Source: Nonomuraea roseoviolacea subsp. carminata (lineage in GTDB: Bacteria; Actinomycetota; Actinomycetes; Streptosporangiales; Streptosporangiaceae). From it: a DNA stretch of 64,000 nucleotides. How positions within the stretch are numbered: the stretch's first letter is position 1; every line of letters starts with the position of its first letter. Below the pieces are notes generated by a model, which was not told the DNA's origin, ran no database searches, and was given only the letters and a program-made list of their open reading frames with translations. This document shows, piece after piece, positions 1 through 64,000 of the stretch. A program made the position numbers and the translations under genes. The stretch covers positions 9,151,001 to 9,215,000 of the forward strand of contig NZ_JAMZEC010000001.1 of the NCBI RefSeq assembly GCF_024172185.1. Direction: 5' to 3'.

Positions 1-240
1 CGGGCGGCCCTCCGCGTCGAGCGGCACGCCGGTCTCGGCCATGCCGGTGACGCCGATCGCGTCGGGCCGGCGCCCGGTCCTGGCCGCGCACGCCGCCAGC
101 CCTTCGCGGACAGCCGCGACCAGGGCGGGCAACTCGCGCGGGGTCGGCCGGCGGAACTCGGCCGGGCACCGGCCGTTCTCGTCGTGGAAGCCCACTTTGA
201 CGTGCGTCGTCCCGACGTCCACCCCGGCCAGCGTGCGCAT
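1..240 (-). CDS. FGGY-family carbohydrate kinase, N-terminal fragment
   Basis: The reverse strand encodes 80 residues from an ATG at 240 and runs off the window edge. It opens with AGVDVGTTHVKVGFHDENGR, the phosphate-1 ATP-binding motif of the FGGY sugar-kinase fold (family knowledge), followed by a GVTGMAETGVPLD stretch that fits the second conserved strand. It probably phosphorylates a sugar or polyol in the cytoplasm, but the substrate cannot be read from the N-terminus. It is divergent from the PP2C-like gene; the 178 bp between them would hold both promoters. Confidence 0.78.
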   Translation of the reverse strand, partial: MRTLAGVDVGTTHVKVGFHDENGRCPAEFRRPTPRELPALVAAVREGLAACAARTGRRPDAIGVTGMAETGVPLDAEGRP

Positions 241-418
241 GGGCGGGAGCCTACGCGACAGCGCCGCATGGGTACCGCGCTCGCACCACGACCGCCCTCC
301 CGAGGCGCTCGGGTGGCGACATGCCCTCGATCCTGACGGAGGCGCGCGACCGGGCTCCATGTCAGGCTGTACGCGACCATGACCACAGACGTCGTACGAG
401 TGACAGGAGCGGAGACCA

Positions 419-1180
419 GTGCTGCACGTCAACCACGCCACGACCGGCGCGCCCGGCGGCGCCAACGAGGACTACCTCGTCACCGGGCCGGCCTGGATCG
501 CGGTTCTCGACGGAGCGACGGCGCCGCGAGGCGTCGACTCCGGGTGCGTCCACGACGTGCGCTGGCTGGTCCGCACCCTCGCCATGGCCGTCGCCGCGCG
601 CATCGAGGAGCCGTGGCCGCTGACCCGGGTCCTCGGTGAGGCCATCCACGCGACCATGCGCGCGCACGGCGACGGCTGCGACCTCGTCAACCCCGACTCG
701 CCCTCGGCCACCGTCGCCATCGTACGGCGCACCGGCGACCAGCTCGACTACCTCGTGCTGTGCGACTCCCCCATCGCCATCCGGCACCCGGACGGCACCG
801 TCACGGTCGTCGCGGACGACCGCCTCGATCACCTGCCGGGCGGCCACCCCTACGGCCTCGAACTGATCCGTTCCCTGCGCAACCAGCCGGACGGGTTCTG
901 GGTGGCCTCCACCGCGCCGCACGCCGCCGCCGAGGCCCTGACCGGCTCCGTGCCGGTGGCCGACGTGACGGGGGTCGGCATGTTCACGGACGGCGTGACG
1001 AGGCTGGTCGAGTGGTACGGCCGCTCGTGGGAGCAGGTGCTCGACACCCTGACCGAACGCGGCCCGGTGAGCCTGCTCGCCGACGTCCGCGAGGCGGAGC
1101 TCACCTACGGACCGCCGCGGCCGGCCAAGCTCCACGACGACGCCACCGCCGCCTGGGTCCTGCCCATCCCCGCCATCTGA
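419..1180 (+). CDS. PP2C-like (PPM fold) protein
   Basis: 253 residues from a GTG at 419, preceded by AGGAGCGGAG about 5 bases upstream. The N-terminus (NEDYLVTGPAW, then AVLDGATAPRG) resembles the metal-binding motifs of PPM/PP2C Ser/Thr phosphatases, and a FTDGVTRLVEWYG stretch fits a later family motif. It is close to the minimal PP2C length and has no signal peptide or membrane segment, so it is probably cytoplasmic. The DG motif is present but the pattern is divergent, so catalytic activity is inferred only. Many actinomycete genes of this type are annotated as integrase/phosphatase-like without a known role. Confidence 0.65.
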   Translation: MLHVNHATTGAPGGANEDYLVTGPAWIAVLDGATAPRGVDSGCVHDVRWLVRTLAMAVAARIEEPWPLTRVLGEAIHATMRAHGDGCDLVNPDSPSATVAIVRRTGDQLDYLVLCDSPIAIRHPDGTVTVVADDRLDHLPGGHPYGLELIRSLRNQPDGFWVASTAPHAAAEALTGSVPVADVTGVGMFTDGVTRLVEWYGRSWEQVLDTLTERGPVSLLADVREAELTYGPPRPAKLHDDATAAWVLPIPAI

Positions 1181-1404
1181 CGATCACCCCAGCCCCCGGA
1201 GGGGCGCCACGCACGGGCTGATGCCGGTGAGCTCTCTCCCGCCGTCGTGCTCACCGCCGTCATCCGCAGCAGTTCTTCAGCGGCTGCGGGCAGCGCGTCA
1301 GCATCCCCCGCGCGCTCGCCGTCCGGCCCCGGCGGATCTTCTCGCGACGAGGCGGTGCCGTGCTGGACGTGTCAACCTCCGTGTCGGCGCCACCGTGAAC
1401 TACC

Positions 1405-1427
1405 GGCGGGGCCGCACCGGCCCCGCC
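1405..1427. terminator. GC-rich hairpin between convergent genes
   Basis: A perfect 10-bp stem (GGCGGGGCCG with CGGCCCCGCC) around a 3-base loop lies 25 bp before the stop of the minus-strand gene at 1452 and 225 bp after the plus-strand stop at 1180. It is placed to end transcription from both sides. There is no T-run, which is common in actinomycetes. The rest of 1181-1451 shows no supportable gene. Confidence 0.55.
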
Positions 1428-1451
1428 GTCCCGATCCCGAGGCCGGTGGGA

Positions 1452-2684
1452 TCAGCGGGTGGAGAAGGCGACGGCTGTCGTGGAGGCGATCAGGGTCGTC
1501 ACCACCACCATGACGAGCACCGACCCCAGCGGGCTGTGGCGCCTGTGGGCCGGGGCGGCGAGCTTGCGGGGCGGATGGGCCGCCACGCGGGCGGGCGTGG
1601 GCTCCGGTGTCGGCTCCGCCTTCGGCGAGGTGGTCGCGGACGGCTCCGGCGCGGCGGCGCGGACGGTGTGCCGTGCCGGTGTGCGGACCGGCGTCGAACT
1701 GGGCACCGGGGCGGGACTCCGCGTGGGCGTCGGACGTCGCGTCGGCGTCACCCGGGGGGTGGGGGCGCGGGTCGGGGTCGATGAGGGTGTGGCGGTGGGC
1801 GACGGGGTGACCGTCGGGGCGGGTGCGGCACGGCTGCGGCCGCAGGAGCCGATCTCGACGCTCACCACGGGCGGCACGTCCACGCAGACCGGCCCGGGAG
1901 GCGGTCCGCAGGAGCCGATGTGCACCAGGGCCACCGGCAGGTCGGCGCACACGGCCAGGCCGCCGCCTCTCCGGGCGCCTCTCCGGTCGTCGTCCCGGTC
2001 GTCGTCCTGAGGGGCGGCGCCCACGCGGACCCCGGCGATGTCGAGGAGCGGCTCCCCGCCGCTGCGCCCACGCCGGGCGCCGGCCTCGTCACCGTCGTCG
2101 CCGGGGTCCCGCTCGCGGTGCGCGCCCCCGACCGAGGTGCGGACGTCGACCAAGGCCCTCGACCCGGCCGTGTCGCCGCTGCCCCGTCTGTCGCCCGTCA
2201 CCCCCGCACCGTCCCGGCCGTCCCCGTCCCGGCCGTCCCCGCCCCGGCCGTCCCGGCCGTCGCCGTCCAAGCCGTCGCCGTTCGCCGGCACGCTCACCTC
2301 GCCGAGGCCGCGCCGACGGCCGTCGTCGTCGCGCATCGCGGCACGGGTGAACAGCGGCGCCGCCAGCGGGCCCACGGCGGCAGCCGCCGCGAACGAGCCC
2401 TTCGGCGGCTCGATGCCGCCCGTCGGAGCGCCTCCCCCGACCGTCATGGCACTCGCCGGAACGACACCGACCCGAGCGCCCCCGAGCGGGCCGCCCGCGC
2501 GACCGGCTGGGACGGCGCCGCCCGCGACGATGCGCGTGCCCGCGGACCCGGCCGTGCCGGAGGCCGCGGGCGCGGACCCGGCGGTCTCCGCGGCGAAGGG
2601 GGCGGCCGCGGCCGGGACGCCCACGTACAAGGCCAGCAGCGTGCCGGCCAGGAAGAGCGGCGTGCGCCGGGCGCCCACGGTCAC
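1452..2684 (-). CDS. Secreted, low-complexity Asp/Arg/Pro-rich protein with C-terminal anchor
   Basis: 410 residues from a GTG at 2684 that overlaps the upstream stop (GTGA). An N-terminal signal-like helix (LFLAGTLLALYVGVPAAAA) is followed by Gly/Ala and Asp/Gly/Arg repeats (GDGRDGRGGDGRDGDGRDG), two copies of a short IGSCG motif (VHIGSCG, VEIGSCG), a long Pro/Thr/Ser region typical of a wall-spanning stalk, and a C-terminal membrane helix (LVMVVVTTLIASTTAVAF) ending STR. This organisation fits a surface protein held in the membrane with a stalk through the wall. No enzymatic domain is recognised. It is translationally coupled to the DUF4239-like gene, so the two probably act together. Confidence 0.6.
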   Translation of the reverse strand: MTVGARRTPLFLAGTLLALYVGVPAAAAPFAAETAGSAPAASGTAGSAGTRIVAGGAVPAGRAGGPLGGARVGVVPASAMTVGGGAPTGGIEPPKGSFAAAAAVGPLAAPLFTRAAMRDDDGRRRGLGEVSVPANGDGLDGDGRDGRGGDGRDGDGRDGAGVTGDRRGSGDTAGSRALVDVRTSVGGAHRERDPGDDGDEAGARRGRSGGEPLLDIAGVRVGAAPQDDDRDDDRRGARRGGGLAVCADLPVALVHIGSCGPPPGPVCVDVPPVVSVEIGSCGRSRAAPAPTVTPSPTATPSSTPTRAPTPRVTPTRRPTPTRSPAPVPSSTPVRTPARHTVRAAAPEPSATTSPKAEPTPEPTPARVAAHPPRKLAAPAHRRHSPLGSVLVMVVVTTLIASTTAVAFSTR

Positions 2685-3448
2685 ACGCCTCCGCCGATGC
2701 GGGCGAACTCCTGCAGCGCCGCCTTGAACGCGTCCGGCCCCACCGCCAGCGGTCCGGCGAACACGTGCGAGATGTCCCACGTCAGGTACGTGCCGAAGCC
2801 CAGCAGGGCGGCCATCGCCACGAGCGGCGCGAGCGCCATGCCGCGCGGCCGGGCCCCGGCCAGGAACGGGAAGACGATGACCACGATCCCGGTCAGGATC
2901 GTCAGGAGGAGCAGGCCGGGCGGCGGCGTGGAGGCGGCGTCGGCGGCGCGCTGGGAGCGGGCGGCCGACACGGCGGCCACGTGGTCGAGGACGGCGTCCT
3001 TGGCGTCCTTGGCGGCGTCGTCGTCCGTCGCGATGGCGGCGACCCGGGCGCGCAGGGCGTCGAGCCGCTCGGTGCCGACCGGGTGCATGCGGCCCTGCTC
3101 CATGGCGGGCCACTCGTCGCCGACCACGAACGTGACGTAGTCGCGCAGCCCGGCGCGGACGAGGCCGGGAGCGGTGCCGGGCAGGGCGGCGGCGGCCCAG
3201 TAGGCGTCGACGGCGGCCTGGCTCTCGGCCTGGGCGTTCTGCCGGGCGGCGTCGGCGGTGGTCCACGGCACGATGACGGCGATCGCGAAGACCAGCAGGA
3301 ACAGCGCCGACAGCATCGCGCCGGCGTGGCCCGCCGAAGGACCGTCGGGCTGGCGGTCGTCCTCGCCGCGGCCCGTCATCCTGTACACGAGCGCGGTGAG
3401 CGCCACCACACCCACCGCCGCCGCGATCGCGAGCGCGTACGCCACCAT
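2681..3448 (-). CDS. DUF4239/bestrophin-like membrane protein
   Basis: 255 residues from an ATG at 3448 with AGGAGA 5 bases upstream. Four hydrophobic helices are visible: an N-terminal one (AYALAIAAAVGVVALTALVY), one near residues 45-65 (AMLSALFLLVFAIAVIVPW) and a C-terminal pair (LLLLTILTGIVVIVFPFL; ALAPLVAMAALLGFGTYL), with a soluble alpha-helical middle. This matches the actinobacterial DUF4239 or bestrophin-like layout; channel function is unproven. It is the first gene of a two-gene operon, and its 5' region runs into the G-depleted island. Confidence 0.62.
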   Translation of the reverse strand: MVAYALAIAAAVGVVALTALVYRMTGRGEDDRQPDGPSAGHAGAMLSALFLLVFAIAVIVPWTTADAARQNAQAESQAAVDAYWAAAALPGTAPGLVRAGLRDYVTFVVGDEWPAMEQGRMHPVGTERLDALRARVAAIATDDDAAKDAKDAVLDHVAAVSAARSQRAADAASTPPPGLLLLTILTGIVVIVFPFLAGARPRGMALAPLVAMAALLGFGTYLTWDISHVFAGPLAVGPDAFKAALQEFARIGGGV

Positions 3449-3559
3449 AACGATCTCCTGTCGCCTGCCGGATACGGAACGTCACTTGACTATCACAATC
3501 CGCGTTCAAAGATGAAGCCGTGATAACCGTATCCTTCTACAGATCGTTGTCGCTAGAGC

Positions 3560-3965
3560 GATGAGAATAGCAGGTATCATGCGCGCGTGGGGATAAATAC
3601 TTCATCACTTCCTATTTTTTCTTATCTCATCTGTACATATTTTCAATTCCCTAGGTAGCCACTTTAACCTAACCTTTTTCTGATGGTTAGACGTGTTTTG
3701 ATGTTGTTTGGGGGCTGTGTGTGGGCGCCCAGGATACTTCGAGGTGTCCTAACCCCGTCACTTGTTGGCGTCTTTCTATATACTTATCTCTATTTCTCCT
3801 TTTTCACCAACTACTCTCTCCCTCTTTACTTCTTTTTCTTTCCCCCCTTCCTTCCCTCCACCCCACTCTAAACGCTTCTCATCCGTAAACTTTTATTAAC
3901 TCTTTCTTCATCACTTCATCTATTACTATTATTACCATTTCTATTTTTACTACACCTTCAACGTG
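3560..3965. other. G-depleted, pyrimidine-rich low-GC island (non-coding)
   Basis: The 558 bp between 3448 and 4007 contain no convincing gene. From about 3560 to 3965 the base composition changes abruptly to A/T-rich, and the plus strand is dominated by T and C: I counted 22 purines and only 2 G in positions 3781-3900. Flanks on both sides return to the usual high G+C at once. A short higher-GC patch lies near 3690-3770. The island is 5' of the DUF4239 operon and 3' of the Lrp gene. A regulatory or structural role, recently acquired DNA, or an assembly artefact are all possible. Confidence 0.75.
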
Positions 3966-4006
3966 AGCGTGTGCACCGAGGTGCCGTCCGCCATCTGATC
4001 TGCGGG

Positions 4007-4648
4007 TCAGTCGTCCTTGCGGAGGGCCGCCCGGCCCTCCGCCGCGCCGACGAAGCGCATCTTGCCCAGGGGCACGTCCCCCTGCGCCTCCTGCGGCGTC
4101 CGGCGGGCGGGCCGGTTGCTCCTGGCGTCGCGGTCGCTCGGCAGCACGTACGGCCGCCTGAGCACCTCGTCCAGGATGAACACCGTCTCGGTGGCCTTGA
4201 CGGCCGGGATGTTGGCCAGCCGGTCCGTCACCATGGTGTGGACCTCGGCCACGTCGGCCACCCGCACCTGGATCATGGCGTCGTGCTGCCCGGTGGTGAT
4301 CGCGCAGTACTCGACCTCCGGCATGCGGGCCAGCTCGGCCCGGAACTGCCGCCACATCTGCTGCCGCACGGTGACGAAGATCAGGGCGGTGATGCCCAGG
4401 CCGGTGCGGACGTGGTCGATCTCGGCGGTGAACCGTTTGATGACGCCGTCCGCGCGCAGCGCCTCGAAGCGGGTGTAGGCGTTGGCGCGGGAGATGCCCA
4501 CCCGCTCGGCCAGCGCCGACACGGAGATCCTGCCGTTCTCGCGCAGGACCTCGAGGATCTTCATATGGACGGAGTCCAGCTCGAGACCGATGCCGATCCG
4601 TCCAGGCGGGCCGCCAGGGCCGCCACCATTCCTGGAAATATCACTCAT
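4007..4648 (-). CDS. Lrp/AsnC-family transcriptional regulator
   Basis: 213 residues from the ATG at 4648, chosen over an upstream ATG at 4714 because AAGGGG sits about 6 bases before it. An N-terminal winged helix-turn-helix (LDSVHMKILEVLRENGRIS, then SALAERVGISRANAYTRFEA, residues 24-65) is followed by a RAM/ligand domain (about 85-160) with the family's final strand. A C-terminal tail of about 45 charged residues is extra. Lrp-type proteins act as dimers or octamers that sense amino acids. It is divergent from a peptide-type ABC operon, so control of peptide or amino-acid uptake is the natural inference. Confidence 0.88.
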   Translation of the reverse strand: MSDISRNGGGPGGPPGRIGIGLELDSVHMKILEVLRENGRISVSALAERVGISRANAYTRFEALRADGVIKRFTAEIDHVRTGLGITALIFVTVRQQMWRQFRAELARMPEVEYCAITTGQHDAMIQVRVADVAEVHTMVTDRLANIPAVKATETVFILDEVLRRPYVLPSDRDARSNRPARRTPQEAQGDVPLGKMRFVGAAEGRAALRKDD

Positions 4649-4691
4649 AGTTACCCCTTGACTATTTATATACGTCTCGGAGACCACACGG

Positions 4692-4723
4692 GTCCTGGAC
4701 GTTCTGCCGGACAATCCTGGACA
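4692..4723. promoter_or_regulatory. Candidate Lrp-type operator: two TCCTGGAC repeats
   Basis: TCCTGGAC occurs at 4693-4700 and again at 4715-4722, a 22-bp period, i.e. about two helical turns on the same DNA face. A related GTCC/GGAC element surrounds the ribosome site at 4738-4752. The repeats lie in the 107-bp divergent region between the Lrp gene and the transporter operon. Phased half-sites are typical of Lrp binding; the link is inferred. Confidence 0.4.
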
Positions 4724-4755
4724 CCTTTCGACTGATCGTCCAACTGGAGGACCTT

Positions 4756-6345
4756 ATGGCGACCCGCTCGCAGACGGCGGCCGTACTGCTCGCCGGTGCA
4801 CTCGCTCTCGCCGCCTGCGGCAGCGGCGGCTCCGGGAAGAGCAACGGCGGCGGCTCCACCGCCCAGGGCGGCGGCAGGACGCTGGTCATCGACACCTCGT
4901 TCGACCTCAAGACCGCCGACCCCGGGCGCACCTACGAGCCGACCGGGCTGATCATCGGCAAGGCCGCGTACGAGACGCTGCTCACCTTCGAGGGCTCCGA
5001 CGTGACCAAGCCGGTCCCCGCGCTGGCCGAGTCCTACGAGCTGTCCGAGGACGGCAAGGTCCTCACGCTCAAGCTGAAGAAGGGCGCCACGTTCGCCGAC
5101 GGCTCGCCCGTCACGGCCGACGACGTGGTGTTCTCGCTGACCCGCGTGCGCGACATGAAGGGCACCCCGTCGTTCCTGCTGGACGGCGTCGAGGTGGCCA
5201 AGACCGACGACTCGACCATCACGCTGACCTCGAAGCAGGCCAACCCGGCTCTGCCGTACATCCTGCCGAACCCCGCGCTCGGCATCCTCAACAGCAAGCT
5301 CGCCAAGTCGCACGGCGCCACCGCCGACTCCCAGGACAAGGCCGAGCAGTACCTGAACTCCTCCTCCGCCGGCTCGGGCCCGTACCAGATCGAGTCGTTC
5401 AACGTGAGCAGCCAGGTGGTGCTCAAGAAGAACGACAAGTACTACGGGACCAAGCCGTTCTACGACAAGGTCGTCATCCGCAACGTCGAGGCCGCCACGC
5501 AGAAGCTCAACGTGCAGCGCGGCGACAGCCAGGTGGCCCTGAACCTGTCGGGCGACCAGGTCACCGGCATGCCGGCCAGCCTCTCGGTCAAGAAGACGGC
5601 CTCGGCCAACGTCATCTTCCTGTTCGCCAACCAGGACTCCGGCATCAGCAAGACCACGCCGAACGCCAAGTTCGTCGAGGCCGTGCGCAAGGGCGTCGAC
5701 TACGCGGGCCTGCTGGAGCTGGCCGGCGAGGGCGCGACCCAGACGCCGGGCGTGATCCCGTCGCAGCTGCTCGGCGCGCTCGGCGCCGACCAGGCGACCA
5801 AGCGGGACGTGGCGGGCGCCAAGGCGGCGCTGGCGGCCAGCGGCCTGTCCAACCCGACGGTCAAGCTGGAGTACCCGAGCGAGCTGACCGTGAACGGCCT
5901 GTCGTTCCAGCCGCTGGCCGAGCGGATCCAGGCCAACCTCAAGGAGGTCGGCATCACCGTGGACCTCCAGCCGGCGCCGGTCACCACGGCCCTGGACAAC
6001 TACCGCAACGGCAAGGAGGAGATGGGCCTGTGGTACTGGGGCCCGGACTACCCCGACCCGAGCGACTACCTCGCGTTCCTGCCCGGCAAGACGGTCGGCC
6101 TGCGGGCCGGCTGGAAGGACGGCGCGGACAAGGCGGCCTCGGCCGCCGGTGACAAGGCCGCGGCGGCGGTCGGCGAGGACGCGCGCAAGCAGGCGTACGC
6201 CGACCTGCAGAAGCAGCTCAACGCCTCCAGCCCGTTCGTGCCGCTGATCCAGCCGAGCCAGAACATCGTGACCGCCACGTCCGTCACCGGCCTGGAGTAC
6301 CACCCGGTGTGGACGGTGGACGTCGCCGACCTGGCCGGCAAGTGA
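4756..6345 (+). CDS. ABC transporter substrate-binding lipoprotein, family 5 (Opp/Dpp type)
   Basis: 529 residues from an ATG with GGAGG just upstream. A lipobox (LALAAC, Cys21) follows a short hydrophobic signal, so the mature protein is anchored to the outer membrane face. The body shows SBP_bac_5 signatures: PVPALAESYELSEDGKVLTLKL, FADGSPVTADDVVFSL near residues 113-128, and a WYWGPDYPDPSDYL segment near 420. The family binds peptides, nickel or opines. It heads a five-gene run with two permeases and two ATPases, all spaced by 10 bp or overlapping, and probably defines its substrate. Confidence 0.92.
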   Translation: MATRSQTAAVLLAGALALAACGSGGSGKSNGGGSTAQGGGRTLVIDTSFDLKTADPGRTYEPTGLIIGKAAYETLLTFEGSDVTKPVPALAESYELSEDGKVLTLKLKKGATFADGSPVTADDVVFSLTRVRDMKGTPSFLLDGVEVAKTDDSTITLTSKQANPALPYILPNPALGILNSKLAKSHGATADSQDKAEQYLNSSSAGSGPYQIESFNVSSQVVLKKNDKYYGTKPFYDKVVIRNVEAATQKLNVQRGDSQVALNLSGDQVTGMPASLSVKKTASANVIFLFANQDSGISKTTPNAKFVEAVRKGVDYAGLLELAGEGATQTPGVIPSQLLGALGADQATKRDVAGAKAALAASGLSNPTVKLEYPSELTVNGLSFQPLAERIQANLKEVGITVDLQPAPVTTALDNYRNGKEEMGLWYWGPDYPDPSDYLAFLPGKTVGLRAGWKDGADKAASAAGDKAAAAVGEDARKQAYADLQKQLNASSPFVPLIQPSQNIVTATSVTGLEYHPVWTVDVADLAGK

Positions 6346-6355
6346 GGCTCGTGAC

Positions 6356-7444
6356 GTGTCGGCCATGACGTCCGCCAAGGAGACCGCGGACGCCGCGCCC
6401 CGGGTCCGGCGCCGGCGGGGCGCGCACCCGCTGGCCCGGTTCCTCTTCCGGCGGATCCTGACCGCCGTGCTGCTGGCCTGGGGCATCACGCTGGTGACGT
6501 TCGTCCTGACGAACCTGGTGCCGGGCGACCCGGTGACCGCCAACCTCGGCCAGCGGGCGCTCGGCGACCCGGCCATCGTGGCGCAGTGGCGCGCCGAGCA
6601 CGGCCTGGACAAGCCGCTGTGGGAGCAGTACGCGCTGCACCTGGGCGGCCTGGTCCAGGGCGACTTCGGCGTCAGCCAGCAGAGCCACCGGCCGGTCGCC
6701 GAGGACCTGGCGCAGTTCGTTCCGGCGACGCTGGAGCTGGCGGGCGCGGCGATCGCCGTCTCGCTGGTGCTGGGCGTGGCGTTCGGCGTGGTCGCGGCGC
6801 TGCGCCGGGACCGGCTGCCGGACCACGTGCTGCGCGTGCTGAGCCTGATCGGCATCTCGGTGCCGACGTTCTGGCTGGCGCTGGTGGCGTTCTACGTGTT
6901 CTTCTACCGGTTGCAGATCACGCCCGGCAGCGGCCGGGTGGACCCGGCGATCGGCGAGGCGCCGGCGGTGACCGGGCTGCAGACGGTGGACGCGCTGATC
7001 GCCGGCCGGTGGGACGTCTTCGTCTCCGCCGTCGGCCACCTGATCACCCCGGCGCTGGTGCTGGCGCTCTACACGATCGGCCTGCTGACGCGGTTCACCC
7101 GCTCGGCGGTGCTGGAGGTGCTCGGGCAGGACTACGTGCGGGCGGCGCGGGCCAAGGGCCTGCCCGGCCGGGTGATCCTGTTCCGTTACGTGCTGCGCTC
7201 GGCGCTGGTGCCGGTCATCACGGTGGCGGGCCTGGCGTTCGGCAGCCTGCTGTCGGGCACCGTGCTGGTCGAGGCGATCTTCGCCTGGCCGGGCATCGGT
7301 CAGTACGCCTACAAGAGCGCCACCACCCTCGACCTGCCCGCCGTCATGGGCGTCGGCCTGGTCGTGGGCGTGGTCTACCTCGTCATCAACCTGATCGTGG
7401 ACGTGCTGTACGGCGTCATCGACCCGCGTGTGAGGCTCCAGTGA
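6356..7444 (+). CDS. ABC transporter permease, DppB/OppB type
   Basis: About 362 residues. A GTG at 6356 gives this start; an ATG at 6365 is equally possible. Six membrane helices are spaced as in DppB/OppB, with the extended soluble N-terminal loop (LVPGDPVTANLG) and the inner-membrane EAA loop (YVRAARAKGLPGRVILFRYVLRSALVP) that contacts the ATPases. It follows the binding protein by 10 bp and overlaps the next permease by 4 bp (GTGA), so subunits should be made in equal amounts. Confidence 0.9.
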   Translation: MSAMTSAKETADAAPRVRRRRGAHPLARFLFRRILTAVLLAWGITLVTFVLTNLVPGDPVTANLGQRALGDPAIVAQWRAEHGLDKPLWEQYALHLGGLVQGDFGVSQQSHRPVAEDLAQFVPATLELAGAAIAVSLVLGVAFGVVAALRRDRLPDHVLRVLSLIGISVPTFWLALVAFYVFFYRLQITPGSGRVDPAIGEAPAVTGLQTVDALIAGRWDVFVSAVGHLITPALVLALYTIGLLTRFTRSAVLEVLGQDYVRAARAKGLPGRVILFRYVLRSALVPVITVAGLAFGSLLSGTVLVEAIFAWPGIGQYAYKSATTLDLPAVMGVGLVVGVVYLVINLIVDVLYGVIDPRVRLQ

Positions 7445-8316
7445 AACGCGATCCCCTGGCCCGCAAGGGCCTGCTCGGGCGGCTGCCCGAGGCGTGGCGG
7501 CAGCCGCTGGCCGTCGTGGGCGGCGTGGTCGCGGTGGCCTGGCTGGTCGTCGCGCTCGCGGCGCCGCTGCTGGCGCCGCACGACCCGCTGGCGCAGGAGC
7601 TGCCGCGCCTGGCCCCGCCCGGTCCCGGGCACTGGTTCGGCACCGACCAGCTCGGCCGCGACATCCTCAGCCGGGTCCTGTACGGCGCGCGGGTGTCGAT
7701 CCCGCTGACGCTGCTGCTGGTGGTGCTGTCGGTGCTGATCGGCGGCCTGCTCGGCGCCTGCGCCGGCTACTTCGGCCGGTGGGCCGACGAGACGATCATG
7801 CGGGTGGCGGACCTCGTGTTCGCCTTCCCCACGGTCATCCTGGCCATGGTGGTGGCCGCGGCGCTGGGCGCGAGCCTGGTCAACGCGGTGCTGGCCGTGC
7901 TGGTCGTCGCCTGGCCGGCCTACGCCCGCGTCACCCGCGGCCTGGTGCTGGGGGTGCGGGAGCGGGAGTTCGTGCTGAGCGGGCGGCTGCTGGGCTTCTC
8001 GGCCTGGCGCTCGTTGCGCGTGGACGTGCTGCCGAACGTCACCGGCCCGGTCCTGGTGCTGGCGACGCTGGACATCGGCACCGCGCTGCTGCTGCTGTCG
8101 GGCCTGTCGTTCCTCGGGCTGGGCGCCAAGCCGCCGTCGCCCGAGTGGGGCGCCATGGTGGCGGGCGGCGTCGAGGTGTTCGACAGCTGGTGGGTCGCGA
8201 CGTTCCCGGGCCTGGCGATCCTGACGGTGGTGCTCGCGTTCAACTTCCTCGGCGACACCCTGCGCGACGCCCTCGACCCGCGTACGGCCCGCGCCATCAA
8301 GGAGCGTGCGCTGTGA
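7441..8316 (+). CDS. ABC transporter permease, DppC/OppC type
   Basis: 291 residues from a GTG that overlaps the preceding stop. The N-terminal OppC_N segment (HDPLAQELPRLAPPGPGHWFGTDQLGRD written here in part: GTDQLGRDILSRVLYGAR) and five further helices match DppC. The C-terminal motif FNFLGDTLRDALDPR is diagnostic of the family. It pairs with the upstream DppB-type permease to make the membrane channel, and its stop overlaps the ATPase start at 8313. Confidence 0.9.
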   Translation: MKRDPLARKGLLGRLPEAWRQPLAVVGGVVAVAWLVVALAAPLLAPHDPLAQELPRLAPPGPGHWFGTDQLGRDILSRVLYGARVSIPLTLLLVVLSVLIGGLLGACAGYFGRWADETIMRVADLVFAFPTVILAMVVAAALGASLVNAVLAVLVVAWPAYARVTRGLVLGVREREFVLSGRLLGFSAWRSLRVDVLPNVTGPVLVLATLDIGTALLLLSGLSFLGLGAKPPSPEWGAMVAGGVEVFDSWWVATFPGLAILTVVLAFNFLGDTLRDALDPRTARAIKERAL

Positions 8317-9083
8317 CCCTCGACATCACCGACCTCAAGGTCACGATCGGCGGCAGGGAGATCCTGCGCGGCGTGGACCTGTCGCTCCAGGAGGGGCGGG
8401 TCCACGGCCTGGCCGGGGAGAGCGGGTCCGGCAAGACCATGACCGGCCTGGCCGTGCTGGGCCTGCTGCCGCACGGCGCGCGGGCCACCGGCCGCATCGC
8501 GCTCGGCGAGCGCGACCTGCTGACGCTGCCGCCCCGCGAGCTGAACAAGGTGCGCGGCGGCGAGGTGGCCATGGTCTTCCAGGACCCGGCGACGAGCCTG
8601 CACCCCATGCTGTCGGTGGGCAGGCAGCTCACCGAGCACATGCGCCACCACCTCAGGCTGGACAGGCGGGAGGCGCGGGCCCGGGCGGTGGAGCTGCTCG
8701 GCAAGGTCCGCATCCCGGGCGCCGAGGAGGCGTACGGCCGCTTCCCGCACCAGTTCTCGGGCGGCATGCGCCAGCGCATCGCGATCGCGATCGCGCTGGC
8801 CTGCTCGCCGCGGGTGCTCATCGCCGACGAGCCGACGACCGCGCTCGACGTGACCGTGCAGGCCGGCGTGCTGCGGCTGCTGCGCGGCCTGTGCGACGAG
8901 CTGGGGCTGGCGGTGCTGCTGGTCACGCACGACCTCGGGGTCATGTCGGCGATCGCCGACGAGGTGAGCGTGATGAAGGACGGGCTCGTCGTCGAGACGG
9001 GGCCGCGCGGCAAGGTGCTGCGGGAGCCGTCGCACGCCTACACCCGCTCGCTGCTGGACTCGCTGCCTGGGGAGACCGCATGA
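8313..9083 (+). CDS. ABC transporter ATPase, DppD/OppD type
   Basis: 256 residues from a GTG overlapping the previous stop. Walker A GESGSGKT (about residues 36-43), the Q-loop in VFQDPATSLHP, signature FSGGMRQR, Walker B VLIADEPTTALD and the H-switch VTHDLG are all intact. It ends soon after the H-loop (SLLDSLPGETA) and lacks the C-terminal cysteine-containing oligopeptide domain seen in its partner, so it is short for the family. It powers the transporter together with the next gene. Confidence 0.9.
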   Translation: MTLDITDLKVTIGGREILRGVDLSLQEGRVHGLAGESGSGKTMTGLAVLGLLPHGARATGRIALGERDLLTLPPRELNKVRGGEVAMVFQDPATSLHPMLSVGRQLTEHMRHHLRLDRREARARAVELLGKVRIPGAEEAYGRFPHQFSGGMRQRIAIAIALACSPRVLIADEPTTALDVTVQAGVLRLLRGLCDELGLAVLLVTHDLGVMSAIADEVSVMKDGLVVETGPRGKVLREPSHAYTRSLLDSLPGETA

Positions 9084-9985
9084 CGCTGGAAATCAAGGAT
9101 CTGGTGGTCGAGCACCGCTCCCCCGGGCGTCCCGTGGTGCGGGCCGTGGCGGGGGCCAGCCTCACGGTGCGGCCCGGCGAGGTCGTCGGGCTGGTCGGCG
9201 AGTCGGGGTGCGGCAAGTCGACGCTGGCCCGCGCGGTGTGCGGGCTGAACCCGGTCACCGAGGGGTCGATCACGTTCGAGGGCGCGCCGGTGACGCCGCT
9301 GGGGCTGCGCCGTCGTACGCTGACGGGCGTCCAGATGGTGTTCCAGGACCCGTACGCGTCGCTGAACCCGCGCCGGCGCGTCGGTGACCAGATCGCCGAC
9401 GGCCTGCGGACCGCGCGCGACGGCGAGACGGACCCGGCCGACCTGCTGGAGCGGGTGGGGCTGCCGCGCGAGTTCGCCGGGCGGCATCCGCACGAGTTCT
9501 CGGGCGGGCAGCGGCAGCGGATCGCGATCGCGCGGGCGCTGGCGGCCCGGCCGCGGATGCTGATCGGCGACGAGCCGATCTCGGCGCTGGACGCCTCGGC
9601 GCAGGCGCAGGTCGCGACGCTGATGCGGGACCTGGCGGTGGACTCGGGCGCGGGGCTGCTGTTCATCAGCCACGACCTGTCGGTGGTGCGGCTGATCGCC
9701 GACCGGATCGCCGTCATGTACCTGGGGCGGATCGTCGAGATCGGCGACACGGCCGAGGTGTGGGACAACCCCCGTCACCCGTACACGCAGGCGCTGCTGC
9801 GGGCGATCCCCCAGCCCGACGGCATGGGGGTGCTGCCGGAGGAGCTGCCCGGGGACGTGCCCGACCCGGCCGCGCCGCCGGAGGGGTGCCGGTTCCACCC
9901 GCGTTGCCCGTTCGCGATGGACGTGTGCCGGGTGAAGGAGCCCGAGCCGGGCCCGGTGGCCTGCTGGCTGCACGAGCCGGCGTGA
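9080..9985 (+). CDS. ABC transporter ATPase, DppF/OppF type
   Basis: 301 residues from an ATG in an ATGA overlap. Walker A GESGCGKST, FQDPYASLNPRR, signature FSGGQRQR, Walker B MLIGDEPISALD and SHDLSVVR are intact. The C-terminal oligo_HPY region carries CRFHPRCPFAMDVC, whose cysteines bind an Fe-S cluster in some family members (family knowledge). The stop overlaps the start of the M24-like gene, which ties that gene to peptide uptake. Confidence 0.9.
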   Translation: MTLEIKDLVVEHRSPGRPVVRAVAGASLTVRPGEVVGLVGESGCGKSTLARAVCGLNPVTEGSITFEGAPVTPLGLRRRTLTGVQMVFQDPYASLNPRRRVGDQIADGLRTARDGETDPADLLERVGLPREFAGRHPHEFSGGQRQRIAIARALAARPRMLIGDEPISALDASAQAQVATLMRDLAVDSGAGLLFISHDLSVVRLIADRIAVMYLGRIVEIGDTAEVWDNPRHPYTQALLRAIPQPDGMGVLPEELPGDVPDPAAPPEGCRFHPRCPFAMDVCRVKEPEPGPVACWLHEPA

Positions 9986-11187
9986 CCACCGACGGGGGGC
10001 GTCCCCGGCCCGAGGCCGGGGACGGCGGGTCGGCGGCGGTCGCGGGCGTCCCGGAAGGGGCCTTCCTGGACGCGGGTGTTCCGGACGGGACCTTCCTGGA
10101 GGAAGGTGTTCCGGACGGGACCTTCCTGGAGGAAGGTGTTCCGGACGGAGGCGTTCCGGACGGGGGCGGGCGGCTCGCGGTCGTGCGGGACGCCATGGCC
10201 GCCGCGGGGGTGGACGCGCTGGTGCTGCGCCCCTCCCCCGACTTCCGTTTCCTCGGCGGCGCGGGCGGCGGGTTCCTCGTGGTCACGCCGGAGGTGTGCG
10301 CGGAGACGGGCGAGCCGGACCGGCTCGTCCCGGCCGGGGCGCGGCGGGTCGGGGTGGACCCGGAGATGCGGGTGCGCGAGCTGTTCGGGCTGTCGCTGGA
10401 GGCGGAGCTGGTGCCGGCGGCGGCCGTGCTGGCGCCGCTGCGGCTGCGCAAGGAGCCCGAGGAGGTCGAGGCGGTGGCGCGGGCCGCCCGCACGGCCGAG
10501 GCGGTGCTGGCCGAGGCGCGGGAGCTGGCCTGGTTCGGCGCGACCGAGCGGGCGATGGCGCGGCGGCTGGCCGGGATGCTGCTGGAGTCCGGCTGCGAGG
10601 AGATCCTGTCGGTGGTGGTCGCGGCGGGCGAGCACACCGCCCGGCCGTCGCACCGGCCCGGCGAGCGGGTGATCAACCCGGGTGACGCGCTGCACGTGTC
10701 GCTGTGCGGGCGATGGGACGGGTACTGCGCGGAGGTGGCGCGGGTCTACGCGGTGGCCGAGCCGCCTGACGACTTCGAGGCGATGTACTCGGTGGTGCTC
10801 GCCGCGCACGCCGCGGCCCGGCGGGCGGTGCGGCCGGGGGTCGCCGCCTCGGAGGTGGCCGTGGCCGCGCGCGAGGTGATCGACGGCAGTGGGTACGGCC
10901 GGTTCGCCGCCCCGCACGCGGGGCGGGGGGTCGGGCTGAGCCACCAGGAGGGGCCGTGGCTGCGGGCGGGCGACGACACGCCCCTGGCGGCGGGGATGAC
11001 GCTGTGCGTGGAGCCGGCGATCTACGTGCCGGAGCTGTTCGGGGCGCGGGTGGCGGACGTGGTGGTGTGCGGGGCGGACGGGGCGGCGCCGCTGAACGCG
11101 GGAGTGATCGCGGGCGGGGAGACGGACGGCGGGGAGACGAACGGCCCGGGCGTGGCGGCGGGGGCGCTGTGGGTGCTGGACCGGTGA
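9982..11187 (+). CDS. M24-fold (pita-bread) protein with degenerate metal site
   Basis: 401 residues from a GTG overlapping the DppF stop. Residues 1-60 are repetitive; 62-150 fit a reduced creatinase N-domain and 160-395 the pita-bread fold. Against the five ligands of methionine aminopeptidase (D97, D108, H171, E204, E235), the aligned residues here are S240, E251, R315, E344 and A358, so only one is unchanged; the second His motif (H321 in SHQEGP) is kept. A working binuclear metallopeptidase is therefore unlikely. Creatinase is the known precedent for a metal-free enzyme of this fold. Its place in the transporter operon suggests processing or sensing of the imported compound. Confidence 0.75.
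   Translation: MTTDGGRPRPEAGDGGSAAVAGVPEGAFLDAGVPDGTFLEEGVPDGTFLEEGVPDGGVPDGGGRLAVVRDAMAAAGVDALVLRPSPDFRFLGGAGGGFLVVTPEVCAETGEPDRLVPAGARRVGVDPEMRVRELFGLSLEAELVPAAAVLAPLRLRKEPEEVEAVARAARTAEAVLAEARELAWFGATERAMARRLAGMLLESGCEEILSVVVAAGEHTARPSHRPGERVINPGDALHVSLCGRWDGYCAEVARVYAVAEPPDDFEAMYSVVLAAHAAARRAVRPGVAASEVAVAAREVIDGSGYGRFAAPHAGRGVGLSHQEGPWLRAGDDTPLAAGMTLCVEPAIYVPELFGARVADVVVCGADGAAPLNAGVIAGGETDGGETNGPGVAAGALWVLDR
10051..10165 (+). repeat. 30-bp in-frame tandem repeat, about 3.5 copies
   Basis: Units 10081-10110 and 10111-10140 are identical; 10051-10080 is a diverged copy and 10141-10165 holds half-units of 15 bp. They encode GVPDGTFLEE repeats at residues about 24-60 of the M24-like protein. 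Exact identity of neighbouring copies points to recent duplication or replication slippage. The period is a multiple of 3, so the frame survives. Confidence 0.9.
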
Positions 11188-11277
11188 CGGTGCCCCGCCG
11201 TGGGTGCCGCCACACCACGACCCTGATGTACGGTTCTATGCAACCATGCCGGATAAATCATTTTTAAGGTTGTTTGG

Positions 11278-11589
11278 GTGTTGTTTGAGAAGGGATGGGC
11301 GGCGTCCCCCCTGCGGTGGCTGATGGACACCCTGGGGCGCGCCCAGCTGGAACGGATGGCGGGCGAGCCCGGCCTCCTGGCGGCGGTGGACCAGCACGCG
11401 GCGGCGCTGCGCGACGCGATCGCGCTCGACCGCGAGACGCTCGGCGACTACCTGCTGGGCTTCGCCGACGAGCTGCGGCACCTCGGCTGGACCTTCCGCG
11501 GCGAGCCGGACGCCGTCTCCCTCCGGCTGACCGCCATCTGCTGGCTCACCCACGAGCTCGGGCTGCTGGCCGACGAGTCCCCCGCCTGA
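11278..11589 (+). CDS. Small conserved actinobacterial protein (possible DUF6401 family)
   Basis: 103 residues from a GTG at 11278; a TTG follows at once and AAGG lies 8 bases upstream, so the start is uncertain. The sequence is mostly alpha-helical (LGRAQLERMAGEPGLLAAVD; DRETLGDYLLGFADELRHLG) with no signal or membrane segment. The length and the RWLMDTLGRAQL opening recall the actinobacterial DUF6401 family, some of which lie near natural-product genes; I am not certain. The A/T-rich 70 bp upstream suggests its own promoter. Confidence 0.55.
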   Translation: MLFEKGWAASPLRWLMDTLGRAQLERMAGEPGLLAAVDQHAAALRDAIALDRETLGDYLLGFADELRHLGWTFRGEPDAVSLRLTAICWLTHELGLLADESPA

Positions 11590-11603
11590 ACCCGCGAGCA
11601 CCG

Positions 11604-11636
11604 GGGCCTGGGCGCGCCACTAGTGCGCCCAGGCCC
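11604..11636. terminator. Strong hairpin between convergent genes
   Basis: A perfect 12-bp stem (GGGCCTGGGCGC with GCGCCCAGGCCC) around a 9-base loop lies in the 58 bp between the plus-strand stop at 11589 and the minus-strand stop at 11648. It can serve both directions. Confidence 0.7.
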
Positions 11637-11647
11637 GGGTGTCCGTG

Positions 11648-12637
11648 TCAGACGTCGCGGCCGGGGTCGGGGCCGAGGCCGCCCCTCGGGCCGCCCTCGG
11701 TCCACGGGCGGTCCTCGCCGGTCCGGCCGGTCGGGCCCTGCCCGGTGGGCCGGCCCGGTTCCATGGGCTGGCCGGGAGGCATCGGCTGGCCGGACGGCAT
11801 GGACTCGCCCGAAGGCGTCGTCCGGCCTGACGGAGGGGTGCCGCCCATCTCGCCCGCCCGCTCGGCGCGCGGCGGCGCGCCGGCCGTCTCGGGCGCCCTG
11901 GCGGCCTCGGTCTCCGGAGCCATCCGCCGGGCGTCCTCGCGGCCGCGCTGGTACGCCTCGGCCTGCGCCCGCGCCTGCGGCGCCTGGCTCTCCACGTGGG
12001 CGAGCCAGCGGTCCCACCGCTCCTGCATCGGCCGCACCATGCCGCCGCCGACGCCGATCGCGATGATGGCGCCGATGGTCGCGAGCACGGTGATGAGCAC
12101 CGGCGTGGTGACCGTGGTGGCGACGCCGATCTGGTTCAGGGCGGCGATGATACCCAGCGCCCAGATGAACACGGAGGCGGCCGTCGCGAGCCACCGGCCG
12201 TACGAGAGGCCGCCCAGCAAGCTGGCCAGGAGATCGCGGACGGCGGCGGCGATGGCGCCGGCCACCACCACGATGATGATCGCGACGATCGCCTTGGGCA
12301 GCCAGGCCACCACACCGGTCAGCAGCGCCGAGATGGGGTTGGGCCCGAACACGCTGAAGGCGATCTGCAGCGTGACCAACAAGATCGCGTAGTAGATGAG
12401 CTTGGCGACCAGACCGCTGGCATCGTAGCGGCTGCGCTCCATCACTCGCCCCATGCCGCTGCGCTGCACCGCGCGGTCGAAGCCCACCCGCTCCAGGATC
12501 TTGTCGGCCACCTTCGCCAGCAGCTTGGCGATCAGCCAGCCGATGACGAGTATGACGATGAAGGCGATCAGCCTGGGGACGAATGTGGCGATCTGCCGGA
12601 AGACGTCCGTCAGGCCTTGGCCGAAGTTGATGTTCAC
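11648..12637 (-). CDS. MscS-like membrane protein with conserved TM helices
   Basis: 329 residues from a GTG at 12637 with AAGGAGG 8 bases upstream. Residues 15-210 hold five hydrophobic helices arranged as two conserved TM-helix repeats (LIAFIVILVIGWLIAKLLAK; AIVAIIIVVVAGAIAAAVRD), each followed by an LL-(S/A)-G-type motif as in the CmpX/small MscS-like group. The soluble beta domain of true MscS is absent. The last 110 residues are a Pro/Gly/Met-rich tail with PSGQPMPPGQPMEPG repeats. A role in membrane tension or ion flux is inferred from the family only. Confidence 0.7.
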   Translation of the reverse strand: MNINFGQGLTDVFRQIATFVPRLIAFIVILVIGWLIAKLLAKVADKILERVGFDRAVQRSGMGRVMERSRYDASGLVAKLIYYAILLVTLQIAFSVFGPNPISALLTGVVAWLPKAIVAIIIVVVAGAIAAAVRDLLASLLGGLSYGRWLATAASVFIWALGIIAALNQIGVATTVTTPVLITVLATIGAIIAIGVGGGMVRPMQERWDRWLAHVESQAPQARAQAEAYQRGREDARRMAPETEAARAPETAGAPPRAERAGEMGGTPPSGRTTPSGESMPSGQPMPPGQPMEPGRPTGQGPTGRTGEDRPWTEGGPRGGLGPDPGRDV

Positions 12638-12740
12638 GGTTTCCTCCTTCGAGGATCCATCGCAGCAAAGGCACTACCCAAGACCGGACATTTAACGCAC
12701 TCTCCGCGATCAGGCACGCGCCCACCGCCATATCGGACAT

Positions 12741-12803
12741 CGATCGCGCAGGTCAAGAGACATCCACTCGCGTCTCACCGTGTGTAATCGCCGATCGCGC
12801 AGG
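12741..12803 (+). promoter_or_regulatory. 12-bp direct repeat before the 12818 gene
   Basis: CGATCGCGCAGG occurs at 12741-12752 and 12792-12803, 51 bp apart (about five helical turns), and the second copy ends 14 bp before the start codon. It could be a paired operator or a chance repeat; nothing else supports either. Confidence 0.3.
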
Positions 12804-12817
12804 GTAATGATCAGGTC

Positions 12818-13381
12818 ATGCTGCGCATCGGCGTCTCGGGCATGCACGGCTCGGCGGACATGGTCATCTGCGGGTGGCGCGACGGCCGGCCGGGCCGGCT
12901 CCGCACCGGCGTCAAGCTCGTCTTCGAGGCCGGCGGCGTCGTCCCCCGCCTGCCGGGGCTGCGTACCGGCACCCGGATCGCCCGCGGCGCGGAGGCCGTC
13001 GCCCGGGAGCTGCGTGACGGCGTGGACGTGGTGCTCACCGCGCCCGGCGACCCCGCCTCGGTCGTCGTGGCCGCGGGCATGTGGCACTACGGCTGGACGG
13101 CAGAGGACGTGGGGGCGCTGGCGGGCGCCACGGTCGCGGGCCTGGCGCTGGCCGGGCAGCGCGCGCCCTGCGTCATGGAGATCCGCCGCGACGGCGGCGC
13201 CGCGCTCGACGGAGAGGTGAAGGCGGACGCGGTGCTCGCCTTCCTGGCCGCGCGCTTCCGGGCGGGCCGCTACCCGACGCCGGTGGTGACGGTCCTGCTC
13301 GACTCGGTACGGCTCAGCCAGGAGGCGCCGTACCGCGTGCGCATCGCCCCCTGCGCGGGCGAGCCCGCCCACGTCCGGTAG
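12818..13381 (+). CDS. Hypothetical protein, 187 residues
   Basis: ATG at 12818; AGGG and TCAGG-like sequences lie upstream but the ribosome site is weak. I do not recognise a family. There is no signal peptide or membrane helix. The sequence alternates short hydrophobic strands (DMVICGWR, DVVLTAPGDP, PVVTVLLDSVRLS) with basic segments. It stands alone between an MscS-like gene and the enolase-family gene and has normal high-G+C codon use. Confidence 0.55.
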   Translation: MLRIGVSGMHGSADMVICGWRDGRPGRLRTGVKLVFEAGGVVPRLPGLRTGTRIARGAEAVARELRDGVDVVLTAPGDPASVVVAAGMWHYGWTAEDVGALAGATVAGLALAGQRAPCVMEIRRDGGAALDGEVKADAVLAFLAARFRAGRYPTPVVTVLLDSVRLSQEAPYRVRIAPCAGEPAHVR

Positions 13382-13503
13382 GCGCGGGATCGCGACGGGC
13401 GGCGGGCGGGGGCCCGGCCGCAGCGCCTACCGTAGGACGCGGGTGGCCCCCGCGCGCCGGGTGCCTCCGACCAGGACCAGCACCCGTGGAGCAGGGAGTC
13501 AGC

Positions 13504-14604
13504 GTGAAGATTACTGGAGTCGAGCTGCGGCGGATCGCGATGCCGCTGGTGGCGCCGTTCCGCACGTCGTTCGGCACTGAGACGGCTCGTGACGTGCTGC
13601 TGGTCCGGGTCGTGACGCCCGAGGCCGAGGGCTGGGGCGAGTGCGTGGCGATGTCCGAGCCGCTCTACTCCTCGGAGTACGTGGACGGCGCGGCCGAGGT
13701 GATCCGCCGGTTCCTGCTGCCCGCGCTGCCGCCCTCCGTGGACGTCCACGCGGTGGGCCGCGCCCTTGAGCCGATCAAGGGGCACCGCATGGCCAAGGCC
13801 GCCCTGGAGACGGCCGTGCTCGACGCGCAGCTACGGGCGTCCGGCGAGTCGTTCGGCCGCTTCCTCGGCGCGGCGCGCGACCGGGTGCCGTGCGGCGTGT
13901 CGGTCGGCATCATGGACTCCGTCCCGCGCCTGCTCGACGCCGTCGAGGGCTACCTCGCCGAGGGTTACGTGCGGATCAAGCTGAAGATCGAGCCCGGCTG
14001 GGACGTGGAGCCGGTCCGCGCGGTGCGTGAGCGCTTCGGCGACGACCTGCTGCTCCAGGTCGACGCGAACGCCGCCTACACGCTGGTGGACGCCCCGCGC
14101 CTGGCCCAGCTCGACGCGTTCGACCTGCTGCTGATCGAGCAGCCGCTGGCCAACGACGACCTCGTGCAGCACGCCCGCCTGGCGCGCCGGCTGCGCACCC
14201 CGATCTGCCTGGACGAGTCGATCGAGTCGGCCGAGCACGCCGCCGCGGCGATCGAGCTGGGCTCCTGCTCGATCGTCAACATCAAGCCGGGCCGCATCGG
14301 CGGCTACCTGGAGGCCCGGCGCATCCACGACCTGTGCCGGGCCCACGGCGTGGCGGTGTGGTGCGGCGGCATGCTGGAGACCGGGCTCGGCCGGGCCGCG
14401 AACGTGGCGCTGGCCGCCCTGCCCGGCTTCACGCTGCCGGGCGACACCTCGGCCTCGCGCCGCTACTACGCCACCGACATCACCGCGCCGTTCGAGCTGA
14501 GCGACGGCCACCTGGACGTGCCGACCGGGCCCGGCCTGGGCGTGGACCCGGTCCCGTCGATCCTGGAGGAGGTCACCACGTCCACAGAGTGGATCCCGCT
14601 CTGA
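13504..14604 (+). CDS. N-succinylamino acid racemase / o-succinylbenzoate synthase (enolase superfamily)
   Basis: 366 residues from a GTG at 13504 after GGAGCAGGGAG. An N-terminal capping domain (1-120) precedes a TIM barrel with the full acid/base and Mg set: K159 and K161 (RIKLKIEPG), D187 (QVDAN), E212 (LIEQPL), D237 (CLDES) and K261 (NIKPGRIGG). Spacing equals that of Amycolatopsis NSAR (K163, D189, E214, D239, K263), shifted by two. The family interconverts N-acyl amino acids and many members also make o-succinylbenzoate for menaquinone. No other men gene is nearby, so racemization is the likelier role. Confidence 0.88.
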   Translation: MKITGVELRRIAMPLVAPFRTSFGTETARDVLLVRVVTPEAEGWGECVAMSEPLYSSEYVDGAAEVIRRFLLPALPPSVDVHAVGRALEPIKGHRMAKAALETAVLDAQLRASGESFGRFLGAARDRVPCGVSVGIMDSVPRLLDAVEGYLAEGYVRIKLKIEPGWDVEPVRAVRERFGDDLLLQVDANAAYTLVDAPRLAQLDAFDLLLIEQPLANDDLVQHARLARRLRTPICLDESIESAEHAAAAIELGSCSIVNIKPGRIGGYLEARRIHDLCRAHGVAVWCGGMLETGLGRAANVALAALPGFTLPGDTSASRRYYATDITAPFELSDGHLDVPTGPGLGVDPVPSILEEVTTSTEWIPL

Positions 14605-14650
14605 GGCGCGGGGGCCGCTTTCCGGCGTCCTTCCTGGGTAGGGGGTACGC

Positions 14651-14800
14651 ATGGCTACGCTCATGGACAAGCTGCGCGGGTACCTGCGCAGCCCTCAGGG
14701 TCAGCAGACGATGGAGAAGGCCAAGCGGATGGCGAGCGATCCGCAGAACCAGGAGAAGGCCCGCCGGTTCCTGGACAAGCTGCGCACCAAGCGCCACTGA
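14651..14800 (+). CDS. Small basic helical protein, 49 residues
   Basis: ATG at 14651 with GTAGGGGG about 5 bases upstream and TGA at 14798-14800, right before a strong hairpin. The product (MATLMDKLRGYLRSPQ..., ending LDKLRTKRH) is rich in Lys, Arg and Gln and predicted to be alpha-helical. No known function. It lies 46 bp after the racemase gene and may share its transcript. Good ribosome site, clean codon bias and a following terminator argue that it is real. Confidence 0.7.
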   Translation: MATLMDKLRGYLRSPQGQQTMEKAKRMASDPQNQEKARRFLDKLRTKRH

Positions 14801-14810
14801 GCCGGGAGTC

Positions 14811-14836
14811 CCCGGGGCCCCCATGAGGGCCCCGGG
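14811..14836. terminator. Hairpin after the 49-residue gene
   Basis: A perfect 10-bp stem (CCCGGGGCCC with GGGCCCCGGG) and a 6-base loop start 11 bp after the stop at 14800. The convergent beta-galactosidase gene ends at 14920, so it may serve both. Confidence 0.65.
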
Positions 14837-14852
14837 TCCCGGACGGCCGCGA

Positions 14853-17841
<2,989 letters not shown>

Positions 17842-18011
17842 CTAGAGGTTGCGGCCTGTTTCGTCAGCGATGAGCTGATTGGGGCGTGGGAGCCGAGCGT
17901 AAGTGTTGCTTGGGCTTGGGCGGGAATCTGTCGGTCTGCCGGGTCTTGGTTTCGGCCGGACGTCCCCGCAAGGTGGGACGGAGGGATCCGGACGAGGGAC
18001 GCGAGGGGGAC

Positions 18012-20933
18012 ATGGTGGGCACGGCCGCCGGCGACACCCGTACGACCGCCGAGGACGAGGGCGGCGGCGCGGACGCGAAGCTCGCGCGCCTGGTCGCCGC
18101 GCTGCGCGAGGCGGGCTGCGGCGAGGTGGCCGCCGACGCGGGCCGGCGCGCCCAGTACTCCGCCGACGCGTCCAACTACCGGCGCGTCCCCATGGCCGTG
18201 GTCTTCCCCCGCGAGCGGCGGCACGTCGTCGAGGCGGTCGCCGTGTGCCGCCGTCTGGGCGTGCCGATCACCTCGCGCGGCGCCGGGACGAGCACGTCCG
18301 GCCAGGCCGTCGGCTCGGGCGTGGTGCTCGACTTCTCCCGCCACTTCAACCGCGTCCTCGCGGTGGACCCGGAGGCGCGTACGGCGACCGTCGAGCCGGG
18401 CGTGGTCCTGGACGACCTGCAGGCGGCCGCCGCCGCCCACGGGCTGGTCTTCGGCGCCGACCCGTCCACGCACAGCCGCTGCACGCTCGGCGGCATGATC
18501 GGCAACAACGCCTGCGGCTCCCATTCGCTGGCCTGGGGGCGCACCGCCGACAACCTGGTGGAGCTGGAGGTGCTCACCTACGGCGGCACCGTGCTGACGG
18601 TCGGCGCGATGACCGCGGAGGAGGTCGCGGCGGCGGTGGCGGAGGGCGGCGAGCGCGGCCGGCTGGTCGGCGCGCTGGCGGAGCTGGCCCGCGCCAACCT
18701 GGCCACGCTGCGGACCGGCCTCGGCCGCTTCCCCCGGCAGGTGTCGGGGTACGCGCTGGAGCACCTGCTGCCCGAGCACGGCTTCCACCTGGCCCGCGCG
18801 CTGGCCGGCAGCGAGGGCACGTGCGCGGTGATCCTGTCGGCGACGGTGCGCCTGGTCGCTCCGCCGCCGGCGCGCGCCCTGGTCGTCCTCGGGTTCGAGG
18901 GGGCGGGCGAGGCGGCGGACGCGGTGCCCGCGCTGCTGGAGCACCGGCCGCTGGCCCTGGAGGGCCTGGACCGGGCGCTGACCGGCATCGTGACCCGCCC
19001 GGCGACGCGGGCCGAGATCGAGGCGCTGCCGCCGGGGCAGGCGTGGCTGTTCGCCGAGCTGGGCGGCGAGCCGGCGGAGCTGCCGGAGCGGGCGCTGGCC
19101 CTGGGCGAGGCCGCGGGACGGGCGGCCGGGTTCACCGGCGCGCTGACCGTCACCGACCCGGAGCGGGCGCGGCGCCTGTGGCGGATCCGCGAGGACGGGG
19201 CGGGCCTGGCGACCCGGATGCCCGACGGCTCGGAGGCGTGGCCGGGCTGGGAGGACGCCGCGGTGCCGCCCGCGCGGCTCGGCTCGTACCTGCGCGGCTT
19301 CACCGCCCTCATGGGCCGCCACGGGCTGCGCGGCGCCGTCTACGGCCACTTCGGCGAGGGCTGCCTGCACGTGCGGATCGACTTCGACTTCGGCACCGCC
19401 GAGGGCGTGGCGACGTTCCGGTCCTTCGTGACGGACGCGGCCCGGCTGGTGGCCGAGCACGGCGGCTCGCTGTCCGGCGAGCACGGCGACGGGCAGGCCC
19501 GCTCGGAGCTGCTGCCGCTCATGTACGGGCCGGAGATCATGGCGCTGTTCGAGCGGTTCAAGGAGCTGTGGGACCCCGACGGCGGGCTCAACCCGGGCAT
19601 GATCGTCCGGCCCCGGCCGGTGGACGGCGACCTGCGCGTGGACCCGCGCCGGCCGGCGATCCCGCTGGCCACCGTGCTGCCGCTGCACGCCGACGGCGGC
19701 GACCTGGCCCGGGCCGCCCGCCGCTGCGTCGGCGTCGGCAAGTGCCGCACCGCCGGGCAGCGGGGCGACGTCATGTGCCCCAGCTACCGCGTCACGCTCG
19801 ACGAGAAGGACTCCACGCGCGGGCGCGCCCGCCTGCTGTACGAGATGACGCAGGGGCAGGTGATCACCACCGGCTGGCGTTCGCCGGAGGTGCGCGACGC
19901 GCTCGACCTGTGCCTGTCGTGCAAGGGGTGCAGCGTGGACTGCCCCGTGGGCGTGGACGTCGCGACCTACAAGTCGGAGTTCCTGCACCATCACTACCGC
20001 CACCGGGTGCGGCCCGCCTCGCACTACTCCATGGGCTGGCTGCCGCTGCTCGCCCGGCCCGCCTCCCGGATGCCGCGCCTGGTGAACGCGGTCCTGTCCT
20101 CGCGCCTGTCGCCGCTGGTCAAGCGGCTCGGCGGGATCGCCGCCGAGCGCGAGCTGCCGCGCTTCGCCGACCGGACGTTCCTGTCGTGGTTCCGGCGCCG
20201 GCCCGCCCCCGTTCTGGAGGGCGGGGCTCCGCGCGGGCCGGTCACGCTCTGGGTGGACTCCTTCAACAACCACTTCGCCCCGTCGGTGCTGCGCGCCGGC
20301 GTGCGGGTGCTGGAGGCCGCCGGATACGAGGTGCGCGTGCCGCCGGGCACGCAGTGCTGCGGCCTGACCTGGTTCACCACCGGCCAGCTCGGCACGGCCC
20401 GCCGCCTCGGCCGCCGGACCCTGGACGCGCTCGGCCCGTCGCTGGAGGCGGGCGTGCCGGTCGTCGGGCTGGAGCCGAGCTGCACGGCCGCGCTCAGGAC
20501 GGACCTGCCCGAGCTGCTGCACGAGGACGGGCGGGCCCGCCTGCTCGCCGGGTCGGCCGTGGGCCTGGCCGAGCTGCTGGTCCGCTCCGGCTGGGAGCCG
20601 CCCCGCGCCGGGGGCCGCTCGATCAGCCAGACCCACTGCCACCAGCACGCCACCAGCGGCTTCGACGCCGACGCCGAGCTGCTGCGGCGCATGGGCGTGG
20701 ACAACACCGTGCTGCGGTCGGGCTGCTGCGGGCTGGCCGGCAACTTCGGGTTCGAGCGGGAGCACTACGCGGTGTCGGTGGCGGCGGGCGAGCAGGTGCT
20801 GCTGCCGGCCGTACGCGCCGCCGGGCCGGACACCGCCGTGCTGGCCGACGGTTTCAGCTGCCGCACCCAGATCGCCCAGGGCGCCGGACGCCGGGCCACC
20901 CACCTCGCCGAGCTGATCGCCGAAGCCCTCTGA
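18012..20933 (+). CDS. FAD- and Fe-S-binding D-2-hydroxyglutarate dehydrogenase (YdiJ type)
   Basis: 973 residues from the ATG at 18012 (GAGGGGGA upstream). An FAD-binding PCMH domain (about 50-230), FAD-oxidase C domain (about 270-560), ferredoxin-type region with CVGVGKC...MCPSY and CLSCKGCSVDCPVG (about 575-660), and two CCG domains (QCCGLTW, SGCCGLAGNFG) occur in that order. This is the YdiJ/GlcD-GlpC fusion layout; YdiJ-type enzymes oxidise D-2-hydroxyglutarate to 2-oxoglutarate. The next gene makes D-2-hydroxyglutarate from 2-oxoadipate, which supports that substrate over D-lactate or glycolate. The gap to it is 38 bp. Confidence 0.82.
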   Translation: MVGTAAGDTRTTAEDEGGGADAKLARLVAALREAGCGEVAADAGRRAQYSADASNYRRVPMAVVFPRERRHVVEAVAVCRRLGVPITSRGAGTSTSGQAVGSGVVLDFSRHFNRVLAVDPEARTATVEPGVVLDDLQAAAAAHGLVFGADPSTHSRCTLGGMIGNNACGSHSLAWGRTADNLVELEVLTYGGTVLTVGAMTAEEVAAAVAEGGERGRLVGALAELARANLATLRTGLGRFPRQVSGYALEHLLPEHGFHLARALAGSEGTCAVILSATVRLVAPPPARALVVLGFEGAGEAADAVPALLEHRPLALEGLDRALTGIVTRPATRAEIEALPPGQAWLFAELGGEPAELPERALALGEAAGRAAGFTGALTVTDPERARRLWRIREDGAGLATRMPDGSEAWPGWEDAAVPPARLGSYLRGFTALMGRHGLRGAVYGHFGEGCLHVRIDFDFGTAEGVATFRSFVTDAARLVAEHGGSLSGEHGDGQARSELLPLMYGPEIMALFERFKELWDPDGGLNPGMIVRPRPVDGDLRVDPRRPAIPLATVLPLHADGGDLARAARRCVGVGKCRTAGQRGDVMCPSYRVTLDEKDSTRGRARLLYEMTQGQVITTGWRSPEVRDALDLCLSCKGCSVDCPVGVDVATYKSEFLHHHYRHRVRPASHYSMGWLPLLARPASRMPRLVNAVLSSRLSPLVKRLGGIAAERELPRFADRTFLSWFRRRPAPVLEGGAPRGPVTLWVDSFNNHFAPSVLRAGVRVLEAAGYEVRVPPGTQCCGLTWFTTGQLGTARRLGRRTLDALGPSLEAGVPVVGLEPSCTAALRTDLPELLHEDGRARLLAGSAVGLAELLVRSGWEPPRAGGRSISQTHCHQHATSGFDADAELLRRMGVDNTVLRSGCCGLAGNFGFEREHYAVSVAAGEQVLLPAVRAAGPDTAVLADGFSCRTQIAQGAGRRATHLAELIAEAL

Positions 20934-20971
20934 TCCCGCTCTTCTTCGCGCACCACCGGGAAAGGCAACGC

Positions 20972-22453
20972 ATGTCATCGATCACCCAGGGGCGGCTGCG
21001 TGCCGCGTTCGCGCGCCGCCTGTCCGAGATGTACGGCCGGGAGGTCCCCGCGTACCGGACGCTCGTGGAGGTCTCCCACGAGGTCAACCTCGACGTCCTG
21101 CGGCGGGCCGGGGCCGGGGCGGAACGGCTGGGCTCCATCGGCCGGGTCACGGCCGAGCGGCACGGCGCCATCCGCGTCGGCACACCCGGCGAGCTGCGGC
21201 AGGTGGCGCGGATCTTCGGGGCGATGGGCATGCGGCCGGTCGGCTTCTACGATCTGCGCGACACGGCCTCCAGCGCCGTGCCCGTCGTCTCGACGGCCTT
21301 CCGGCCGGTGACGGAGGACGAGCTGGCCGTCAACCCGTTCCGGGTGTTCACCTCGATGCTCACCCCCGGCGACCCGCGCTTCTTCGACGCCGGTCTGCGG
21401 GGGCGGCTGGAGGCGTTCCTGTCGGCCAGGCGGCTGTTCCCGCCGGAGCTGCTGGAGCTCGCCGCCGAGGCCGAGGCCGAGGGCGGGCTGCCGGAGGAGC
21501 GGGCCGAGCGCTTCCTGCGGCTCGCGGTCGAGGCGTTCGCGCTGTCCGCCGAGCCGATCGACCGGGCCTGGTACGAGGAGCTGGAGCGCGTGTCGGCGGT
21601 CGCGGCCGACATCGGCGGGGTGGCGAGCACGCACATCAACCACCTGACGCCGCGCGTGCTCGACATCGACGAGCTGTACCGGCGGATGACCGGGCGCGGC
21701 ATCACCATGATCGACGCGATCCAGGGGCCGCCCCGGTGGGCGGGGCCCGACGTGCTGCTGCGGCAGACGTCGTTCCGGGCGCTGGCCGAGCCGCGCGTCC
21801 TGCGGGAGCCGGACGGGACGGTGACGACGGGATCGCTGCGGGTGCGCTTCGGCGAGGTGGAGGCGCGCGGGATCGCGCTCACCCGCGACGGGCGCCGCCT
21901 CTACGACGACCTGATGTCCCGCGCCGACCACCTGGCCCGCGAGACCGTCCCCGCCGGCTCCTCGGTCTCGGGGGGCTCCTCGGCGGGCGGCTCGTCGGTC
22001 TCGGGCGGCTCTCCGGCCGGCGCCGGGCGGGGCGAGGCGGCGCGCCGCGACGCGGTGGCGCGCTCCCTTTGGGAGCGGGAGTTCCCCGCATCCGAGCGGG
22101 ACCTCGCCGTGCGCCGCATGGGGTTCTTCACCTACCACGCGGTCGAGGACCGCCCGCGCGACGGCCGCCCGCCGGTGGCCGACCTGGCCGCGCTGCTGGA
22201 CGCCGGCTGGCTGCGCGCCGAGCCCATCGTGTACGAGGACTTCCTGCCCCGCTCGGCGGCCGGGATCTTCCAGTCGAACCTCAGCGGCGAGGGCGTCAAG
22301 GACGACAGCCTCACCGGCGCCGGGTACGACCTCGGGCTGCTGTCGGAGGCGATCGGCCGCGAGGTGCTGGACCCGTTCGCGCTCTACGAGGCCCAGCAGG
22401 AGCGCTCCCTCCGGCAGGCCGCCCGCGCCCTCGGCCTCCCCGCCGTCCTCTGA
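20972..22453 (+). CDS. hglS: 2-oxoadipate dioxygenase/decarboxylase (HglS, DUF1338)
   Basis: 493 residues from an ATG at 20972 with AAAGG upstream. H64 and R68 (ERHGAIRVG), H221 (STHINHL) and E295 or E297 (FGEVEARG) match the positions and spacing of the Fe-binding and substrate residues of Pseudomonas putida HglS (H70, R74, H226, E294). The enzyme turns 2-oxoadipate, CO2 release and O2 into D-2-hydroxyglutarate in lysine breakdown. A Ser/Gly-rich insert at residues about 329-352 is encoded by tandem repeats. It sits between the D-2-hydroxyglutarate dehydrogenase and the aminoadipate-semialdehyde dehydrogenase. Confidence 0.85.
   Translation: MSSITQGRLRAAFARRLSEMYGREVPAYRTLVEVSHEVNLDVLRRAGAGAERLGSIGRVTAERHGAIRVGTPGELRQVARIFGAMGMRPVGFYDLRDTASSAVPVVSTAFRPVTEDELAVNPFRVFTSMLTPGDPRFFDAGLRGRLEAFLSARRLFPPELLELAAEAEAEGGLPEERAERFLRLAVEAFALSAEPIDRAWYEELERVSAVAADIGGVASTHINHLTPRVLDIDELYRRMTGRGITMIDAIQGPPRWAGPDVLLRQTSFRALAEPRVLREPDGTVTTGSLRVRFGEVEARGIALTRDGRRLYDDLMSRADHLARETVPAGSSVSGGSSAGGSSVSGGSPAGAGRGEAARRDAVARSLWEREFPASERDLAVRRMGFFTYHAVEDRPRDGRPPVADLAALLDAGWLRAEPIVYEDFLPRSAAGIFQSNLSGEGVKDDSLTGAGYDLGLLSEAIGREVLDPFALYEAQQERSLRQAARALGLPAVL
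21956..22022 (+). repeat. 30-bp in-frame repeat encoding a Ser/Gly linker
   Basis: A unit beginning GGCTCCTCGGTCTCGGG recurs with a 30-bp period, about 2.2 copies, and gives SVSGGSSAGGSS-type sequence in HglS. The HglS family has no such linker that I know of. Confidence 0.75.
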
Positions 22454-22466
22454 CCGGCCACCGCCC

Positions 22467-22590
22467 CCCATCGACCCCCACCGTCCCCTGACGGCCGCCC
22501 CCCCATCGACTCCCACCGTCCCCTGACGGCCGCCCCCCATCGACCCCCACCGTCCCCTGACGGGCGCGCCCCCACATCGATCCCCGCCCC
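22467..22590 (+). repeat. 34-37-bp tandem repeat with hairpins, intergenic
   Basis: An ATCGA(C/T)CCCCACCG element starts at 22470, 22505 and 22539, with a partial copy at 22576 (periods 35, 34, 37). Each full copy contains CCGTC-CCCT-GACGG, a 5-bp hairpin. The first unit resembles the 3' end of hglS (CCGTCCTCTGACCGG). It fills the 160 bp between hglS and the aldehyde dehydrogenase and could slow or weaken read-through. Confidence 0.85.
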
Positions 22591-22613
22591 TCCCCCCTCA
22601 CGGAGACTCACCC

Positions 22614-24155
22614 ATGACCGCGACCGCGCTTCCCTCCACACTTCCCTCCACCGACGCGCTGCGGCGGCGCGCGCTCGACGTCCTGGCCCGCCTGGACGCC
22701 GTCCCCGCCGAGGGCCACGGCGTGCGGGCCCGCACGCCCATCACCGGCGGGAGCCTGCTCGACCTGGCCGCCACCACCGCCGACGCCGCGGAGGAGGCGG
22801 TCGCCGCCGCGCACGCCGCGTTCCTGACCTGGCGGGCCGTGCCCGCGCCGCGCCGCGGCGAGCTGGTGCGAAGGCTGGGCGACCTGCTGCGCGAGCACAA
22901 GGCGGACCTGGCCGACCTCGTCACGATCGAGGCGGGCAAGATCCGTTCGGAGGCGCTCGGCGAGGTCCAGGAGATGATCGACATCTGCGACTTCGCCGTC
23001 GGCCTGTCCCGCCAGCTCTACGGGCGCACCATCGCCTCCGAGCGGCCCGGCCACCGGCTCACCGAGACCTGGCACCCGCTGGGGGTCGTCGGCGTCATCT
23101 CGGCGTTCAACTTCCCGGCGGCCGTGTGGGCGTGGAACACCGCCGTCGCCCTGGTCTGCGGCGACACCGTGGTGTGGAAGCCGTCCGAGCTGACCCCGCT
23201 CACCGCGCTGGCCTGCGACCGCCTGCTCGCCAGGGCGGCCGACGAGACCGGCGCGCCGCGCGAGGTGCACCGGCTGCTGCTCGGCGACCGCGTCCTCGGG
23301 GAGCTGCTGGCCGACGACCCGCGCGTGGCCCTGGTCAGCGCCACCGGCTCCGTGCGCATGGGACGCCAGGTGGGCCCCCGGGTGGCCGCGCGCTTCGGCC
23401 GCACGCTGCTGGAGCTGGGCGGCAACAACGCCGCCGTCGTCGCCCCGTCGGCCGACCTGGACCTCGCCGCGTCCGCCATCGTGTTCGCCGCCGCGGGCAC
23501 GGCCGGGCAGCGCTGCACCACGCTGCGACGGCTCATCGCGCACGAGGACGTGGCGGGCGCCCTCCTCGACCGGCTGACCTCCGCGTACGGCCGGCTGCCC
23601 ATCGGCGACCCGTTCGACGACGCCACGCTGGTCGGGCCGCTCATCACCGGGCAGGCGCACGACGCGATGCGGCACGCCCTGGACACCGCGCGGGCCGAGG
23701 GCGGCAAGCTGCTGGCCGGCGGCGGCCGGCGCCTGGCGCAGGCCGCCCCGGCCGCGTTCTACGCCGAGCCGGCGATCGTGCGCGTGGAGGGGCAGAACGG
23801 CATCGTGCGGGAGGAGACGTTCGCCCCCATCCTGTACGTCCAGACGTACCGCACGCTGGACGAGGCGATCGCGCTGAACAACGCGGTGCCGCAGGGCCTG
23901 TCGTCCAGCGTCTTCACCCGCGACGTGGGTGAGGCGGAGCTGTTCACCTCGGCGACGGGCTCCGACTGCGGGATCGTCAACGTCAACATCGGCACGTCCG
24001 GGGCGGAGATCGGCGGGGCGTTCGGCGGGGAGAAGGAGACGGGCGGCGGGCGCGAGTCCGGCTCGGACGCCTGGCGCGCCTACATGCGGCGCTCGACCGC
24101 CACCGTGAACTATTCCGACCGCCTCACCTTGGCCCAGAACGTCAGCTTCCTCTGA
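22614..24155 (+). CDS. amaB: L-aminoadipate-semialdehyde (P6C) dehydrogenase, ALDH7 family
   Basis: 513 residues from an ATG after a CACGGAGAC ribosome site. Catalytic C301 (AGQRCTT) and E267 (LLELGGNN) are in place. The C-terminal segment (EIGGAFGGEKETGGGRESG, then SDAWRAYMRRST) is the antiquitin/ALDH7 signature that recognises aminoadipate semialdehyde. The enzyme oxidises the semialdehyde (in equilibrium with piperideine-6-carboxylate) to 2-aminoadipate, with NAD(P). With the two genes upstream it covers three steps from lysine semialdehyde to 2-oxoglutarate; the aminotransferase between aminoadipate and oxoadipate is not in the window. Confidence 0.9.
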   Translation: MTATALPSTLPSTDALRRRALDVLARLDAVPAEGHGVRARTPITGGSLLDLAATTADAAEEAVAAAHAAFLTWRAVPAPRRGELVRRLGDLLREHKADLADLVTIEAGKIRSEALGEVQEMIDICDFAVGLSRQLYGRTIASERPGHRLTETWHPLGVVGVISAFNFPAAVWAWNTAVALVCGDTVVWKPSELTPLTALACDRLLARAADETGAPREVHRLLLGDRVLGELLADDPRVALVSATGSVRMGRQVGPRVAARFGRTLLELGGNNAAVVAPSADLDLAASAIVFAAAGTAGQRCTTLRRLIAHEDVAGALLDRLTSAYGRLPIGDPFDDATLVGPLITGQAHDAMRHALDTARAEGGKLLAGGGRRLAQAAPAAFYAEPAIVRVEGQNGIVREETFAPILYVQTYRTLDEAIALNNAVPQGLSSSVFTRDVGEAELFTSATGSDCGIVNVNIGTSGAEIGGAFGGEKETGGGRESGSDAWRAYMRRSTATVNYSDRLTLAQNVSFL

Positions 24156-24174
24156 ACCCGTCCGACCCCTGCCG

Positions 24175-24217
24175 GCCCCCGAGGCTCCCGGCCGTACGCC
24201 GCGCGCCTCGGGGGCCG
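24175..24217 (+). terminator. Hairpin after the ALDH7 gene
   Basis: A perfect 12-bp stem (GGCCCCCGAGGC with GCCTCGGGGGCC) with a 19-base loop starts 20 bp after the stop at 24155. A short direct repeat (TTCCGGGCCGAT at about 24226 and 24241) and a GCGGATATCCGC palindrome at 24334-24345 follow before the protease gene; the latter may be an operator. Confidence 0.65.
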
Positions 24218-24419
24218 CGCCGATTCTTCCGGGCCGATTTTTCCGGGCCGATATCCGCGCCGCTTCCCCGCGCAGGGAAGGACCGGCCGATATGACGGAT
24301 ACGGTGGTTTCCGGAACTCTGCGTTGATCTTGTGCGGATATCCGCGCGTCGAGTAGCGTCGCAGCTTGCAAACGGTTTCCGCAGATGTGAACCGATAATC
24401 CTCACGATCGGAGTGGATC

Positions 24420-24932
24420 GTGGCATTGTCCAAAGTCTCGCGATCACTGGCCGCGGCAGTCGCCGGAATCCTCTGTGTGAGCGTCAGCGCGACCCCCGCG
24501 TCCGCGCACTGGAACGGAACCGGCCAGCTCATCGCCCGCATCGGCGTCTACCCCTACAACTACAACGACACCTGGCAGAAGCCGATGAACAAGGCGCTGG
24601 CCAACTGGAACGCCACCTCCTCGCCCGCCGACCTCTACAAGAACCGGAACTCCGGCTCGACCATCACCGTGAAGTCGTATCGGAACACCTGGTACGGCCA
24701 CTACACCCGATGCGGCGACAGCTGCTTCTACATCAAGCTGAACTCCCGCACCATCAACCGGGATGCGAGCAATTTCTCCAACTACGTGACGGGCGTCCTC
24801 GTGCACGAATTCGGGCACGCGCTCAATCTCGCGCACAACAGCACGACGTCCATCATGAACAGCAGCAGAAACCGCGACACGATGACCAAACCGCAGGCGC
24901 ACGACGTCTCCGACGTCAACGCCTATTACTGA
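24420..24932 (+). CDS. Secreted matrixin-like zinc metalloprotease
   Basis: 170 residues from a GTG at 24420. A signal peptide ends at ASA-HW near residue 29. The zinc site is HEFGHALNLAH, i.e. HExxHxxxxxH of metzincins with Asn in place of the usual Gly, followed by a SIMN Met-turn. Two cysteines (TRCGDSCFY) may form a disulfide. It is a minimal domain without a pro-peptide. It probably cleaves extracellular protein, but the Gly to Asn change leaves activity uncertain. A lipoprotein gene follows 50 bp later. Confidence 0.78.
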   Translation: MALSKVSRSLAAAVAGILCVSVSATPASAHWNGTGQLIARIGVYPYNYNDTWQKPMNKALANWNATSSPADLYKNRNSGSTITVKSYRNTWYGHYTRCGDSCFYIKLNSRTINRDASNFSNYVTGVLVHEFGHALNLAHNSTTSIMNSSRNRDTMTKPQAHDVSDVNAYY

Positions 24933-24982
24933 CCCCCGGCCTCGCCCGACGACATTCACGACGAGAACGGGAGTCGAAGCCG

Positions 24983-25585
24983 ATGAAGGCTCGAATGCGG
25001 CGACTCGGGGCGGTCGCCCTGGCCGTGCTGTTCATGTCCGCCTGCGCGGCGGAGCAGAAAACAGTCGTGTACGCGGCCGACTATCCGGCGTACGACAGCG
25101 CCGACGCGCTGTTCGCCGGGGCGAAGCTGGTGATCGAGGGCCGGCTGACCGGGACGAAACACGTCATGACCGAGGTCGAACCGGCGGATGACGACAGCGA
25201 GACCGATCCGCGGCTCAATCCGAACGCCGGGGCCACGCCCGATCCGGCGGCTCCGCCCGCCGCGCCGCCCACCGTCATGACGGTCAGCTCCGTCGAGGTG
25301 GTCAAGGTGCGCAAGGGGCTCGCCCGGGTCGGCCAGGTCATCCAGGTGAAGGAGCTCGGCGGCACGCTGGACGGCGTGACCTACGAGGAGGCGGACGCGA
25401 CGCCGTTGAAGACCGGCGTCACCTACATGCTGTTCCTGGAGACCTATCCCGACTCGCCGGCCTCGCTGCTCAATCCGGAGCAGGCGAAGTACGTCGTCAC
25501 CTCGGCGGGCACCTATACGGCGATGCCGGACAACCCGGTCAGGCTTGAGGACACCGACGTCCAGCGGTTGTCGATCAAGGAGTGA
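24983..25585 (+). CDS. Lipoprotein of unknown function
   Basis: 200 residues from an ATG at 24983 with ACGGGAG upstream. Lipobox FMSAC places the lipid Cys at 21. The mature part has an acidic/Pro linker (residues about 65-95) and a beta-rich domain (VMTVSSVEVVKVRKGLAR; VTYMLFLETYPD). The pattern recalls secreted actinobacterial proteins that accompany proteases; I do not know a family. It is probably co-transcribed with the matrixin-like gene and could be its inhibitor or anchor, which is a guess from position. Confidence 0.6.
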   Translation: MKARMRRLGAVALAVLFMSACAAEQKTVVYAADYPAYDSADALFAGAKLVIEGRLTGTKHVMTEVEPADDDSETDPRLNPNAGATPDPAAPPAAPPTVMTVSSVEVVKVRKGLARVGQVIQVKELGGTLDGVTYEEADATPLKTGVTYMLFLETYPDSPASLLNPEQAKYVVTSAGTYTAMPDNPVRLEDTDVQRLSIKE

Positions 25586-25612
25586 TGCCCCAGCACGCTG
25601 AGCGCATTGCTT

Positions 25613-25633
25613 GTTTGTACAAACGATCGATAG
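25613..25633. promoter_or_regulatory. Palindrome and weak TetR half-site before the PTE-family gene
   Basis: A perfect GTTTGTACAAAC palindrome (25613-25624) overlaps a CGATCGATAG half-site (25624-25633) resembling the right half of the 18-bp palindromes at 27607, 30700 and 42440. It lies 10 bp before the start codon of a gene co-transcribed with the TetR gene, so autoregulation is possible. Confidence 0.4.
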
Positions 25634-25643
25634 AATAACCCGC

Positions 25644-26768
25644 ATGGCGGAGCTTACGGGGGCGGCGGCCGGCCGTGTGCGCACCGTGCTGGGGGACGTC
25701 TCCCCCGACGCGCTCGGGCACACGCAGCCGCACGAACACGTCCTGTGCGACATGTCGGCGATCATCCATCCGTCGGGCCTGCGGCCGGTGGCGGGGGACG
25801 ACGACGTCCCGCCCGGGGCGGCCGGCCGGGTCGCCCCGGAGTTCCCCGCCTCGGTGCGCGCCCGCATCAACGACCCGGTGCGCCCCGACACCTACGACTG
25901 GATCCGCCGCACCGTCCTCAACCTCGACAACCTGCGCCTGCTCTCCGAGGACGACGCCGCCGGGGAGCTCGGCCTCTACCGCGCCGCGGGTGGCGGCACG
26001 GTGGTCGACTCCTCCCCCGTCGGCCTGGGGCGCGATCCGCTGGGGCTGGCGCGGGTGTCGCGGGCGAGCGGCGTGCACATCGTGATGGGCAGCGGCTACT
26101 ACTGCCGCGACTACCATCCGCCCGGCCTCGCCCGGACACCGATGGAGGCCGTGCGCGACGAGATCGTGCGCGACGTGGAGGAGGGCGTGGGCGACACCGG
26201 CGTCCGCGCCGGGCTCATCGGCGAGATCGGCCTGAGCTGGCCGGTCCACCCGGTCGAGGAGAAGGTGCTGCGCGCGGCCTGCCTCGCGCAGGCCGCCACC
26301 GGGGCGCCGCTGCAGATCCACCCCGGCCGCCATCCCGACGCGCCGCTCCAGGCGATGCGCGTGGTCGCCGAGGCGGGCGGCGTCCCCGAGCGGGTCGTCA
26401 TGTCCCACCTGGACCGCACGCTGTGGCGGGCCGAGGACCTGCTGGCACTGGCGGGTACGGGGTGCTATCTGGAGCTCGACCTGTTCGGCCAGGAGTCCAG
26501 CTACTACGCCTTCAACCCCGACGCGCGCCGCCCCAACGACCGCACCCGCGTCGAATGGCTGCAGGCGCTGGCCGAGGCCGGCCACCTGGACCGGCTGCTC
26601 GTCTCCCAGGACATCTGCCAGAAGGTCTACCTGCGCCGCTACGGCGGCCCCGGGTACACGCACGTCCTCGACAGCGTCGTCCCGCTCATGCGGCGCATGG
26701 GGATGTCCGACAAGGAGATCACGACGCTGACGGTCGCGAACCCCGCCGCCGTCCTGACTGTGGGATAG
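25644..26768 (+). CDS. Phosphotriesterase-family amidohydrolase
   Basis: 374 residues from an ATG at 25644. All ligands of the binuclear TIM-barrel site are present: HxH in QPHEHVLCD, a bridging Glu in LIGEIGLSW (Glu replaces the carboxylated Lys of classic phosphotriesterase, as in many lactonase-like homologues), His in QIHPGRH and MSHLDRT, and Asp in VSQDICQK. The family hydrolyses lactones, phosphotriesters or N-acyl groups. It is followed 8 bp later by a TetR regulator and opens the catabolic island, so a step on the island's substrate is likely. Confidence 0.85.
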   Translation: MAELTGAAAGRVRTVLGDVSPDALGHTQPHEHVLCDMSAIIHPSGLRPVAGDDDVPPGAAGRVAPEFPASVRARINDPVRPDTYDWIRRTVLNLDNLRLLSEDDAAGELGLYRAAGGGTVVDSSPVGLGRDPLGLARVSRASGVHIVMGSGYYCRDYHPPGLARTPMEAVRDEIVRDVEEGVGDTGVRAGLIGEIGLSWPVHPVEEKVLRAACLAQAATGAPLQIHPGRHPDAPLQAMRVVAEAGGVPERVVMSHLDRTLWRAEDLLALAGTGCYLELDLFGQESSYYAFNPDARRPNDRTRVEWLQALAEAGHLDRLLVSQDICQKVYLRRYGGPGYTHVLDSVVPLMRRMGMSDKEITTLTVANPAAVLTVG

Positions 26769-26776
26769 TCGGCGCC

Positions 26777-27532
26777 ATGGCCACGACCAACCAGACGGGC
26801 GGCAGCCAGCGCACCAAGGGCGGCAGGATGAAGGCGACGTCCACCAGACGGGCGCAGTCGGCGCGCACGGAGCTGGGCCTGTTGCGGACCGCGTGCTGGC
26901 TCTTCTCCGAGCGCGGCTTCCACGGCACCGGCATCCGCGACATCTCCGAGGCCGCCGGGGTGGCCGTCTCGGCGATGTACTACTACGCCTCCTCCAAGGA
27001 CGAGCTGCTGGAGGCGGTCTCCCGCCGGGTCATGGACGCGCTGACCACCGCGAGCGCGCAGACGGTCGCCGACGTGGACGACCCGGCCGAGCGCCTGGCC
27101 GCTCTGATGGCCGTCCACGTCGCCTTCCACGCCCGCAACCCGCGCGCCGCCAAGGTGGCCGACCACGAGTTCCAGGCGCTGACCGGCGCGGCCCGGCGCG
27201 ACATCCAGCGGATGCGCGACGCCTATGAGGAGGTCTGGGCGGACACGCTCCGTGCGGGGGTCGAGGCGGGGGTCTTCAAGGACCGCGGCAGCGTGGCGCG
27301 GCTGGCCATGCTGCAGATGGCGACGGGCGTCGCGCAGTGGTTCCGGCCCACGGGCGAGCTGGGCATCGCCGAGCTCTGCGAGCGGTTCGCCGACATGGGG
27401 CTCGCGCTGATGGGCGCCAACCGCGACGGGCGTCCGCTGGAGGCGCGCGACCTGCGCGTGCCGGAGCCGGACACACTGCTGGAGCGCGTCGAGCTGGCCA
27501 TCGAGCCGCGCCGCAAGCCCTCCGGTCTCTGA
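26777..27532 (+). CDS. TetR-family transcriptional regulator
   Basis: 251 residues from an ATG at 26777. A basic N-terminal tail precedes the TetR helix-turn-helix (residues about 30-85: CWLFSERGFHGTGIRDISEAAGVAVSAMYYYASSK in part FHGTGIRDISEAAG and SAMYYYASSKDELL). The C-terminal ligand domain is helical (MQMATGVAQWF region) and resembles TetR_C regulators of acyl-CoA or aromatic metabolism. It is co-transcribed with the phosphotriesterase-family gene. I propose that it binds the 18-bp palindromes upstream of the neighbouring catabolic genes. Confidence 0.88.
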   Translation: MATTNQTGGSQRTKGGRMKATSTRRAQSARTELGLLRTACWLFSERGFHGTGIRDISEAAGVAVSAMYYYASSKDELLEAVSRRVMDALTTASAQTVADVDDPAERLAALMAVHVAFHARNPRAAKVADHEFQALTGAARRDIQRMRDAYEEVWADTLRAGVEAGVFKDRGSVARLAMLQMATGVAQWFRPTGELGIAELCERFADMGLALMGANRDGRPLEARDLRVPEPDTLLERVELAIEPRRKPSGL

Positions 27533-27545
27533 CCCGCCGGGCCCC

Positions 27546-27582
27546 GGCGCCGTCCCTTCCGGCTGATCAGGAGGACGGCGCC
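27546..27582 (+). terminator. Hairpin after the TetR gene
   Basis: A 10-bp stem (GGCGCCGTCC with GGACGGCGCC) around a 17-base loop lies 14 bp after the stop at 27532 and just before the next promoter. Confidence 0.6.
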
Positions 27583-27588
27583 AGGGTC

Positions 27589-27624
27589 TTGACAGTGCGC
27601 TGAATTTGAGCGATCGTTCGATCA
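27589..27624 (+). promoter_or_regulatory. Promoter with proposed TetR operator for the kinase/PLP gene
   Basis: A TTGACA -35 (27589-27594) is followed 17 bp later by GATCGT as a possible -10 (27612-27617). The imperfect palindrome TGAGCGATCGTTCGATCA (27607-27624, 14 of 18 positions symmetric) covers that -10. The same layout, with the operator starting 18 bp after the start of TTGAC, occurs at 30682-30717. Confidence 0.6.
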
Positions 27625-27673
27625 GATTTGCATTGTGTCCGGCGGCGACGCCGGACGGTGAGCGGAGATCCAC

Positions 27674-30655
27674 GTGACGCGTACGGACCTGTCCCCCGCC
27701 GAGGAGACGCCGCGAGACCCCGGTGAGCCGGCGCTCGCCTCGGGCGTGGCGCGGGAGCTGTTCGGGCTGGAGGGGCGGCTGGAGCCGCTGCCGGGCGAGC
27801 AGGACCGCAACTACCGGCTGACCACCCCGGACGGCGACCGCTACGTCCTGAAGATCCACGCACCGGGCGCCGACCCGGTGGAGCTCGACCTGCAGGACGC
27901 CGCGCTGCTGCACCTCGCCTCGGCGCCCGGCGCCCCCGCCGCGCCGCGCCCGGTGGCGGCCCGCGACGGGCGGCACACCGTGCCGGTGCCCTGGCCGGAC
28001 GGCACGCGGGCCGCCCGGGTGCTCACCTGGATGGACGGCCGCCCCTGGGCGCAGGTCCGGCCGACCGAGGAGCGGCTGCGCGACCTCGGGCGGCACGTCG
28101 CCGCCGTCGATCTCGCGCTGCGCGGCTTCACCCACCCCGGCATGCGCCGGGAGCTGCTGTGGAGCCTCACCAGCGCGCCCCGGGTGGCCGGGCTGGCGCC
28201 GCTGGTGGCCGGAGAGCTCCGGCCGCTGGTGGACGAGGTCTTCGACCGCTACCGCGCCCATGTCGCGCCGCGCCTGGCCGCGCTGCCGCACCAGGTGATC
28301 CACAACGACGCCAACGAGCTCAACATCCTCGTGGACGACAGGGGCGCGGTGACCGGGCTCATCGACTTCGGCGACGTGGCGTGGAATCCGCGCGTGTGCG
28401 GCCTGGCGATCGCCGCGGCGTACGCGGCGCAGGGGCACGCCGACCCGCTCGGAGCGGTCCTGCCGCTGCTGGCCGGGTACGACGAGGTGACGCCGCCGCG
28501 CCCGGAGGAGCTGGAGGTGCTGTTCGACCTGATGCGCACGCGGCTGGCGATCAGCCTGTGCCTGTCGGCCCACCACCACGCCCAGGACCCGGGCAACGCG
28601 TACCTGCTGGTCAGCCGGCACGGGATGGCGCAGGCGCTGCGGCGCCTGGCGGGCACGGACCCGGGCCTCGCGCACTTCCGGCTGCGCGACGCCGTCGGGT
28701 ACGCGCCGGACCCCCGGGCCCGTGCCGTGCGCCGTCATCTCGACGCGGACGAGGCACGGCCGCTGCCGCCGCTGGAGGAAGGGCTGGAGGGCGGCGTCGT
28801 GGGCGCGTACGGCGATCTCGTCGCCCCCGCTCCGTCGCCGGACGACATGGAGCCGGAGGGCGGCACAGAACGGGAGGGCGGCACGGAACGAGAGGGCGGC
28901 ACGGAGGCGGATGAGACCGGGCCGGCGGTGCGGCTCGGGGTCGAGGTGGCCGCCGTCGCCGGAGCCCCCGTGCGGTGCCCGCTCCCCTCGGTCGTCCACG
29001 CGGTGCGCGCCGAGGGCGAGGGGGTCGTGGTGCTGGAGCATCGCACCGGTGACGGGGAGCCGTTCTGGACGCTCTACCGGCGCCTCGCCCCGGCCTCCCT
29101 GACACGGCTGCGGCCCGGGACGCGGCTTCCGGCGGGCGCCCCCCTGGGCACCCTGGCCGTTCCCGCGCGGGGAGCGGCGACGCTGGGGGTGCAGCTCGTC
29201 ACGCATCTCGCCGGCCTCGGAGCCGCGTTCCCCTGGGCGGCGCCCGCCGGCGAGGCCGGCCTGTGGACCGGCGTCAGCCTCCACCCCGGCGCGCTGCTCC
29301 ACCCACGTCCCCGGGAACGGCCCGTCCCTCCCGACGGCGGTCCCGCGGCGCCCCGGCGGGCGGCGCGGGACCTCGCGGCGCGCCGCCGCGTCAATTTCAG
29401 CCGCGCGCTCGGCCTGTCCTACCGCGAGCCGCTGCACATCGTGCGCGGGGAGGGCGCCCACCTCTACGACGCCTCCGGCCGCCGCTGGCTGGACCTGGTC
29501 AACAACGTCTGCCACGTCGGGCACTGTCACCCGCGGGTGGTCGAGGCCGGTCACCGGCAGGCCGCGCTGCTCAACACGAACACCCGCTACCTGCACGAGT
29601 CGGTCGTCGCGTACGCGCACCGGCTGGTCGAGCTGCTGCCCGACCCGCTGCGCGTGTGCTTCTTCGTCAACTCCGGCTCCGAGGCCAACGACCTGGCCCT
29701 GCGCCTGGCCACCGCGCACACCGGCGCCGAGGACGTGCTGGTCCTGGACCACGCCTACCACGGCCATCTGAGCTCGCAGATCGCGCTCAGCCCGTACAAG
29801 TTCGACAGGCGGGGCGGGCGGGGCAAGCCGCGCGCCACGCACGTGTGCGAGCTGCCCGACCCCTACCGCGGGCGCCTGCGGGAGGGCCGCGACCGCGACC
29901 TGGGGCGCGGGTACGCGGCGTCGGTGGCGGAGCGGCTGGCCGAACTGGGCGCGGCGGGACGGCGGCCGGCGGCGTTCTTCGCCGAGTCGCTGCAGAGCTG
30001 CGGCGGTCAGATCGTCTACCCGGACGGCTACCTGCGCGAGGCGTTCGCGCTCGTGCGCGCGGCCGGCGGGGTGTGCGTGTCCGACGAGGTCCAGGTGGGC
30101 CTGGGGAGGGTGGGCCGGCACTTCTGGGGGTTCGAGACGCAGGGCGTCACGCCCGACATCGTCACGCTGGGCAAACCGATGGGCAACGGCCATCCGCTCG
30201 CGGCCGTGGTGACGACCCCGGAGATCGCGCGCTCGTTCGAGAACGGCATGGAGTACTTCAACACCTTCGGCGGCAACCCCGTCTCGGCCGAGGTGGGGCT
30301 CGCGGTGCTCGACGTCATCCGCGACGAGCGGCTCCAGGCGCGGGCGCGGCGGCTCGGCGAGCGGCTGCTGGGCGGCCTGCGCGCGCTCCAGGAGCGCCAC
30401 CCGCTGGTCGGGGACGTGCGCGGCGAGGGCCTGTTCCTCGGCGTGGAGCTCAGCCTGGACGACCGCCGGCCGGCCACGGCGCAGGCGGCGGCCGTGAAGG
30501 AGGCGGTGAAGGCGCGCGGCGTGCTCCTGTCCACCGATGGTCCGTGCGACAACGTTCTCAAGATCAAGCCGCCGCTCGCGCTGGGCGAGGCGGACTGCGA
30601 CCTGTTCCTGGACGTCCTCGGCGACGCCCTGGACGAGGTCGGGACGACCCTCTGA
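27674..30655 (+). CDS. APH-type kinase / M23-like / class III PLP enzyme fusion
   Basis: 993 residues from a GTG at 27674. Residues 20-330 are an APH-family kinase (ATP Lys in YVLKIH, catalytic HNDANELN with D212, metal D231 in LIDFGD), closest in pattern to hydroxylysine kinase. Residues about 415-500 resemble an M23 beta domain that lacks its zinc ligands (YRRL where YxHL is expected). Residues 570-990 are a class III aminotransferase fold ([21 protein letters not shown] Lys834 in GKPMGNG) of the AGXT2L group, which cleaves O-phospho amino alcohols. The fusion suggests phosphorylation of an amino alcohol, then release of phosphate and ammonia to give an aldehyde. Substrate (ethanolamine, hydroxylysine or other) is unknown. 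Confidence 0.85.
28855..28908 (+). repeat. 18-bp in-frame tandem repeat, 3 copies
   Basis: GAGGGCGGCACGGAACGA-type units encode EGGTERE repeats in the linker between kinase and M23-like domains (residues about 394-412). Copies differ at one or two bases. Confidence 0.88.
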
Positions 30656-30681
30656 GAAACATCCCTTCTGTCAGAAGTGCC

Positions 30682-30717
30682 TTGACGCGGGCACATATTT
30701 GAGCGATCGTTCGATTA
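30682..30717 (+). promoter_or_regulatory. Promoter with proposed TetR operator for transporter operon
   Basis: TTGACG (30682-30687) is followed by TGAGCGATCGTTCGATTA (30700-30717), identical over 16 bases to the site at 27607 and at the same distance from the -35. A small CTTCT/AGAAG hairpin (30665-30677) lies between it and the upstream stop. Confidence 0.6.
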
Positions 30718-30768
30718 CTTAACCGGCTGGGACGGCAGCGCCCCCGAGCACCATGGGCGGTTCAACAG

Positions 30769-32439
30769 ATGCAAGGCATGCGGAAGACGGTCCTCGCGGC
30801 CACGGCGGCGACCCTGGCGATGACCACGGCCGGCTGCTACCGGGACACCACCGGCGGCGCCCCCGCGAACACGGCGGACAGCGGCGCTCCGGGCGGCGCG
30901 GCGCGGCGCGAGCTGGTCACCACGACCCCGCCCGGCACCGGCCGGGCGGACCGGGTCACCTGGGCCCTGTACCGGGGCACCACCTCCATCGACCCCATCA
31001 CCGCGGGCGACTATCCCGAGATCACCGTGACGAGCCTCATGTGCGAGTCGCTGTTCCGCCAGGGCCCCGACGGCTCCCCCGGGCCGGGGCTGGCGACCTC
31101 GCTGGAGTACCCCGACCCGCGTACGGCCGTCCTCAAGCTGCGCGAGGGCGTGCGGTTCTGGGACGGCTCCCCCATGACCGCCGAGGACGTCGCGTTCAGC
31201 ATCGAGCGCAACCGCGACCCGAAGGGCGGCGGCTACTGGGTGCCCGTGCTGAGCCGCGTCACCTCCGTGAAGGCCACCGGCCCGCTGGAGGTCACGCTGA
31301 AGCTGAGCCGGCCCGACCACTGGCTGCGCGACGTCCTGTCGTACATGCCGGGCATGGTGGTGTCCAAGGCGTATGTCACCGCGAAGGGCAAGGACTACGG
31401 CACCGCGCGGGGCGGGGCCATGTGCACCGGCTCGTACAAGCTCGGCGAGTGGCGCACCGGCGACGTCCTGTCGGTCGTGCGCAACGACGCGTACTGGAAC
31501 CGCTCGGCCGTGCCCCTGACGGGCCGGATCGACTTCAAGGGCATCCCGGACGAGGCCACGCTGACGGCGGCGCTGCTGACCGGGGAGGTGGACGGCGCCT
31601 ACCTGGAGCTGCCGCTGTCCACGATGGACCAGGTCCGGGCGAGCGACGCGGTCAAGGTGTACCAGGGGCCGTCGTACCTGATCGACGCGCTGATCGTGGC
31701 CGACCTGCGCCGCGGCCCGCTGGCCGACGCGCGCGTGCGCCGGGCCCTGTCCCTCGCGATCGACCGCGAGGCGTACGTCGCCACCCTCTACAAGGGCACC
31801 GCCCAGCCGGCCCGCGCGCTCGGCACACCCGGCACCTGGGGCTACGAGCGCGGCACGTTCGAGGCCGCCTGGAGCGCCCTGCCCGACCCGAAGGCGGACC
31901 TGGAGACCGCGCGCCGCCTCGTCCAGGAGGCCGGCGCGAGCGGGAAGACCGTGACGTTCGGCATGAGCAACGAGCTGAACAAGCTCGTCACCGAGGCCAA
32001 CCTGTTCAAGACGGCCGCCGAGCGCATCGGGCTCAAGCCCCGGCTCAAGGCGGTCTCCGCCGACGCCTACGGCGGCTTCTTCCTGGACCCGAAGGCCCGC
32101 GCCGACGTGGACGGCTTCTTCACCACCAACTATCCCAACTGGGCCGACCCCGGTGCCCTCTACGCCTCCTTCGCCCTGCCCGGCGGCCCGCAGGACTACG
32201 GCGGCTACCGCAGCGCCGAGGCGGCGGACCTGCTCGAGCGCGCCCGCGGCGCGGCCGGGCCGAAGGAACGGGCCGAGCTGACCGTGCGGGCGCAGCGGAC
32301 CGTGACCGGCGACCTGCCGTGGATCCCGGTCGTCGCCCCCGACACCGTGCTCGTGCTCAACGCGCGGCTGAGCGGCGCGACGGTCTCGTCCCAGCACCTG
32401 TTCGCGCCGTGGGCGGACCGGCTCGGGGCGGTGGGCTGA
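30769..32439 (+). CDS. ABC transporter substrate-binding lipoprotein, family 5
   Basis: About 556 residues from an ATG at 30769; an ATG at 30778 is an alternative with a shorter signal. Lipobox TTAGC places the lipid Cys at 23. SBP_bac_5 motifs include LREGVRFWDGSPMTAEDVAF and YPNWADPGALYASF near residue 455. It heads the second complete Opp/Dpp-type operon and directly follows a proposed TetR operator, so its ligand is probably the substrate of the catabolic island. It is only distantly similar to the binding protein at 4756. Confidence 0.9.
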   Translation: MQGMRKTVLAATAATLAMTTAGCYRDTTGGAPANTADSGAPGGAARRELVTTTPPGTGRADRVTWALYRGTTSIDPITAGDYPEITVTSLMCESLFRQGPDGSPGPGLATSLEYPDPRTAVLKLREGVRFWDGSPMTAEDVAFSIERNRDPKGGGYWVPVLSRVTSVKATGPLEVTLKLSRPDHWLRDVLSYMPGMVVSKAYVTAKGKDYGTARGGAMCTGSYKLGEWRTGDVLSVVRNDAYWNRSAVPLTGRIDFKGIPDEATLTAALLTGEVDGAYLELPLSTMDQVRASDAVKVYQGPSYLIDALIVADLRRGPLADARVRRALSLAIDREAYVATLYKGTAQPARALGTPGTWGYERGTFEAAWSALPDPKADLETARRLVQEAGASGKTVTFGMSNELNKLVTEANLFKTAAERIGLKPRLKAVSADAYGGFFLDPKARADVDGFFTTNYPNWADPGALYASFALPGGPQDYGGYRSAEAADLLERARGAAGPKERAELTVRAQRTVTGDLPWIPVVAPDTVLVLNARLSGATVSSQHLFAPWADRLGAVG

Positions 32440-32442
32440 GGC

Positions 32443-33387
32443 ATGGCCTCCTACCTCGTCCGGCGGCTGGTCATGCTGGCCGCGACGCTGCTGGTGTCGA
32501 GCCTGGTGGTCTTCGCCGGCCTGTCGGCCGCCCCGGGCGACCCGCTGACGACGCTGTCCGGCGGCCGGTCCCTGCCGCCGCAGACCGTCGCGCTGCTCGT
32601 CGAGCGCTACCACCTGAACGAGCCGTTCCTCGTGCGCTACGCCTCCTGGCTGGGCGGCGCGGCGCGCGGCGACCTCGGCGTGTCGATCCAGCTCCGGCAG
32701 GACGTCTCCGCCCTCATCGCCGCCCGCGCCGGCACCACTCTCGGCCTGATCGGGTACGCGGCGCTGATCGTGGTGGTCGCGGGCGTGGCGGCCGGGCTGC
32801 TGGCGGCGCTGCGGCCCGGGACCGTGGACACGGTCGTGGTCGCGGCGACGGCCGTGGTGGTGGCCGTGCCGCCGTTCGTGGCCGCGATGGCGCTCATCGG
32901 GGTCTTCGCGGTCGGCCTGCGCTGGCTGCCCGCCCTCGGCGACGGCGCCGGGCTGTGGGACGGGGTCCGGCACCTCACGCTCCCGGCGCTCGCGCTGGCG
33001 GCGGCCGCCGCGGCGGCCGTCGCCCGCATCACCCGCACCTCGGTGCGCGAGGAGCTGGGCCGCGAGCACGTGCAGACGGCCGTCGCCCGCGGCATCCCGT
33101 ACGCGGCGGTCGTGCGCCGCCACGCGCTGCGCAACGCGGCCGTGCCCATCGGCACGCTCACCGGCATGACCGTCGCCTCCATGATCGCGCTGGCGGCCGT
33201 GGTCGAGCGCGCCTTCGGGCTGAGCGGCCTGGGCGCGACGCTGGTGAACGCCGCGCTGTCGAAGGACTTCGCGGTCGTCCAGGGCGTCTCGCTGGTGCTC
33301 GTCACCGCGTTCGTGCTCGTCAACACCCTGGTCGACGTGGGGGCGGCGCTGCTCGACCCCCGGATCACGCTGGGAGGCCGGTCATGA
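32443..33387 (+). CDS. ABC transporter permease, DppB/OppB type
   Basis: 314 residues from an ATG three bases after the previous stop. Six helices and the EAA loop (HVQTAVARGIPYAAVVRRHALRNAAVP, key residues A-G-(x)9-R-H-A-L-R-N) match DppB. The N-terminal segment carries APGDPLTTLSGG, the DppB loop motif. It overlaps the next permease by ATGA. Confidence 0.88.
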   Translation: MASYLVRRLVMLAATLLVSSLVVFAGLSAAPGDPLTTLSGGRSLPPQTVALLVERYHLNEPFLVRYASWLGGAARGDLGVSIQLRQDVSALIAARAGTTLGLIGYAALIVVVAGVAAGLLAALRPGTVDTVVVAATAVVVAVPPFVAAMALIGVFAVGLRWLPALGDGAGLWDGVRHLTLPALALAAAAAAAVARITRTSVREELGREHVQTAVARGIPYAAVVRRHALRNAAVPIGTLTGMTVASMIALAAVVERAFGLSGLGATLVNAALSKDFAVVQGVSLVLVTAFVLVNTLVDVGAALLDPRITLGGRS

Positions 33388-34304
33388 CCGGGATCACCGT
33401 GGCGCGGCGGGCGGGAGCGGGGACGATCCGTCGCGCCGGGCTCGGCCCGCTCGGGACCGCGGCCGCGGGCGTCGTCGTCGTGGCGGTGGTGCTGGCCGTG
33501 CTCGGCCCGGCGCTGTCGCCCGCCGACCCGAACGCCAGCGACTTCGCCAGCGCCTACGCCCCGCCCGCGCCCGGACACCCGCTCGGGTTCGACGGGCAGG
33601 GGCGCGACCTGCTGGCCCGCCTGCTGGAGGGGGCGCGGACCTCGCTGCTCGGGCCGCTGCTCGTCGTCGCGCTGAGCATGGCGGCCGGCACGGCCCTCGC
33701 GATCGCGGCGGCCTGGGCGGGCGGCTGGCTGGACGCGGCGGTGTCGGCGGCGCTGGAGGTGGTCTTCGCCTTCCCCGGCGTGCTGCTGGCGATGCTGGTC
33801 GCGGCGGTCTTCGGCCCCGGGCTCGGGGCGGCGGTGGTGGCACTGGCCGTGGCCTACGTCCCGTACATCGCCCGGTTGCTGCGCGGCGCGGCGCTGGCCG
33901 AGCGGGGCAAGCCATACGTGCGGGCGCTGGAGGTGCAGGGGGCGGGCGCGCTCGCGATCTGCCTGCGCCACCTCGTGCCCAACCTCCTGCCGCTGATCGC
34001 CGCCCAGGCCACCCTGTTCTTCGGGTACGCGATGGTGGACCTGGCGATCGTGTCCTTCTTCGGCCTCGGCGTGCAGCCGCCCGACGCGGACTGGGGCGTC
34101 ATGGTGGCGAGCGGGCGCTCCGGGGTCCTGCAGGGCTACCCGGCCGAGGCGTTGCTGGCCGGCGGCTGCGTGGTGGTGCTGGTGGTGGCGTTCAACGTGC
34201 TGGGCGAACGGCTGCCCGGCGCCGCGGGCGCGGGCGGGCGCCCGTGGCGGCGGACCGGGCTGCGGACCGGGCGGCGGACCGGGCGGCGGGGAGGCGCCGC
34301 GTGA
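33384..34304 (+). CDS. ABC transporter permease, DppC/OppC type
   Basis: 306 residues from an ATG in an ATGA overlap. The OppC N-domain with a G(F)DGQGRDLLARLLEGAR stretch, five helices and FNVLGERLPG near the end fit the family. The C-terminus is unusual: a basic RTGLRTGRRTGRRGG tail made by 12-bp repeats, ending at the GTG of the next gene. Confidence 0.88.
   Translation: MTGITVARRAGAGTIRRAGLGPLGTAAAGVVVVAVVLAVLGPALSPADPNASDFASAYAPPAPGHPLGFDGQGRDLLARLLEGARTSLLGPLLVVALSMAAGTALAIAAAWAGGWLDAAVSAALEVVFAFPGVLLAMLVAAVFGPGLGAAVVALAVAYVPYIARLLRGAALAERGKPYVRALEVQGAGALAICLRHLVPNLLPLIAAQATLFFGYAMVDLAIVSFFGLGVQPPDADWGVMVASGRSGVLQGYPAEALLAGGCVVVLVVAFNVLGERLPGAAGAGGRPWRRTGLRTGRRTGRRGGAA
34249..34291 (+). 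repeat. 12-bp in-frame repeat at the permease C-terminus
   Basis: About three copies of GCGGACCGGGC(G/T) encode RTG(L/R) repeats immediately before the stop at 34304. They extend the cytoplasmic tail with positive charge. Confidence 0.85.
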
Positions 34305-35317
34305 ACGCCTCCCTGCTGGACGTCGAGGGGCTCACCGTGTTCCTGCCCGTGGAGGGCGAGGAACGGCCGGTGCTCCGGGACGTGTCCCTGTCGATCGCCG
34401 CGGGCGAGGCGGTCGGCCTCGTGGGCGAGTCGGGCTCGGGCAAGTCCATGACGGCCCGCGCGATCGTCCGGCTGCTGCCGCCGGGTGCGCGGACCGAGGG
34501 CGTGATCCGCTACCGGGGCGAGGACGTCGGTTCGCTGCGCGGCGCGGCGCTGCGCGCGCTGCGGACCGACGTGGCCATGGTCTTCCAGGATCCGCGGGCC
34601 CATGTGAACCCCGTCCGGACCGTGGGCGACTTCCTGACCGAGGGACTGCGGACGCACCGGCGCCTGTCGCGGCGGGCGGCCGAGGAGCGCGCGGTCCGCG
34701 TGCTGGACGAGGTCGGGATCGCGGCGGGCGCGCGGCGGCTGCGCCAGTACCCGCACGAGCTGTCGGGCGGGCTGCTGCAACGCGTGATGATCGCCGCCGC
34801 GCTGCTGGCCGAGCCGCGGCTGCTGCTGGCCGACGAGCCGACGACCGCGCTCGACGTCACCACGCAGGCCGAGGTCATGGCGCTGCTCGACGAGCTGCGC
34901 CGCGAGCGGGAGCTGGCCCTGCTGTTCATCACCCACGACCTGGAGCTGGCCGCCGCCGTCTGCGACCGCACCGCGGTGATGTACGCGGGACGCGTCATGG
35001 AGGTACGCGCGTCGGCGCTGCTCCACGACGACCCGCTCCACCCGTACACGGCGGCGCTGGCCGCGGCCCGGCCGTCCCTGGCCCGGCGCGCCGACCGGCT
35101 GCCGGCCACGCCGGGCCGTCCGCTGTCGGCGTTCGAGGCGCCGCCCGGATGCGCGTTCGGCCCCCGCTGCGCGCACGCCCGCGACGCCTGCCACGAACGG
35201 CGGCCCGAGCTGCTGCCCCTCGCGGGCGGGCAGGCGGCCTGCGCCCGCGCCGAGGAGCTGCGCGGACTGCTCCGCGACCGGAACGGGAAGCCGGTGGTGT
35301 CCCATGACCACGCCTGA
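34301..35317 (+). CDS. ABC transporter ATPase, DppD/OppD type
   Basis: 338 residues from a GTG overlapping the permease stop. Walker A GESGSGKS, FQDPRAHVNPV, signature LSGGLLQR (G-L-L in place of the usual G-Q/M), Walker B LLLADEPTTALD and THDLELA are present. The C-terminal oligo_HPY region has CAFGPRCAHARDAC, complete for the family. It overlaps the next ATPase by 14 bp. Confidence 0.9.
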   Translation: MNASLLDVEGLTVFLPVEGEERPVLRDVSLSIAAGEAVGLVGESGSGKSMTARAIVRLLPPGARTEGVIRYRGEDVGSLRGAALRALRTDVAMVFQDPRAHVNPVRTVGDFLTEGLRTHRRLSRRAAEERAVRVLDEVGIAAGARRLRQYPHELSGGLLQRVMIAAALLAEPRLLLADEPTTALDVTTQAEVMALLDELRRERELALLFITHDLELAAAVCDRTAVMYAGRVMEVRASALLHDDPLHPYTAALAAARPSLARRADRLPATPGRPLSAFEAPPGCAFGPRCAHARDACHERRPELLPLAGGQAACARAEELRGLLRDRNGKPVVSHDHA

Positions 35318-36143
35318 TCCCCGGGGGCCCGTGCTGGAGGTCGAGGGGCTGCGCAAGACGTTCGGCGACGTCGTGGCCGTGGCCGGCGTGGACCTCACCC
35401 TCCACGCGGGCGGGGCGCTGGCCGTCGTCGGCGAGTCGGGCTCGGGCAAGACCACGGTCGCGCGGATGATCGTCGGCCTCGAACGGCCGGCGGCCGGGCG
35501 GATCACCGCCTGCGGGCGTGACCGCTCCCGGCCGGCCCGCTCGGCGCGGGAGCGGCGGCGGCGCGGCGGCGAGGTGCAGATCGTCTTCCAGGACCCCTAC
35601 TCCAGCCTGGACCCGCGGCAGAGCCCCGCGTCGGCCGTGGAGGAGGTGCTGCGCCTGCACACCTCCCTCGACGCCGCCGGACGGCGCGGACGGGTGGCGG
35701 AGCTGGCCGGGCTGGTCGGCCTCGACGAGCGCCAGATGGCGGCGGCGCCGTCGCGGCTGTCGGGCGGGCAGCGGCAGCGGGTGGCCATCGCCCGCGCGCT
35801 CGCGGCCGAGCCACGGGTGCTCATCCTCGACGAGTCCGTGGCCGCGCTCGACGTCTCCATCCAGGCGCAGGTCCTGAACGTGCTGGCGGACGTGCGCGAG
35901 CGCACCGGCGTGGCGTACCTGTTCATCAGCCACGACCTGGCCGTGGTCCGCCAGGTCACCGACGACGTGGTGGTGATGCGAGGCGGCGCGATCGTCGAGC
36001 GCGGCCCCACGGCGCGCGTGCTCGACGCGCCCGCGCACCCGTACACCCGCCTGCTGCGCGAAAGCGTTCCCCGTCCCGGCTGGCGGCCCGCCCGCCGGGC
36101 CCTCCGAACCGGCCAGGACGACGAGCTGAAGGAGTCACGATGA
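35304..36143 (+). CDS. ABC transporter ATPase, DppF/OppF type
   Basis: 279 residues from an ATG inside the 3' end of the previous gene. Walker A GESGSGKTT, FQDPYSSLDPR, LSGGQRQR, Walker B VLILDESVAALD (Glu then Ser, a common OppF variant) and SHDLAVVRQ. It stops shortly after the H-loop, without the oligo_HPY cysteines found in its partner. It overlaps the amidase gene by ATGA. Confidence 0.9.
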   Translation: MTTPDPRGPVLEVEGLRKTFGDVVAVAGVDLTLHAGGALAVVGESGSGKTTVARMIVGLERPAAGRITACGRDRSRPARSARERRRRGGEVQIVFQDPYSSLDPRQSPASAVEEVLRLHTSLDAAGRRGRVAELAGLVGLDERQMAAAPSRLSGGQRQRVAIARALAAEPRVLILDESVAALDVSIQAQVLNVLADVRERTGVAYLFISHDLAVVRQVTDDVVVMRGGAIVERGPTARVLDAPAHPYTRLLRESVPRPGWRPARRALRTGQDDELKESR

Positions 36144-37621
36144 CCGAGACGACCCCGCGACCCGCGCTGAGGGAGCCGGTCGGCACCGGCCCGGAGGGCT
36201 GGCCCACCGCCATGGAGCTGGCCGGGCTCATCGCCCGGCGCGAGGTGAGCGCCCGGGAGGTGCTGGACGGCTACCTGGAGCGGATCGACGCGATCGACCC
36301 CGCGCTCAACGCCTTCTGCCGCGTCGACCACGACGACGCCAGGAAGGCGGCCGGCGAGGCCGACGCCCGCACCGCCCGGGCCGCGGCGACCGGCGAGCCG
36401 CTCCCGCCGTTCCACGGCGTGCCCACCGCGATCAAGGACCTGCACCCGGTGCGCGGCCGGCCGCTGTGCAGCGCCTCCAACGCCGTCGGGAGCCAGGTGA
36501 TGGCCGACGACGCGCCCGCCGTGAAGGCGCTGCGCCAGGCGGGCTTCGTGTTCCTGGGCGCGACGACGTCGCCCGAGTTCGGCACCGTGTCGGTCACCGA
36601 GTCGGCCCGGCACGGCGTCACCCGCAGCCCGTGGGACCTCGGGCGCAGCCCGGGCGGGTCCAGCGGCGGCGCGGCGGCGGCCGTCGCGGCCGGGCTGCTG
36701 CCCGTGGCGCACGGCTCCGACGGGGCCGGCTCCATCCGCGAGCCGGCCAGCTTCTGCGGGCTCGTCGGCATGAAGCCGAGCCGCGGGCTCGTGCCGTCCG
36801 ACGCCCACTACATGGAGGGCTTCGCGACCGAAGGCGTGCTGTCGCGGACGGTGCTCGACACGGCGGCCATCCTGGACGAGCTCGCCGCGGCCCCGCGCAC
36901 CACCTGGTACGAGGTCCCCCGGCCGGAGGTGCCGCTGCGCGAGCGCGCCCTGCGCGACCCCCGGCCGCTGCGGATCGGGCTGGTCGTGCAGCCGGCCTTC
37001 CCCGCGGAGGTGGACCCGCGGGCCGTGGCGCTGGCGCGCCGGGCGGCCGACCTGCTGTCGGACCTGGGGCACGAGGTGGTCGACCACCGCGTCCCGGGGC
37101 TCGACCCGGAGTGGTTCACGCCGCGCTTCGACGTCCTGTACGCCACGGGCTCGGCCGACACCCCGGTCGTCGACGAGGAGGCCGTCGAGCCGCTCAACCG
37201 GACCCTGCGCGCGGCGGCGCGCCGCACCGACTCGCTCGCGTACGTCACGACGGTGCTGGAGCTGCAGTGGCGTTCGGCGGAGATGTACCGAGCGTGGGAC
37301 GGCGAGGACGGCGTGGACGTCGTGCTCACCCCCACCAACCCGGTGCTCGCGCCGGGCGAGGGGGCGCTGTGGGAGGGGCAGGACGCCGACCCGTGGCTGC
37401 CGCTGCGGCGCGCCGAGGAGACCGCCTCCCTCACCGTCCTGGGCAATCTGCTGGGCCTGCCCGCCATCTCCGTTCCGCTGGTCGAGCAGCCCGGCGGCCT
37501 CCCCCTGGGCGTGCAGCTCATCGGCGGCAGGTGGCAGGACGGCACGGTCCTGTCCCTGGCCGCCCAGCTCGAACGCGCCCACCCGTGGCGGCACCGCCGG
37601 CCCGCCGGCCTCCCGCTCTGA
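36140..37621 (+). CDS. Amidase, amidase-signature family
   Basis: 493 residues from an ATG in an ATGA overlap with the transporter. The Ser-cisSer-Lys triad is complete: K99 (AIKDLHP), S174 (GGSSGG) and S198 (GAGSIREPA). The spacings of 75 and 24 residues equal those of FAAH and GatA rather than malonamidase. It hydrolyses a carboxamide in the cytoplasm, probably the amide bond of the compound brought in by the transporter it is coupled to. No GatB/GatC partner is near, so it is not part of tRNA amidation. Confidence 0.9.
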   Translation: MTETTPRPALREPVGTGPEGWPTAMELAGLIARREVSAREVLDGYLERIDAIDPALNAFCRVDHDDARKAAGEADARTARAAATGEPLPPFHGVPTAIKDLHPVRGRPLCSASNAVGSQVMADDAPAVKALRQAGFVFLGATTSPEFGTVSVTESARHGVTRSPWDLGRSPGGSSGGAAAAVAAGLLPVAHGSDGAGSIREPASFCGLVGMKPSRGLVPSDAHYMEGFATEGVLSRTVLDTAAILDELAAAPRTTWYEVPRPEVPLRERALRDPRPLRIGLVVQPAFPAEVDPRAVALARRAADLLSDLGHEVVDHRVPGLDPEWFTPRFDVLYATGSADTPVVDEEAVEPLNRTLRAAARRTDSLAYVTTVLELQWRSAEMYRAWDGEDGVDVVLTPTNPVLAPGEGALWEGQDADPWLPLRRAEETASLTVLGNLLGLPAISVPLVEQPGGLPLGVQLIGGRWQDGTVLSLAAQLERAHPWRHRRPAGLPL

Positions 37622-37653
37622 ACCCCTCTCACCCTCACCTGGAGGAGACACCC

Positions 37654-38547
37654 ATGGATCCGACCGCACTGTCGACGGTGATCGACTTCCGCGTGCGCGT
37701 GCCGAGCGCGGCGCGGCCCCCGCTGTCCGCCGGAGGTGACGTCTACACGCAGTACGAGGCGGTCCTGGACATCGGCGGCGGCTGGCACAAGGGCATGGAC
37801 GCGCTGCTGGCCGAGATGGACGAGGCCGGCGTCGGCCACGCCGTCCTGCACGCCGAGTACGAGCACGGCGACTACGCCGACGCGCTCAACGAGGAGGTGG
37901 CCGAGCAGGTGCGGCTGCGCCCGGAGCGGTTCTCCGGCTTCGGCACCGTGACGCTGGAGCCGCTCACGATCATGCGGGCGGTGCGTCAGGTGGAGCGGGC
38001 GGCGGCGCTCGGGCTGCGCGGGATCAACGTGCAGCCGTCGTTCTTCGGCCACGCGATCGACGACCGCCAGCTCTACCCGGTGTACGCCAAGGCGACGGAG
38101 CTCGGCCTGGCCGTGGCGATCCACACGGGCGTCAACTACTCGCGGGTCCACCCCATCGAGGGCGAGCGGCCGGCCCGCCTCGACCAGGTGGCCTGCGACT
38201 TCCCCGAGGCGACGCTCGTCGCCTGCCACGGGGCCTGGCCGTGGGTGCCGGAGATGGTCGCCGTGGCGCGGCGGCACCCGAACGTGCTGGTCGACTTCGG
38301 CGGCCTGGCCCCGAAGTACCTGGGGGTGCCGGGCTCGGGCTGGGAGACGATGCTGCGCTTCATGGACCGGGTGCTGCGCGGTCAGGTGCTGTTCGCCACC
38401 GACTGGCCGGTCTTCCCGCACCTGCGGGCGCTGCGGGAGTGGCACGGGCTCGGCCTGCGGGAGGAGACTTTGGACGCGCTGCTGCACGGCAACGCGGCGC
38501 GCCTGCTCGCGGCCGGGCATGATGTCCAGGAGGAGGTGGCGGTGTGA
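37654..38547 (+). CDS. Amidohydrolase-2 family protein with IDFRVR in place of HxH
   Basis: 297 residues from an ATG after GGAGGAGA. The fold motifs are AIHTGVNYSRVHP (His), ACHGAWPW (His) and FATDWPVF (Asp), as in ACMSD-like amidohydrolases. The first-strand motif, normally DxHxH, reads IDFRVRVP, so two metal-binding histidines are arginines. A DFRxR group exists among uncharacterised members of the family (from memory), so this is probably a real variant and not an error. It overlaps the ligase gene by GTGA. Decarboxylation or hydrolysis without the usual metal, or non-enzymatic use, are open. Confidence 0.8.
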   Translation: MDPTALSTVIDFRVRVPSAARPPLSAGGDVYTQYEAVLDIGGGWHKGMDALLAEMDEAGVGHAVLHAEYEHGDYADALNEEVAEQVRLRPERFSGFGTVTLEPLTIMRAVRQVERAAALGLRGINVQPSFFGHAIDDRQLYPVYAKATELGLAVAIHTGVNYSRVHPIEGERPARLDQVACDFPEATLVACHGAWPWVPEMVAVARRHPNVLVDFGGLAPKYLGVPGSGWETMLRFMDRVLRGQVLFATDWPVFPHLRALREWHGLGLREETLDALLHGNAARLLAAGHDVQEEVAV

Positions 38548-40109
38548 GCATCCCCCGGCTGCCGCGCATCACCGACTACGTCCACCACTGGGCCGAGCGC
38601 CGTCCCTCACGGGAGGCGCTGGTCGGCGAGGGCACGCGGTGGACGTACGAGCGGCTGCGCGACGAGGTCGACCGCTGCGCCACCGCGCTGCTCGCCGCGG
38701 GCGTGCGGCACGGCGACCGGGTGGCCCTGCTCGGCCATCCGGCGCCGGAGTCGTTCGCCGTGTTCCTGGCGGCGGCGAGCATCGGCGCGATCTGGGTGGG
38801 CCTCAACCCGAAGTACACGCTCGCCGAGCTGTCCCACGTCGTCGGCCACAGCGGTCCGGCGGTGCTGTTCGGCATGCTCGGCCCCGGCGATCCCGCGCAG
38901 GCGTCCATCCTCGACGCGCTGCGCCCTCTCGCCCCGGCACGGGTCGTCACGCTCGGCACGGAGGTGCCCGGCCTGTCCGTCTCGTACGAGGCGTTCGCCC
39001 GGACGGGCGAGGCGGTGCCCCGCGAGCTGCTCACCTCCGCCCGCGCCCAGGTGCGGCCGCTCGACCCGGCCGCCATGATCTACACCTCGGGCAGCACCGG
39101 CCGCCCGAAGGGCGCCCTCGTCCCGCACGGCGGGCTGGCGTTCTGCGGGACGGTCCAGGCCGGCCGCTGGTACGGCGACGCGCCGCGCAAGCTGTGCGAC
39201 CTGCCGCTCAACCACATCGGCGGGCTCGGCGACATCAGCACCTCCGTCCTCACGGCCGGCGGCACCGTCGTCTACATGCGCCGCTTCGACCCCGCCGGGG
39301 CGCTGCGCATGGTGGAGAACGAGCGTCTGACCCACCTGTACTGCATCCCGACGCAGCTGCTCGCCATGGTCGGCACGCCCGAGTGGCGCGAGCGGGACCT
39401 CTCCTCGCTGGAGCACATCCTGTGGGGAGGCGCCGCGGCCCCGCTGAGCCTGCTGCGGACCCTGTCCCGCACGGGGGCCGGGCTCGCCACCAGCTACAGC
39501 CTGACCGAGTCGACCGGCTCCGTCACCTACACCGATCCCGGCGACCCGCTGGAGACGCTGGCGTGGAGCGTCGGCCGGGTCGACCCGAACTACGAGGTGG
39601 TGCTGCGACGCCCCGGCGGCGGGGTCGCCGCGCCCGGGGAGTCGGGCGAGCTGCTGGTGCGGGGCGACTTCATCACCCGCGGCTACTTCCGCGACCCGGC
39701 GGCCACGCGGGCCGCGATCGACGAGGCCGGCTGGCTGCACACCGGCGATCTGGCCGTGGAGGAGCCGGGCGGGCACATCCGGCTGGTGGGCCGGCTGAAG
39801 GAGATGTTCAAGTCGGGCGGCTACAACGTCTACCCGCGGGAGATCGAGGCGGCTCTGGAAGCGCACCCGGCCGTCGCGCTCGCCGCCGTGGTGGGCGTCC
39901 CGGACGAGCGGTGGGGCGAGGTCGGCCACGCGTTCGTGGTGCCGCGCGGACCGCTGACCGAGGGTGAGCTGCGCGACCACGCCCGCGCGCGGCTGGCCAA
40001 CTACAAGGTGCCGAAGGTGTTCCGGCTGGAGGGCGAGCTGCCGAAGCTGGCCGTCGGAAAGATCGACAAGGTGGAGCTGCGCCGCCGCGCCGCCTCCGGC
40101 GCCGTCTGA
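38544..40109 (+). CDS. AMP-forming acyl-CoA synthetase/ligase
   Basis: 521 residues from a GTG in a GTGA overlap. All ANL motifs are visible: P-loop YTSGSTGRPKG (about 180-190), aromatic motif YSLTESTG, HTGDLAVEE, hinge GRLKEMFKSGGYNVYPREIE and catalytic Lys in AVGKIDK near the end. It forms an acyl-AMP and then probably a CoA thioester. In this operon it would activate a carboxylic acid released by the amidase or the aldehyde dehydrogenase. Confidence 0.9.
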   Translation: MSIPRLPRITDYVHHWAERRPSREALVGEGTRWTYERLRDEVDRCATALLAAGVRHGDRVALLGHPAPESFAVFLAAASIGAIWVGLNPKYTLAELSHVVGHSGPAVLFGMLGPGDPAQASILDALRPLAPARVVTLGTEVPGLSVSYEAFARTGEAVPRELLTSARAQVRPLDPAAMIYTSGSTGRPKGALVPHGGLAFCGTVQAGRWYGDAPRKLCDLPLNHIGGLGDISTSVLTAGGTVVYMRRFDPAGALRMVENERLTHLYCIPTQLLAMVGTPEWRERDLSSLEHILWGGAAAPLSLLRTLSRTGAGLATSYSLTESTGSVTYTDPGDPLETLAWSVGRVDPNYEVVLRRPGGGVAAPGESGELLVRGDFITRGYFRDPAATRAAIDEAGWLHTGDLAVEEPGGHIRLVGRLKEMFKSGGYNVYPREIEAALEAHPAVALAAVVGVPDERWGEVGHAFVVPRGPLTEGELRDHARARLANYKVPKVFRLEGELPKLAVGKIDKVELRRRAASGAV

Positions 40110-40191
40110 GTCCGTCCTTTCCACCTCTGCCCGTCTCGTCCTCACGCCTCCGCCTTTCCAGGCGGGCTGCGACTGCACTGGAGATCCCCAC

Positions 40192-41625
40192 ATGTCTGAT
40201 GTTCCCGTCCTGCGCAACGTGATCGGCGGCGAGTCCACCGCCTCCATCAGCGGCGCGACGGCGCCCGTGATCGACCCGTCCACGGGCGGGACGATCGCCC
40301 ACGCTCCCCTGTCCGGCCCGGAGGACGTCGCCCGGGCGGTGGCCGCGGCCCGCGCCGCGTTCCCCGGCTGGGCCGGCACCACCCCGGGGGTGCGGGCGCG
40401 CGCCCTGCTCGAACTGGCCGACGCCATCGAGGGGCACGGCCCGGAGCTCGCCGCCCTGGAATCGGCCAACGCCGGCAAGCCGCTGCACGTGACGCTCTCC
40501 GACGAGATCGGCGCCATGGCCGACAACCTGCGCTTCTTCGCCGGCGCGGCCCGCTGCCTGGAGGGCCGTGCGGCCGGCGAGTACGTGGCGGGGTACACCT
40601 CGATGGTCCGCCGGGAGCCGGTGGGCGTGGTCGGGCAGATCACGCCGTGGAACTACCCGATGATGATGGCGGTGTGGAAGCTCGGCCCGGCGCTCGCGGC
40701 GGGCTGCACCACCGTGCTCAAGCCCGCGCCGACGACCCCGGTGACCACGATCCGCCTGGCCGAGCTGGCCGCGGAGCTCCTGCCGCCGGGGGTGCTCAAC
40801 GTCGTCGCGGGCGGCAACGAGCCGGGTGCCGCGCTGGTCGAGCACCCGGACGTCGAGCTGGTCTCGCTGACCGGGTCCGTGGAGACCGGCAGGTGGGTGG
40901 CCGAGCACGCGGCCGGCACGCTCAAGCGCGTCCACCTGGAACTGGGCGGCAAGGCCCCGGTCGTGATCTTCGACGACGCCGACCTGGACGCCGCGCTGGA
41001 CGTCATCGCGGGCGCCGCCTACTACAACGCCGGCCAGGACTGCACGGCCGCCACCCGGGTGCTCGTCTCGGCCCGCCGTTACGAGGCCGTGGTGGACGGG
41101 CTCGCCGCCCGGGCCGCGAAGCTCGTGATGGGCGACCCGCGTGACCCCGGCACGACGCTCGGCCCGGTCAACAGCGCCCGCCAGCGCGAGCGGGTGGCGG
41201 GCTTCCTCGACCGCCGGCCCGCCCACGCCGAGGTCGTCACCGGGGGGCGGGCCGTCGAGGGGCCCGGCTTCTTCTACGAGCCCACGGTCGTCGCGGGCCT
41301 GCGCCAGGACGACGAGCTGGTGCAGCGGGAGGTGTTCGGCCCGGTCGTCACAGTCCAGCCGTTCACCGGCGAGGAGGAGGCGGTGCGGATGGCCAACGGC
41401 ACGCCGTACGGGCTGGCGGCGTCGGTGTGGACGCGCGACGTCGGCCGCGCCCTGCGGGTGTCGGGCGCGCTGCGCTGCGGCTGCGTATGGATCAACGACC
41501 ACGTGCCGCTGGCCTCGGAGATGCCGCACGGCGGGTACAAGCAGTCGGGTTACGGCAAGGACCTGTCGGCGTACGCGCTGGAGGACTACACGCACGTCAA
41601 GCACGTGATGGCCGCCCTGAGCTGA
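40192..41625 (+). CDS. Aldehyde dehydrogenase, aminobutyraldehyde/betaine-aldehyde type
   Basis: 477 residues from an ATG at 40192 with ACTGGAGA upstream. C284 (AGQDCTA) and E250 (HLELGGKAP) are the catalytic pair; the NAD-binding PWNYPMMM and KPAPTTP motifs are intact. The C-terminal YGKDLSAYALEDYTHVKHV segment is typical of gamma-aminobutyraldehyde dehydrogenases. It could oxidise the aldehyde made by the kinase/PLP fusion. A 6-bp hairpin (CCGCCT/AGGCGG, 40150-40165) lies between it and the ligase gene. Confidence 0.88.
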   Translation: MSDVPVLRNVIGGESTASISGATAPVIDPSTGGTIAHAPLSGPEDVARAVAAARAAFPGWAGTTPGVRARALLELADAIEGHGPELAALESANAGKPLHVTLSDEIGAMADNLRFFAGAARCLEGRAAGEYVAGYTSMVRREPVGVVGQITPWNYPMMMAVWKLGPALAAGCTTVLKPAPTTPVTTIRLAELAAELLPPGVLNVVAGGNEPGAALVEHPDVELVSLTGSVETGRWVAEHAAGTLKRVHLELGGKAPVVIFDDADLDAALDVIAGAAYYNAGQDCTAATRVLVSARRYEAVVDGLAARAAKLVMGDPRDPGTTLGPVNSARQRERVAGFLDRRPAHAEVVTGGRAVEGPGFFYEPTVVAGLRQDDELVQREVFGPVVTVQPFTGEEEAVRMANGTPYGLAASVWTRDVGRALRVSGALRCGCVWINDHVPLASEMPHGGYKQSGYGKDLSAYALEDYTHVKHVMAALS

Positions 41626-41700
41626 CCACCCGCGGCGGCGCCCGGGCCTGGCGCGGACCGGCCCTCCCGCGCGGGGGCGGGCCGGCCTTCCCCGCGCCGG

Positions 41701-41745
41701 GGTGGGCCGGTCCTCCGTGCGCCGGGTGGGCCGGTCCTCCGTGCG
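41701..41745. repeat. 21-bp direct repeat, period 24, beside the DJ-1 gene stop
   Basis: A 21-base element beginning GGTGGGCCGGTCCTCC is exact at 41701-41721 and 41725-41745. The sequence holding the DJ-1 gene stop (41750) is a diverged relative. The 124-bp convergent gap 41626-41749 otherwise holds only GC-rich inverted repeats that may act as a terminator. Confidence 0.8.
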
Positions 41746-41749
41746 GCGC

Positions 41750-42415
41750 TCAGGTGGCCGGGGTGGTGAGCTCGGCCCAGGACGGGCCGTACGAGCGGCG
41801 CATGACGTCCGTCATCAGCCGCACCACCTCGACCGGTGCCTTGCCGACCGACCCCGCGTCGTGCGGCGGCTGAGGGTCGTACTCGATCCCCAGCTGCACC
41901 GCCTGGGCGTAGGCGGCGCCCTCCAGCCGGTCCACGACGTGCAGGGCCATGTCGATGCCGGAGGAGACCCCGGCCGCCGTCATGATCCTCCCGTCCTCCA
42001 CGACCCGCTCGGACACGGGCTCGGCGCCGAAGCCGCGCAGGCTCTCCAGCTCGTACCAGTGCGTGGTGGCGCGGCGGCCCTCCAGCAGTCCCGCGGCGCC
42101 GAGCAGGAGCGAGCCGGTGCACACCGACGTCGTCCACCTGCTCGTCTCGTGCGCCCGGCGCAGCCAGGTCAGCAGCGCGTCGTCGCCGAGGAGGCGCTGG
42201 GTGGTGCTGCCCCCGGCGACCACGACCACGTCCGGCCGGTCCATGCTCTCCAGCGGCGCGGCCTCGAGCGCGAAGCCCGGCTGGTCGGCCGGGGTCATGC
42301 CGGGCGTCCCCGCGACGAACCGCACGCGGACGTCCGGCAGGCGGCTCAGCACCTCGAAGGGCCCGGTGGCGTCCAGCGCGGTGAACCCGTCGTAGACGAG
42401 GATGGCGACGTCCAT
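41750..42415 (-). CDS. DJ-1/PfpI (GATase1-like) protein, isonitrile-hydratase-like
   Basis: 221 residues from an ATG at 42415 with AAAGGGG upstream. The nucleophile elbow is TSVCTGSLLLGAAG with Cys99, and the N-terminus VYDGFTALDATGPFEVL carries the conserved Asp and Glu of the InhA (isonitrile hydratase)/GATase1 group. No AraC DNA-binding domain is attached, so it is an enzyme and not a GlxA regulator. It is divergent from the GMC oxidoreductase, and the shared promoter region has a proposed TetR operator. Confidence 0.85.
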   Translation of the reverse strand: MDVAILVYDGFTALDATGPFEVLSRLPDVRVRFVAGTPGMTPADQPGFALEAAPLESMDRPDVVVVAGGSTTQRLLGDDALLTWLRRAHETSRWTTSVCTGSLLLGAAGLLEGRRATTHWYELESLRGFGAEPVSERVVEDGRIMTAAGVSSGIDMALHVVDRLEGAAYAQAVQLGIEYDPQPPHDAGSVGKAPVEVVRLMTDVMRRSYGPSWAELTTPAT

Positions 42416-42439
42416 GTCCGTTCGCCCCTTTCCTTGATT

Positions 42440-42457
42440 TTATCGACCGTTCGATTA
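42440..42457. promoter_or_regulatory. Proposed TetR operator between DJ-1 and GMC genes
   Basis: TTATCGACCGTTCGATTA is an imperfect palindrome sharing CGA-(N)-CG-T-TCGATTA with the sites at 27607 and 30700. A combined pattern TNANCGANCGTTCGATNA describes all three. It sits 24 bp before the DJ-1 start and 12 bp before the GMC start. Confidence 0.58.
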
Positions 42458-42468
42458 AACTCCGTTCC

Positions 42469-44022
42469 ATGGTAAGCCTCGCCACCCCCCATGACCAGCC
42501 CGTCCGCGCCGACATCGCGGTGCTCGGCGGCGGAACCGCGGGCGCGGTCGTCGCCGGCCGGCTGGTGGGCCGCACTTCCGCGTCGGTCGTGCTCGTCGAG
42601 GCCGGGCCCGACTACGGTCCGGCGGGCTCCGGCCGGTGGCCCCGTGAGCTGCTCGACAGCACGACACTGCCCACCACCCACGACTGGGGCTACCGGGGCC
42701 CGGGCGCGGCGGCCGGGCGGGAGCTGCCGTTCGAGCGGGCCCGGGTCGCCGGCGGCTGCTCCTCCCACAACGGCTGCTCGCAGACCGTCGGCCACGCCGA
42801 CGACTACCGCGCGTGGGGGCTGTCCTGGACGTCCGGGTCGCTGTCCGGGCTGATGGAGCGCGCCGCGAGCCGGCTGCGCGTGCGGCGCGACGCGGACGAG
42901 GAGCTCACGCCGTTCCAGGCGGCGGCCATGGAGGCCATGGTGCAGTCGGGGATCCCGCGTACCGACGACCTGGACGACCTGCTCGGCGGCGCGGGCTGCG
43001 GCCCGTCACCGGTGAACAACCCCGGCGGGATCCGATGGAACACCGGCTTCGCCTATCTCGACCCGGTCCGCGGTGAACCGCGGCTGCGCGTGCTCGACCA
43101 CGCGCTCGTCGACCGGCTGGAGTTCGAGGGCTCGGCGGTGCGGCGGGCGCGCGTGCGGCGTGGGGGCCGCCTCGTCACCGTCGAGGCGGACCGGTTCGTG
43201 CTGTGCGGCGGCGCGTACGGCAGCCCGGAGATCCTGCTGCGCAGCGGCGTGGGACCGGCCGCCGACCTGCGGACGCTGGGCGTCGAGGTCCGCCTCGACC
43301 TGCCCGGGGTCGGCCGCAACCTGCACGACCACCCCCTGGCCGAGCTGCGGTTCGCGGCGGGCGAGGAGCTGGCGCGGCGGCTGGCGGCGTACGCGCGGGT
43401 GCGGCCCGTGCCCGACGAGCAGGTCATCGGCAAGGCGCTGTCACCAGGCGGGCGCGCCCCGTACGACCTGCACCTGCTCCCGTGGACGGGCGCCGACGAG
43501 CGGAACGGGTGGACGTGCGTGCTGCCCGCCGCCTGCCTGACGCCGCGCTCGCGCGGCACGCTCCGGCTGGTCTCCCCCGATCCGGAGGTACGGCCCGTCA
43601 TCGACCACGCGTACCTGTCGGACCCGGCCGGAGCCGACCTGGCGGCGTTGCGGGCCGGGGTGGAGCTGTGCCGGGCCATGGCCGCCTCCCCCGCGCTGCG
43701 GCCGCTGCTCGGGGAGCCGCTGGACGCGTTCAGCGGCTCCCCGGCGGCGGACGACGCGGCGCTGCGCCGTGTCGCGGCCCACTACTGGCACCCGGTGGGC
43801 ACCTGCGCGATCGGCGCCGACCCCGCGGCCGGGGCGGTGGTGGACCGGCGAGGGCTGGTGCACGGCGCCGACAACCTGTGGGTCGCCGACGCCTCGGTCA
43901 TGCCGGTGATCCCCCGGGCGACCACGAACCTCCCCGTGGTGGCGCTGGCGGAGCACCTGGTGGGCGAGCTCGTGGACGAGCTCGTGGGCGACCTCGCTCC
44001 GGAGCCGTCCGGTCGGAGGTGA
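42469..44022 (+). CDS. GMC-family FAD-dependent oxidoreductase
   Basis: 517 residues from an ATG at 42469. The N-terminal FAD motif LGGGTAGAVVAGRL and VLVEAGPDY are clear. GMC signatures follow: CGGAYGSPEILLRSG near 245, GRNLHDHP, and the C-terminal catalytic HYWHPVGTCAIG with RATTNLPVVALAEHLV. The family oxidises primary alcohols such as choline with O2 or an acceptor. There is no signal peptide. In the island it could oxidise an alcohol to an aldehyde. Its C-terminus has 12-bp repeats. Confidence 0.88.
   Translation: MVSLATPHDQPVRADIAVLGGGTAGAVVAGRLVGRTSASVVLVEAGPDYGPAGSGRWPRELLDSTTLPTTHDWGYRGPGAAAGRELPFERARVAGGCSSHNGCSQTVGHADDYRAWGLSWTSGSLSGLMERAASRLRVRRDADEELTPFQAAAMEAMVQSGIPRTDDLDDLLGGAGCGPSPVNNPGGIRWNTGFAYLDPVRGEPRLRVLDHALVDRLEFEGSAVRRARVRRGGRLVTVEADRFVLCGGAYGSPEILLRSGVGPAADLRTLGVEVRLDLPGVGRNLHDHPLAELRFAAGEELARRLAAYARVRPVPDEQVIGKALSPGGRAPYDLHLLPWTGADERNGWTCVLPAACLTPRSRGTLRLVSPDPEVRPVIDHAYLSDPAGADLAALRAGVELCRAMAASPALRPLLGEPLDAFSGSPAADDAALRRVAAHYWHPVGTCAIGADPAAGAVVDRRGLVHGADNLWVADASVMPVIPRATTNLPVVALAEHLVGELVDELVGDLAPEPSGRR
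43951..44005 (+). repeat. 12-bp in-frame repeat at GMC C-terminus
   Basis: GAGCTCGTGG(A/G)C-type units give ELVDELVGDL at the end of the GMC protein, after its last conserved helix. Copies are nearly identical. Confidence 0.75.
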
Positions 44023-44056
44023 GCCCGGTGGGAGCACGCTCCTGACCGGGGACGCG

Positions 44057-44103
44057 GTCAGAGGCGGGGAGTCAGAGGCGGGTGTCCGAGAGTCAGAGGC
44101 GGG
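44057..44103 (-). repeat. Triplicated gene end of the 44093 amidohydrolase
   Basis: GTCAGAGGCGGG occurs at 44057, 44071 and 44092. The last holds the real stop codon (44093-44095) of the minus-strand gene; the other two lie downstream in the 70-bp convergent gap. Confidence 0.88.
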
Positions 44104-45469
44104 GGGCGGTCAGGTCGTAGACGCGGCGGGCGTTCCCAGCGGCCACCATGGCGGCGACCCGCGCCGCCTGGCCGGCCGACCACTCCCCCTCGGCCACGAA
44201 CTCGCCCAGGACCCGCGCCAGCGCCCGCCGCCACAGCCGCGCGCCGAGGTGGTGCAGCTCGGCCGGGCCCCACGCGTCCGAGGAGAACAGCACCTTGGCG
44301 AACGGCGCCACCTCCAGGCTCTGCGCCACCAGCGCGGCGGCGCGGGCGCCCGTGTAGGTGACGCCGAGGCCCACGTCGAGGTGGACGGCCGGGTAGGCGT
44401 GGGCGAGGTGACCGGCGCCCCGGACGTACGGGTAGCAGTGGAGCAGCAGGATCGGCACGCCGGTCGGCTCGGCCCGTTCGATGAGCCCGCGCAGCAGGAG
44501 CGGGTCCGCCCGGCGCAGGTCCACGTCGGGGTCGCCGAAGCCGGTGTGGAACTGGAGCGGCAGCCCACGATCGAGGCCGGTCCAGATGAGGTGCCGCAGG
44601 AGGACGGGGTCGGTGACCCGCCACCCGCTCCGCCCCGGCCCGGCGGCCGTCCCGGGCACCGGGTCCTGCACCGGGTCCTGCACCAGACCGAGCCGCCTGT
44701 CCGGCCTCCCGCCGGGTCCGCTGTCCAGCGCTCCGGAGGATTCCTCGTGTTCCTCGTCCGGCCCTCTCCCGGTCCCGCCGGCCGGCCCCCTCTCATCCCC
44801 TCCCCCGACGCCACCGTCCAGTTCTCTCCCGGCTTCTCCCCCAGGTCCCTCGTGCGGCGCCGCCTCGCGCTCCGCCAGCCAGCGGCCGGCCGCCTCCGTG
44901 ACCTCGGCCGCCGAGGGCCGTGACGGGTCGAAGTCGAGGCCGTGGCGGTAGGCCACGACGGTCTTCAGGGCGCGCGCCGTACGGGTGCGTTCCCACAGCG
45001 CCTCGGCGAAGCGCCGCGCGAACGCGCCCGCCCCGCAGCCGGAGGCCGCCACCTGCTCGGCGACCTGCTCCAGCCGCACCACCTCGTCCACGGGGACGCC
45101 GGTGACCTCCGCCATGCCGCCGGGACCCAGGATCTCCTCGCCCCGGTAGCCGGTCTCCAGCAGGTAGTGCTCCACGCCGGAGGCGCCGAGGAGCCGCCGG
45201 TTGACCTCGTCGGCGCCGAGCCGGGCCCGGCGCGCCAGGTACTCCTCGGGCGAGGCGTGCGGGTCGAGCCCCAGCTCGGGAGCGCAGTGCCGGAGGATGG
45301 CATGCCCGACCTGGGAGTCGAACGTGGTCATCCAGGGCGGCACCGGGCGGTCCGACTCGGTGATCAGCTGCTCGAACGCGCGGCGGGACAGGTCGTGCGC
45401 GGTCGCCCCGTGGACGTGGTGGTCCACCAGGGGCAGTTCGTCGATGAGCTCGGTGAGGTCGGCGGCCAT
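44093..45469 (-). CDS. Amidohydrolase-2 family metal-dependent hydrolase
   Basis: 458 residues from the ATG at 45469 (GAAGGA about 7 bases upstream), preferred over an in-frame ATG 96 bases earlier. HxH (LVDHHVHG), later His residues (FHTGFGD, LLHCYPYV) and Asp (FSSDAWGPAEL) are all kept, as in FluG-N/uronate-isomerase-like hydrolases. A hydrophilic insert of about 70 residues (about 220-290) rich in Gly, Glu and Asp, with a VQDPVQDPVP repeat, splits the barrel; it looks added later. It is convergent with the GMC gene and closes the island. Confidence 0.8.
   Translation of the reverse strand: MAADLTELIDELPLVDHHVHGATAHDLSRRAFEQLITESDRPVPPWMTTFDSQVGHAILRHCAPELGLDPHASPEEYLARRARLGADEVNRRLLGASGVEHYLLETGYRGEEILGPGGMAEVTGVPVDEVVRLEQVAEQVAASGCGAGAFARRFAEALWERTRTARALKTVVAYRHGLDFDPSRPSAAEVTEAAGRWLAEREAAPHEGPGGEAGRELDGGVGGGDERGPAGGTGRGPDEEHEESSGALDSGPGGRPDRRLGLVQDPVQDPVPGTAAGPGRSGWRVTDPVLLRHLIWTGLDRGLPLQFHTGFGDPDVDLRRADPLLLRGLIERAEPTGVPILLLHCYPYVRGAGHLAHAYPAVHLDVGLGVTYTGARAAALVAQSLEVAPFAKVLFSSDAWGPAELHHLGARLWRRALARVLGEFVAEGEWSAGQAARVAAMVAAGNARRVYDLTAPRL
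44657..44686 (-). repeat. 12-bp in-frame repeat in amidohydrolase insert
   Basis: CACCGGGTCCTG is repeated exactly and encodes VQDPVQDP on the minus strand within the low-complexity insert of the amidohydrolase. Confidence 0.85.
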
Positions 45470-45569
45470 CGGCGGTCCTTCCCGGGTGCGGCGGCGTCCG
45501 ATGCCGCCGTACCCGCCGGCCGTACCCCTCATGCGGCGGGCAGGGAGTGCGGTGGGCCGCCGCATGGGC

Positions 45570-45603
45570 GAGGGCGCCCGCCCGTGTCCGGGCAGGCGCC
45601 CTC
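45570..45603 (-). terminator. Hairpin after the phosphodiester glycosidase gene
   Basis: GAGGGCGCC and GGCGCCCTC form a 9-bp outer stem with further pairing inside (CCCG/CGGG) 37 bp beyond the stop at 45640. The region 45470-45639 has no gene. Confidence 0.65.
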
Positions 45604-45639
45604 GAAAGGGTCACGCCGATCCGGGCGGGCGCCCGGACG

Positions 45640-48600
45640 TCAGGCGGCGGCCTTGGCGGTGATCGCCACCGTGGCCTGGCGGGTGACCCCGCTGACCGTG
45701 ACCGCGACCGTCACCTGCCCCGCGCGCCGCGCCGTCAGCGTCCCCGTCTCCGGGTCGAGCACCGCCACGTGCCACGGCTTGGCCGTACGGGCCGGGCCGA
45801 CGTGCAGGTTGGGCGAGCCCGACCATGCGGCCGACACCGGGTACGCCGCGGGGACCGTCCGCGTCCCCTGCCTGATCTCGGCCGCGACCCGGCCGGTGCC
45901 GCCGGCGGCGAGCGTGGCGGGGGCCGTGAGCGTGAGCTCGTCCAGGTGCGGGCGCACCTGCGTGCCGATCCAGGCCGGCGCGTCGACGAACCAGTTGCGC
46001 CGCACCTGCTCGGCCTCCTTCTCCGTCACCGGGTCCACGCCCCACAGCGACCATCCGGTGAACCCGCCGTCGTCGGCGGCCGTGGCCGGGTTCTTGCCGG
46101 AGTTGCCGTTGATGAAGTACGGCACCGCGTCCACCCGCGAAGCGTGGAAGGTGCCGACGTGCGCGCCGATGTAGGCGGCGCCCTTGCCGGTGGTGCGCTG
46201 GAAGTCGGCGAGCCACTGCTCGACCAGCGCGGCCTCCTTGCGGTCGCCGAGCTGGCTGCCCTTGCCGGGCGTGGGGTCGCGCGGCGGCACGTGGAACAGC
46301 ACGGCGACCGAGCCGACGGAGGCGTCGCGGGCCGCCGCGTCGAGCTGCTCACGCAGCATCGCGACCTGCTCGAAGCCGCCGCCGCGCAGGTTCAGGCGGG
46401 AGGTGTCGAGCGTGACGAAGCGGGTGCCCTTGTGGTCGAACGTCTTGTACGTGTCGCCGAAGACGGCCTTGAAGTTGTCGATCTTGCCGCCCATGACCTC
46501 GTGGTTGCCGGGCACGTAGTGGTAGGGCAGCTCGCCGCCCAGCTCCTCGTCGAGGATGCGCTTGGCCAGCGCGAAGTCCTCCGGCGACGCCTCGTCCACG
46601 AGGTCGCCGTTGATGAGCAGGAAGTCCGGCTTGGCGGCCTTGATCTCGCGCAGCGTGCGGCGGGCGTTGCGGACGATGTCGCTGTCGGGGTCGCGGGCGA
46701 CGAACTGGGCGTCCGACATGACCGCGAACCGCCACGGCATCGCGGCCACGTCCGGCCTGACGACCGGGTCGGTGACCTTGGCGGCGGGCGGGGCCGTCAC
46801 CGACGGCGGCACCTTGGCGACGAGCCCGTCGATGACGATCTCGTTGGCGTACTTCTGGTCGGCGCGCGTCTCGGCCACGTAGAAGCGCCGCAGCTTCAGC
46901 GGGTAGTTGACGCCCGCCGGCACGGCGAACTCGACGTACTTCCAGCCGGTCCACGTCATGTACGGCCCGCGCAGGATCTGCGACTGGCCGAGCGCGTCGT
47001 AGAACTCCAGGCTGGGCCACTCGCCCTTGCCGGTGGAGTTGATCCACATGCCGAACGCCTGCGGCTGTCCCGGCACGACGATCTGCTGGGGCGGGCTGGC
47101 GTACGCGGCGCGGGTGGCGGTGGACTGGGTGAAGTCGTAGGCCAGCTTGAGGCCGCCGCCGCTCTGCCCGGTCGTGGCCGACAGGGAGCCGGTGGCGCGG
47201 GCCGCGGCGAACGTCCAGGACGCGGCGTCGTCGAAGCCGGCGACCGGCTTGTCCTCGAAGCCGACGGTGACGGGCACGGCGGCGCTGATCGAGCCGACCT
47301 TGGCGGTGATGAGGCCGGAGCCGGTCTCCTTCTTGGCCTTGACCGTGAAGTAGCCCTGGTCGGCGGGCGTCACCTCGAACAGGTCCTTGTCGTAGGACAG
47401 GCTCAGGTCGGCGGGCTCGATGGGCGCCGAGTTGCCGTTGCGGTCGTAGCCGACGACGCCGAACGTGGCGCTGCCCGAGGCGCCGGGCAGGCCGACGCGG
47501 TCGGTGGTGAGGCCGAGCCGCCGCAGCGGCTGCAGGACGGTGAGCTCCAGCGTGCCCTTGGCGGCGCCGCGCGAGGCGGTGACCGTGGCCTGGCCGGGCA
47601 CGAGCGCGTGGAACCGCCCGTCGCGGACGACACCGTGGACGGCCGGCTCGGAGCGCCAGGCCGGGGTGCCGGCGGCGGGGCCGTACGTCTCGTCGTAGCC
47701 GGCGGCGGTCAGCCGCCGGGTGAGGCCGGGGAAGACGCGGTCGGGCCGGCCGCCCGCGACCGGGCCGGTGCCGGGCACGCGGGACGGGTCGCCGGCGGTC
47801 TCCAGCCAGAAGCCCTTCAGCTTGCCGCTGCCCTCGGGGGCGAACAGGGCGAGGCCGTTGGGGACGTGCCGCTCGCCGCCGTCGGACGGGCTGTTCTCGA
47901 CCTGGACGTCGGCCTGGCCCGGCTCGCGGGCGAGCATGGTCGAGGAGCCGCCGCCGTCGAGGTTGAGGGCGTTGGCGGCGCCGAGCTCGGCCATCATGGC
48001 GGCCAGCTCGTTGAGGGTGACGCCGCGGCTGTCGGCCTGGCGGCCGTCCACGGTCAGCAGGTACATCGTGCGGCCGTCGGCGGAGAAGCCGACCGCGGTG
48101 CGCGGGTGCGCGGCCGGGTCGGCGGAGTTCTGCACGACGCCGTCCTTGACCAGCACGTAGTTGCCGCCGACGGCGGCCTTGAGCGTGCTGCCGTCGGACG
48201 TCTTGGGCCGGTAGGCGACGTCGATCCGGTCGCCGGCCTTGAGCGCGGCCAGCGCGGCGGCCCCGGCGTCGCGGCCCAGCAGGACGGTCGTGCCCGCGGG
48301 GACGGGGCCGGTGCCGGCCGCCTGCCGCACCTCGGCCACGACGCCGTCCTTGAGGACGACCTCGGTGACGGCGGAGGCGCCCTCGACGGCGCGAGCCCGC
48401 GGGTAGGAGCCCCACAGCGGCGTGAACAGGCCGACGCCGTCCTTCTGGATCACCTGGTTGAACTGGGTGAGCGTGATCGGCGCGCCGCCCGCCGGGGTGG
48501 CGGTGCCCTCGAAGTACGCCTTGAGGACCCGGCCGACGCCGTCGCCGGTGATCGCGACGGCGTTCTCGTGGCCGGCGACGGGCGACTGGATGAGGGTGCC

Positions 48601-49044
48601 GTCCTGGACGCCGACGCCCTGGGCGGCACCGGAGGCGTTGATGTCGAAGAAGTCGCCGTTGACGGCCACGACGGCGCGGGCGCGCTTGGCGGGGCCGGAC
48701 AGCGGCTCGGTCTTGGTGACCTCGCCGGAGTAGAGGTAGTCGGCCCTGGCGCCGCCGAGGTCGGCGGTGACGGCGTCGCCGCGTAGCCAGCCGAGCGCGT
48801 CGTAGCGGTCGAAGGAGGTGAGCGAGACGCCGGGGGCGACGGGCCGGGTCCGCTTGTCGGTCTCCAGCCGCTGCGTGGCGGTGGTGGCCGCGGCCGTGGC
48901 GTCGGCGAGGAGCGTGGAGGAGGGAGCGTAGGAGGACGCCTGGAGCGCGTCCTCGGCGGGGGGCTGGGGGTCGGCCTGCGCCGGGAGCGCGACTCCTAAC
49001 AGGAGCGCGGACGCGGCGGCGGCCACGTAACGGAGGGTCTGCAC
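45640..49044 (-). CDS. Secreted phosphodiester glycosidase / metallophosphatase fusion
   Basis: About 1134 residues from a GTG at 49044, chosen because it puts the signal peptide (ASALLLGVALPAQA) at the N-terminus; its ribosome site is weak. Residues about 85-350 are an NAGPA-type phosphodiester glycosidase domain (VAVNGDFFD, ALNLDGGGSSTM). Ig-like and carbohydrate-binding-like beta domains follow (about 420-720). A calcineurin-like phosphoesterase lies at about 770-1010 (SDAQF, NGDLVDE, PGNHEVM, LFHVPP, GAHVGTFH), with Gln where the first-motif His is usual. It probably uncaps and dephosphorylates glycan or wall phosphodiesters outside the cell. Confidence 0.88.
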   Translation of the reverse strand: MQTLRYVAAAASALLLGVALPAQADPQPPAEDALQASSYAPSSTLLADATAAATTATQRLETDKRTRPVAPGVSLTSFDRYDALGWLRGDAVTADLGGARADYLYSGEVTKTEPLSGPAKRARAVVAVNGDFFDINASGAAQGVGVQDGTLIQSPVAGHENAVAITGDGVGRVLKAYFEGTATPAGGAPITLTQFNQVIQKDGVGLFTPLWGSYPRARAVEGASAVTEVVLKDGVVAEVRQAAGTGPVPAGTTVLLGRDAGAAALAALKAGDRIDVAYRPKTSDGSTLKAAVGGNYVLVKDGVVQNSADPAAHPRTAVGFSADGRTMYLLTVDGRQADSRGVTLNELAAMMAELGAANALNLDGGGSSTMLAREPGQADVQVENSPSDGGERHVPNGLALFAPEGSGKLKGFWLETAGDPSRVPGTGPVAGGRPDRVFPGLTRRLTAAGYDETYGPAAGTPAWRSEPAVHGVVRDGRFHALVPGQATVTASRGAAKGTLELTVLQPLRRLGLTTDRVGLPGASGSATFGVVGYDRNGNSAPIEPADLSLSYDKDLFEVTPADQGYFTVKAKKETGSGLITAKVGSISAAVPVTVGFEDKPVAGFDDAASWTFAAARATGSLSATTGQSGGGLKLAYDFTQSTATRAAYASPPQQIVVPGQPQAFGMWINSTGKGEWPSLEFYDALGQSQILRGPYMTWTGWKYVEFAVPAGVNYPLKLRRFYVAETRADQKYANEIVIDGLVAKVPPSVTAPPAAKVTDPVVRPDVAAMPWRFAVMSDAQFVARDPDSDIVRNARRTLREIKAAKPDFLLINGDLVDEASPEDFALAKRILDEELGGELPYHYVPGNHEVMGGKIDNFKAVFGDTYKTFDHKGTRFVTLDTSRLNLRGGGFEQVAMLREQLDAAARDASVGSVAVLFHVPPRDPTPGKGSQLGDRKEAALVEQWLADFQRTTGKGAAYIGAHVGTFHASRVDAVPYFINGNSGKNPATAADDGGFTGWSLWGVDPVTEKEAEQVRRNWFVDAPAWIGTQVRPHLDELTLTAPATLAAGGTGRVAAEIRQGTRTVPAAYPVSAAWSGSPNLHVGPARTAKPWHVAVLDPETGTLTARRAGQVTVAVTVSGVTRQATVAITAKAAA

Positions 49045-49087
49045 GACCGAACTCAATCGCTCGTGGCTATAACTTTCAAGACTTGGC

Positions 49088-49105
49088 GATGAACTAAAAG
49101 AAAAC
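49088..49105 (-). promoter_or_regulatory. Weak PHO-box-like direct repeat
   Basis: On the minus strand GTTTTCT and GTTCATC are 11 bp apart, the period of PhoP boxes (consensus GTTCACC repeats in streptomycetes); they match 4 and 6 of 7 bases. They lie in an unusually A/T-rich stretch upstream of the phosphatase gene. Phosphate control would fit its function, but the match is modest. Confidence 0.35.
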
Positions 49106-49120
49106 TTCAAGGGCAGGTGC

Positions 49121-49303
49121 CGCGAGGGCGGGCCGCCCACGCCCCGGCTCGGCGGACGCGGGGCGCGGGCCGGTATGCGGAGAGGTAAGCGCGGGCGGCG
49201 CGAGGGCGGGCCGCCCGCGCCCCGGCTCGGCGGGAGCGGGGCGCGGGCGGGTACGTGGAGCGGTCAGGTGGGGCAGGGCGCGGGCGGGTGCGCGGAGGGG
49301 TCA
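49121..49303 (-). repeat. 78-bp tandem repeat with partial third copy
   Basis: CGCGAGGGCGGGCCGCCC starts units at 49121 and 49199 that agree over most of 78 bp. A third, partial copy of about 38 bp runs into the stop codon of the minus-strand membrane protein (49301-49303). The GGTCAGG/GGTAAGC ends of the units resemble that gene end. Confidence 0.85.
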
Positions 49304-51511
49304 GGCGGGGGTGCGGGCCGCGCCGTGGGGTTCGAGCGTGTCGGGCCGGGTGTCGGCCTCGGGCTCGGGCATCGGCGAGCGCAGGCCCGCGTACAGCACC
49401 AGCGGCACGGCCAGCGACACCGCCATCGACAGCACCGCCGTGCCCGAGTCGTTGACCAGCATGCCGACCACGCCGCTGACCAGCGCGCCGACGAGGCCGG
49501 CCCGCAGCATCGGGGCGCGCGCGAAGGCCTGCGGCACGAGGCCGGCGCTCACCTTGGCCGGCCGCAGCAGCGCGAAGATGAGGAACGCCAGCCCGACGAT
49601 CACGATCGGCATGAGGTTGGGCGAGAGCATGGTGTTGAGCATCGCGCCGAGCTTGCGGCCGATCATGGGCCAGAACGTCCCGTCGATCACCTGGCCGACG
49701 AACCGGCCGAGGTGCGTCTGCGACGCGACCGGCCGCGTGTGGTCCAGCACCGCGATGATCGTCACCGCCACGCCGCCCAGCACGCAGAACCCGGCCAGCT
49801 TGACCAGCGACACCCGCCGTCCCGCCACCAGCATCGCCGTCACCGCGATGCCGGGCACGAACGCGATCACGCCGCCGAAGTCGCTGCCCACGCCCGGCCA
49901 GCCGGCCAGCAGCATGGCGACGAGGCCGAGCGTGGAGACCAGCGCCACCGCGACCGTCCGGCGGCCGACCCGCACCAGATGGTCGGCGGCCACGGCGGTC
50001 ACCATGAGCACGGCGGTGGCGAGCAGCGCGAAGGGGATGTTGGCCAGCCCGTAGTAGCGGCCGCCCACGACCGCGGTGTAACCCATGAGGCTGTTGAACT
50101 GCAGGGTCGTGCCGCTCAGCAGGTCGCCGATCAGGGTGGCGGCGGTGACCCCGGCGACCACGGCGGGCGGGCCGAGCGGATGGCGCCGCCACGGGCCCGC
50201 CAGGGCCGCCAGCACGATCAGGGCCGCGATCCCGAGCACCCCGCCGACCAGGGCCGCGGTCGGCACGCCGGCGCGCACCCACGGCAGCAGGTTCACCAGG
50301 TACGTGGAGACGGGGATCGAGGCGACCCCCAGGGCGGCGACGCCGACCGCGTAGGGCCGCCGGCGGCGCGAGAGCAGCAGGTAGGCGGTGACGTAGAACG
50401 ACACCTGCAGGATGGCGAACCCGGTGAAGAACAGGCCGGTCGTGGAGCGCACGGTGGTGCCGGTCAGGTCCGACTCGCGCAGGTGGGAGACCGCCTCGTC
50501 CAGCGTCAGCACGGCGCCCGGGTGCCAGGGGACGCCGATGACGGTGGCCGGCGCCGCGATGCCGGCGGCGGCCAGCACGGTGGGGGCGACGTCGGGCAGG
50601 ATGACGATGTCGTCGCGGCGGGTCGAGGTGGTGCCGAGCAGCGCGCCCGGCTTCGCGTGCGCGCCCTTCCACATGGCCACCCGCAGGTGGGGCACGGTGC
50701 CGTGGTCGCCGATGCCGGCCAGCACCACGTCGCTGCCGGCGGGGACCTTGGCCAGCGCCTCGCCGACCTTCGCGTCGGCGGCGCGGGCCGCCTCCTCGCG
50801 CCGCGCCGGCGCCAGCGCCTCGGGCTCGGCGGGCAGCCCGCCGCCGGAGAGGTATGGAGTGATCAGCTCGTTCACGTCGACGGCCGTCACGCGGCAGCGG
50901 GTCCAGTCGGCCAGCGCGGCGGGTTCGGCGGCGTACACGTCCACCTTGCCCTCCAGGTCGGCCAGGGCGAGCGCCGCTCCCGGGCCGACCGCGGCGGTGC
51001 ACTGCCCGGCGGCGTGGACGGCCTGGCCGAGCGTGCCCGCGTACGTGCCGTCGCGCAGGCCGCGCAGGTCCTGGAAGCCGGGCACGACCGCGCCGGCGCC
51101 GCGCGTCTCGGGCTCCGGCGGCAGGCCGCAGCCGTGGCCGACCGCGGAGCGGACGCCGGCGGAGACGCTGAGCCAGCCGTCGTACGGGCACGCGACGGTG
51201 CCGACGGTCTTGACCGAGATCGATCCGAGCGCGCTCTGGCCCGCGAGCCGCCACAGGTGGGGGGTGCGGGCCGGGTCGAGGTCGGTCCAGTGCAGGCCGG
51301 GCACGCCGATGAAGACGACCCGTCCCTCCGCGTCCATGGCCCGGGCCGTGTGCGTGGCCTGGGCCGTGTCCCCGGCCTGGGCTCTGTCCGTAGCCTGGAC
51401 CGCGTCCACGGCACGGGCCGTGTCCATGGTCTGGGCCGCGGCGGGCTGTGCCAGCCACAGCGTCGTCGCGGCCGCGAGCAGCAGCGCCCACCTCACCGTC
51501 GGTGCCCCCAT
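49301..51511 (-). CDS. Membrane protein with alkaline-phosphatase-fold ectodomain
   Basis: 736 residues from an ATG at 51511 (alternative upstream starts exist; the ribosome site is poor). A signal or anchor helix (ALLLAAATTLWLAQPAAA) is followed by a periplasm-side domain with VVFIGVPGLHWTDLD and GIGDHGTVPHLRVAMW, which recall the alkaline phosphatase/sulfatase superfamily, and then about 11 membrane helices (residues about 340-710). Many actinobacteria carry proteins of this layout with unknown role. It is just upstream of, and on the same strand as, the phosphodiester glycosidase, so both may act on wall polymers or lipids. Confidence 0.7.
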   Translation of the reverse strand: MGAPTVRWALLLAAATTLWLAQPAAAQTMDTARAVDAVQATDRAQAGDTAQATHTARAMDAEGRVVFIGVPGLHWTDLDPARTPHLWRLAGQSALGSISVKTVGTVACPYDGWLSVSAGVRSAVGHGCGLPPEPETRGAGAVVPGFQDLRGLRDGTYAGTLGQAVHAAGQCTAAVGPGAALALADLEGKVDVYAAEPAALADWTRCRVTAVDVNELITPYLSGGGLPAEPEALAPARREEAARAADAKVGEALAKVPAGSDVVLAGIGDHGTVPHLRVAMWKGAHAKPGALLGTTSTRRDDIVILPDVAPTVLAAAGIAAPATVIGVPWHPGAVLTLDEAVSHLRESDLTGTTVRSTTGLFFTGFAILQVSFYVTAYLLLSRRRRPYAVGVAALGVASIPVSTYLVNLLPWVRAGVPTAALVGGVLGIAALIVLAALAGPWRRHPLGPPAVVAGVTAATLIGDLLSGTTLQFNSLMGYTAVVGGRYYGLANIPFALLATAVLMVTAVAADHLVRVGRRTVAVALVSTLGLVAMLLAGWPGVGSDFGGVIAFVPGIAVTAMLVAGRRVSLVKLAGFCVLGGVAVTIIAVLDHTRPVASQTHLGRFVGQVIDGTFWPMIGRKLGAMLNTMLSPNLMPIVIVGLAFLIFALLRPAKVSAGLVPQAFARAPMLRAGLVGALVSGVVGMLVNDSGTAVLSMAVSLAVPLVLYAGLRSPMPEPEADTRPDTLEPHGAARTPA
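51331..51440 (-). repeat. 18-bp in-frame repeats in the post-signal region
   Basis: Units around TGTCCATGGCCTGGGCCG recur with a mainly 18-bp period and encode DTARAVDA/DRAQAGDTAQA-like sequence after the signal helix of the membrane protein. Copies are diverged. Confidence 0.7.
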
Positions 51512-51619
51512 CCGGATGAGGAGCCCCGCGCGGCTGTGACACCCCGGCCGCCGCCCGGCGCTCGAGTCGGGAAGTGTCGGAAACCTAGCACGTGCCCGTC
51601 CCCGGGCGCTCTCCTTTTC

Positions 51620-51633
51620 GATCACGTGTGATC
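51620..51633. promoter_or_regulatory. GATCAC-GT-GTGATC palindrome in a divergent gap
   Basis: The 412 bp from 51512 to 51923 contain no convincing gene; they lie between the divergent membrane-protein and hypothetical genes. The only clear element is this inverted repeat, which could be an operator or part of a minus-strand promoter. The rest is ordinary high-G+C sequence. Confidence 0.35.
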
Positions 51634-51923
51634 ATGCCGTTGACCGTGAATCCGCACGGCGACGGGGTTCTCCCCCCGCTCGTCCCCCGTGCCGGACCTC
51701 CCCCGGCAGAGGTCTCCGAACAGCTACGTACCCGGCGATCCCCGCACCAACCTGCGCAGACCGGCCGCCGCCCCGGGAGGCGCCATTCGTCCGATGTCCG
51801 GCGCCCCGTGGGCCCCTGATCTGCGGCCACGAGGCGGACCGAGGCCGGAACATCCCATCACTGGCGCTCCCGCGATCGGCGGCGCAGACTGGAATCACGG
51901 CGATCCGTCGAGTTGGAGCACCC

Positions 51924-52643
51924 GTGGACAATCACCTTGATCACATGCCGGTCCTGTCCCGAGGGAGACATCGCAACCCGAAGCGCGGTGCCTGCTTCAT
52001 GGAGCTGGCGTCCTATCTCGCCGGCGAGCGGTGGAGCGATCACCCGGCCTGCACGCACCCGCTGCTGGCCGCGCTCGCCCGCCTGGTCAACGACAACACC
52101 AGTGACGACAACCGGGGCAAGCTCATCGAACTGGTCCCGTCCATCATCGGCCTGGCCGGCGACGACCTGCGCCTCGACGCCCGGATCTCCCTGCGGTGCG
52201 CGACGACGGCGCTGCCGGTGGCCGCCGCCGAGCGGCAGCTCGCCCTGGCCGTCTCGGTGCTGGCGGCCGAGGAGGTCATGTGCCGGCTCGACGGCGCCCC
52301 GTCCGGGACGTTGAGCGAGCGCAGCGAACAGGCGCTGGCCCAGGTGCCGCGCGCGGCCGAGCAGGCCAGGAAGTTCAGCCGCGCGGCGAAGATCACGGAG
52401 AAGGGTTTCCGCCGCTACGCCGCCCCGAACGCGGTGCAGCTCTCGGTGGTGGGCATCGTGCAGGCGTGCATCCCCGACCCGGACACGCTGCTGCGGGAAC
52501 TGCTGACCGAGGCGATCGCCGACTGCGCGGCGCTCGTCCGCGGCCCCGCCCTGCCCGTGCCCCGGCCCGCCGCCGAGCCGATGCCGGGCTCCGCCGGACC
52601 CGGCGCGGCCGGCCCGGCGCCCGCCCTGCGCGCACACCGGTAA
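51924..52643 (+). CDS. Hypothetical actinobacterial protein
   Basis: 239 residues from a GTG at 51924 with TTGGAG upstream; an ATG at 51999 (MELASYL) is a possible later start. The core (MELASYLAGERWSDHPACTH, then HPLLAALARLVND) is alpha-helical and looks like a conserved actinobacterial family I cannot name. The C-terminal 40 residues are Pro/Ala-rich. No signal or membrane segment. A terminator follows directly. Confidence 0.6.
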   Translation: MDNHLDHMPVLSRGRHRNPKRGACFMELASYLAGERWSDHPACTHPLLAALARLVNDNTSDDNRGKLIELVPSIIGLAGDDLRLDARISLRCATTALPVAAAERQLALAVSVLAAEEVMCRLDGAPSGTLSERSEQALAQVPRAAEQARKFSRAAKITEKGFRRYAAPNAVQLSVVGIVQACIPDPDTLLRELLTEAIADCAALVRGPALPVPRPAAEPMPGSAGPGAAGPAPALRAHR

Positions 52644-52652
52644 CGCCTCAGA

Positions 52653-52689
52653 GACCGGCCCGGGGACAGTCGACGCCCCCGGGCCGGTC
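52653..52689 (+). terminator. Strong hairpin
   Basis: A perfect 13-bp stem (GACCGGCCCGGGG with CCCCGGGCCGGTC) around an 11-base loop, 10 bp after the stop at 52643. Confidence 0.72.
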
Positions 52690-52747
52690 CTTCGCCGGCC
52701 CGAGCACGTGTTCGACCCGGACGCGGCTTCCCCGGTAACGCCGCAGC

Positions 52748-52766
52748 TCAGGCAAGCCTCGCCTTC
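52748..52766. promoter_or_regulatory. DtxR/IdeR-like iron box
   Basis: TCAGGCAAGCCTCGCCTTC agrees with the DtxR/IdeR consensus (TWAGGTWAGSCTWACCTWA) at about 14 of 19 positions, including the AGG-AGSCT-CCT core. It lies about 64 bp before the VIT1-type transporter gene; a TTGCGG/CTAAAT promoter with 17-bp spacing starts 2 bp after it. Iron-dependent repression, or activation as for storage genes, would suit the product. Confidence 0.55.
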
Positions 52767-52786
52767 GTTGCGGCTGATCCGGAACT

Positions 52787-52815
52787 ATGCCTAAATTTCA
52801 CGTAGTAATAGGCAT
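52787..52815 (+). promoter_or_regulatory. ATGCCTA/TAGGCAT hairpin in the leader
   Basis: A 7-bp inverted repeat with a 15-base A/T-rich loop ends 1 base before the TTGGAGG ribosome site of the transporter gene. It could be a second operator or a leader structure that masks the site. Confidence 0.45.
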
Positions 52816-52829
52816 TTGGAGGCTTTGTC

Positions 52830-53552
52830 ATGACCGTCGAGCTCGCCCAGCCGCAGTCCCCCGAGCTGCACCACACCCACCGTGACGTGACCGGTGGATG
52901 GCTGCGGCCGGCGGTGTTCGGAGCCATGGACGGACTCGTCTCGAACTTCGCGTTGATCGCCGGCGTCGTGGGCGCCGCGGGCGCGGGCCGCGGGGCGGTG
53001 CTGGCCGGGTTCGCCGGGCTGGTCGCGGGCGCGTGCTCGATGGCCGCCGGCGAGTACACCTCCGTGAAGTCGCAGACCGAGCTGATGCGCGCCGAGATCG
53101 CCGTGGAGCGGCGCGAGCTGGCCCGCAACCCGGAGGGCGAGCAGGCCGAGCTGGCCGCCCTCTACCGGGCCCGCGGGCTGGACGCCGACCTGGCCCGCAA
53201 GGTCGCCGCCGGGCTGTCGGCGGACCCGGAGCAGGCGCTGCGCGTGCACGTGCGCGAGGAGCTGGGCGTGGACCCCGACGACCTGCCCTCGCCGCGGCTG
53301 GCCGCCGCCTCGTCGTTCGGCGCGTTCGCCGCGGGCGCGCTGGTGCCGCTGGCGCCCTTCCTGTTCGGGGCGTCGGGGCTGACGGTGGCGGTGGTGCTGA
53401 GCGTGCTGGCGCTGTTCGGGTTCGGGGCGGTGGTGGCGCGCATGACGGCCCGGCCGTGGTGGCTGGGCGGTCTGCGCCAGCTCGCCCTGGGCGTCGGCGC
53501 CGCGGCCGCGACCTTCGGCATCGGCCACCTGCTGGGCGTCACCGTCTCCTGA
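52830..53552 (+). CDS. VIT1/CCC1-family Fe2+/Mn2+ transporter
   Basis: 240 residues from an ATG at 52830 after TTGGAGG. The first helix starts WLRPAVFGAMDGLVSNFALI, the diagnostic VIT1 segment whose Asp and Met take part in metal passage; a second helix (AGACSMAAGEYTSVKSQ) and the cytoplasmic metal-binding helical domain with paired Glu (AEIAVERRELARNPEGE) follow, then three C-terminal helices. The family exports or stores iron or manganese. The iron box upstream supports metal regulation. Confidence 0.92.
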   Translation: MTVELAQPQSPELHHTHRDVTGGWLRPAVFGAMDGLVSNFALIAGVVGAAGAGRGAVLAGFAGLVAGACSMAAGEYTSVKSQTELMRAEIAVERRELARNPEGEQAELAALYRARGLDADLARKVAAGLSADPEQALRVHVREELGVDPDDLPSPRLAAASSFGAFAAGALVPLAPFLFGASGLTVAVVLSVLALFGFGAVVARMTARPWWLGGLRQLALGVGAAAATFGIGHLLGVTVS

Positions 53553-53574
53553 CCCGCCCGTGAACGGCGGAGGA

Positions 53575-53601
53575 TCCCGTACGCCCGGAAAACGTACGGG
53601 A
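53575..53601. terminator. Hairpin between convergent genes
   Basis: TCCCGTACG and CGTACGGGA pair across a 9-base loop in the 60 bp between the transporter stop (53552) and the GerW stop (53613). Confidence 0.65.
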
Positions 53602-53612
53602 CCCTCGCCGGG

Positions 53613-53966
53613 CTAGTGACGGCGGCGCTTCTTGAGTATGGACCGCAGCACGAGCAGGAGCACGACGAACGCGATCTGGCCGCCCAGCACGACGCGGTTG
53701 ACGTCGAGCGCGGGCTGCCAGCTCACCTCACCGTCCTTGATCACGTAGACGCCCACGGGCGCGGCGCCGTAGCCGTAGCCGCCGCCGCTGCCCGTCTGCT
53801 CCTCCTCGCCCTTCTCGCCCTGGCGCCGGCCTCCCCCGCCGCCTCCGCCCTGGATGACGCGGGCGACGGGGATGACGGTGACGTCCCCCCGCTGCACGGG
53901 CTCGCCGAAGACCCGCCTGACGACCGCCTCGTCGACGGACTTCTCCATCAGTCGCATGATGTCCAT
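53613..53966 (-). CDS. GerW (YtfJ)-family sporulation protein
   Basis: 117 residues from an ATG at 53966. The order is that of the family: an N-terminal amphipathic part (MRLMEKSVDEAVVRRVFGEP), GDVTVIPVARV, a Gly-rich loop (GGGGGGGRRQG), a GYGYGAAPVGVYVIKDGEV stretch and a C-terminal membrane helix (VVLGGQIAFVVLLLVL). In Bacillus YtfJ/GerW is needed for germination with some nutrients. It starts 4 bp after the alpha-galactosidase stop and is probably co-transcribed with it, an unexpected pairing. Confidence 0.82.
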   Translation of the reverse strand: MDIMRLMEKSVDEAVVRRVFGEPVQRGDVTVIPVARVIQGGGGGGGRRQGEKGEEEQTGSGGGYGYGAAPVGVYVIKDGEVSWQPALDVNRVVLGGQIAFVVLLLVLRSILKKRRRH

Positions 53967-53970
53967 CTCG

Positions 53971-56085
53971 TCATGATCCGTCCTGTACGCGGCGGAGCAC
54001 CACCATCTCGCTGCGATAGTCGGGCCCGAACGGCGCCCAGGAGGCCGGCGTGAGCCCGTGGTGCATGAGCGCCGCGCCGTGCCGGCGCGCGCCCGCCCCG
54101 TCCTCGTAGACGGCGTCGGGGTCGAGCCCCTCCAGGCGCAGCCTGCGCGGCGGCCGCTCGTCCAGCTTGTACGGGTTGTAGGCGAGCACCACGACCCGGT
54201 CGCCCAGCGTGTACTGCACGGCCGAGACGGTGACGCCCGGCGTGCCGGTCAGGCGGCGCAGCTCGCCGTGCTGGATGACCGGCCGCACCTCCTTGTACGC
54301 GGCGACCAGCTCCCGCGCCTCGGCCAGCTCCTCCTCGCTCCAGCGGGTCAGGTCACCGCCGATGCCGAGCGTGCCGGCCATGGCCACGTGGAAGCGGTAG
54401 CGCAGCGGCACCTCGCGTCCGGTGACCGGGTTGGGGCCGTCGGTCACCCAGCACGACATCGTGCTCGCCGGGTACAGGTAGGAGAAGCCCTCCTGGATGG
54501 CCTGGCGGTCGCGGGCGTCGGTGTTGTCGGAGGTCCACACCTGGTCGGTGCGCCGCAGGATGCCGAGGTCGGCCCGGCCGCCGCCGCCGGAGCACGACTC
54601 GATCCGCAGGCCGGGGTGGCGGGCGCGCAGCTCGTCCATGATCGCGTACACGCCGAGGGTGTGCTCGATCCACAGCAGGTCGCCGCCCTCGGCCCAGCCG
54701 GCCTGGCTGAAGCTGCGGTTCATGTCCCACTTGAGGTAGTCCAGGCCGTACTCGGTGACGAGCCCGTCCAGCCAGGCCAGCGCCCAGGCCCGCACGTCGT
54801 CGCGGCCGAAGTTGAGGACGAGCTGGTTGCGCATGGTGTCGCGGCGGCGGCCCGGGTAGTGCAGCGTCCAGTCGGGGTGCTCGCGGTAGAGGTCGCTGTC
54901 GGGGTTGACCATCTCGGGCTCCACCCAGAGCCCGGCCCGCATGCCCAGGTCGCGGACACCGTCGAACAGCTTGCCGAGCCCCTGCGGGAAGCGGTCGGGG
55001 TTGGGCCACCAGTCGCCGAGGCCGCGCGTGTCGTCGGTGCGGGCGCCGAACCAACCGTCGTCCACGACGAACAGCTCGACGCCCAGCTCGGCGGCCCGGC
55101 GGGCGAGGGCGAGCTGGCCGTCCTCGGTGACGTCGAAACCGGTGGCCTCCCACGAGTTGTACAGGACGGGCCGCTCCTCGGCCGGGGTGGGCAGCACGTG
55201 CCCGCGCGCGTAGGCGTGCCAGGCGCGGCTCGCGGCGCCGTACCCGCCGGTGGTGTGCAGGCCGAGGACGGGCGGCGTGCGCAGGGCCGCGCCCGGCGCG
55301 AGGGGCCAGGTGAGGCCGTCGTGGCCGAACCCGGCGGTGACGGCCACGTCGCCCTCGGGGCGGCGCTGCGCGGTGAGGCGCCACGAGCCGCTCCAGGCCA
55401 GCGCGATGCTCCACACCTCGCCGCCGCTCTCGCCGGCGTCGCCGATCATGATCCAGGGGTTGGCTCGGTGCGAGGTGGTGCCGGTCCTGCTGGTGAACGT
55501 GGTCTCGCCGACCGGCAGCTCGCCCCGGTGCAGCCGGGTCTCACGCCCCCAGGCGCCGGCCACGCCCGCGTAGCGGGTGCCGGCCTGCTCGGGCAGCGCC
55601 CACGCGCCGGAGTCGAGCCGCAACAGGTGGACGGGCTCGCCGGACTCGTTGGTCACCTCGGTCCAGCGCTCGATGACGTCGGTGTCGTCGTGGACGCGCA
55701 CGCCCAGGCCGACGCGCAGGCCGTGGACCTGGTCGCGCAGCACCAGCTCCAGCTCGCCGGGCCCGTGCTCGACGGCCTGCTCGAAGGACAGCTCGACCGA
55801 ACGGACGCCGCCCGGGTAGACGGCCTGCAACGACGGCACGCCCCAGCGGCGCCCGCCGTCGACCGGCAGCAGCTCCGTGGCGTCGGCCGGGTCATGGAAG
55901 CCGGTGACGAACCAGGCCGTGGCGCCGGCGGTGACCTCCGCGAGCGCGGCCCCGGGCAGCCTCGGCCCCCAGTAGTGCTGGACGACGCGGGTGTCGTCGG
56001 CGCTCTCGACGCCGAAGACGTACGCGGTGGCCGGGGTGAGGGCGGCCCAGGTGCGCTGGCGGCCGGGAACCGGGATGACGGGCAT
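53971..56085 (-). CDS. Alpha-galactosidase, GH36
   Basis: 704 residues from the ATG at 56085 (GGAGGA 9 bases upstream), chosen over one 27 bases earlier. An N-terminal beta-sandwich (1-320) precedes the barrel. Nucleophile D454 in YLKWDMNRS and acid/base D506 in SCSGGGGRADLG are present. No signal peptide, so it cleaves imported alpha-galactosides such as melibiose or raffinose oligomers. It follows the glucose-6-phosphate isomerase gene by 116 bp on the same strand. Confidence 0.93.
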   Translation of the reverse strand: MPVIPVPGRQRTWAALTPATAYVFGVESADDTRVVQHYWGPRLPGAALAEVTAGATAWFVTGFHDPADATELLPVDGGRRWGVPSLQAVYPGGVRSVELSFEQAVEHGPGELELVLRDQVHGLRVGLGVRVHDDTDVIERWTEVTNESGEPVHLLRLDSGAWALPEQAGTRYAGVAGAWGRETRLHRGELPVGETTFTSRTGTTSHRANPWIMIGDAGESGGEVWSIALAWSGSWRLTAQRRPEGDVAVTAGFGHDGLTWPLAPGAALRTPPVLGLHTTGGYGAASRAWHAYARGHVLPTPAEERPVLYNSWEATGFDVTEDGQLALARRAAELGVELFVVDDGWFGARTDDTRGLGDWWPNPDRFPQGLGKLFDGVRDLGMRAGLWVEPEMVNPDSDLYREHPDWTLHYPGRRRDTMRNQLVLNFGRDDVRAWALAWLDGLVTEYGLDYLKWDMNRSFSQAGWAEGGDLLWIEHTLGVYAIMDELRARHPGLRIESCSGGGGRADLGILRRTDQVWTSDNTDARDRQAIQEGFSYLYPASTMSCWVTDGPNPVTGREVPLRYRFHVAMAGTLGIGGDLTRWSEEELAEARELVAAYKEVRPVIQHGELRRLTGTPGVTVSAVQYTLGDRVVVLAYNPYKLDERPPRRLRLEGLDPDAVYEDGAGARRHGAALMHHGLTPASWAPFGPDYRSEMVVLRRVQDGS

Positions 56086-56152
56086 GGGAGAGATCCTCCG
56101 GTGCCCCGGCACGCCACGTCAATCGGGCGGCCGGGGCTCCCGCGCCGGACCC

Positions 56153-56201
56153 CCGGCCGCCGCCGGCGGAGGTCAGACGCTCCGGCCGCCGCCGGAAGAG
56201 G

Positions 56202-56218
<17 letters not shown>
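56153..56218 (-). repeat. 29-bp tandem duplication of the pgi gene end
   Basis: Units 56153-56181 and 56182-56210 differ at two positions and a partial third follows. The second unit includes the real stop codon of pgi (56202-56204); the first is a downstream copy with its own TCA. Confidence 0.88.
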
Positions 56219-57833
<1,615 letters not shown>

Positions 57834-57969
57834 GTGTCCTCCTGCGTCATCGTTCAAGGGTGCCGTCAATCCGATCACACGGTTCACATGGTTCCGTAAC
57901 CCCGTACCCAGGGCGACGGATTCCGCGCACGGCGCAGGCCACTCTTTGCCCCGGTGAGGGGCGACGGGG

Positions 57970-59679
57970 TCAGTGGGAGTCGCGGCCCACCGCGTCGCCG
58001 CCGGAGCCGGCGAGGAAGTCCAGGTCGGCGCCCCGGTCGGCCTGGGTCACGTGGTCGACGTAGAGGCGTTCCCAGCCGCGTGCGGGCCGGGCGTGGCCGG
58101 TCATGACGGGGTCGCGGGCGGCCAGCTCGCCGTCGGGCAGGTCGACGTCGATCCGCCGGGCGGCCACGTCGAGCACGATCGGGTCGCCGGTGCGGACCCG
58201 CGCCAGCGGCCCGCCGGCGGCGGCCTCGGGCGCGACGTGCAGCACGACGGTGCCGTACGCGGTGCCGCTCATGCGGGCGTCGCTGACGCGCACCATGTCG
58301 CGCACGCCCTTGGCGAGCAGCTTGGCCGGCAGCGGCAGGTTGCCGACCTCGGGCATGCCGGGGTAGCCCTTGGGGCCGCAGCCGCGCAGCACGAGGACGG
58401 AGGTCTCGTCCACGTCGAGGCCGGGCGCGTCGAGCCGGGCGCGCAGGTCCTCGACGCCGTCGAAGACGACGGCCCGGCCGCGGTGGCGCAGCAGCTCGGG
58501 CGAGGCGGCGGCGGGCTTGATCACGGCGCCGCGGGGGGCGAGGTTGCCGCGCAGGACCGCGATGCCCGCGTCGGGCAGCAGCGGCTCGGCGCGGCGCCGG
58601 ATGACGCCGTCGTCCCAGATCTCGGCCTCGGCGAGGTAGGCGGTGAGCGGCCGGCCGGTGACCGTGACGGGTGCCGGGTCGAGCAGGTCCTCGACCTCCC
58701 GCAGCAGGGCCAGCAGCCCGCCCGCGCGGTACAGGTCGTCCATGAGGTGGCGCCCGGCCGGCTGGAGGTCGGCCAGCAGCGGGACGCCGGCGCCGGCGCG
58801 GTCGAAGTCGTCGAGGTCGAGCGGCACGCCGAGGCGGCCGGCGATGGCCAGCAGGTGGATGACGGCGTTGGTGGAGCCGCCGATCGCGGCCAGGGTGACG
58901 ATCGCGTTGAGGAACGCGCCACGGGTCATGACCTGGCTGGGGCGGCGCTCCCGCCGTACGAGCTCGACGGCCAGCTCGCCCGCGGCGTGGGAGCGTTCGA
59001 GCAGCCTGCTGTCGGGGGCGGGGGTGCCGGCGGTGCCGGGGATGGTCATGCCGAGCGCCTCGGCCATGCAGGCCATGGTGGAGGCGGTGCCCATGGTGTT
59101 GCAGTGACCGCGGCTGCGGACCATCGACGTCTCCGAGCGCAGGAACGCCTCGCGCGACAGGGTGCCGGCGCGCACCTCCTCGCTGAGCCGCCACACGTCG
59201 GTGCCGCAGGCGAGCGGCACGCCCCGGAAGTGGCCGGTCAGCATGGGGCCGCCGGGCACGACGAGGGCGGGCAGGTCGACGGAGGACGCGGCCATGAGCA
59301 GCGAGGGGATCGTCTTGTCGCAGCCGCCGAGCAGCACCACGCCGTCGATCGGGTTGGCGCGCAGCATCTCCTCGGTGGCCATGGCGGCGAGGTTGCGCCA
59401 CAGCATCGCGGTGGGCCGCAGGTTGGTCTCGCCGAGGGAGACGACGGGCAGGTCGAGCGGGACGCCGCCCGCCGCCCACACGCCGTGGGCGACGCTCTCG
59501 GCCACCTCGTCGAGGTGGGCGTTGCAGGGGGTGAGGTCGGAGGCGGTGTTGGCGATCGCGATGTGCGGCCGGTCGCCGCCGAACGCGGACTCCGGCAGTC
59601 CGCGGCGCATCCAGGCCCGGTGGATGTAGGAGTTCCGGTCGTCCTCACCGGAGTACCAGCGCGCGCTGCGGAGCCCCAT
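57970..59679 (-). CDS. IlvD/Edd-family dehydratase, sugar-acid type
   Basis: 569 residues from an ATG at 59679. Fe-S cysteines occur in [19 protein letters not shown] and [13 protein letters not shown]; the C-terminal [10 protein letters not shown] motif is intact. Its length and N-terminus ([14 protein letters not shown]) resemble pentonate/hexonate dehydratases (arabinonate or xylonate type) rather than IlvD of valine synthesis. It makes a 2-keto-3-deoxy sugar acid from a sugar acid. Galactosidase and sugar genes next to it support a carbohydrate role; the substrate is not known. Confidence 0.85.
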
Positions 59680-59688
59680 GGGCGCAGC

Positions 59689-60105
59689 CTACCGTGTGGT
59701 CTTCATCACCATGTGGACCGTCGTCCCGCCCGGACCGGTGGCGAAGACGGCGCCGTCGGTCAGGCGGCGGATCAGCCAGATGCCGCGCCCGCCCACCTGC
59801 GAGGGGGCGGGCAGGCCGGTCTCCTCCAGGAAGGACGCCGGGATGCCGGGGCCGAAGTCGCGGATCTCGCACAGCAGCCGGTCGCCGTCGTGCCACAGGC
59901 GCAGCCTGCCGCGTCCGCCCGCGTGGGCGACGACGTTGACCAGGCACTCGTTGACCGCCATGACGAAGTCGAGGAGCCGCGTGGACTCGAGCCCGTTGGC
60001 CTGCGCCAGGCGCTGGGCGTCGGCGCGCGTGCCGGAGAGGGTGTCCTTCTCGAAGAAGGTGTCGAGCAGCGGAGGAGGGTCCGCCTGGCCGCGATCGGAG
60101 TTCAC
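59689..60105 (-). CDS. RsbW-like anti-sigma ATPase 1
   Basis: 138 residues from a GTG at 60105. HATPase motifs: N-box VMAVNECLVNVVAHA, G1 DFGPGI and G2 GGRGIWLIRRLTDG. The protein is the size of stand-alone RsbW/SpoIIAB-type serine kinases that hold anti-anti-sigma or sigma factors. It lies 9 bp upstream of the dehydratase gene and 43 bp after a paralogue. No STAS-domain partner or sigma factor is in the window. Confidence 0.88.
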   Translation of the reverse strand: MNSDRGQADPPPLLDTFFEKDTLSGTRADAQRLAQANGLESTRLLDFVMAVNECLVNVVAHAGGRGRLRLWHDGDRLLCEIRDFGPGIPASFLEETGLPAPSQVGGRGIWLIRRLTDGAVFATGPGGTTVHMVMKTTR

Positions 60106-60148
60106 GGGTCGCCTGCCTGGGGTGGTTGGCCTGCGGGGACGGGCGCCG

Positions 60149-60574
60149 TCAGGGCGCGCCGCGCTCCCGGCCGGGCAGCGACATCACGATGCGCACGGCG
60201 GAGCCGTCCGGGCCGGTCGTGATGGTGACCTTATCGGCCAGGCGCCTCATGAGCCAAATGCCCCAGCCGCCCGCCGAGGTCATGGGCGGCGGGTCCTCCT
60301 TGTCCAGCGTGCGGCCGGAGATCCCGCTGCCGTAGTCACGGATCTCGCACACCACGTCGTCGCCGTCCCTCCATAGTCGTAGCACCCCCCTTCCCTCCGC
60401 GTAGGCGATCGCGTTGACGACCGCCTCGTTGACGGCGAGCACGAGATCGACGGCGCGCTCCTCCGCCAGGCCGTGGGCCTGCGCGAACCGCTCCACGGCC
60501 CCGCGTGCCCCCGCCACGTCCGCCTCGGTGAATGTCATGGCGAACGCCTGTGTTCTCGATGACCGGATGTCCAT
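60149..60574 (-). CDS. RsbW-like anti-sigma ATPase 2
   Basis: 141 residues from an ATG at 60574 (GAGG close upstream); an in-frame ATG at 60538 is possible. N-box [16 protein letters not shown]1 DYGSGI and G2 [13 protein letters not shown]. It aligns along its whole length with the next gene and clearly arose by tandem duplication. It is divergent from phosphoketolase with 94 bp between. Confidence 0.88.
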
Positions 60575-60668
60575 GACGCCTCACTCAGCCGGTTGCCTGG
60601 TCCCCTGCCACAGGAGGGCCGTTCTAATCAACGTGTGTGAGCCGTCGGCCAGAAGGAACCATCATGGG

Positions 60669-62972
60669 ATGGACGATATCGACGCATACTGGCGGGCGGC
60701 GAACTATCTGTCGGTCGGCCAGATCTATCTGCTCGACAACCCTCTCCTGACGGAGCCGCTCCGGCCCGAGCACGTCAAACCGAGACTGCTGGGCCACTGG
60801 GGCACCACGCCGGGGCTGAACTTCTGCTTCGCGCACCTCAACCGGGTCATCCGCCAGCGCGACCAGGACATGATCTACATCGCGGGACCCGGTCACGGCG
60901 GCCCGGCGGCGGTGGCGCACGCCTGGCTGGAGGGGTCGTACACCGAGCGGTACCCGGACATCGGCCAGGACACCGAGGGCATGCGGCGGCTGTTCCGCCA
61001 GTTCTCCTTCCCGGGCGGCATCCCGAGCCACGTGGCGCCGGAGACGCCCGGCTCGATCCACGAGGGCGGCGAGCTGGGCTACAGCCTGGCGCACGCGTAC
61101 GGCGCGGCCTTCGACAACCCGGACCTGGTGGTCGCGTGCGTCGTCGGCGACGGCGAGGCGGAGACCGGGCCGCTGGCGGCGAGCTGGCATTCCAACAAGC
61201 TGCTCGACCGGCGCCAGGACGGCGCGGTCCTGCCCATCCTGCACCTCAACGGCTACAAGATCGCCAATCCGACGGTGCTGGCCCGGATCCCCGAGGCGGA
61301 TCTGCTCGCGCTCATGCGCGGCTACGGCTACGAGCCGTACGTGGTGGGCCCGGACCACGAGGAGATGGCCGCGACGCTGGACACGGTGTTCGACGAGATC
61401 GCCGCGTACAAGGCGGGCGACGCCGAGCGGCTGCCCATGATCGTGCTGCGCACCCCCAAGGGCTGGACCGGGCCGAAGGAGGTCGACGGCCTGCCGGTGG
61501 AGGGCACGTGGCGCGCCCACCAGGTGCCGCTGGGCGACGTGCGCAACCACCCGGAGCGGCTGGAGCAGCTCGAGGAGTGGATGCGCTCCTACCGGCCCGA
61601 GGAGCTGTTCGCGCCGGACGGCGGCCCCGTGGAGGCGATCAGGCGGACCGTGCCCGAGGGGCCGCGCCGGATGAGCGCGAACCCGCACGCCAACGGGGGC
61701 GAACTGCTGGCGCCGCTGCGGCTGCCGGACTTCCGCGAGCACGCGGTGGAGGTCAAGTCGCCGGCGGCCACGACCAGCGAGCCGACCCGGGTGTTCGGCG
61801 GGCTGCTGCGCGACGTGATCGCGGCCAACCCGCGCACGTTCCGGCTGATGGGGCCGGACGAGACCGCCTCCAACCGGCTGTCGGAGGTCTTCGAGGTCAC
61901 CGACCGGGCCTGGAACGCCGAGCTGAAGCCCACGGACGAGAACCTGGCGCCCGGCGGCCGGGTCATGGAGGTCCTGTCGGAGCACCTGTGCCAGGGCTGG
62001 CTGGAGGGCTACCTGCTGACCGGCCGGCACGGGCTGTTCAACTGCTACGAGGCGTTCATCCACATCATCGACGCGATGTTCAACCAGCACGCCAAGTGGC
62101 TGGAGTCGTCGAAGAAGATCCCGTGGCGGCGTCCGGTGGCCTCGCTGAACTACCTGCTGTCGTCACACGTGTGGCGCCAGGACCACAACGGCTTCAGCCA
62201 CCAGGACCCGGGCTTCCTCGACGTCGTGATGAACAAGAAGGCCGAAGTCGTCCGGGTCTACCTCCCACCGGACGCCAACACCCTGCTCTCGGTCGGCGAC
62301 CACTGCCTGCGCTCGCGCGACTACGTCAACGTCATCGTCGCGGGCAAGCAGCCGGTGCTCGACCTGTTCACCATGGACGAGGCGATCGCGCACTGCACGC
62401 GCGGCCTCGGCATCCTGCCGTGGGCGAGCACCGACGACGGTACCGAGCCGGACGTGGTGCTGGCCTGCGCCGGCGACGTGCCCACCCTGGAGACACTGGC
62501 CGCGGCCGCCCTCCTCCGCGAACACCTGCCCGGGCTGAAGGTGCGCGTCATCAACGTGGTCGACCTCATGCGGCTGCAACCGCGCTCGGAGCACCCGCAC
62601 GGCATGCCGGACGCCGAGTACGACGCGCTGTTCACCACCGACAAGCCGGTCATCTTCAACTTCCACGGCTACCCGCAGCTCATCCACCGCCTCACCTACC
62701 GGCGTGACAACCACGCGAACCTGCACGTGCGCGGCTACAAGGAGGAGGGCACCACCACGACGCCCTTCGACATGGCCATGCTCAACGACATCGACCGCTA
62801 CCACCTCGTCATGGACGTCGTCGACCGGGTGCCGGGGCTCGGCGCCACGCAGGCGCACCTGCGCCAGCGCATGTCGGACGCCCGGCTGCGGGCCCGCGCC
62901 CACACCCGCGAGCACGGCGAGGACTCTGCCGAGATCAGCGGGTGGACATGGCCGCACGGATCCTCGTCCTGA
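60669..62972 (+). CDS. xfp: Phosphoketolase
   Basis: 767 residues from the ATG at 60669; AGAAGGA is 11 bases upstream, a little far, and an out-of-frame ATG at 60664 is ignored. Diagnostic sequences are [20 protein letters not shown] and [13 protein letters not shown], and TPP binding is at GDGEAETGP. The enzyme splits xylulose-5-P or fructose-6-P with phosphate to acetyl phosphate plus a sugar phosphate. The last 25 bases overlap the acetate kinase gene, which uses the acetyl phosphate. Confidence 0.95.
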
Positions 62973-64000
62973 ACACCGGCTCCTCCTCCATCAAGTACGA
63001 GCTGATCGACGTCGGGTCCCGGGAGCGCGCGGCCCGGGGCCTGGTCGAGCGCGTCGGCGAGGAGGAGGGACGGCTGACCCACCACGCCGGCGACGGGCGG
63101 GGCCGGCCGTACACGTGCGAGCGGGCGTTCCCCGGGCATGCAGAGGCGCTGGCGGCCGTCCTGGAGGCGTTCGAGAAGGCCGGTCCGGAGCTGGACCCGG
63201 TCGCGGTGGGGCACCGGGTCGTGCACGGCGGGACCCGTTTCCGGGAGGCGGTGCTCGTCGACGACGGCGTGATCGCCGCCATCGAGGAGCTGGCCCCGCT
63301 GGCCCCGCTGCACAACCCGGTGAACCTGGCCGGGGTGCGGGTGGCGCGCGACGCCTTCCCGGGGGTGCCGCAGGTCGCCGTGTTCGACACGGCCTTCCAC
63401 CGGACGCTGCCGCCGGAGGCGTACACGTACGCGGTGCCCGGGGAGTGGGGGGTGCGGCGGTTCGGCTTCCACGGGACGTCGTGCGCGTACGTGTCGCGGC
63501 GGGCGGCCGAGCTGCTGGGCCGCGCCCCGGAGGAGACGAACCTCATCGTGCTGCACCTGGGCAACGGCGCGAGCGCCACCGCCATCGAGGGCGGGCGCAG
63601 CGTGGACACCTCCATGGGGCTGACACCACTGGAGGGCCTGGTCATGGGCACCCGTTCCGGCGACGTGGACCCTGCGCTCCTGGGCTACCTGAAGCGGGCG
63701 CGCGGGCTGGACGTCGAGGAGGCCGAGCGGGCGCTGAGCCGGAAGGGCGGCCTGCTCGCCCTGGCCGGGTCCGGCGACATGCGGGAGGTGCGCCGGCGCG
63801 CCGCCGGCGGCGACGCGCGGGCGCGCCTGGCGCTGGAGGTGTACACGCGGCGGATCCGCAAGTACGTCGGCGCCTACTGCGCGCTGCTCGGCCGGGTGGA
63901 CGCGGTCGTGTTCACCGGCGGCGTCGGCGAGCACGACGCCGCGACCCGGGCCGGGGCGCTGGCCGGGATGGACCGCTTCGGGCTGGCCCTGGACGCGGAG
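62948..64000 (+). CDS. ackA: Acetate kinase, C-terminus cut by window edge
   Basis: 351 codons are present from an ATG at 62948; a GTG at 62942 is also possible. Family signatures [13 protein letters not shown] and [14 protein letters not shown] (acetate kinase 1 and 2), Arg of GHRVVHGG and [13 protein letters not shown] are seen. About 40-50 residues should be missing. It converts acetyl phosphate and ADP to acetate and ATP. It overlaps xfp, making a phosphoketolase-acetate kinase bypass of glycolysis. Confidence 0.95.

What the first reader, a model, noticed from the sequence alone, without database searches (positions are those of the whole stretch)
3560..3965. G-depleted, pyrimidine-rich island in a high-GC genome
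Seen: an abrupt, roughly 400-bp change in base composition; only 2 G and 22 purines among 120 bases at 3781-3900 on the plus strand. The complementary strand is purine-rich, a form that can make triplex or slipped DNA, and it would be transcribed as an unstructured leader of the DUF4239 operon. Inference: foreign insertion, a deliberately unstructured 5' leader, or a misassembled segment.
Basis: partly seen in the sequence, partly recalled or inferred. Interest (0 to 1): 0.6.

Follow-up and report, generated by a model that had tools for sequence, protein, structure and literature searches.

The report
Junk sequence patch replacing a gene
A 431-base patch of odd, G-poor sequence in a Nonomuraea (soil actinomycete) genome stands exactly where all examined relatives carry a small conserved gene, and a second patch in the same genome shows the same pattern, so it is most likely an assembly error rather than biology.

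Summary
The composition anomaly is real in the sequence given. It spans 3530-3960 (431 bp), and 3781-3900 holds 2 G and 22 purines. It is not a leader, an insertion element or a repeat. In the two nearest species (N. rhodomycinica and N. montanisoli, flanks about 97% identical) the same gap holds 449 bp of ordinary high-GC DNA. That DNA carries a 120-aa gene found at all 30-odd Nonomuraea lrp loci examined. The window keeps only its last ~12 codons.

A second patch lies elsewhere in the genome (C1:5707423-5707924): 502 bp without a single G, replacing ~482 bp inside a conserved tyrosine-kinase-like gene. Both patches replace native DNA almost length for length (431 vs 449; ~500 vs ~482). No source was found in the collections searched, and neither patch shows a trace of the native sequence. 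The window patch has no open frames, terminal repeats, RNA structure or Rfam match. No other of 341 family genomes has a comparable run inside a contig.

The best explanation is a length-preserving artefact of sequencing or assembly: junk consensus or gap fill in place of real sequence. The rival that untemplated DNA was ligated into a break is not excluded, but has no positive support. Raw reads or one PCR would decide.

The parts
3530..3960 (.). Patch of non-native, G-poor sequence (431 bp) standing in for 449 bp of native DNA
   Evidence: Alignment to G034 and G029 breaks at 3529 and resumes at 3961; no match elsewhere
3771..3962 (.). Most G-depleted part: G-free runs 3771-3873 and 3886-3962
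3678..3727 (.). G+T-rich stretch inside the patch, showing the composition is patchy rather than uniformly G-poor
3961..3999 (+). Surviving 3' end of the replaced 120-aa gene (reads NVSVCTEVPSAI-stop; sisters HVSVCTEVPSAS-stop)
2681..3448 (-). DUF4239/Bestrophin-like membrane protein gene, intact, conserved in the genus
   Evidence: PF14023 E 1.6e-37; tblastn in sisters
3449..3529 (.). Intact native upstream region of the DUF4239 gene, conserved in sisters up to the patch
4007..4714 (-). Lrp/AsnC-family regulator gene, intact, convergent to the lost gene
   Evidence: PF01037, PF13412

Best explanation
The patch is an artefact of this genome assembly. Over about 430 bases the consensus is junk (base calls from one or a few corrupted reads, or low-quality gap filling) written in place of roughly 450 bp of true sequence, which very probably carries the usual 120-aa gene between lrp and the DUF4239 gene. 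A second patch (C1:5707423-5707924) arose the same way inside a conserved tyrosine-kinase-like gene. Shown: same-place, near-same-length replacement of conserved genes at two loci by unrelated, compositionally wild sequence. Inferred: that the cause is sequencing or assembly rather than the cell; which instrument or program produced it is unknown.
For: (1) Flanks ~97% identical to two sister species up to 3529 and from 3961; the sisters have 449 bp of ordinary coding DNA between. (2) The replaced gene is present in all 30-odd further Nonomuraea lrp loci examined and extends to Sphaerisporangium; its last ~12 codons remain in the window. (3) A second patch in the same genome: 502 bp with zero G, inside a kinase gene intact in all six relatives examined. 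(4) Length is nearly preserved in both (431 vs 449; ~500 vs 482), expected if a read passed over the locus but was miscalled, unexpected for independent deletion plus insertion. (5) No source found: 148 relatives, phages, plasmids, and exact scans of 84,980 species genomes and viral contigs with a 44-base word from the patch; native segments not elsewhere in the genome. (6) No biological features in the window patch: stops in all six frames, RNA fold z-scores from -1.2 to +1.7, no Rfam match at gathering score. (7) Sporadic, not a lineage trait: among 341 family genomes the other long G-free runs were repeats, homopolymers, coding PKS-like DNA or one contig end.
Against: No reads could be examined, so the artefact is inferred. 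Both junctions are clean, flanking genes are intact and the assembly is near-complete (one 9.75-Mb contig plus two tiny ones, completeness 99.99%), so general quality is high. A junk stretch with no G over 502 bases and a drift from A/C to C/T is itself an unusual error. A learned-substitution alignment found no residue of native sequence, so a simple miscalled copy is not demonstrated. Only two events are available for the length argument.
Confidence: 0.85

Rival explanations
1. Real filler DNA: two double-strand breaks with loss of ~450-480 bp were sealed with ~430-500 nt of untemplated DNA (made by an end-joining polymerase such as the LigD polymerase domain or by an Abi/DRT-type reverse transcriptase), which explains the biased, random-looking composition.
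For: Composition is biased and sequence random-looking with no source. Bacterial enzymes that make long random or biased DNA without a template exist: AbiK/Abi-P2 (PMC9508834) and DRT1, which favours A (PMC13275509). Actinomycetes commonly have Ku/LigD end joining (general knowledge, not tested here).
Against: The inserted length would have to equal the lost length within ~4% twice. Both events hit conserved genes. No RVT_1 match in this genome (Abi-type RTs could be missed by that model). No patch of this kind inside a contig in the other Nonomuraea genomes scanned.
Confidence: 0.07
2. Foreign insertion or substitution: a small mobile element or a fragment of unrelated low-GC DNA replaced the gene.
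For: GC of 41-46% against 72% for the genome; part of the patch is of mixed composition (3530-3770).
Against: No homologue in the collections searched, no terminal inverted repeats or coding frames, and a replacement rather than an insertion. The second patch contains no G at all over 502 bp, which an ordinary donor genome would hardly give.
Confidence: 0.05
3. A functional unstructured 5' leader or regulatory tract of the DUF4239 gene.
For: Both strands of 3810-3958 are essentially unstructured as RNA.
Against: Absent from both sister species and from every relative examined, which keep a gene there; the DUF4239 upstream region 3449-3529 is intact without it; lack of structure follows from base composition alone (z about 0).
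Confidence: 0.03

Closest known systems
Read 'glitches' and low-complexity 'junk' in long-read data, and junk consensus or gap fill in assemblies (PMC6966772 discusses glitches and junk reads)
   Same: A local break in sequence continuity with nonsense bases, low-complexity biased composition, flanks intact; glitches can cause assembly problems
   Different: The simulated glitches there are 0-100 bases; these patches are 431 and 502 bp, and survived into the final consensus. The sequencing platform of this genome is unknown
Purine junk near the end of contig C168 of another Nonomuraea draft (G041, L152:1318-1640)
   Same: Abrupt change from normal coding DNA to an A-rich then G-rich, two-letter, aperiodic stretch of ~300 bp
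   Different: Lies close to a contig end in a fragmented draft, not inside a near-complete chromosome
Template-independent DNA made by AbiK/Abi-P2 and DRT1 reverse transcriptases (PMC9508834, PMC13275509)
   Same: Long DNA of random or biased sequence
   Different: Known products are protein-bound single strands, not chromosomal patches; no RVT_1 gene found in this genome

Membership tests
Assembly/base-call artefact | Native sequence of the locus present in close relatives with flanks continuous on both sides | tested here: met
Assembly/base-call artefact | Length of the locus approximately preserved | tested here: met
   431 vs 449 bp; 500-502 vs 482-486 bp
Assembly/base-call artefact | Residual similarity to the native sequence (expected only of a miscalled copy, not of junk fill; so it is not defining for the class) | tested here: not met
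   Alignment with learned substitutions is within the control range: 12.5 and 9.4 against control maxima 21.7 and 14.0
Assembly/base-call artefact | Abnormal read coverage, clipping or low consensus quality at the junctions | not testable with these tools
   No reads held
Mobile element insertion | Terminal repeats, target-site duplication or coding capacity | tested here: not met
   Stops in all frames; longest inverted repeat is an internal 10-bp near-palindrome; native DNA is lost rather than duplicated
Mobile element insertion | Other copies or relatives | tested here: not met
   Single copy in its genome, no relatives
Structured leader RNA / riboswitch | Rfam match or fold more stable than shuffles | tested here: not met
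   No match at gathering score; z-scores from -1.2 to +1.7
Untemplated filler DNA | Reverse transcriptase or equivalent untemplated polymerase in the genome | tested here: inconclusive
   No RVT_1; Abi-type RTs and LigD were not searched for

The most novel reading that the evidence does not exclude
The patches are real chromosomal DNA synthesised without a template and with almost no G, ligated into breaks in place of native genes: a bacterial source of genuinely new, non-inherited sequence.
Probability: 0.05. Interest if true: 0.85.

Novelty: not a real feature. Interest (0 to 1): 0.12.

Why it matters
If it is an artefact, the public assembly wrongly shows two genes as lost or broken (a conserved 120-aa protein next to lrp, and an exopolysaccharide-type tyrosine-kinase-like gene), and annotation or gene-loss studies would be misled; the G-free-run scan used here is a cheap way to flag such patches. 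If the patches were real they would be chromosomal DNA of untemplated origin, which would be very surprising; one PCR decides.

Tried and rejected
Hypermutation or recoding of the native sequence (G to A, G to T, purine/pyrimidine, complement, reverse): no consistent signal in about 80 alignment tests or in learned-substitution alignments against 150 control segments per test. Transposition or gene movement: native segments are not elsewhere in the genome. RNA family or leader: Rfam and folding negative. Lineage-wide G-free elements: family scans found repeats, homopolymers, G-poor coding DNA and one contig-end junk. The 37-nt G-free run at window 11263-11300 (minus strand) lies within a block aligned to the sisters at 92%, so it is native. 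One search was wasted on an all-N query. A literature search for the genome's own announcement led nowhere.

Full report
OBSERVATION. GC drops from 70-80% to 41-46%, and the three longest G-free runs of the 64-kb window all lie here (103, 77 and 40 nt). In 878 kb sampled from the same genome, a third-order Markov score ranks this patch as the second most foreign-looking place. The composition is patchy: 3530-3630 is mixed, 3678-3727 is G+T-rich, and only 3771-3960 is nearly G-free.

WHAT SHOULD BE THERE. The window is C1:9151001-9215000 of a 9.75-Mb genome. Named relatives place it in Nonomuraea, with N. rhodomycinica (G034) and N. montanisoli (G029) nearest (contig lengths and positions agree). 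Both have continuous synteny across the locus: the alignment stops at window 3529 and resumes at 3961, and in place of the window's 431 bp both carry 449 bp of ordinary high-GC DNA. That DNA encodes a 120-aa protein (L022:2919-3278) with no Pfam family and no meaningful NCBIfam match. It lies beside lrp at every one of the 30-odd genus loci that covered the place and is also found in Sphaerisporangium. In the window only its last ~12 codons survive, still followed by the stop (NVSVCTEVPSAI). The missing part is not elsewhere in the genome. The DUF4239 (Bestrophin-like, PF14023) and lrp genes on either side are intact.

A SECOND PATCH. A scan of the whole genome for runs of 37 or more bases without G (both strands) returned this patch, a CA-rich simple repeat, a 37-nt run inside sister-aligned DNA, and one new place, C1:5707422. 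There, 502 consecutive bases contain no G (L092:6424-6925; about 10^-97 under the genome's G frequency). The stretch runs from A+C-rich to C+T-rich. It lies inside a Wzz/BY-kinase-like gene (named from its sequence features, not from a family search): residues equivalent to 3-250 and 411-481 are present, and about 160 residues including the GEGKSS motif are replaced. In N. rhodomycinica, N. montanisoli and a third relative (G022) the corresponding native segment is 482 bp, against 500 in this genome. The native segment is not elsewhere in the genome.

INTERPRETATION. Two conserved genes in one genome are interrupted by unrelated sequence with extreme composition, and in both cases native DNA is replaced almost length for length (431 for 449; 500 for 482). 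Independent deletion and insertion would rarely match lengths so closely twice (inference; roughly 1 in several hundred if lengths vary on a scale of ~450 bp). A read that traversed the locus but was called as noise, or a gap of known size filled with junk, gives this naturally. The window patch resembles nothing in 148 relatives, phages, plasmids, or the exact-word scans of species genomes and viral contigs (records of this same genome may be left out of some of these). It has no open frames, no terminal repeats and no RNA signal. The second patch was not searched against those collections; it was found in no other family genome by the G-free scan. Among 341 family genomes, long G-free runs were otherwise homopolymers, simple repeats, genuine G-poor coding DNA in PKS-like genes (G239, G393), or aperiodic A-to-G junk near the end of a draft contig (G041:C168) that looks like assembly debris. 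Junk and glitches in reads are recognised sources of assembly problems (PMC6966772).

LIMITS. No reads were available and the platform is unknown. An attempt to detect a degraded copy of the native sequence in the patches failed, so 'miscalled native read' is not demonstrated; junk gap fill fits equally well. The assembly's two tiny extra contigs (1245 and 545 bp) read as N and may or may not hold the missing sequence.

RIVALS. Untemplated DNA joined into breaks is the most interesting rival. Enzymes with such activity exist (AbiK/Abi-P2, PMC9508834; DRT1, PMC13275509), but no RVT_1 protein was found in this genome, the length coincidence counts against it, and no other Nonomuraea scanned shows such a patch inside a contig. 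A foreign element or a functional leader has no support. Overall: most likely not a real feature of the organism, confidence 0.85.

Noticed in passing
G000:C1:5707423-5707924 (L092:6424-6925): 502-bp stretch with no G at all, drifting from A/C-rich to C/T-rich, replacing the central kinase part of a conserved Wzz/BY-kinase-like gene; the second patch of the same kind.
   Followed up: yes
window 25586-44091: About 18.5 kb absent at this place from N. rhodomycinica and N. montanisoli; carries an oligopeptide-type ABC transporter, amidase, AMP-binding enzyme, aldehyde dehydrogenase and GMC oxidoreductase genes: an ordinary catabolic cluster gained here or lost in the sisters.
   Followed up: partly
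L152:1318-1640 (G041 C168): A-rich then G-rich two-letter aperiodic stretch close to the end of a draft contig of another Nonomuraea; looks like assembly debris.
   Followed up: partly
L156:1502-1773 and L155:1248-1398: Naturally G-poor PKS-like coding DNA (272-nt and 151-nt G-free runs) in two other family members; G239 has three matches with the same start sequence.
   Followed up: no
G000 contigs C2 and C3: Two contigs of 1245 and 545 bp that read entirely as N here; could be unplaced true sequence.
   Followed up: no
window 11260-11299: 40-nt C-free G/T/A-rich stretch upstream of an ORF, within DNA that aligns to the sister species.
   Followed up: partly
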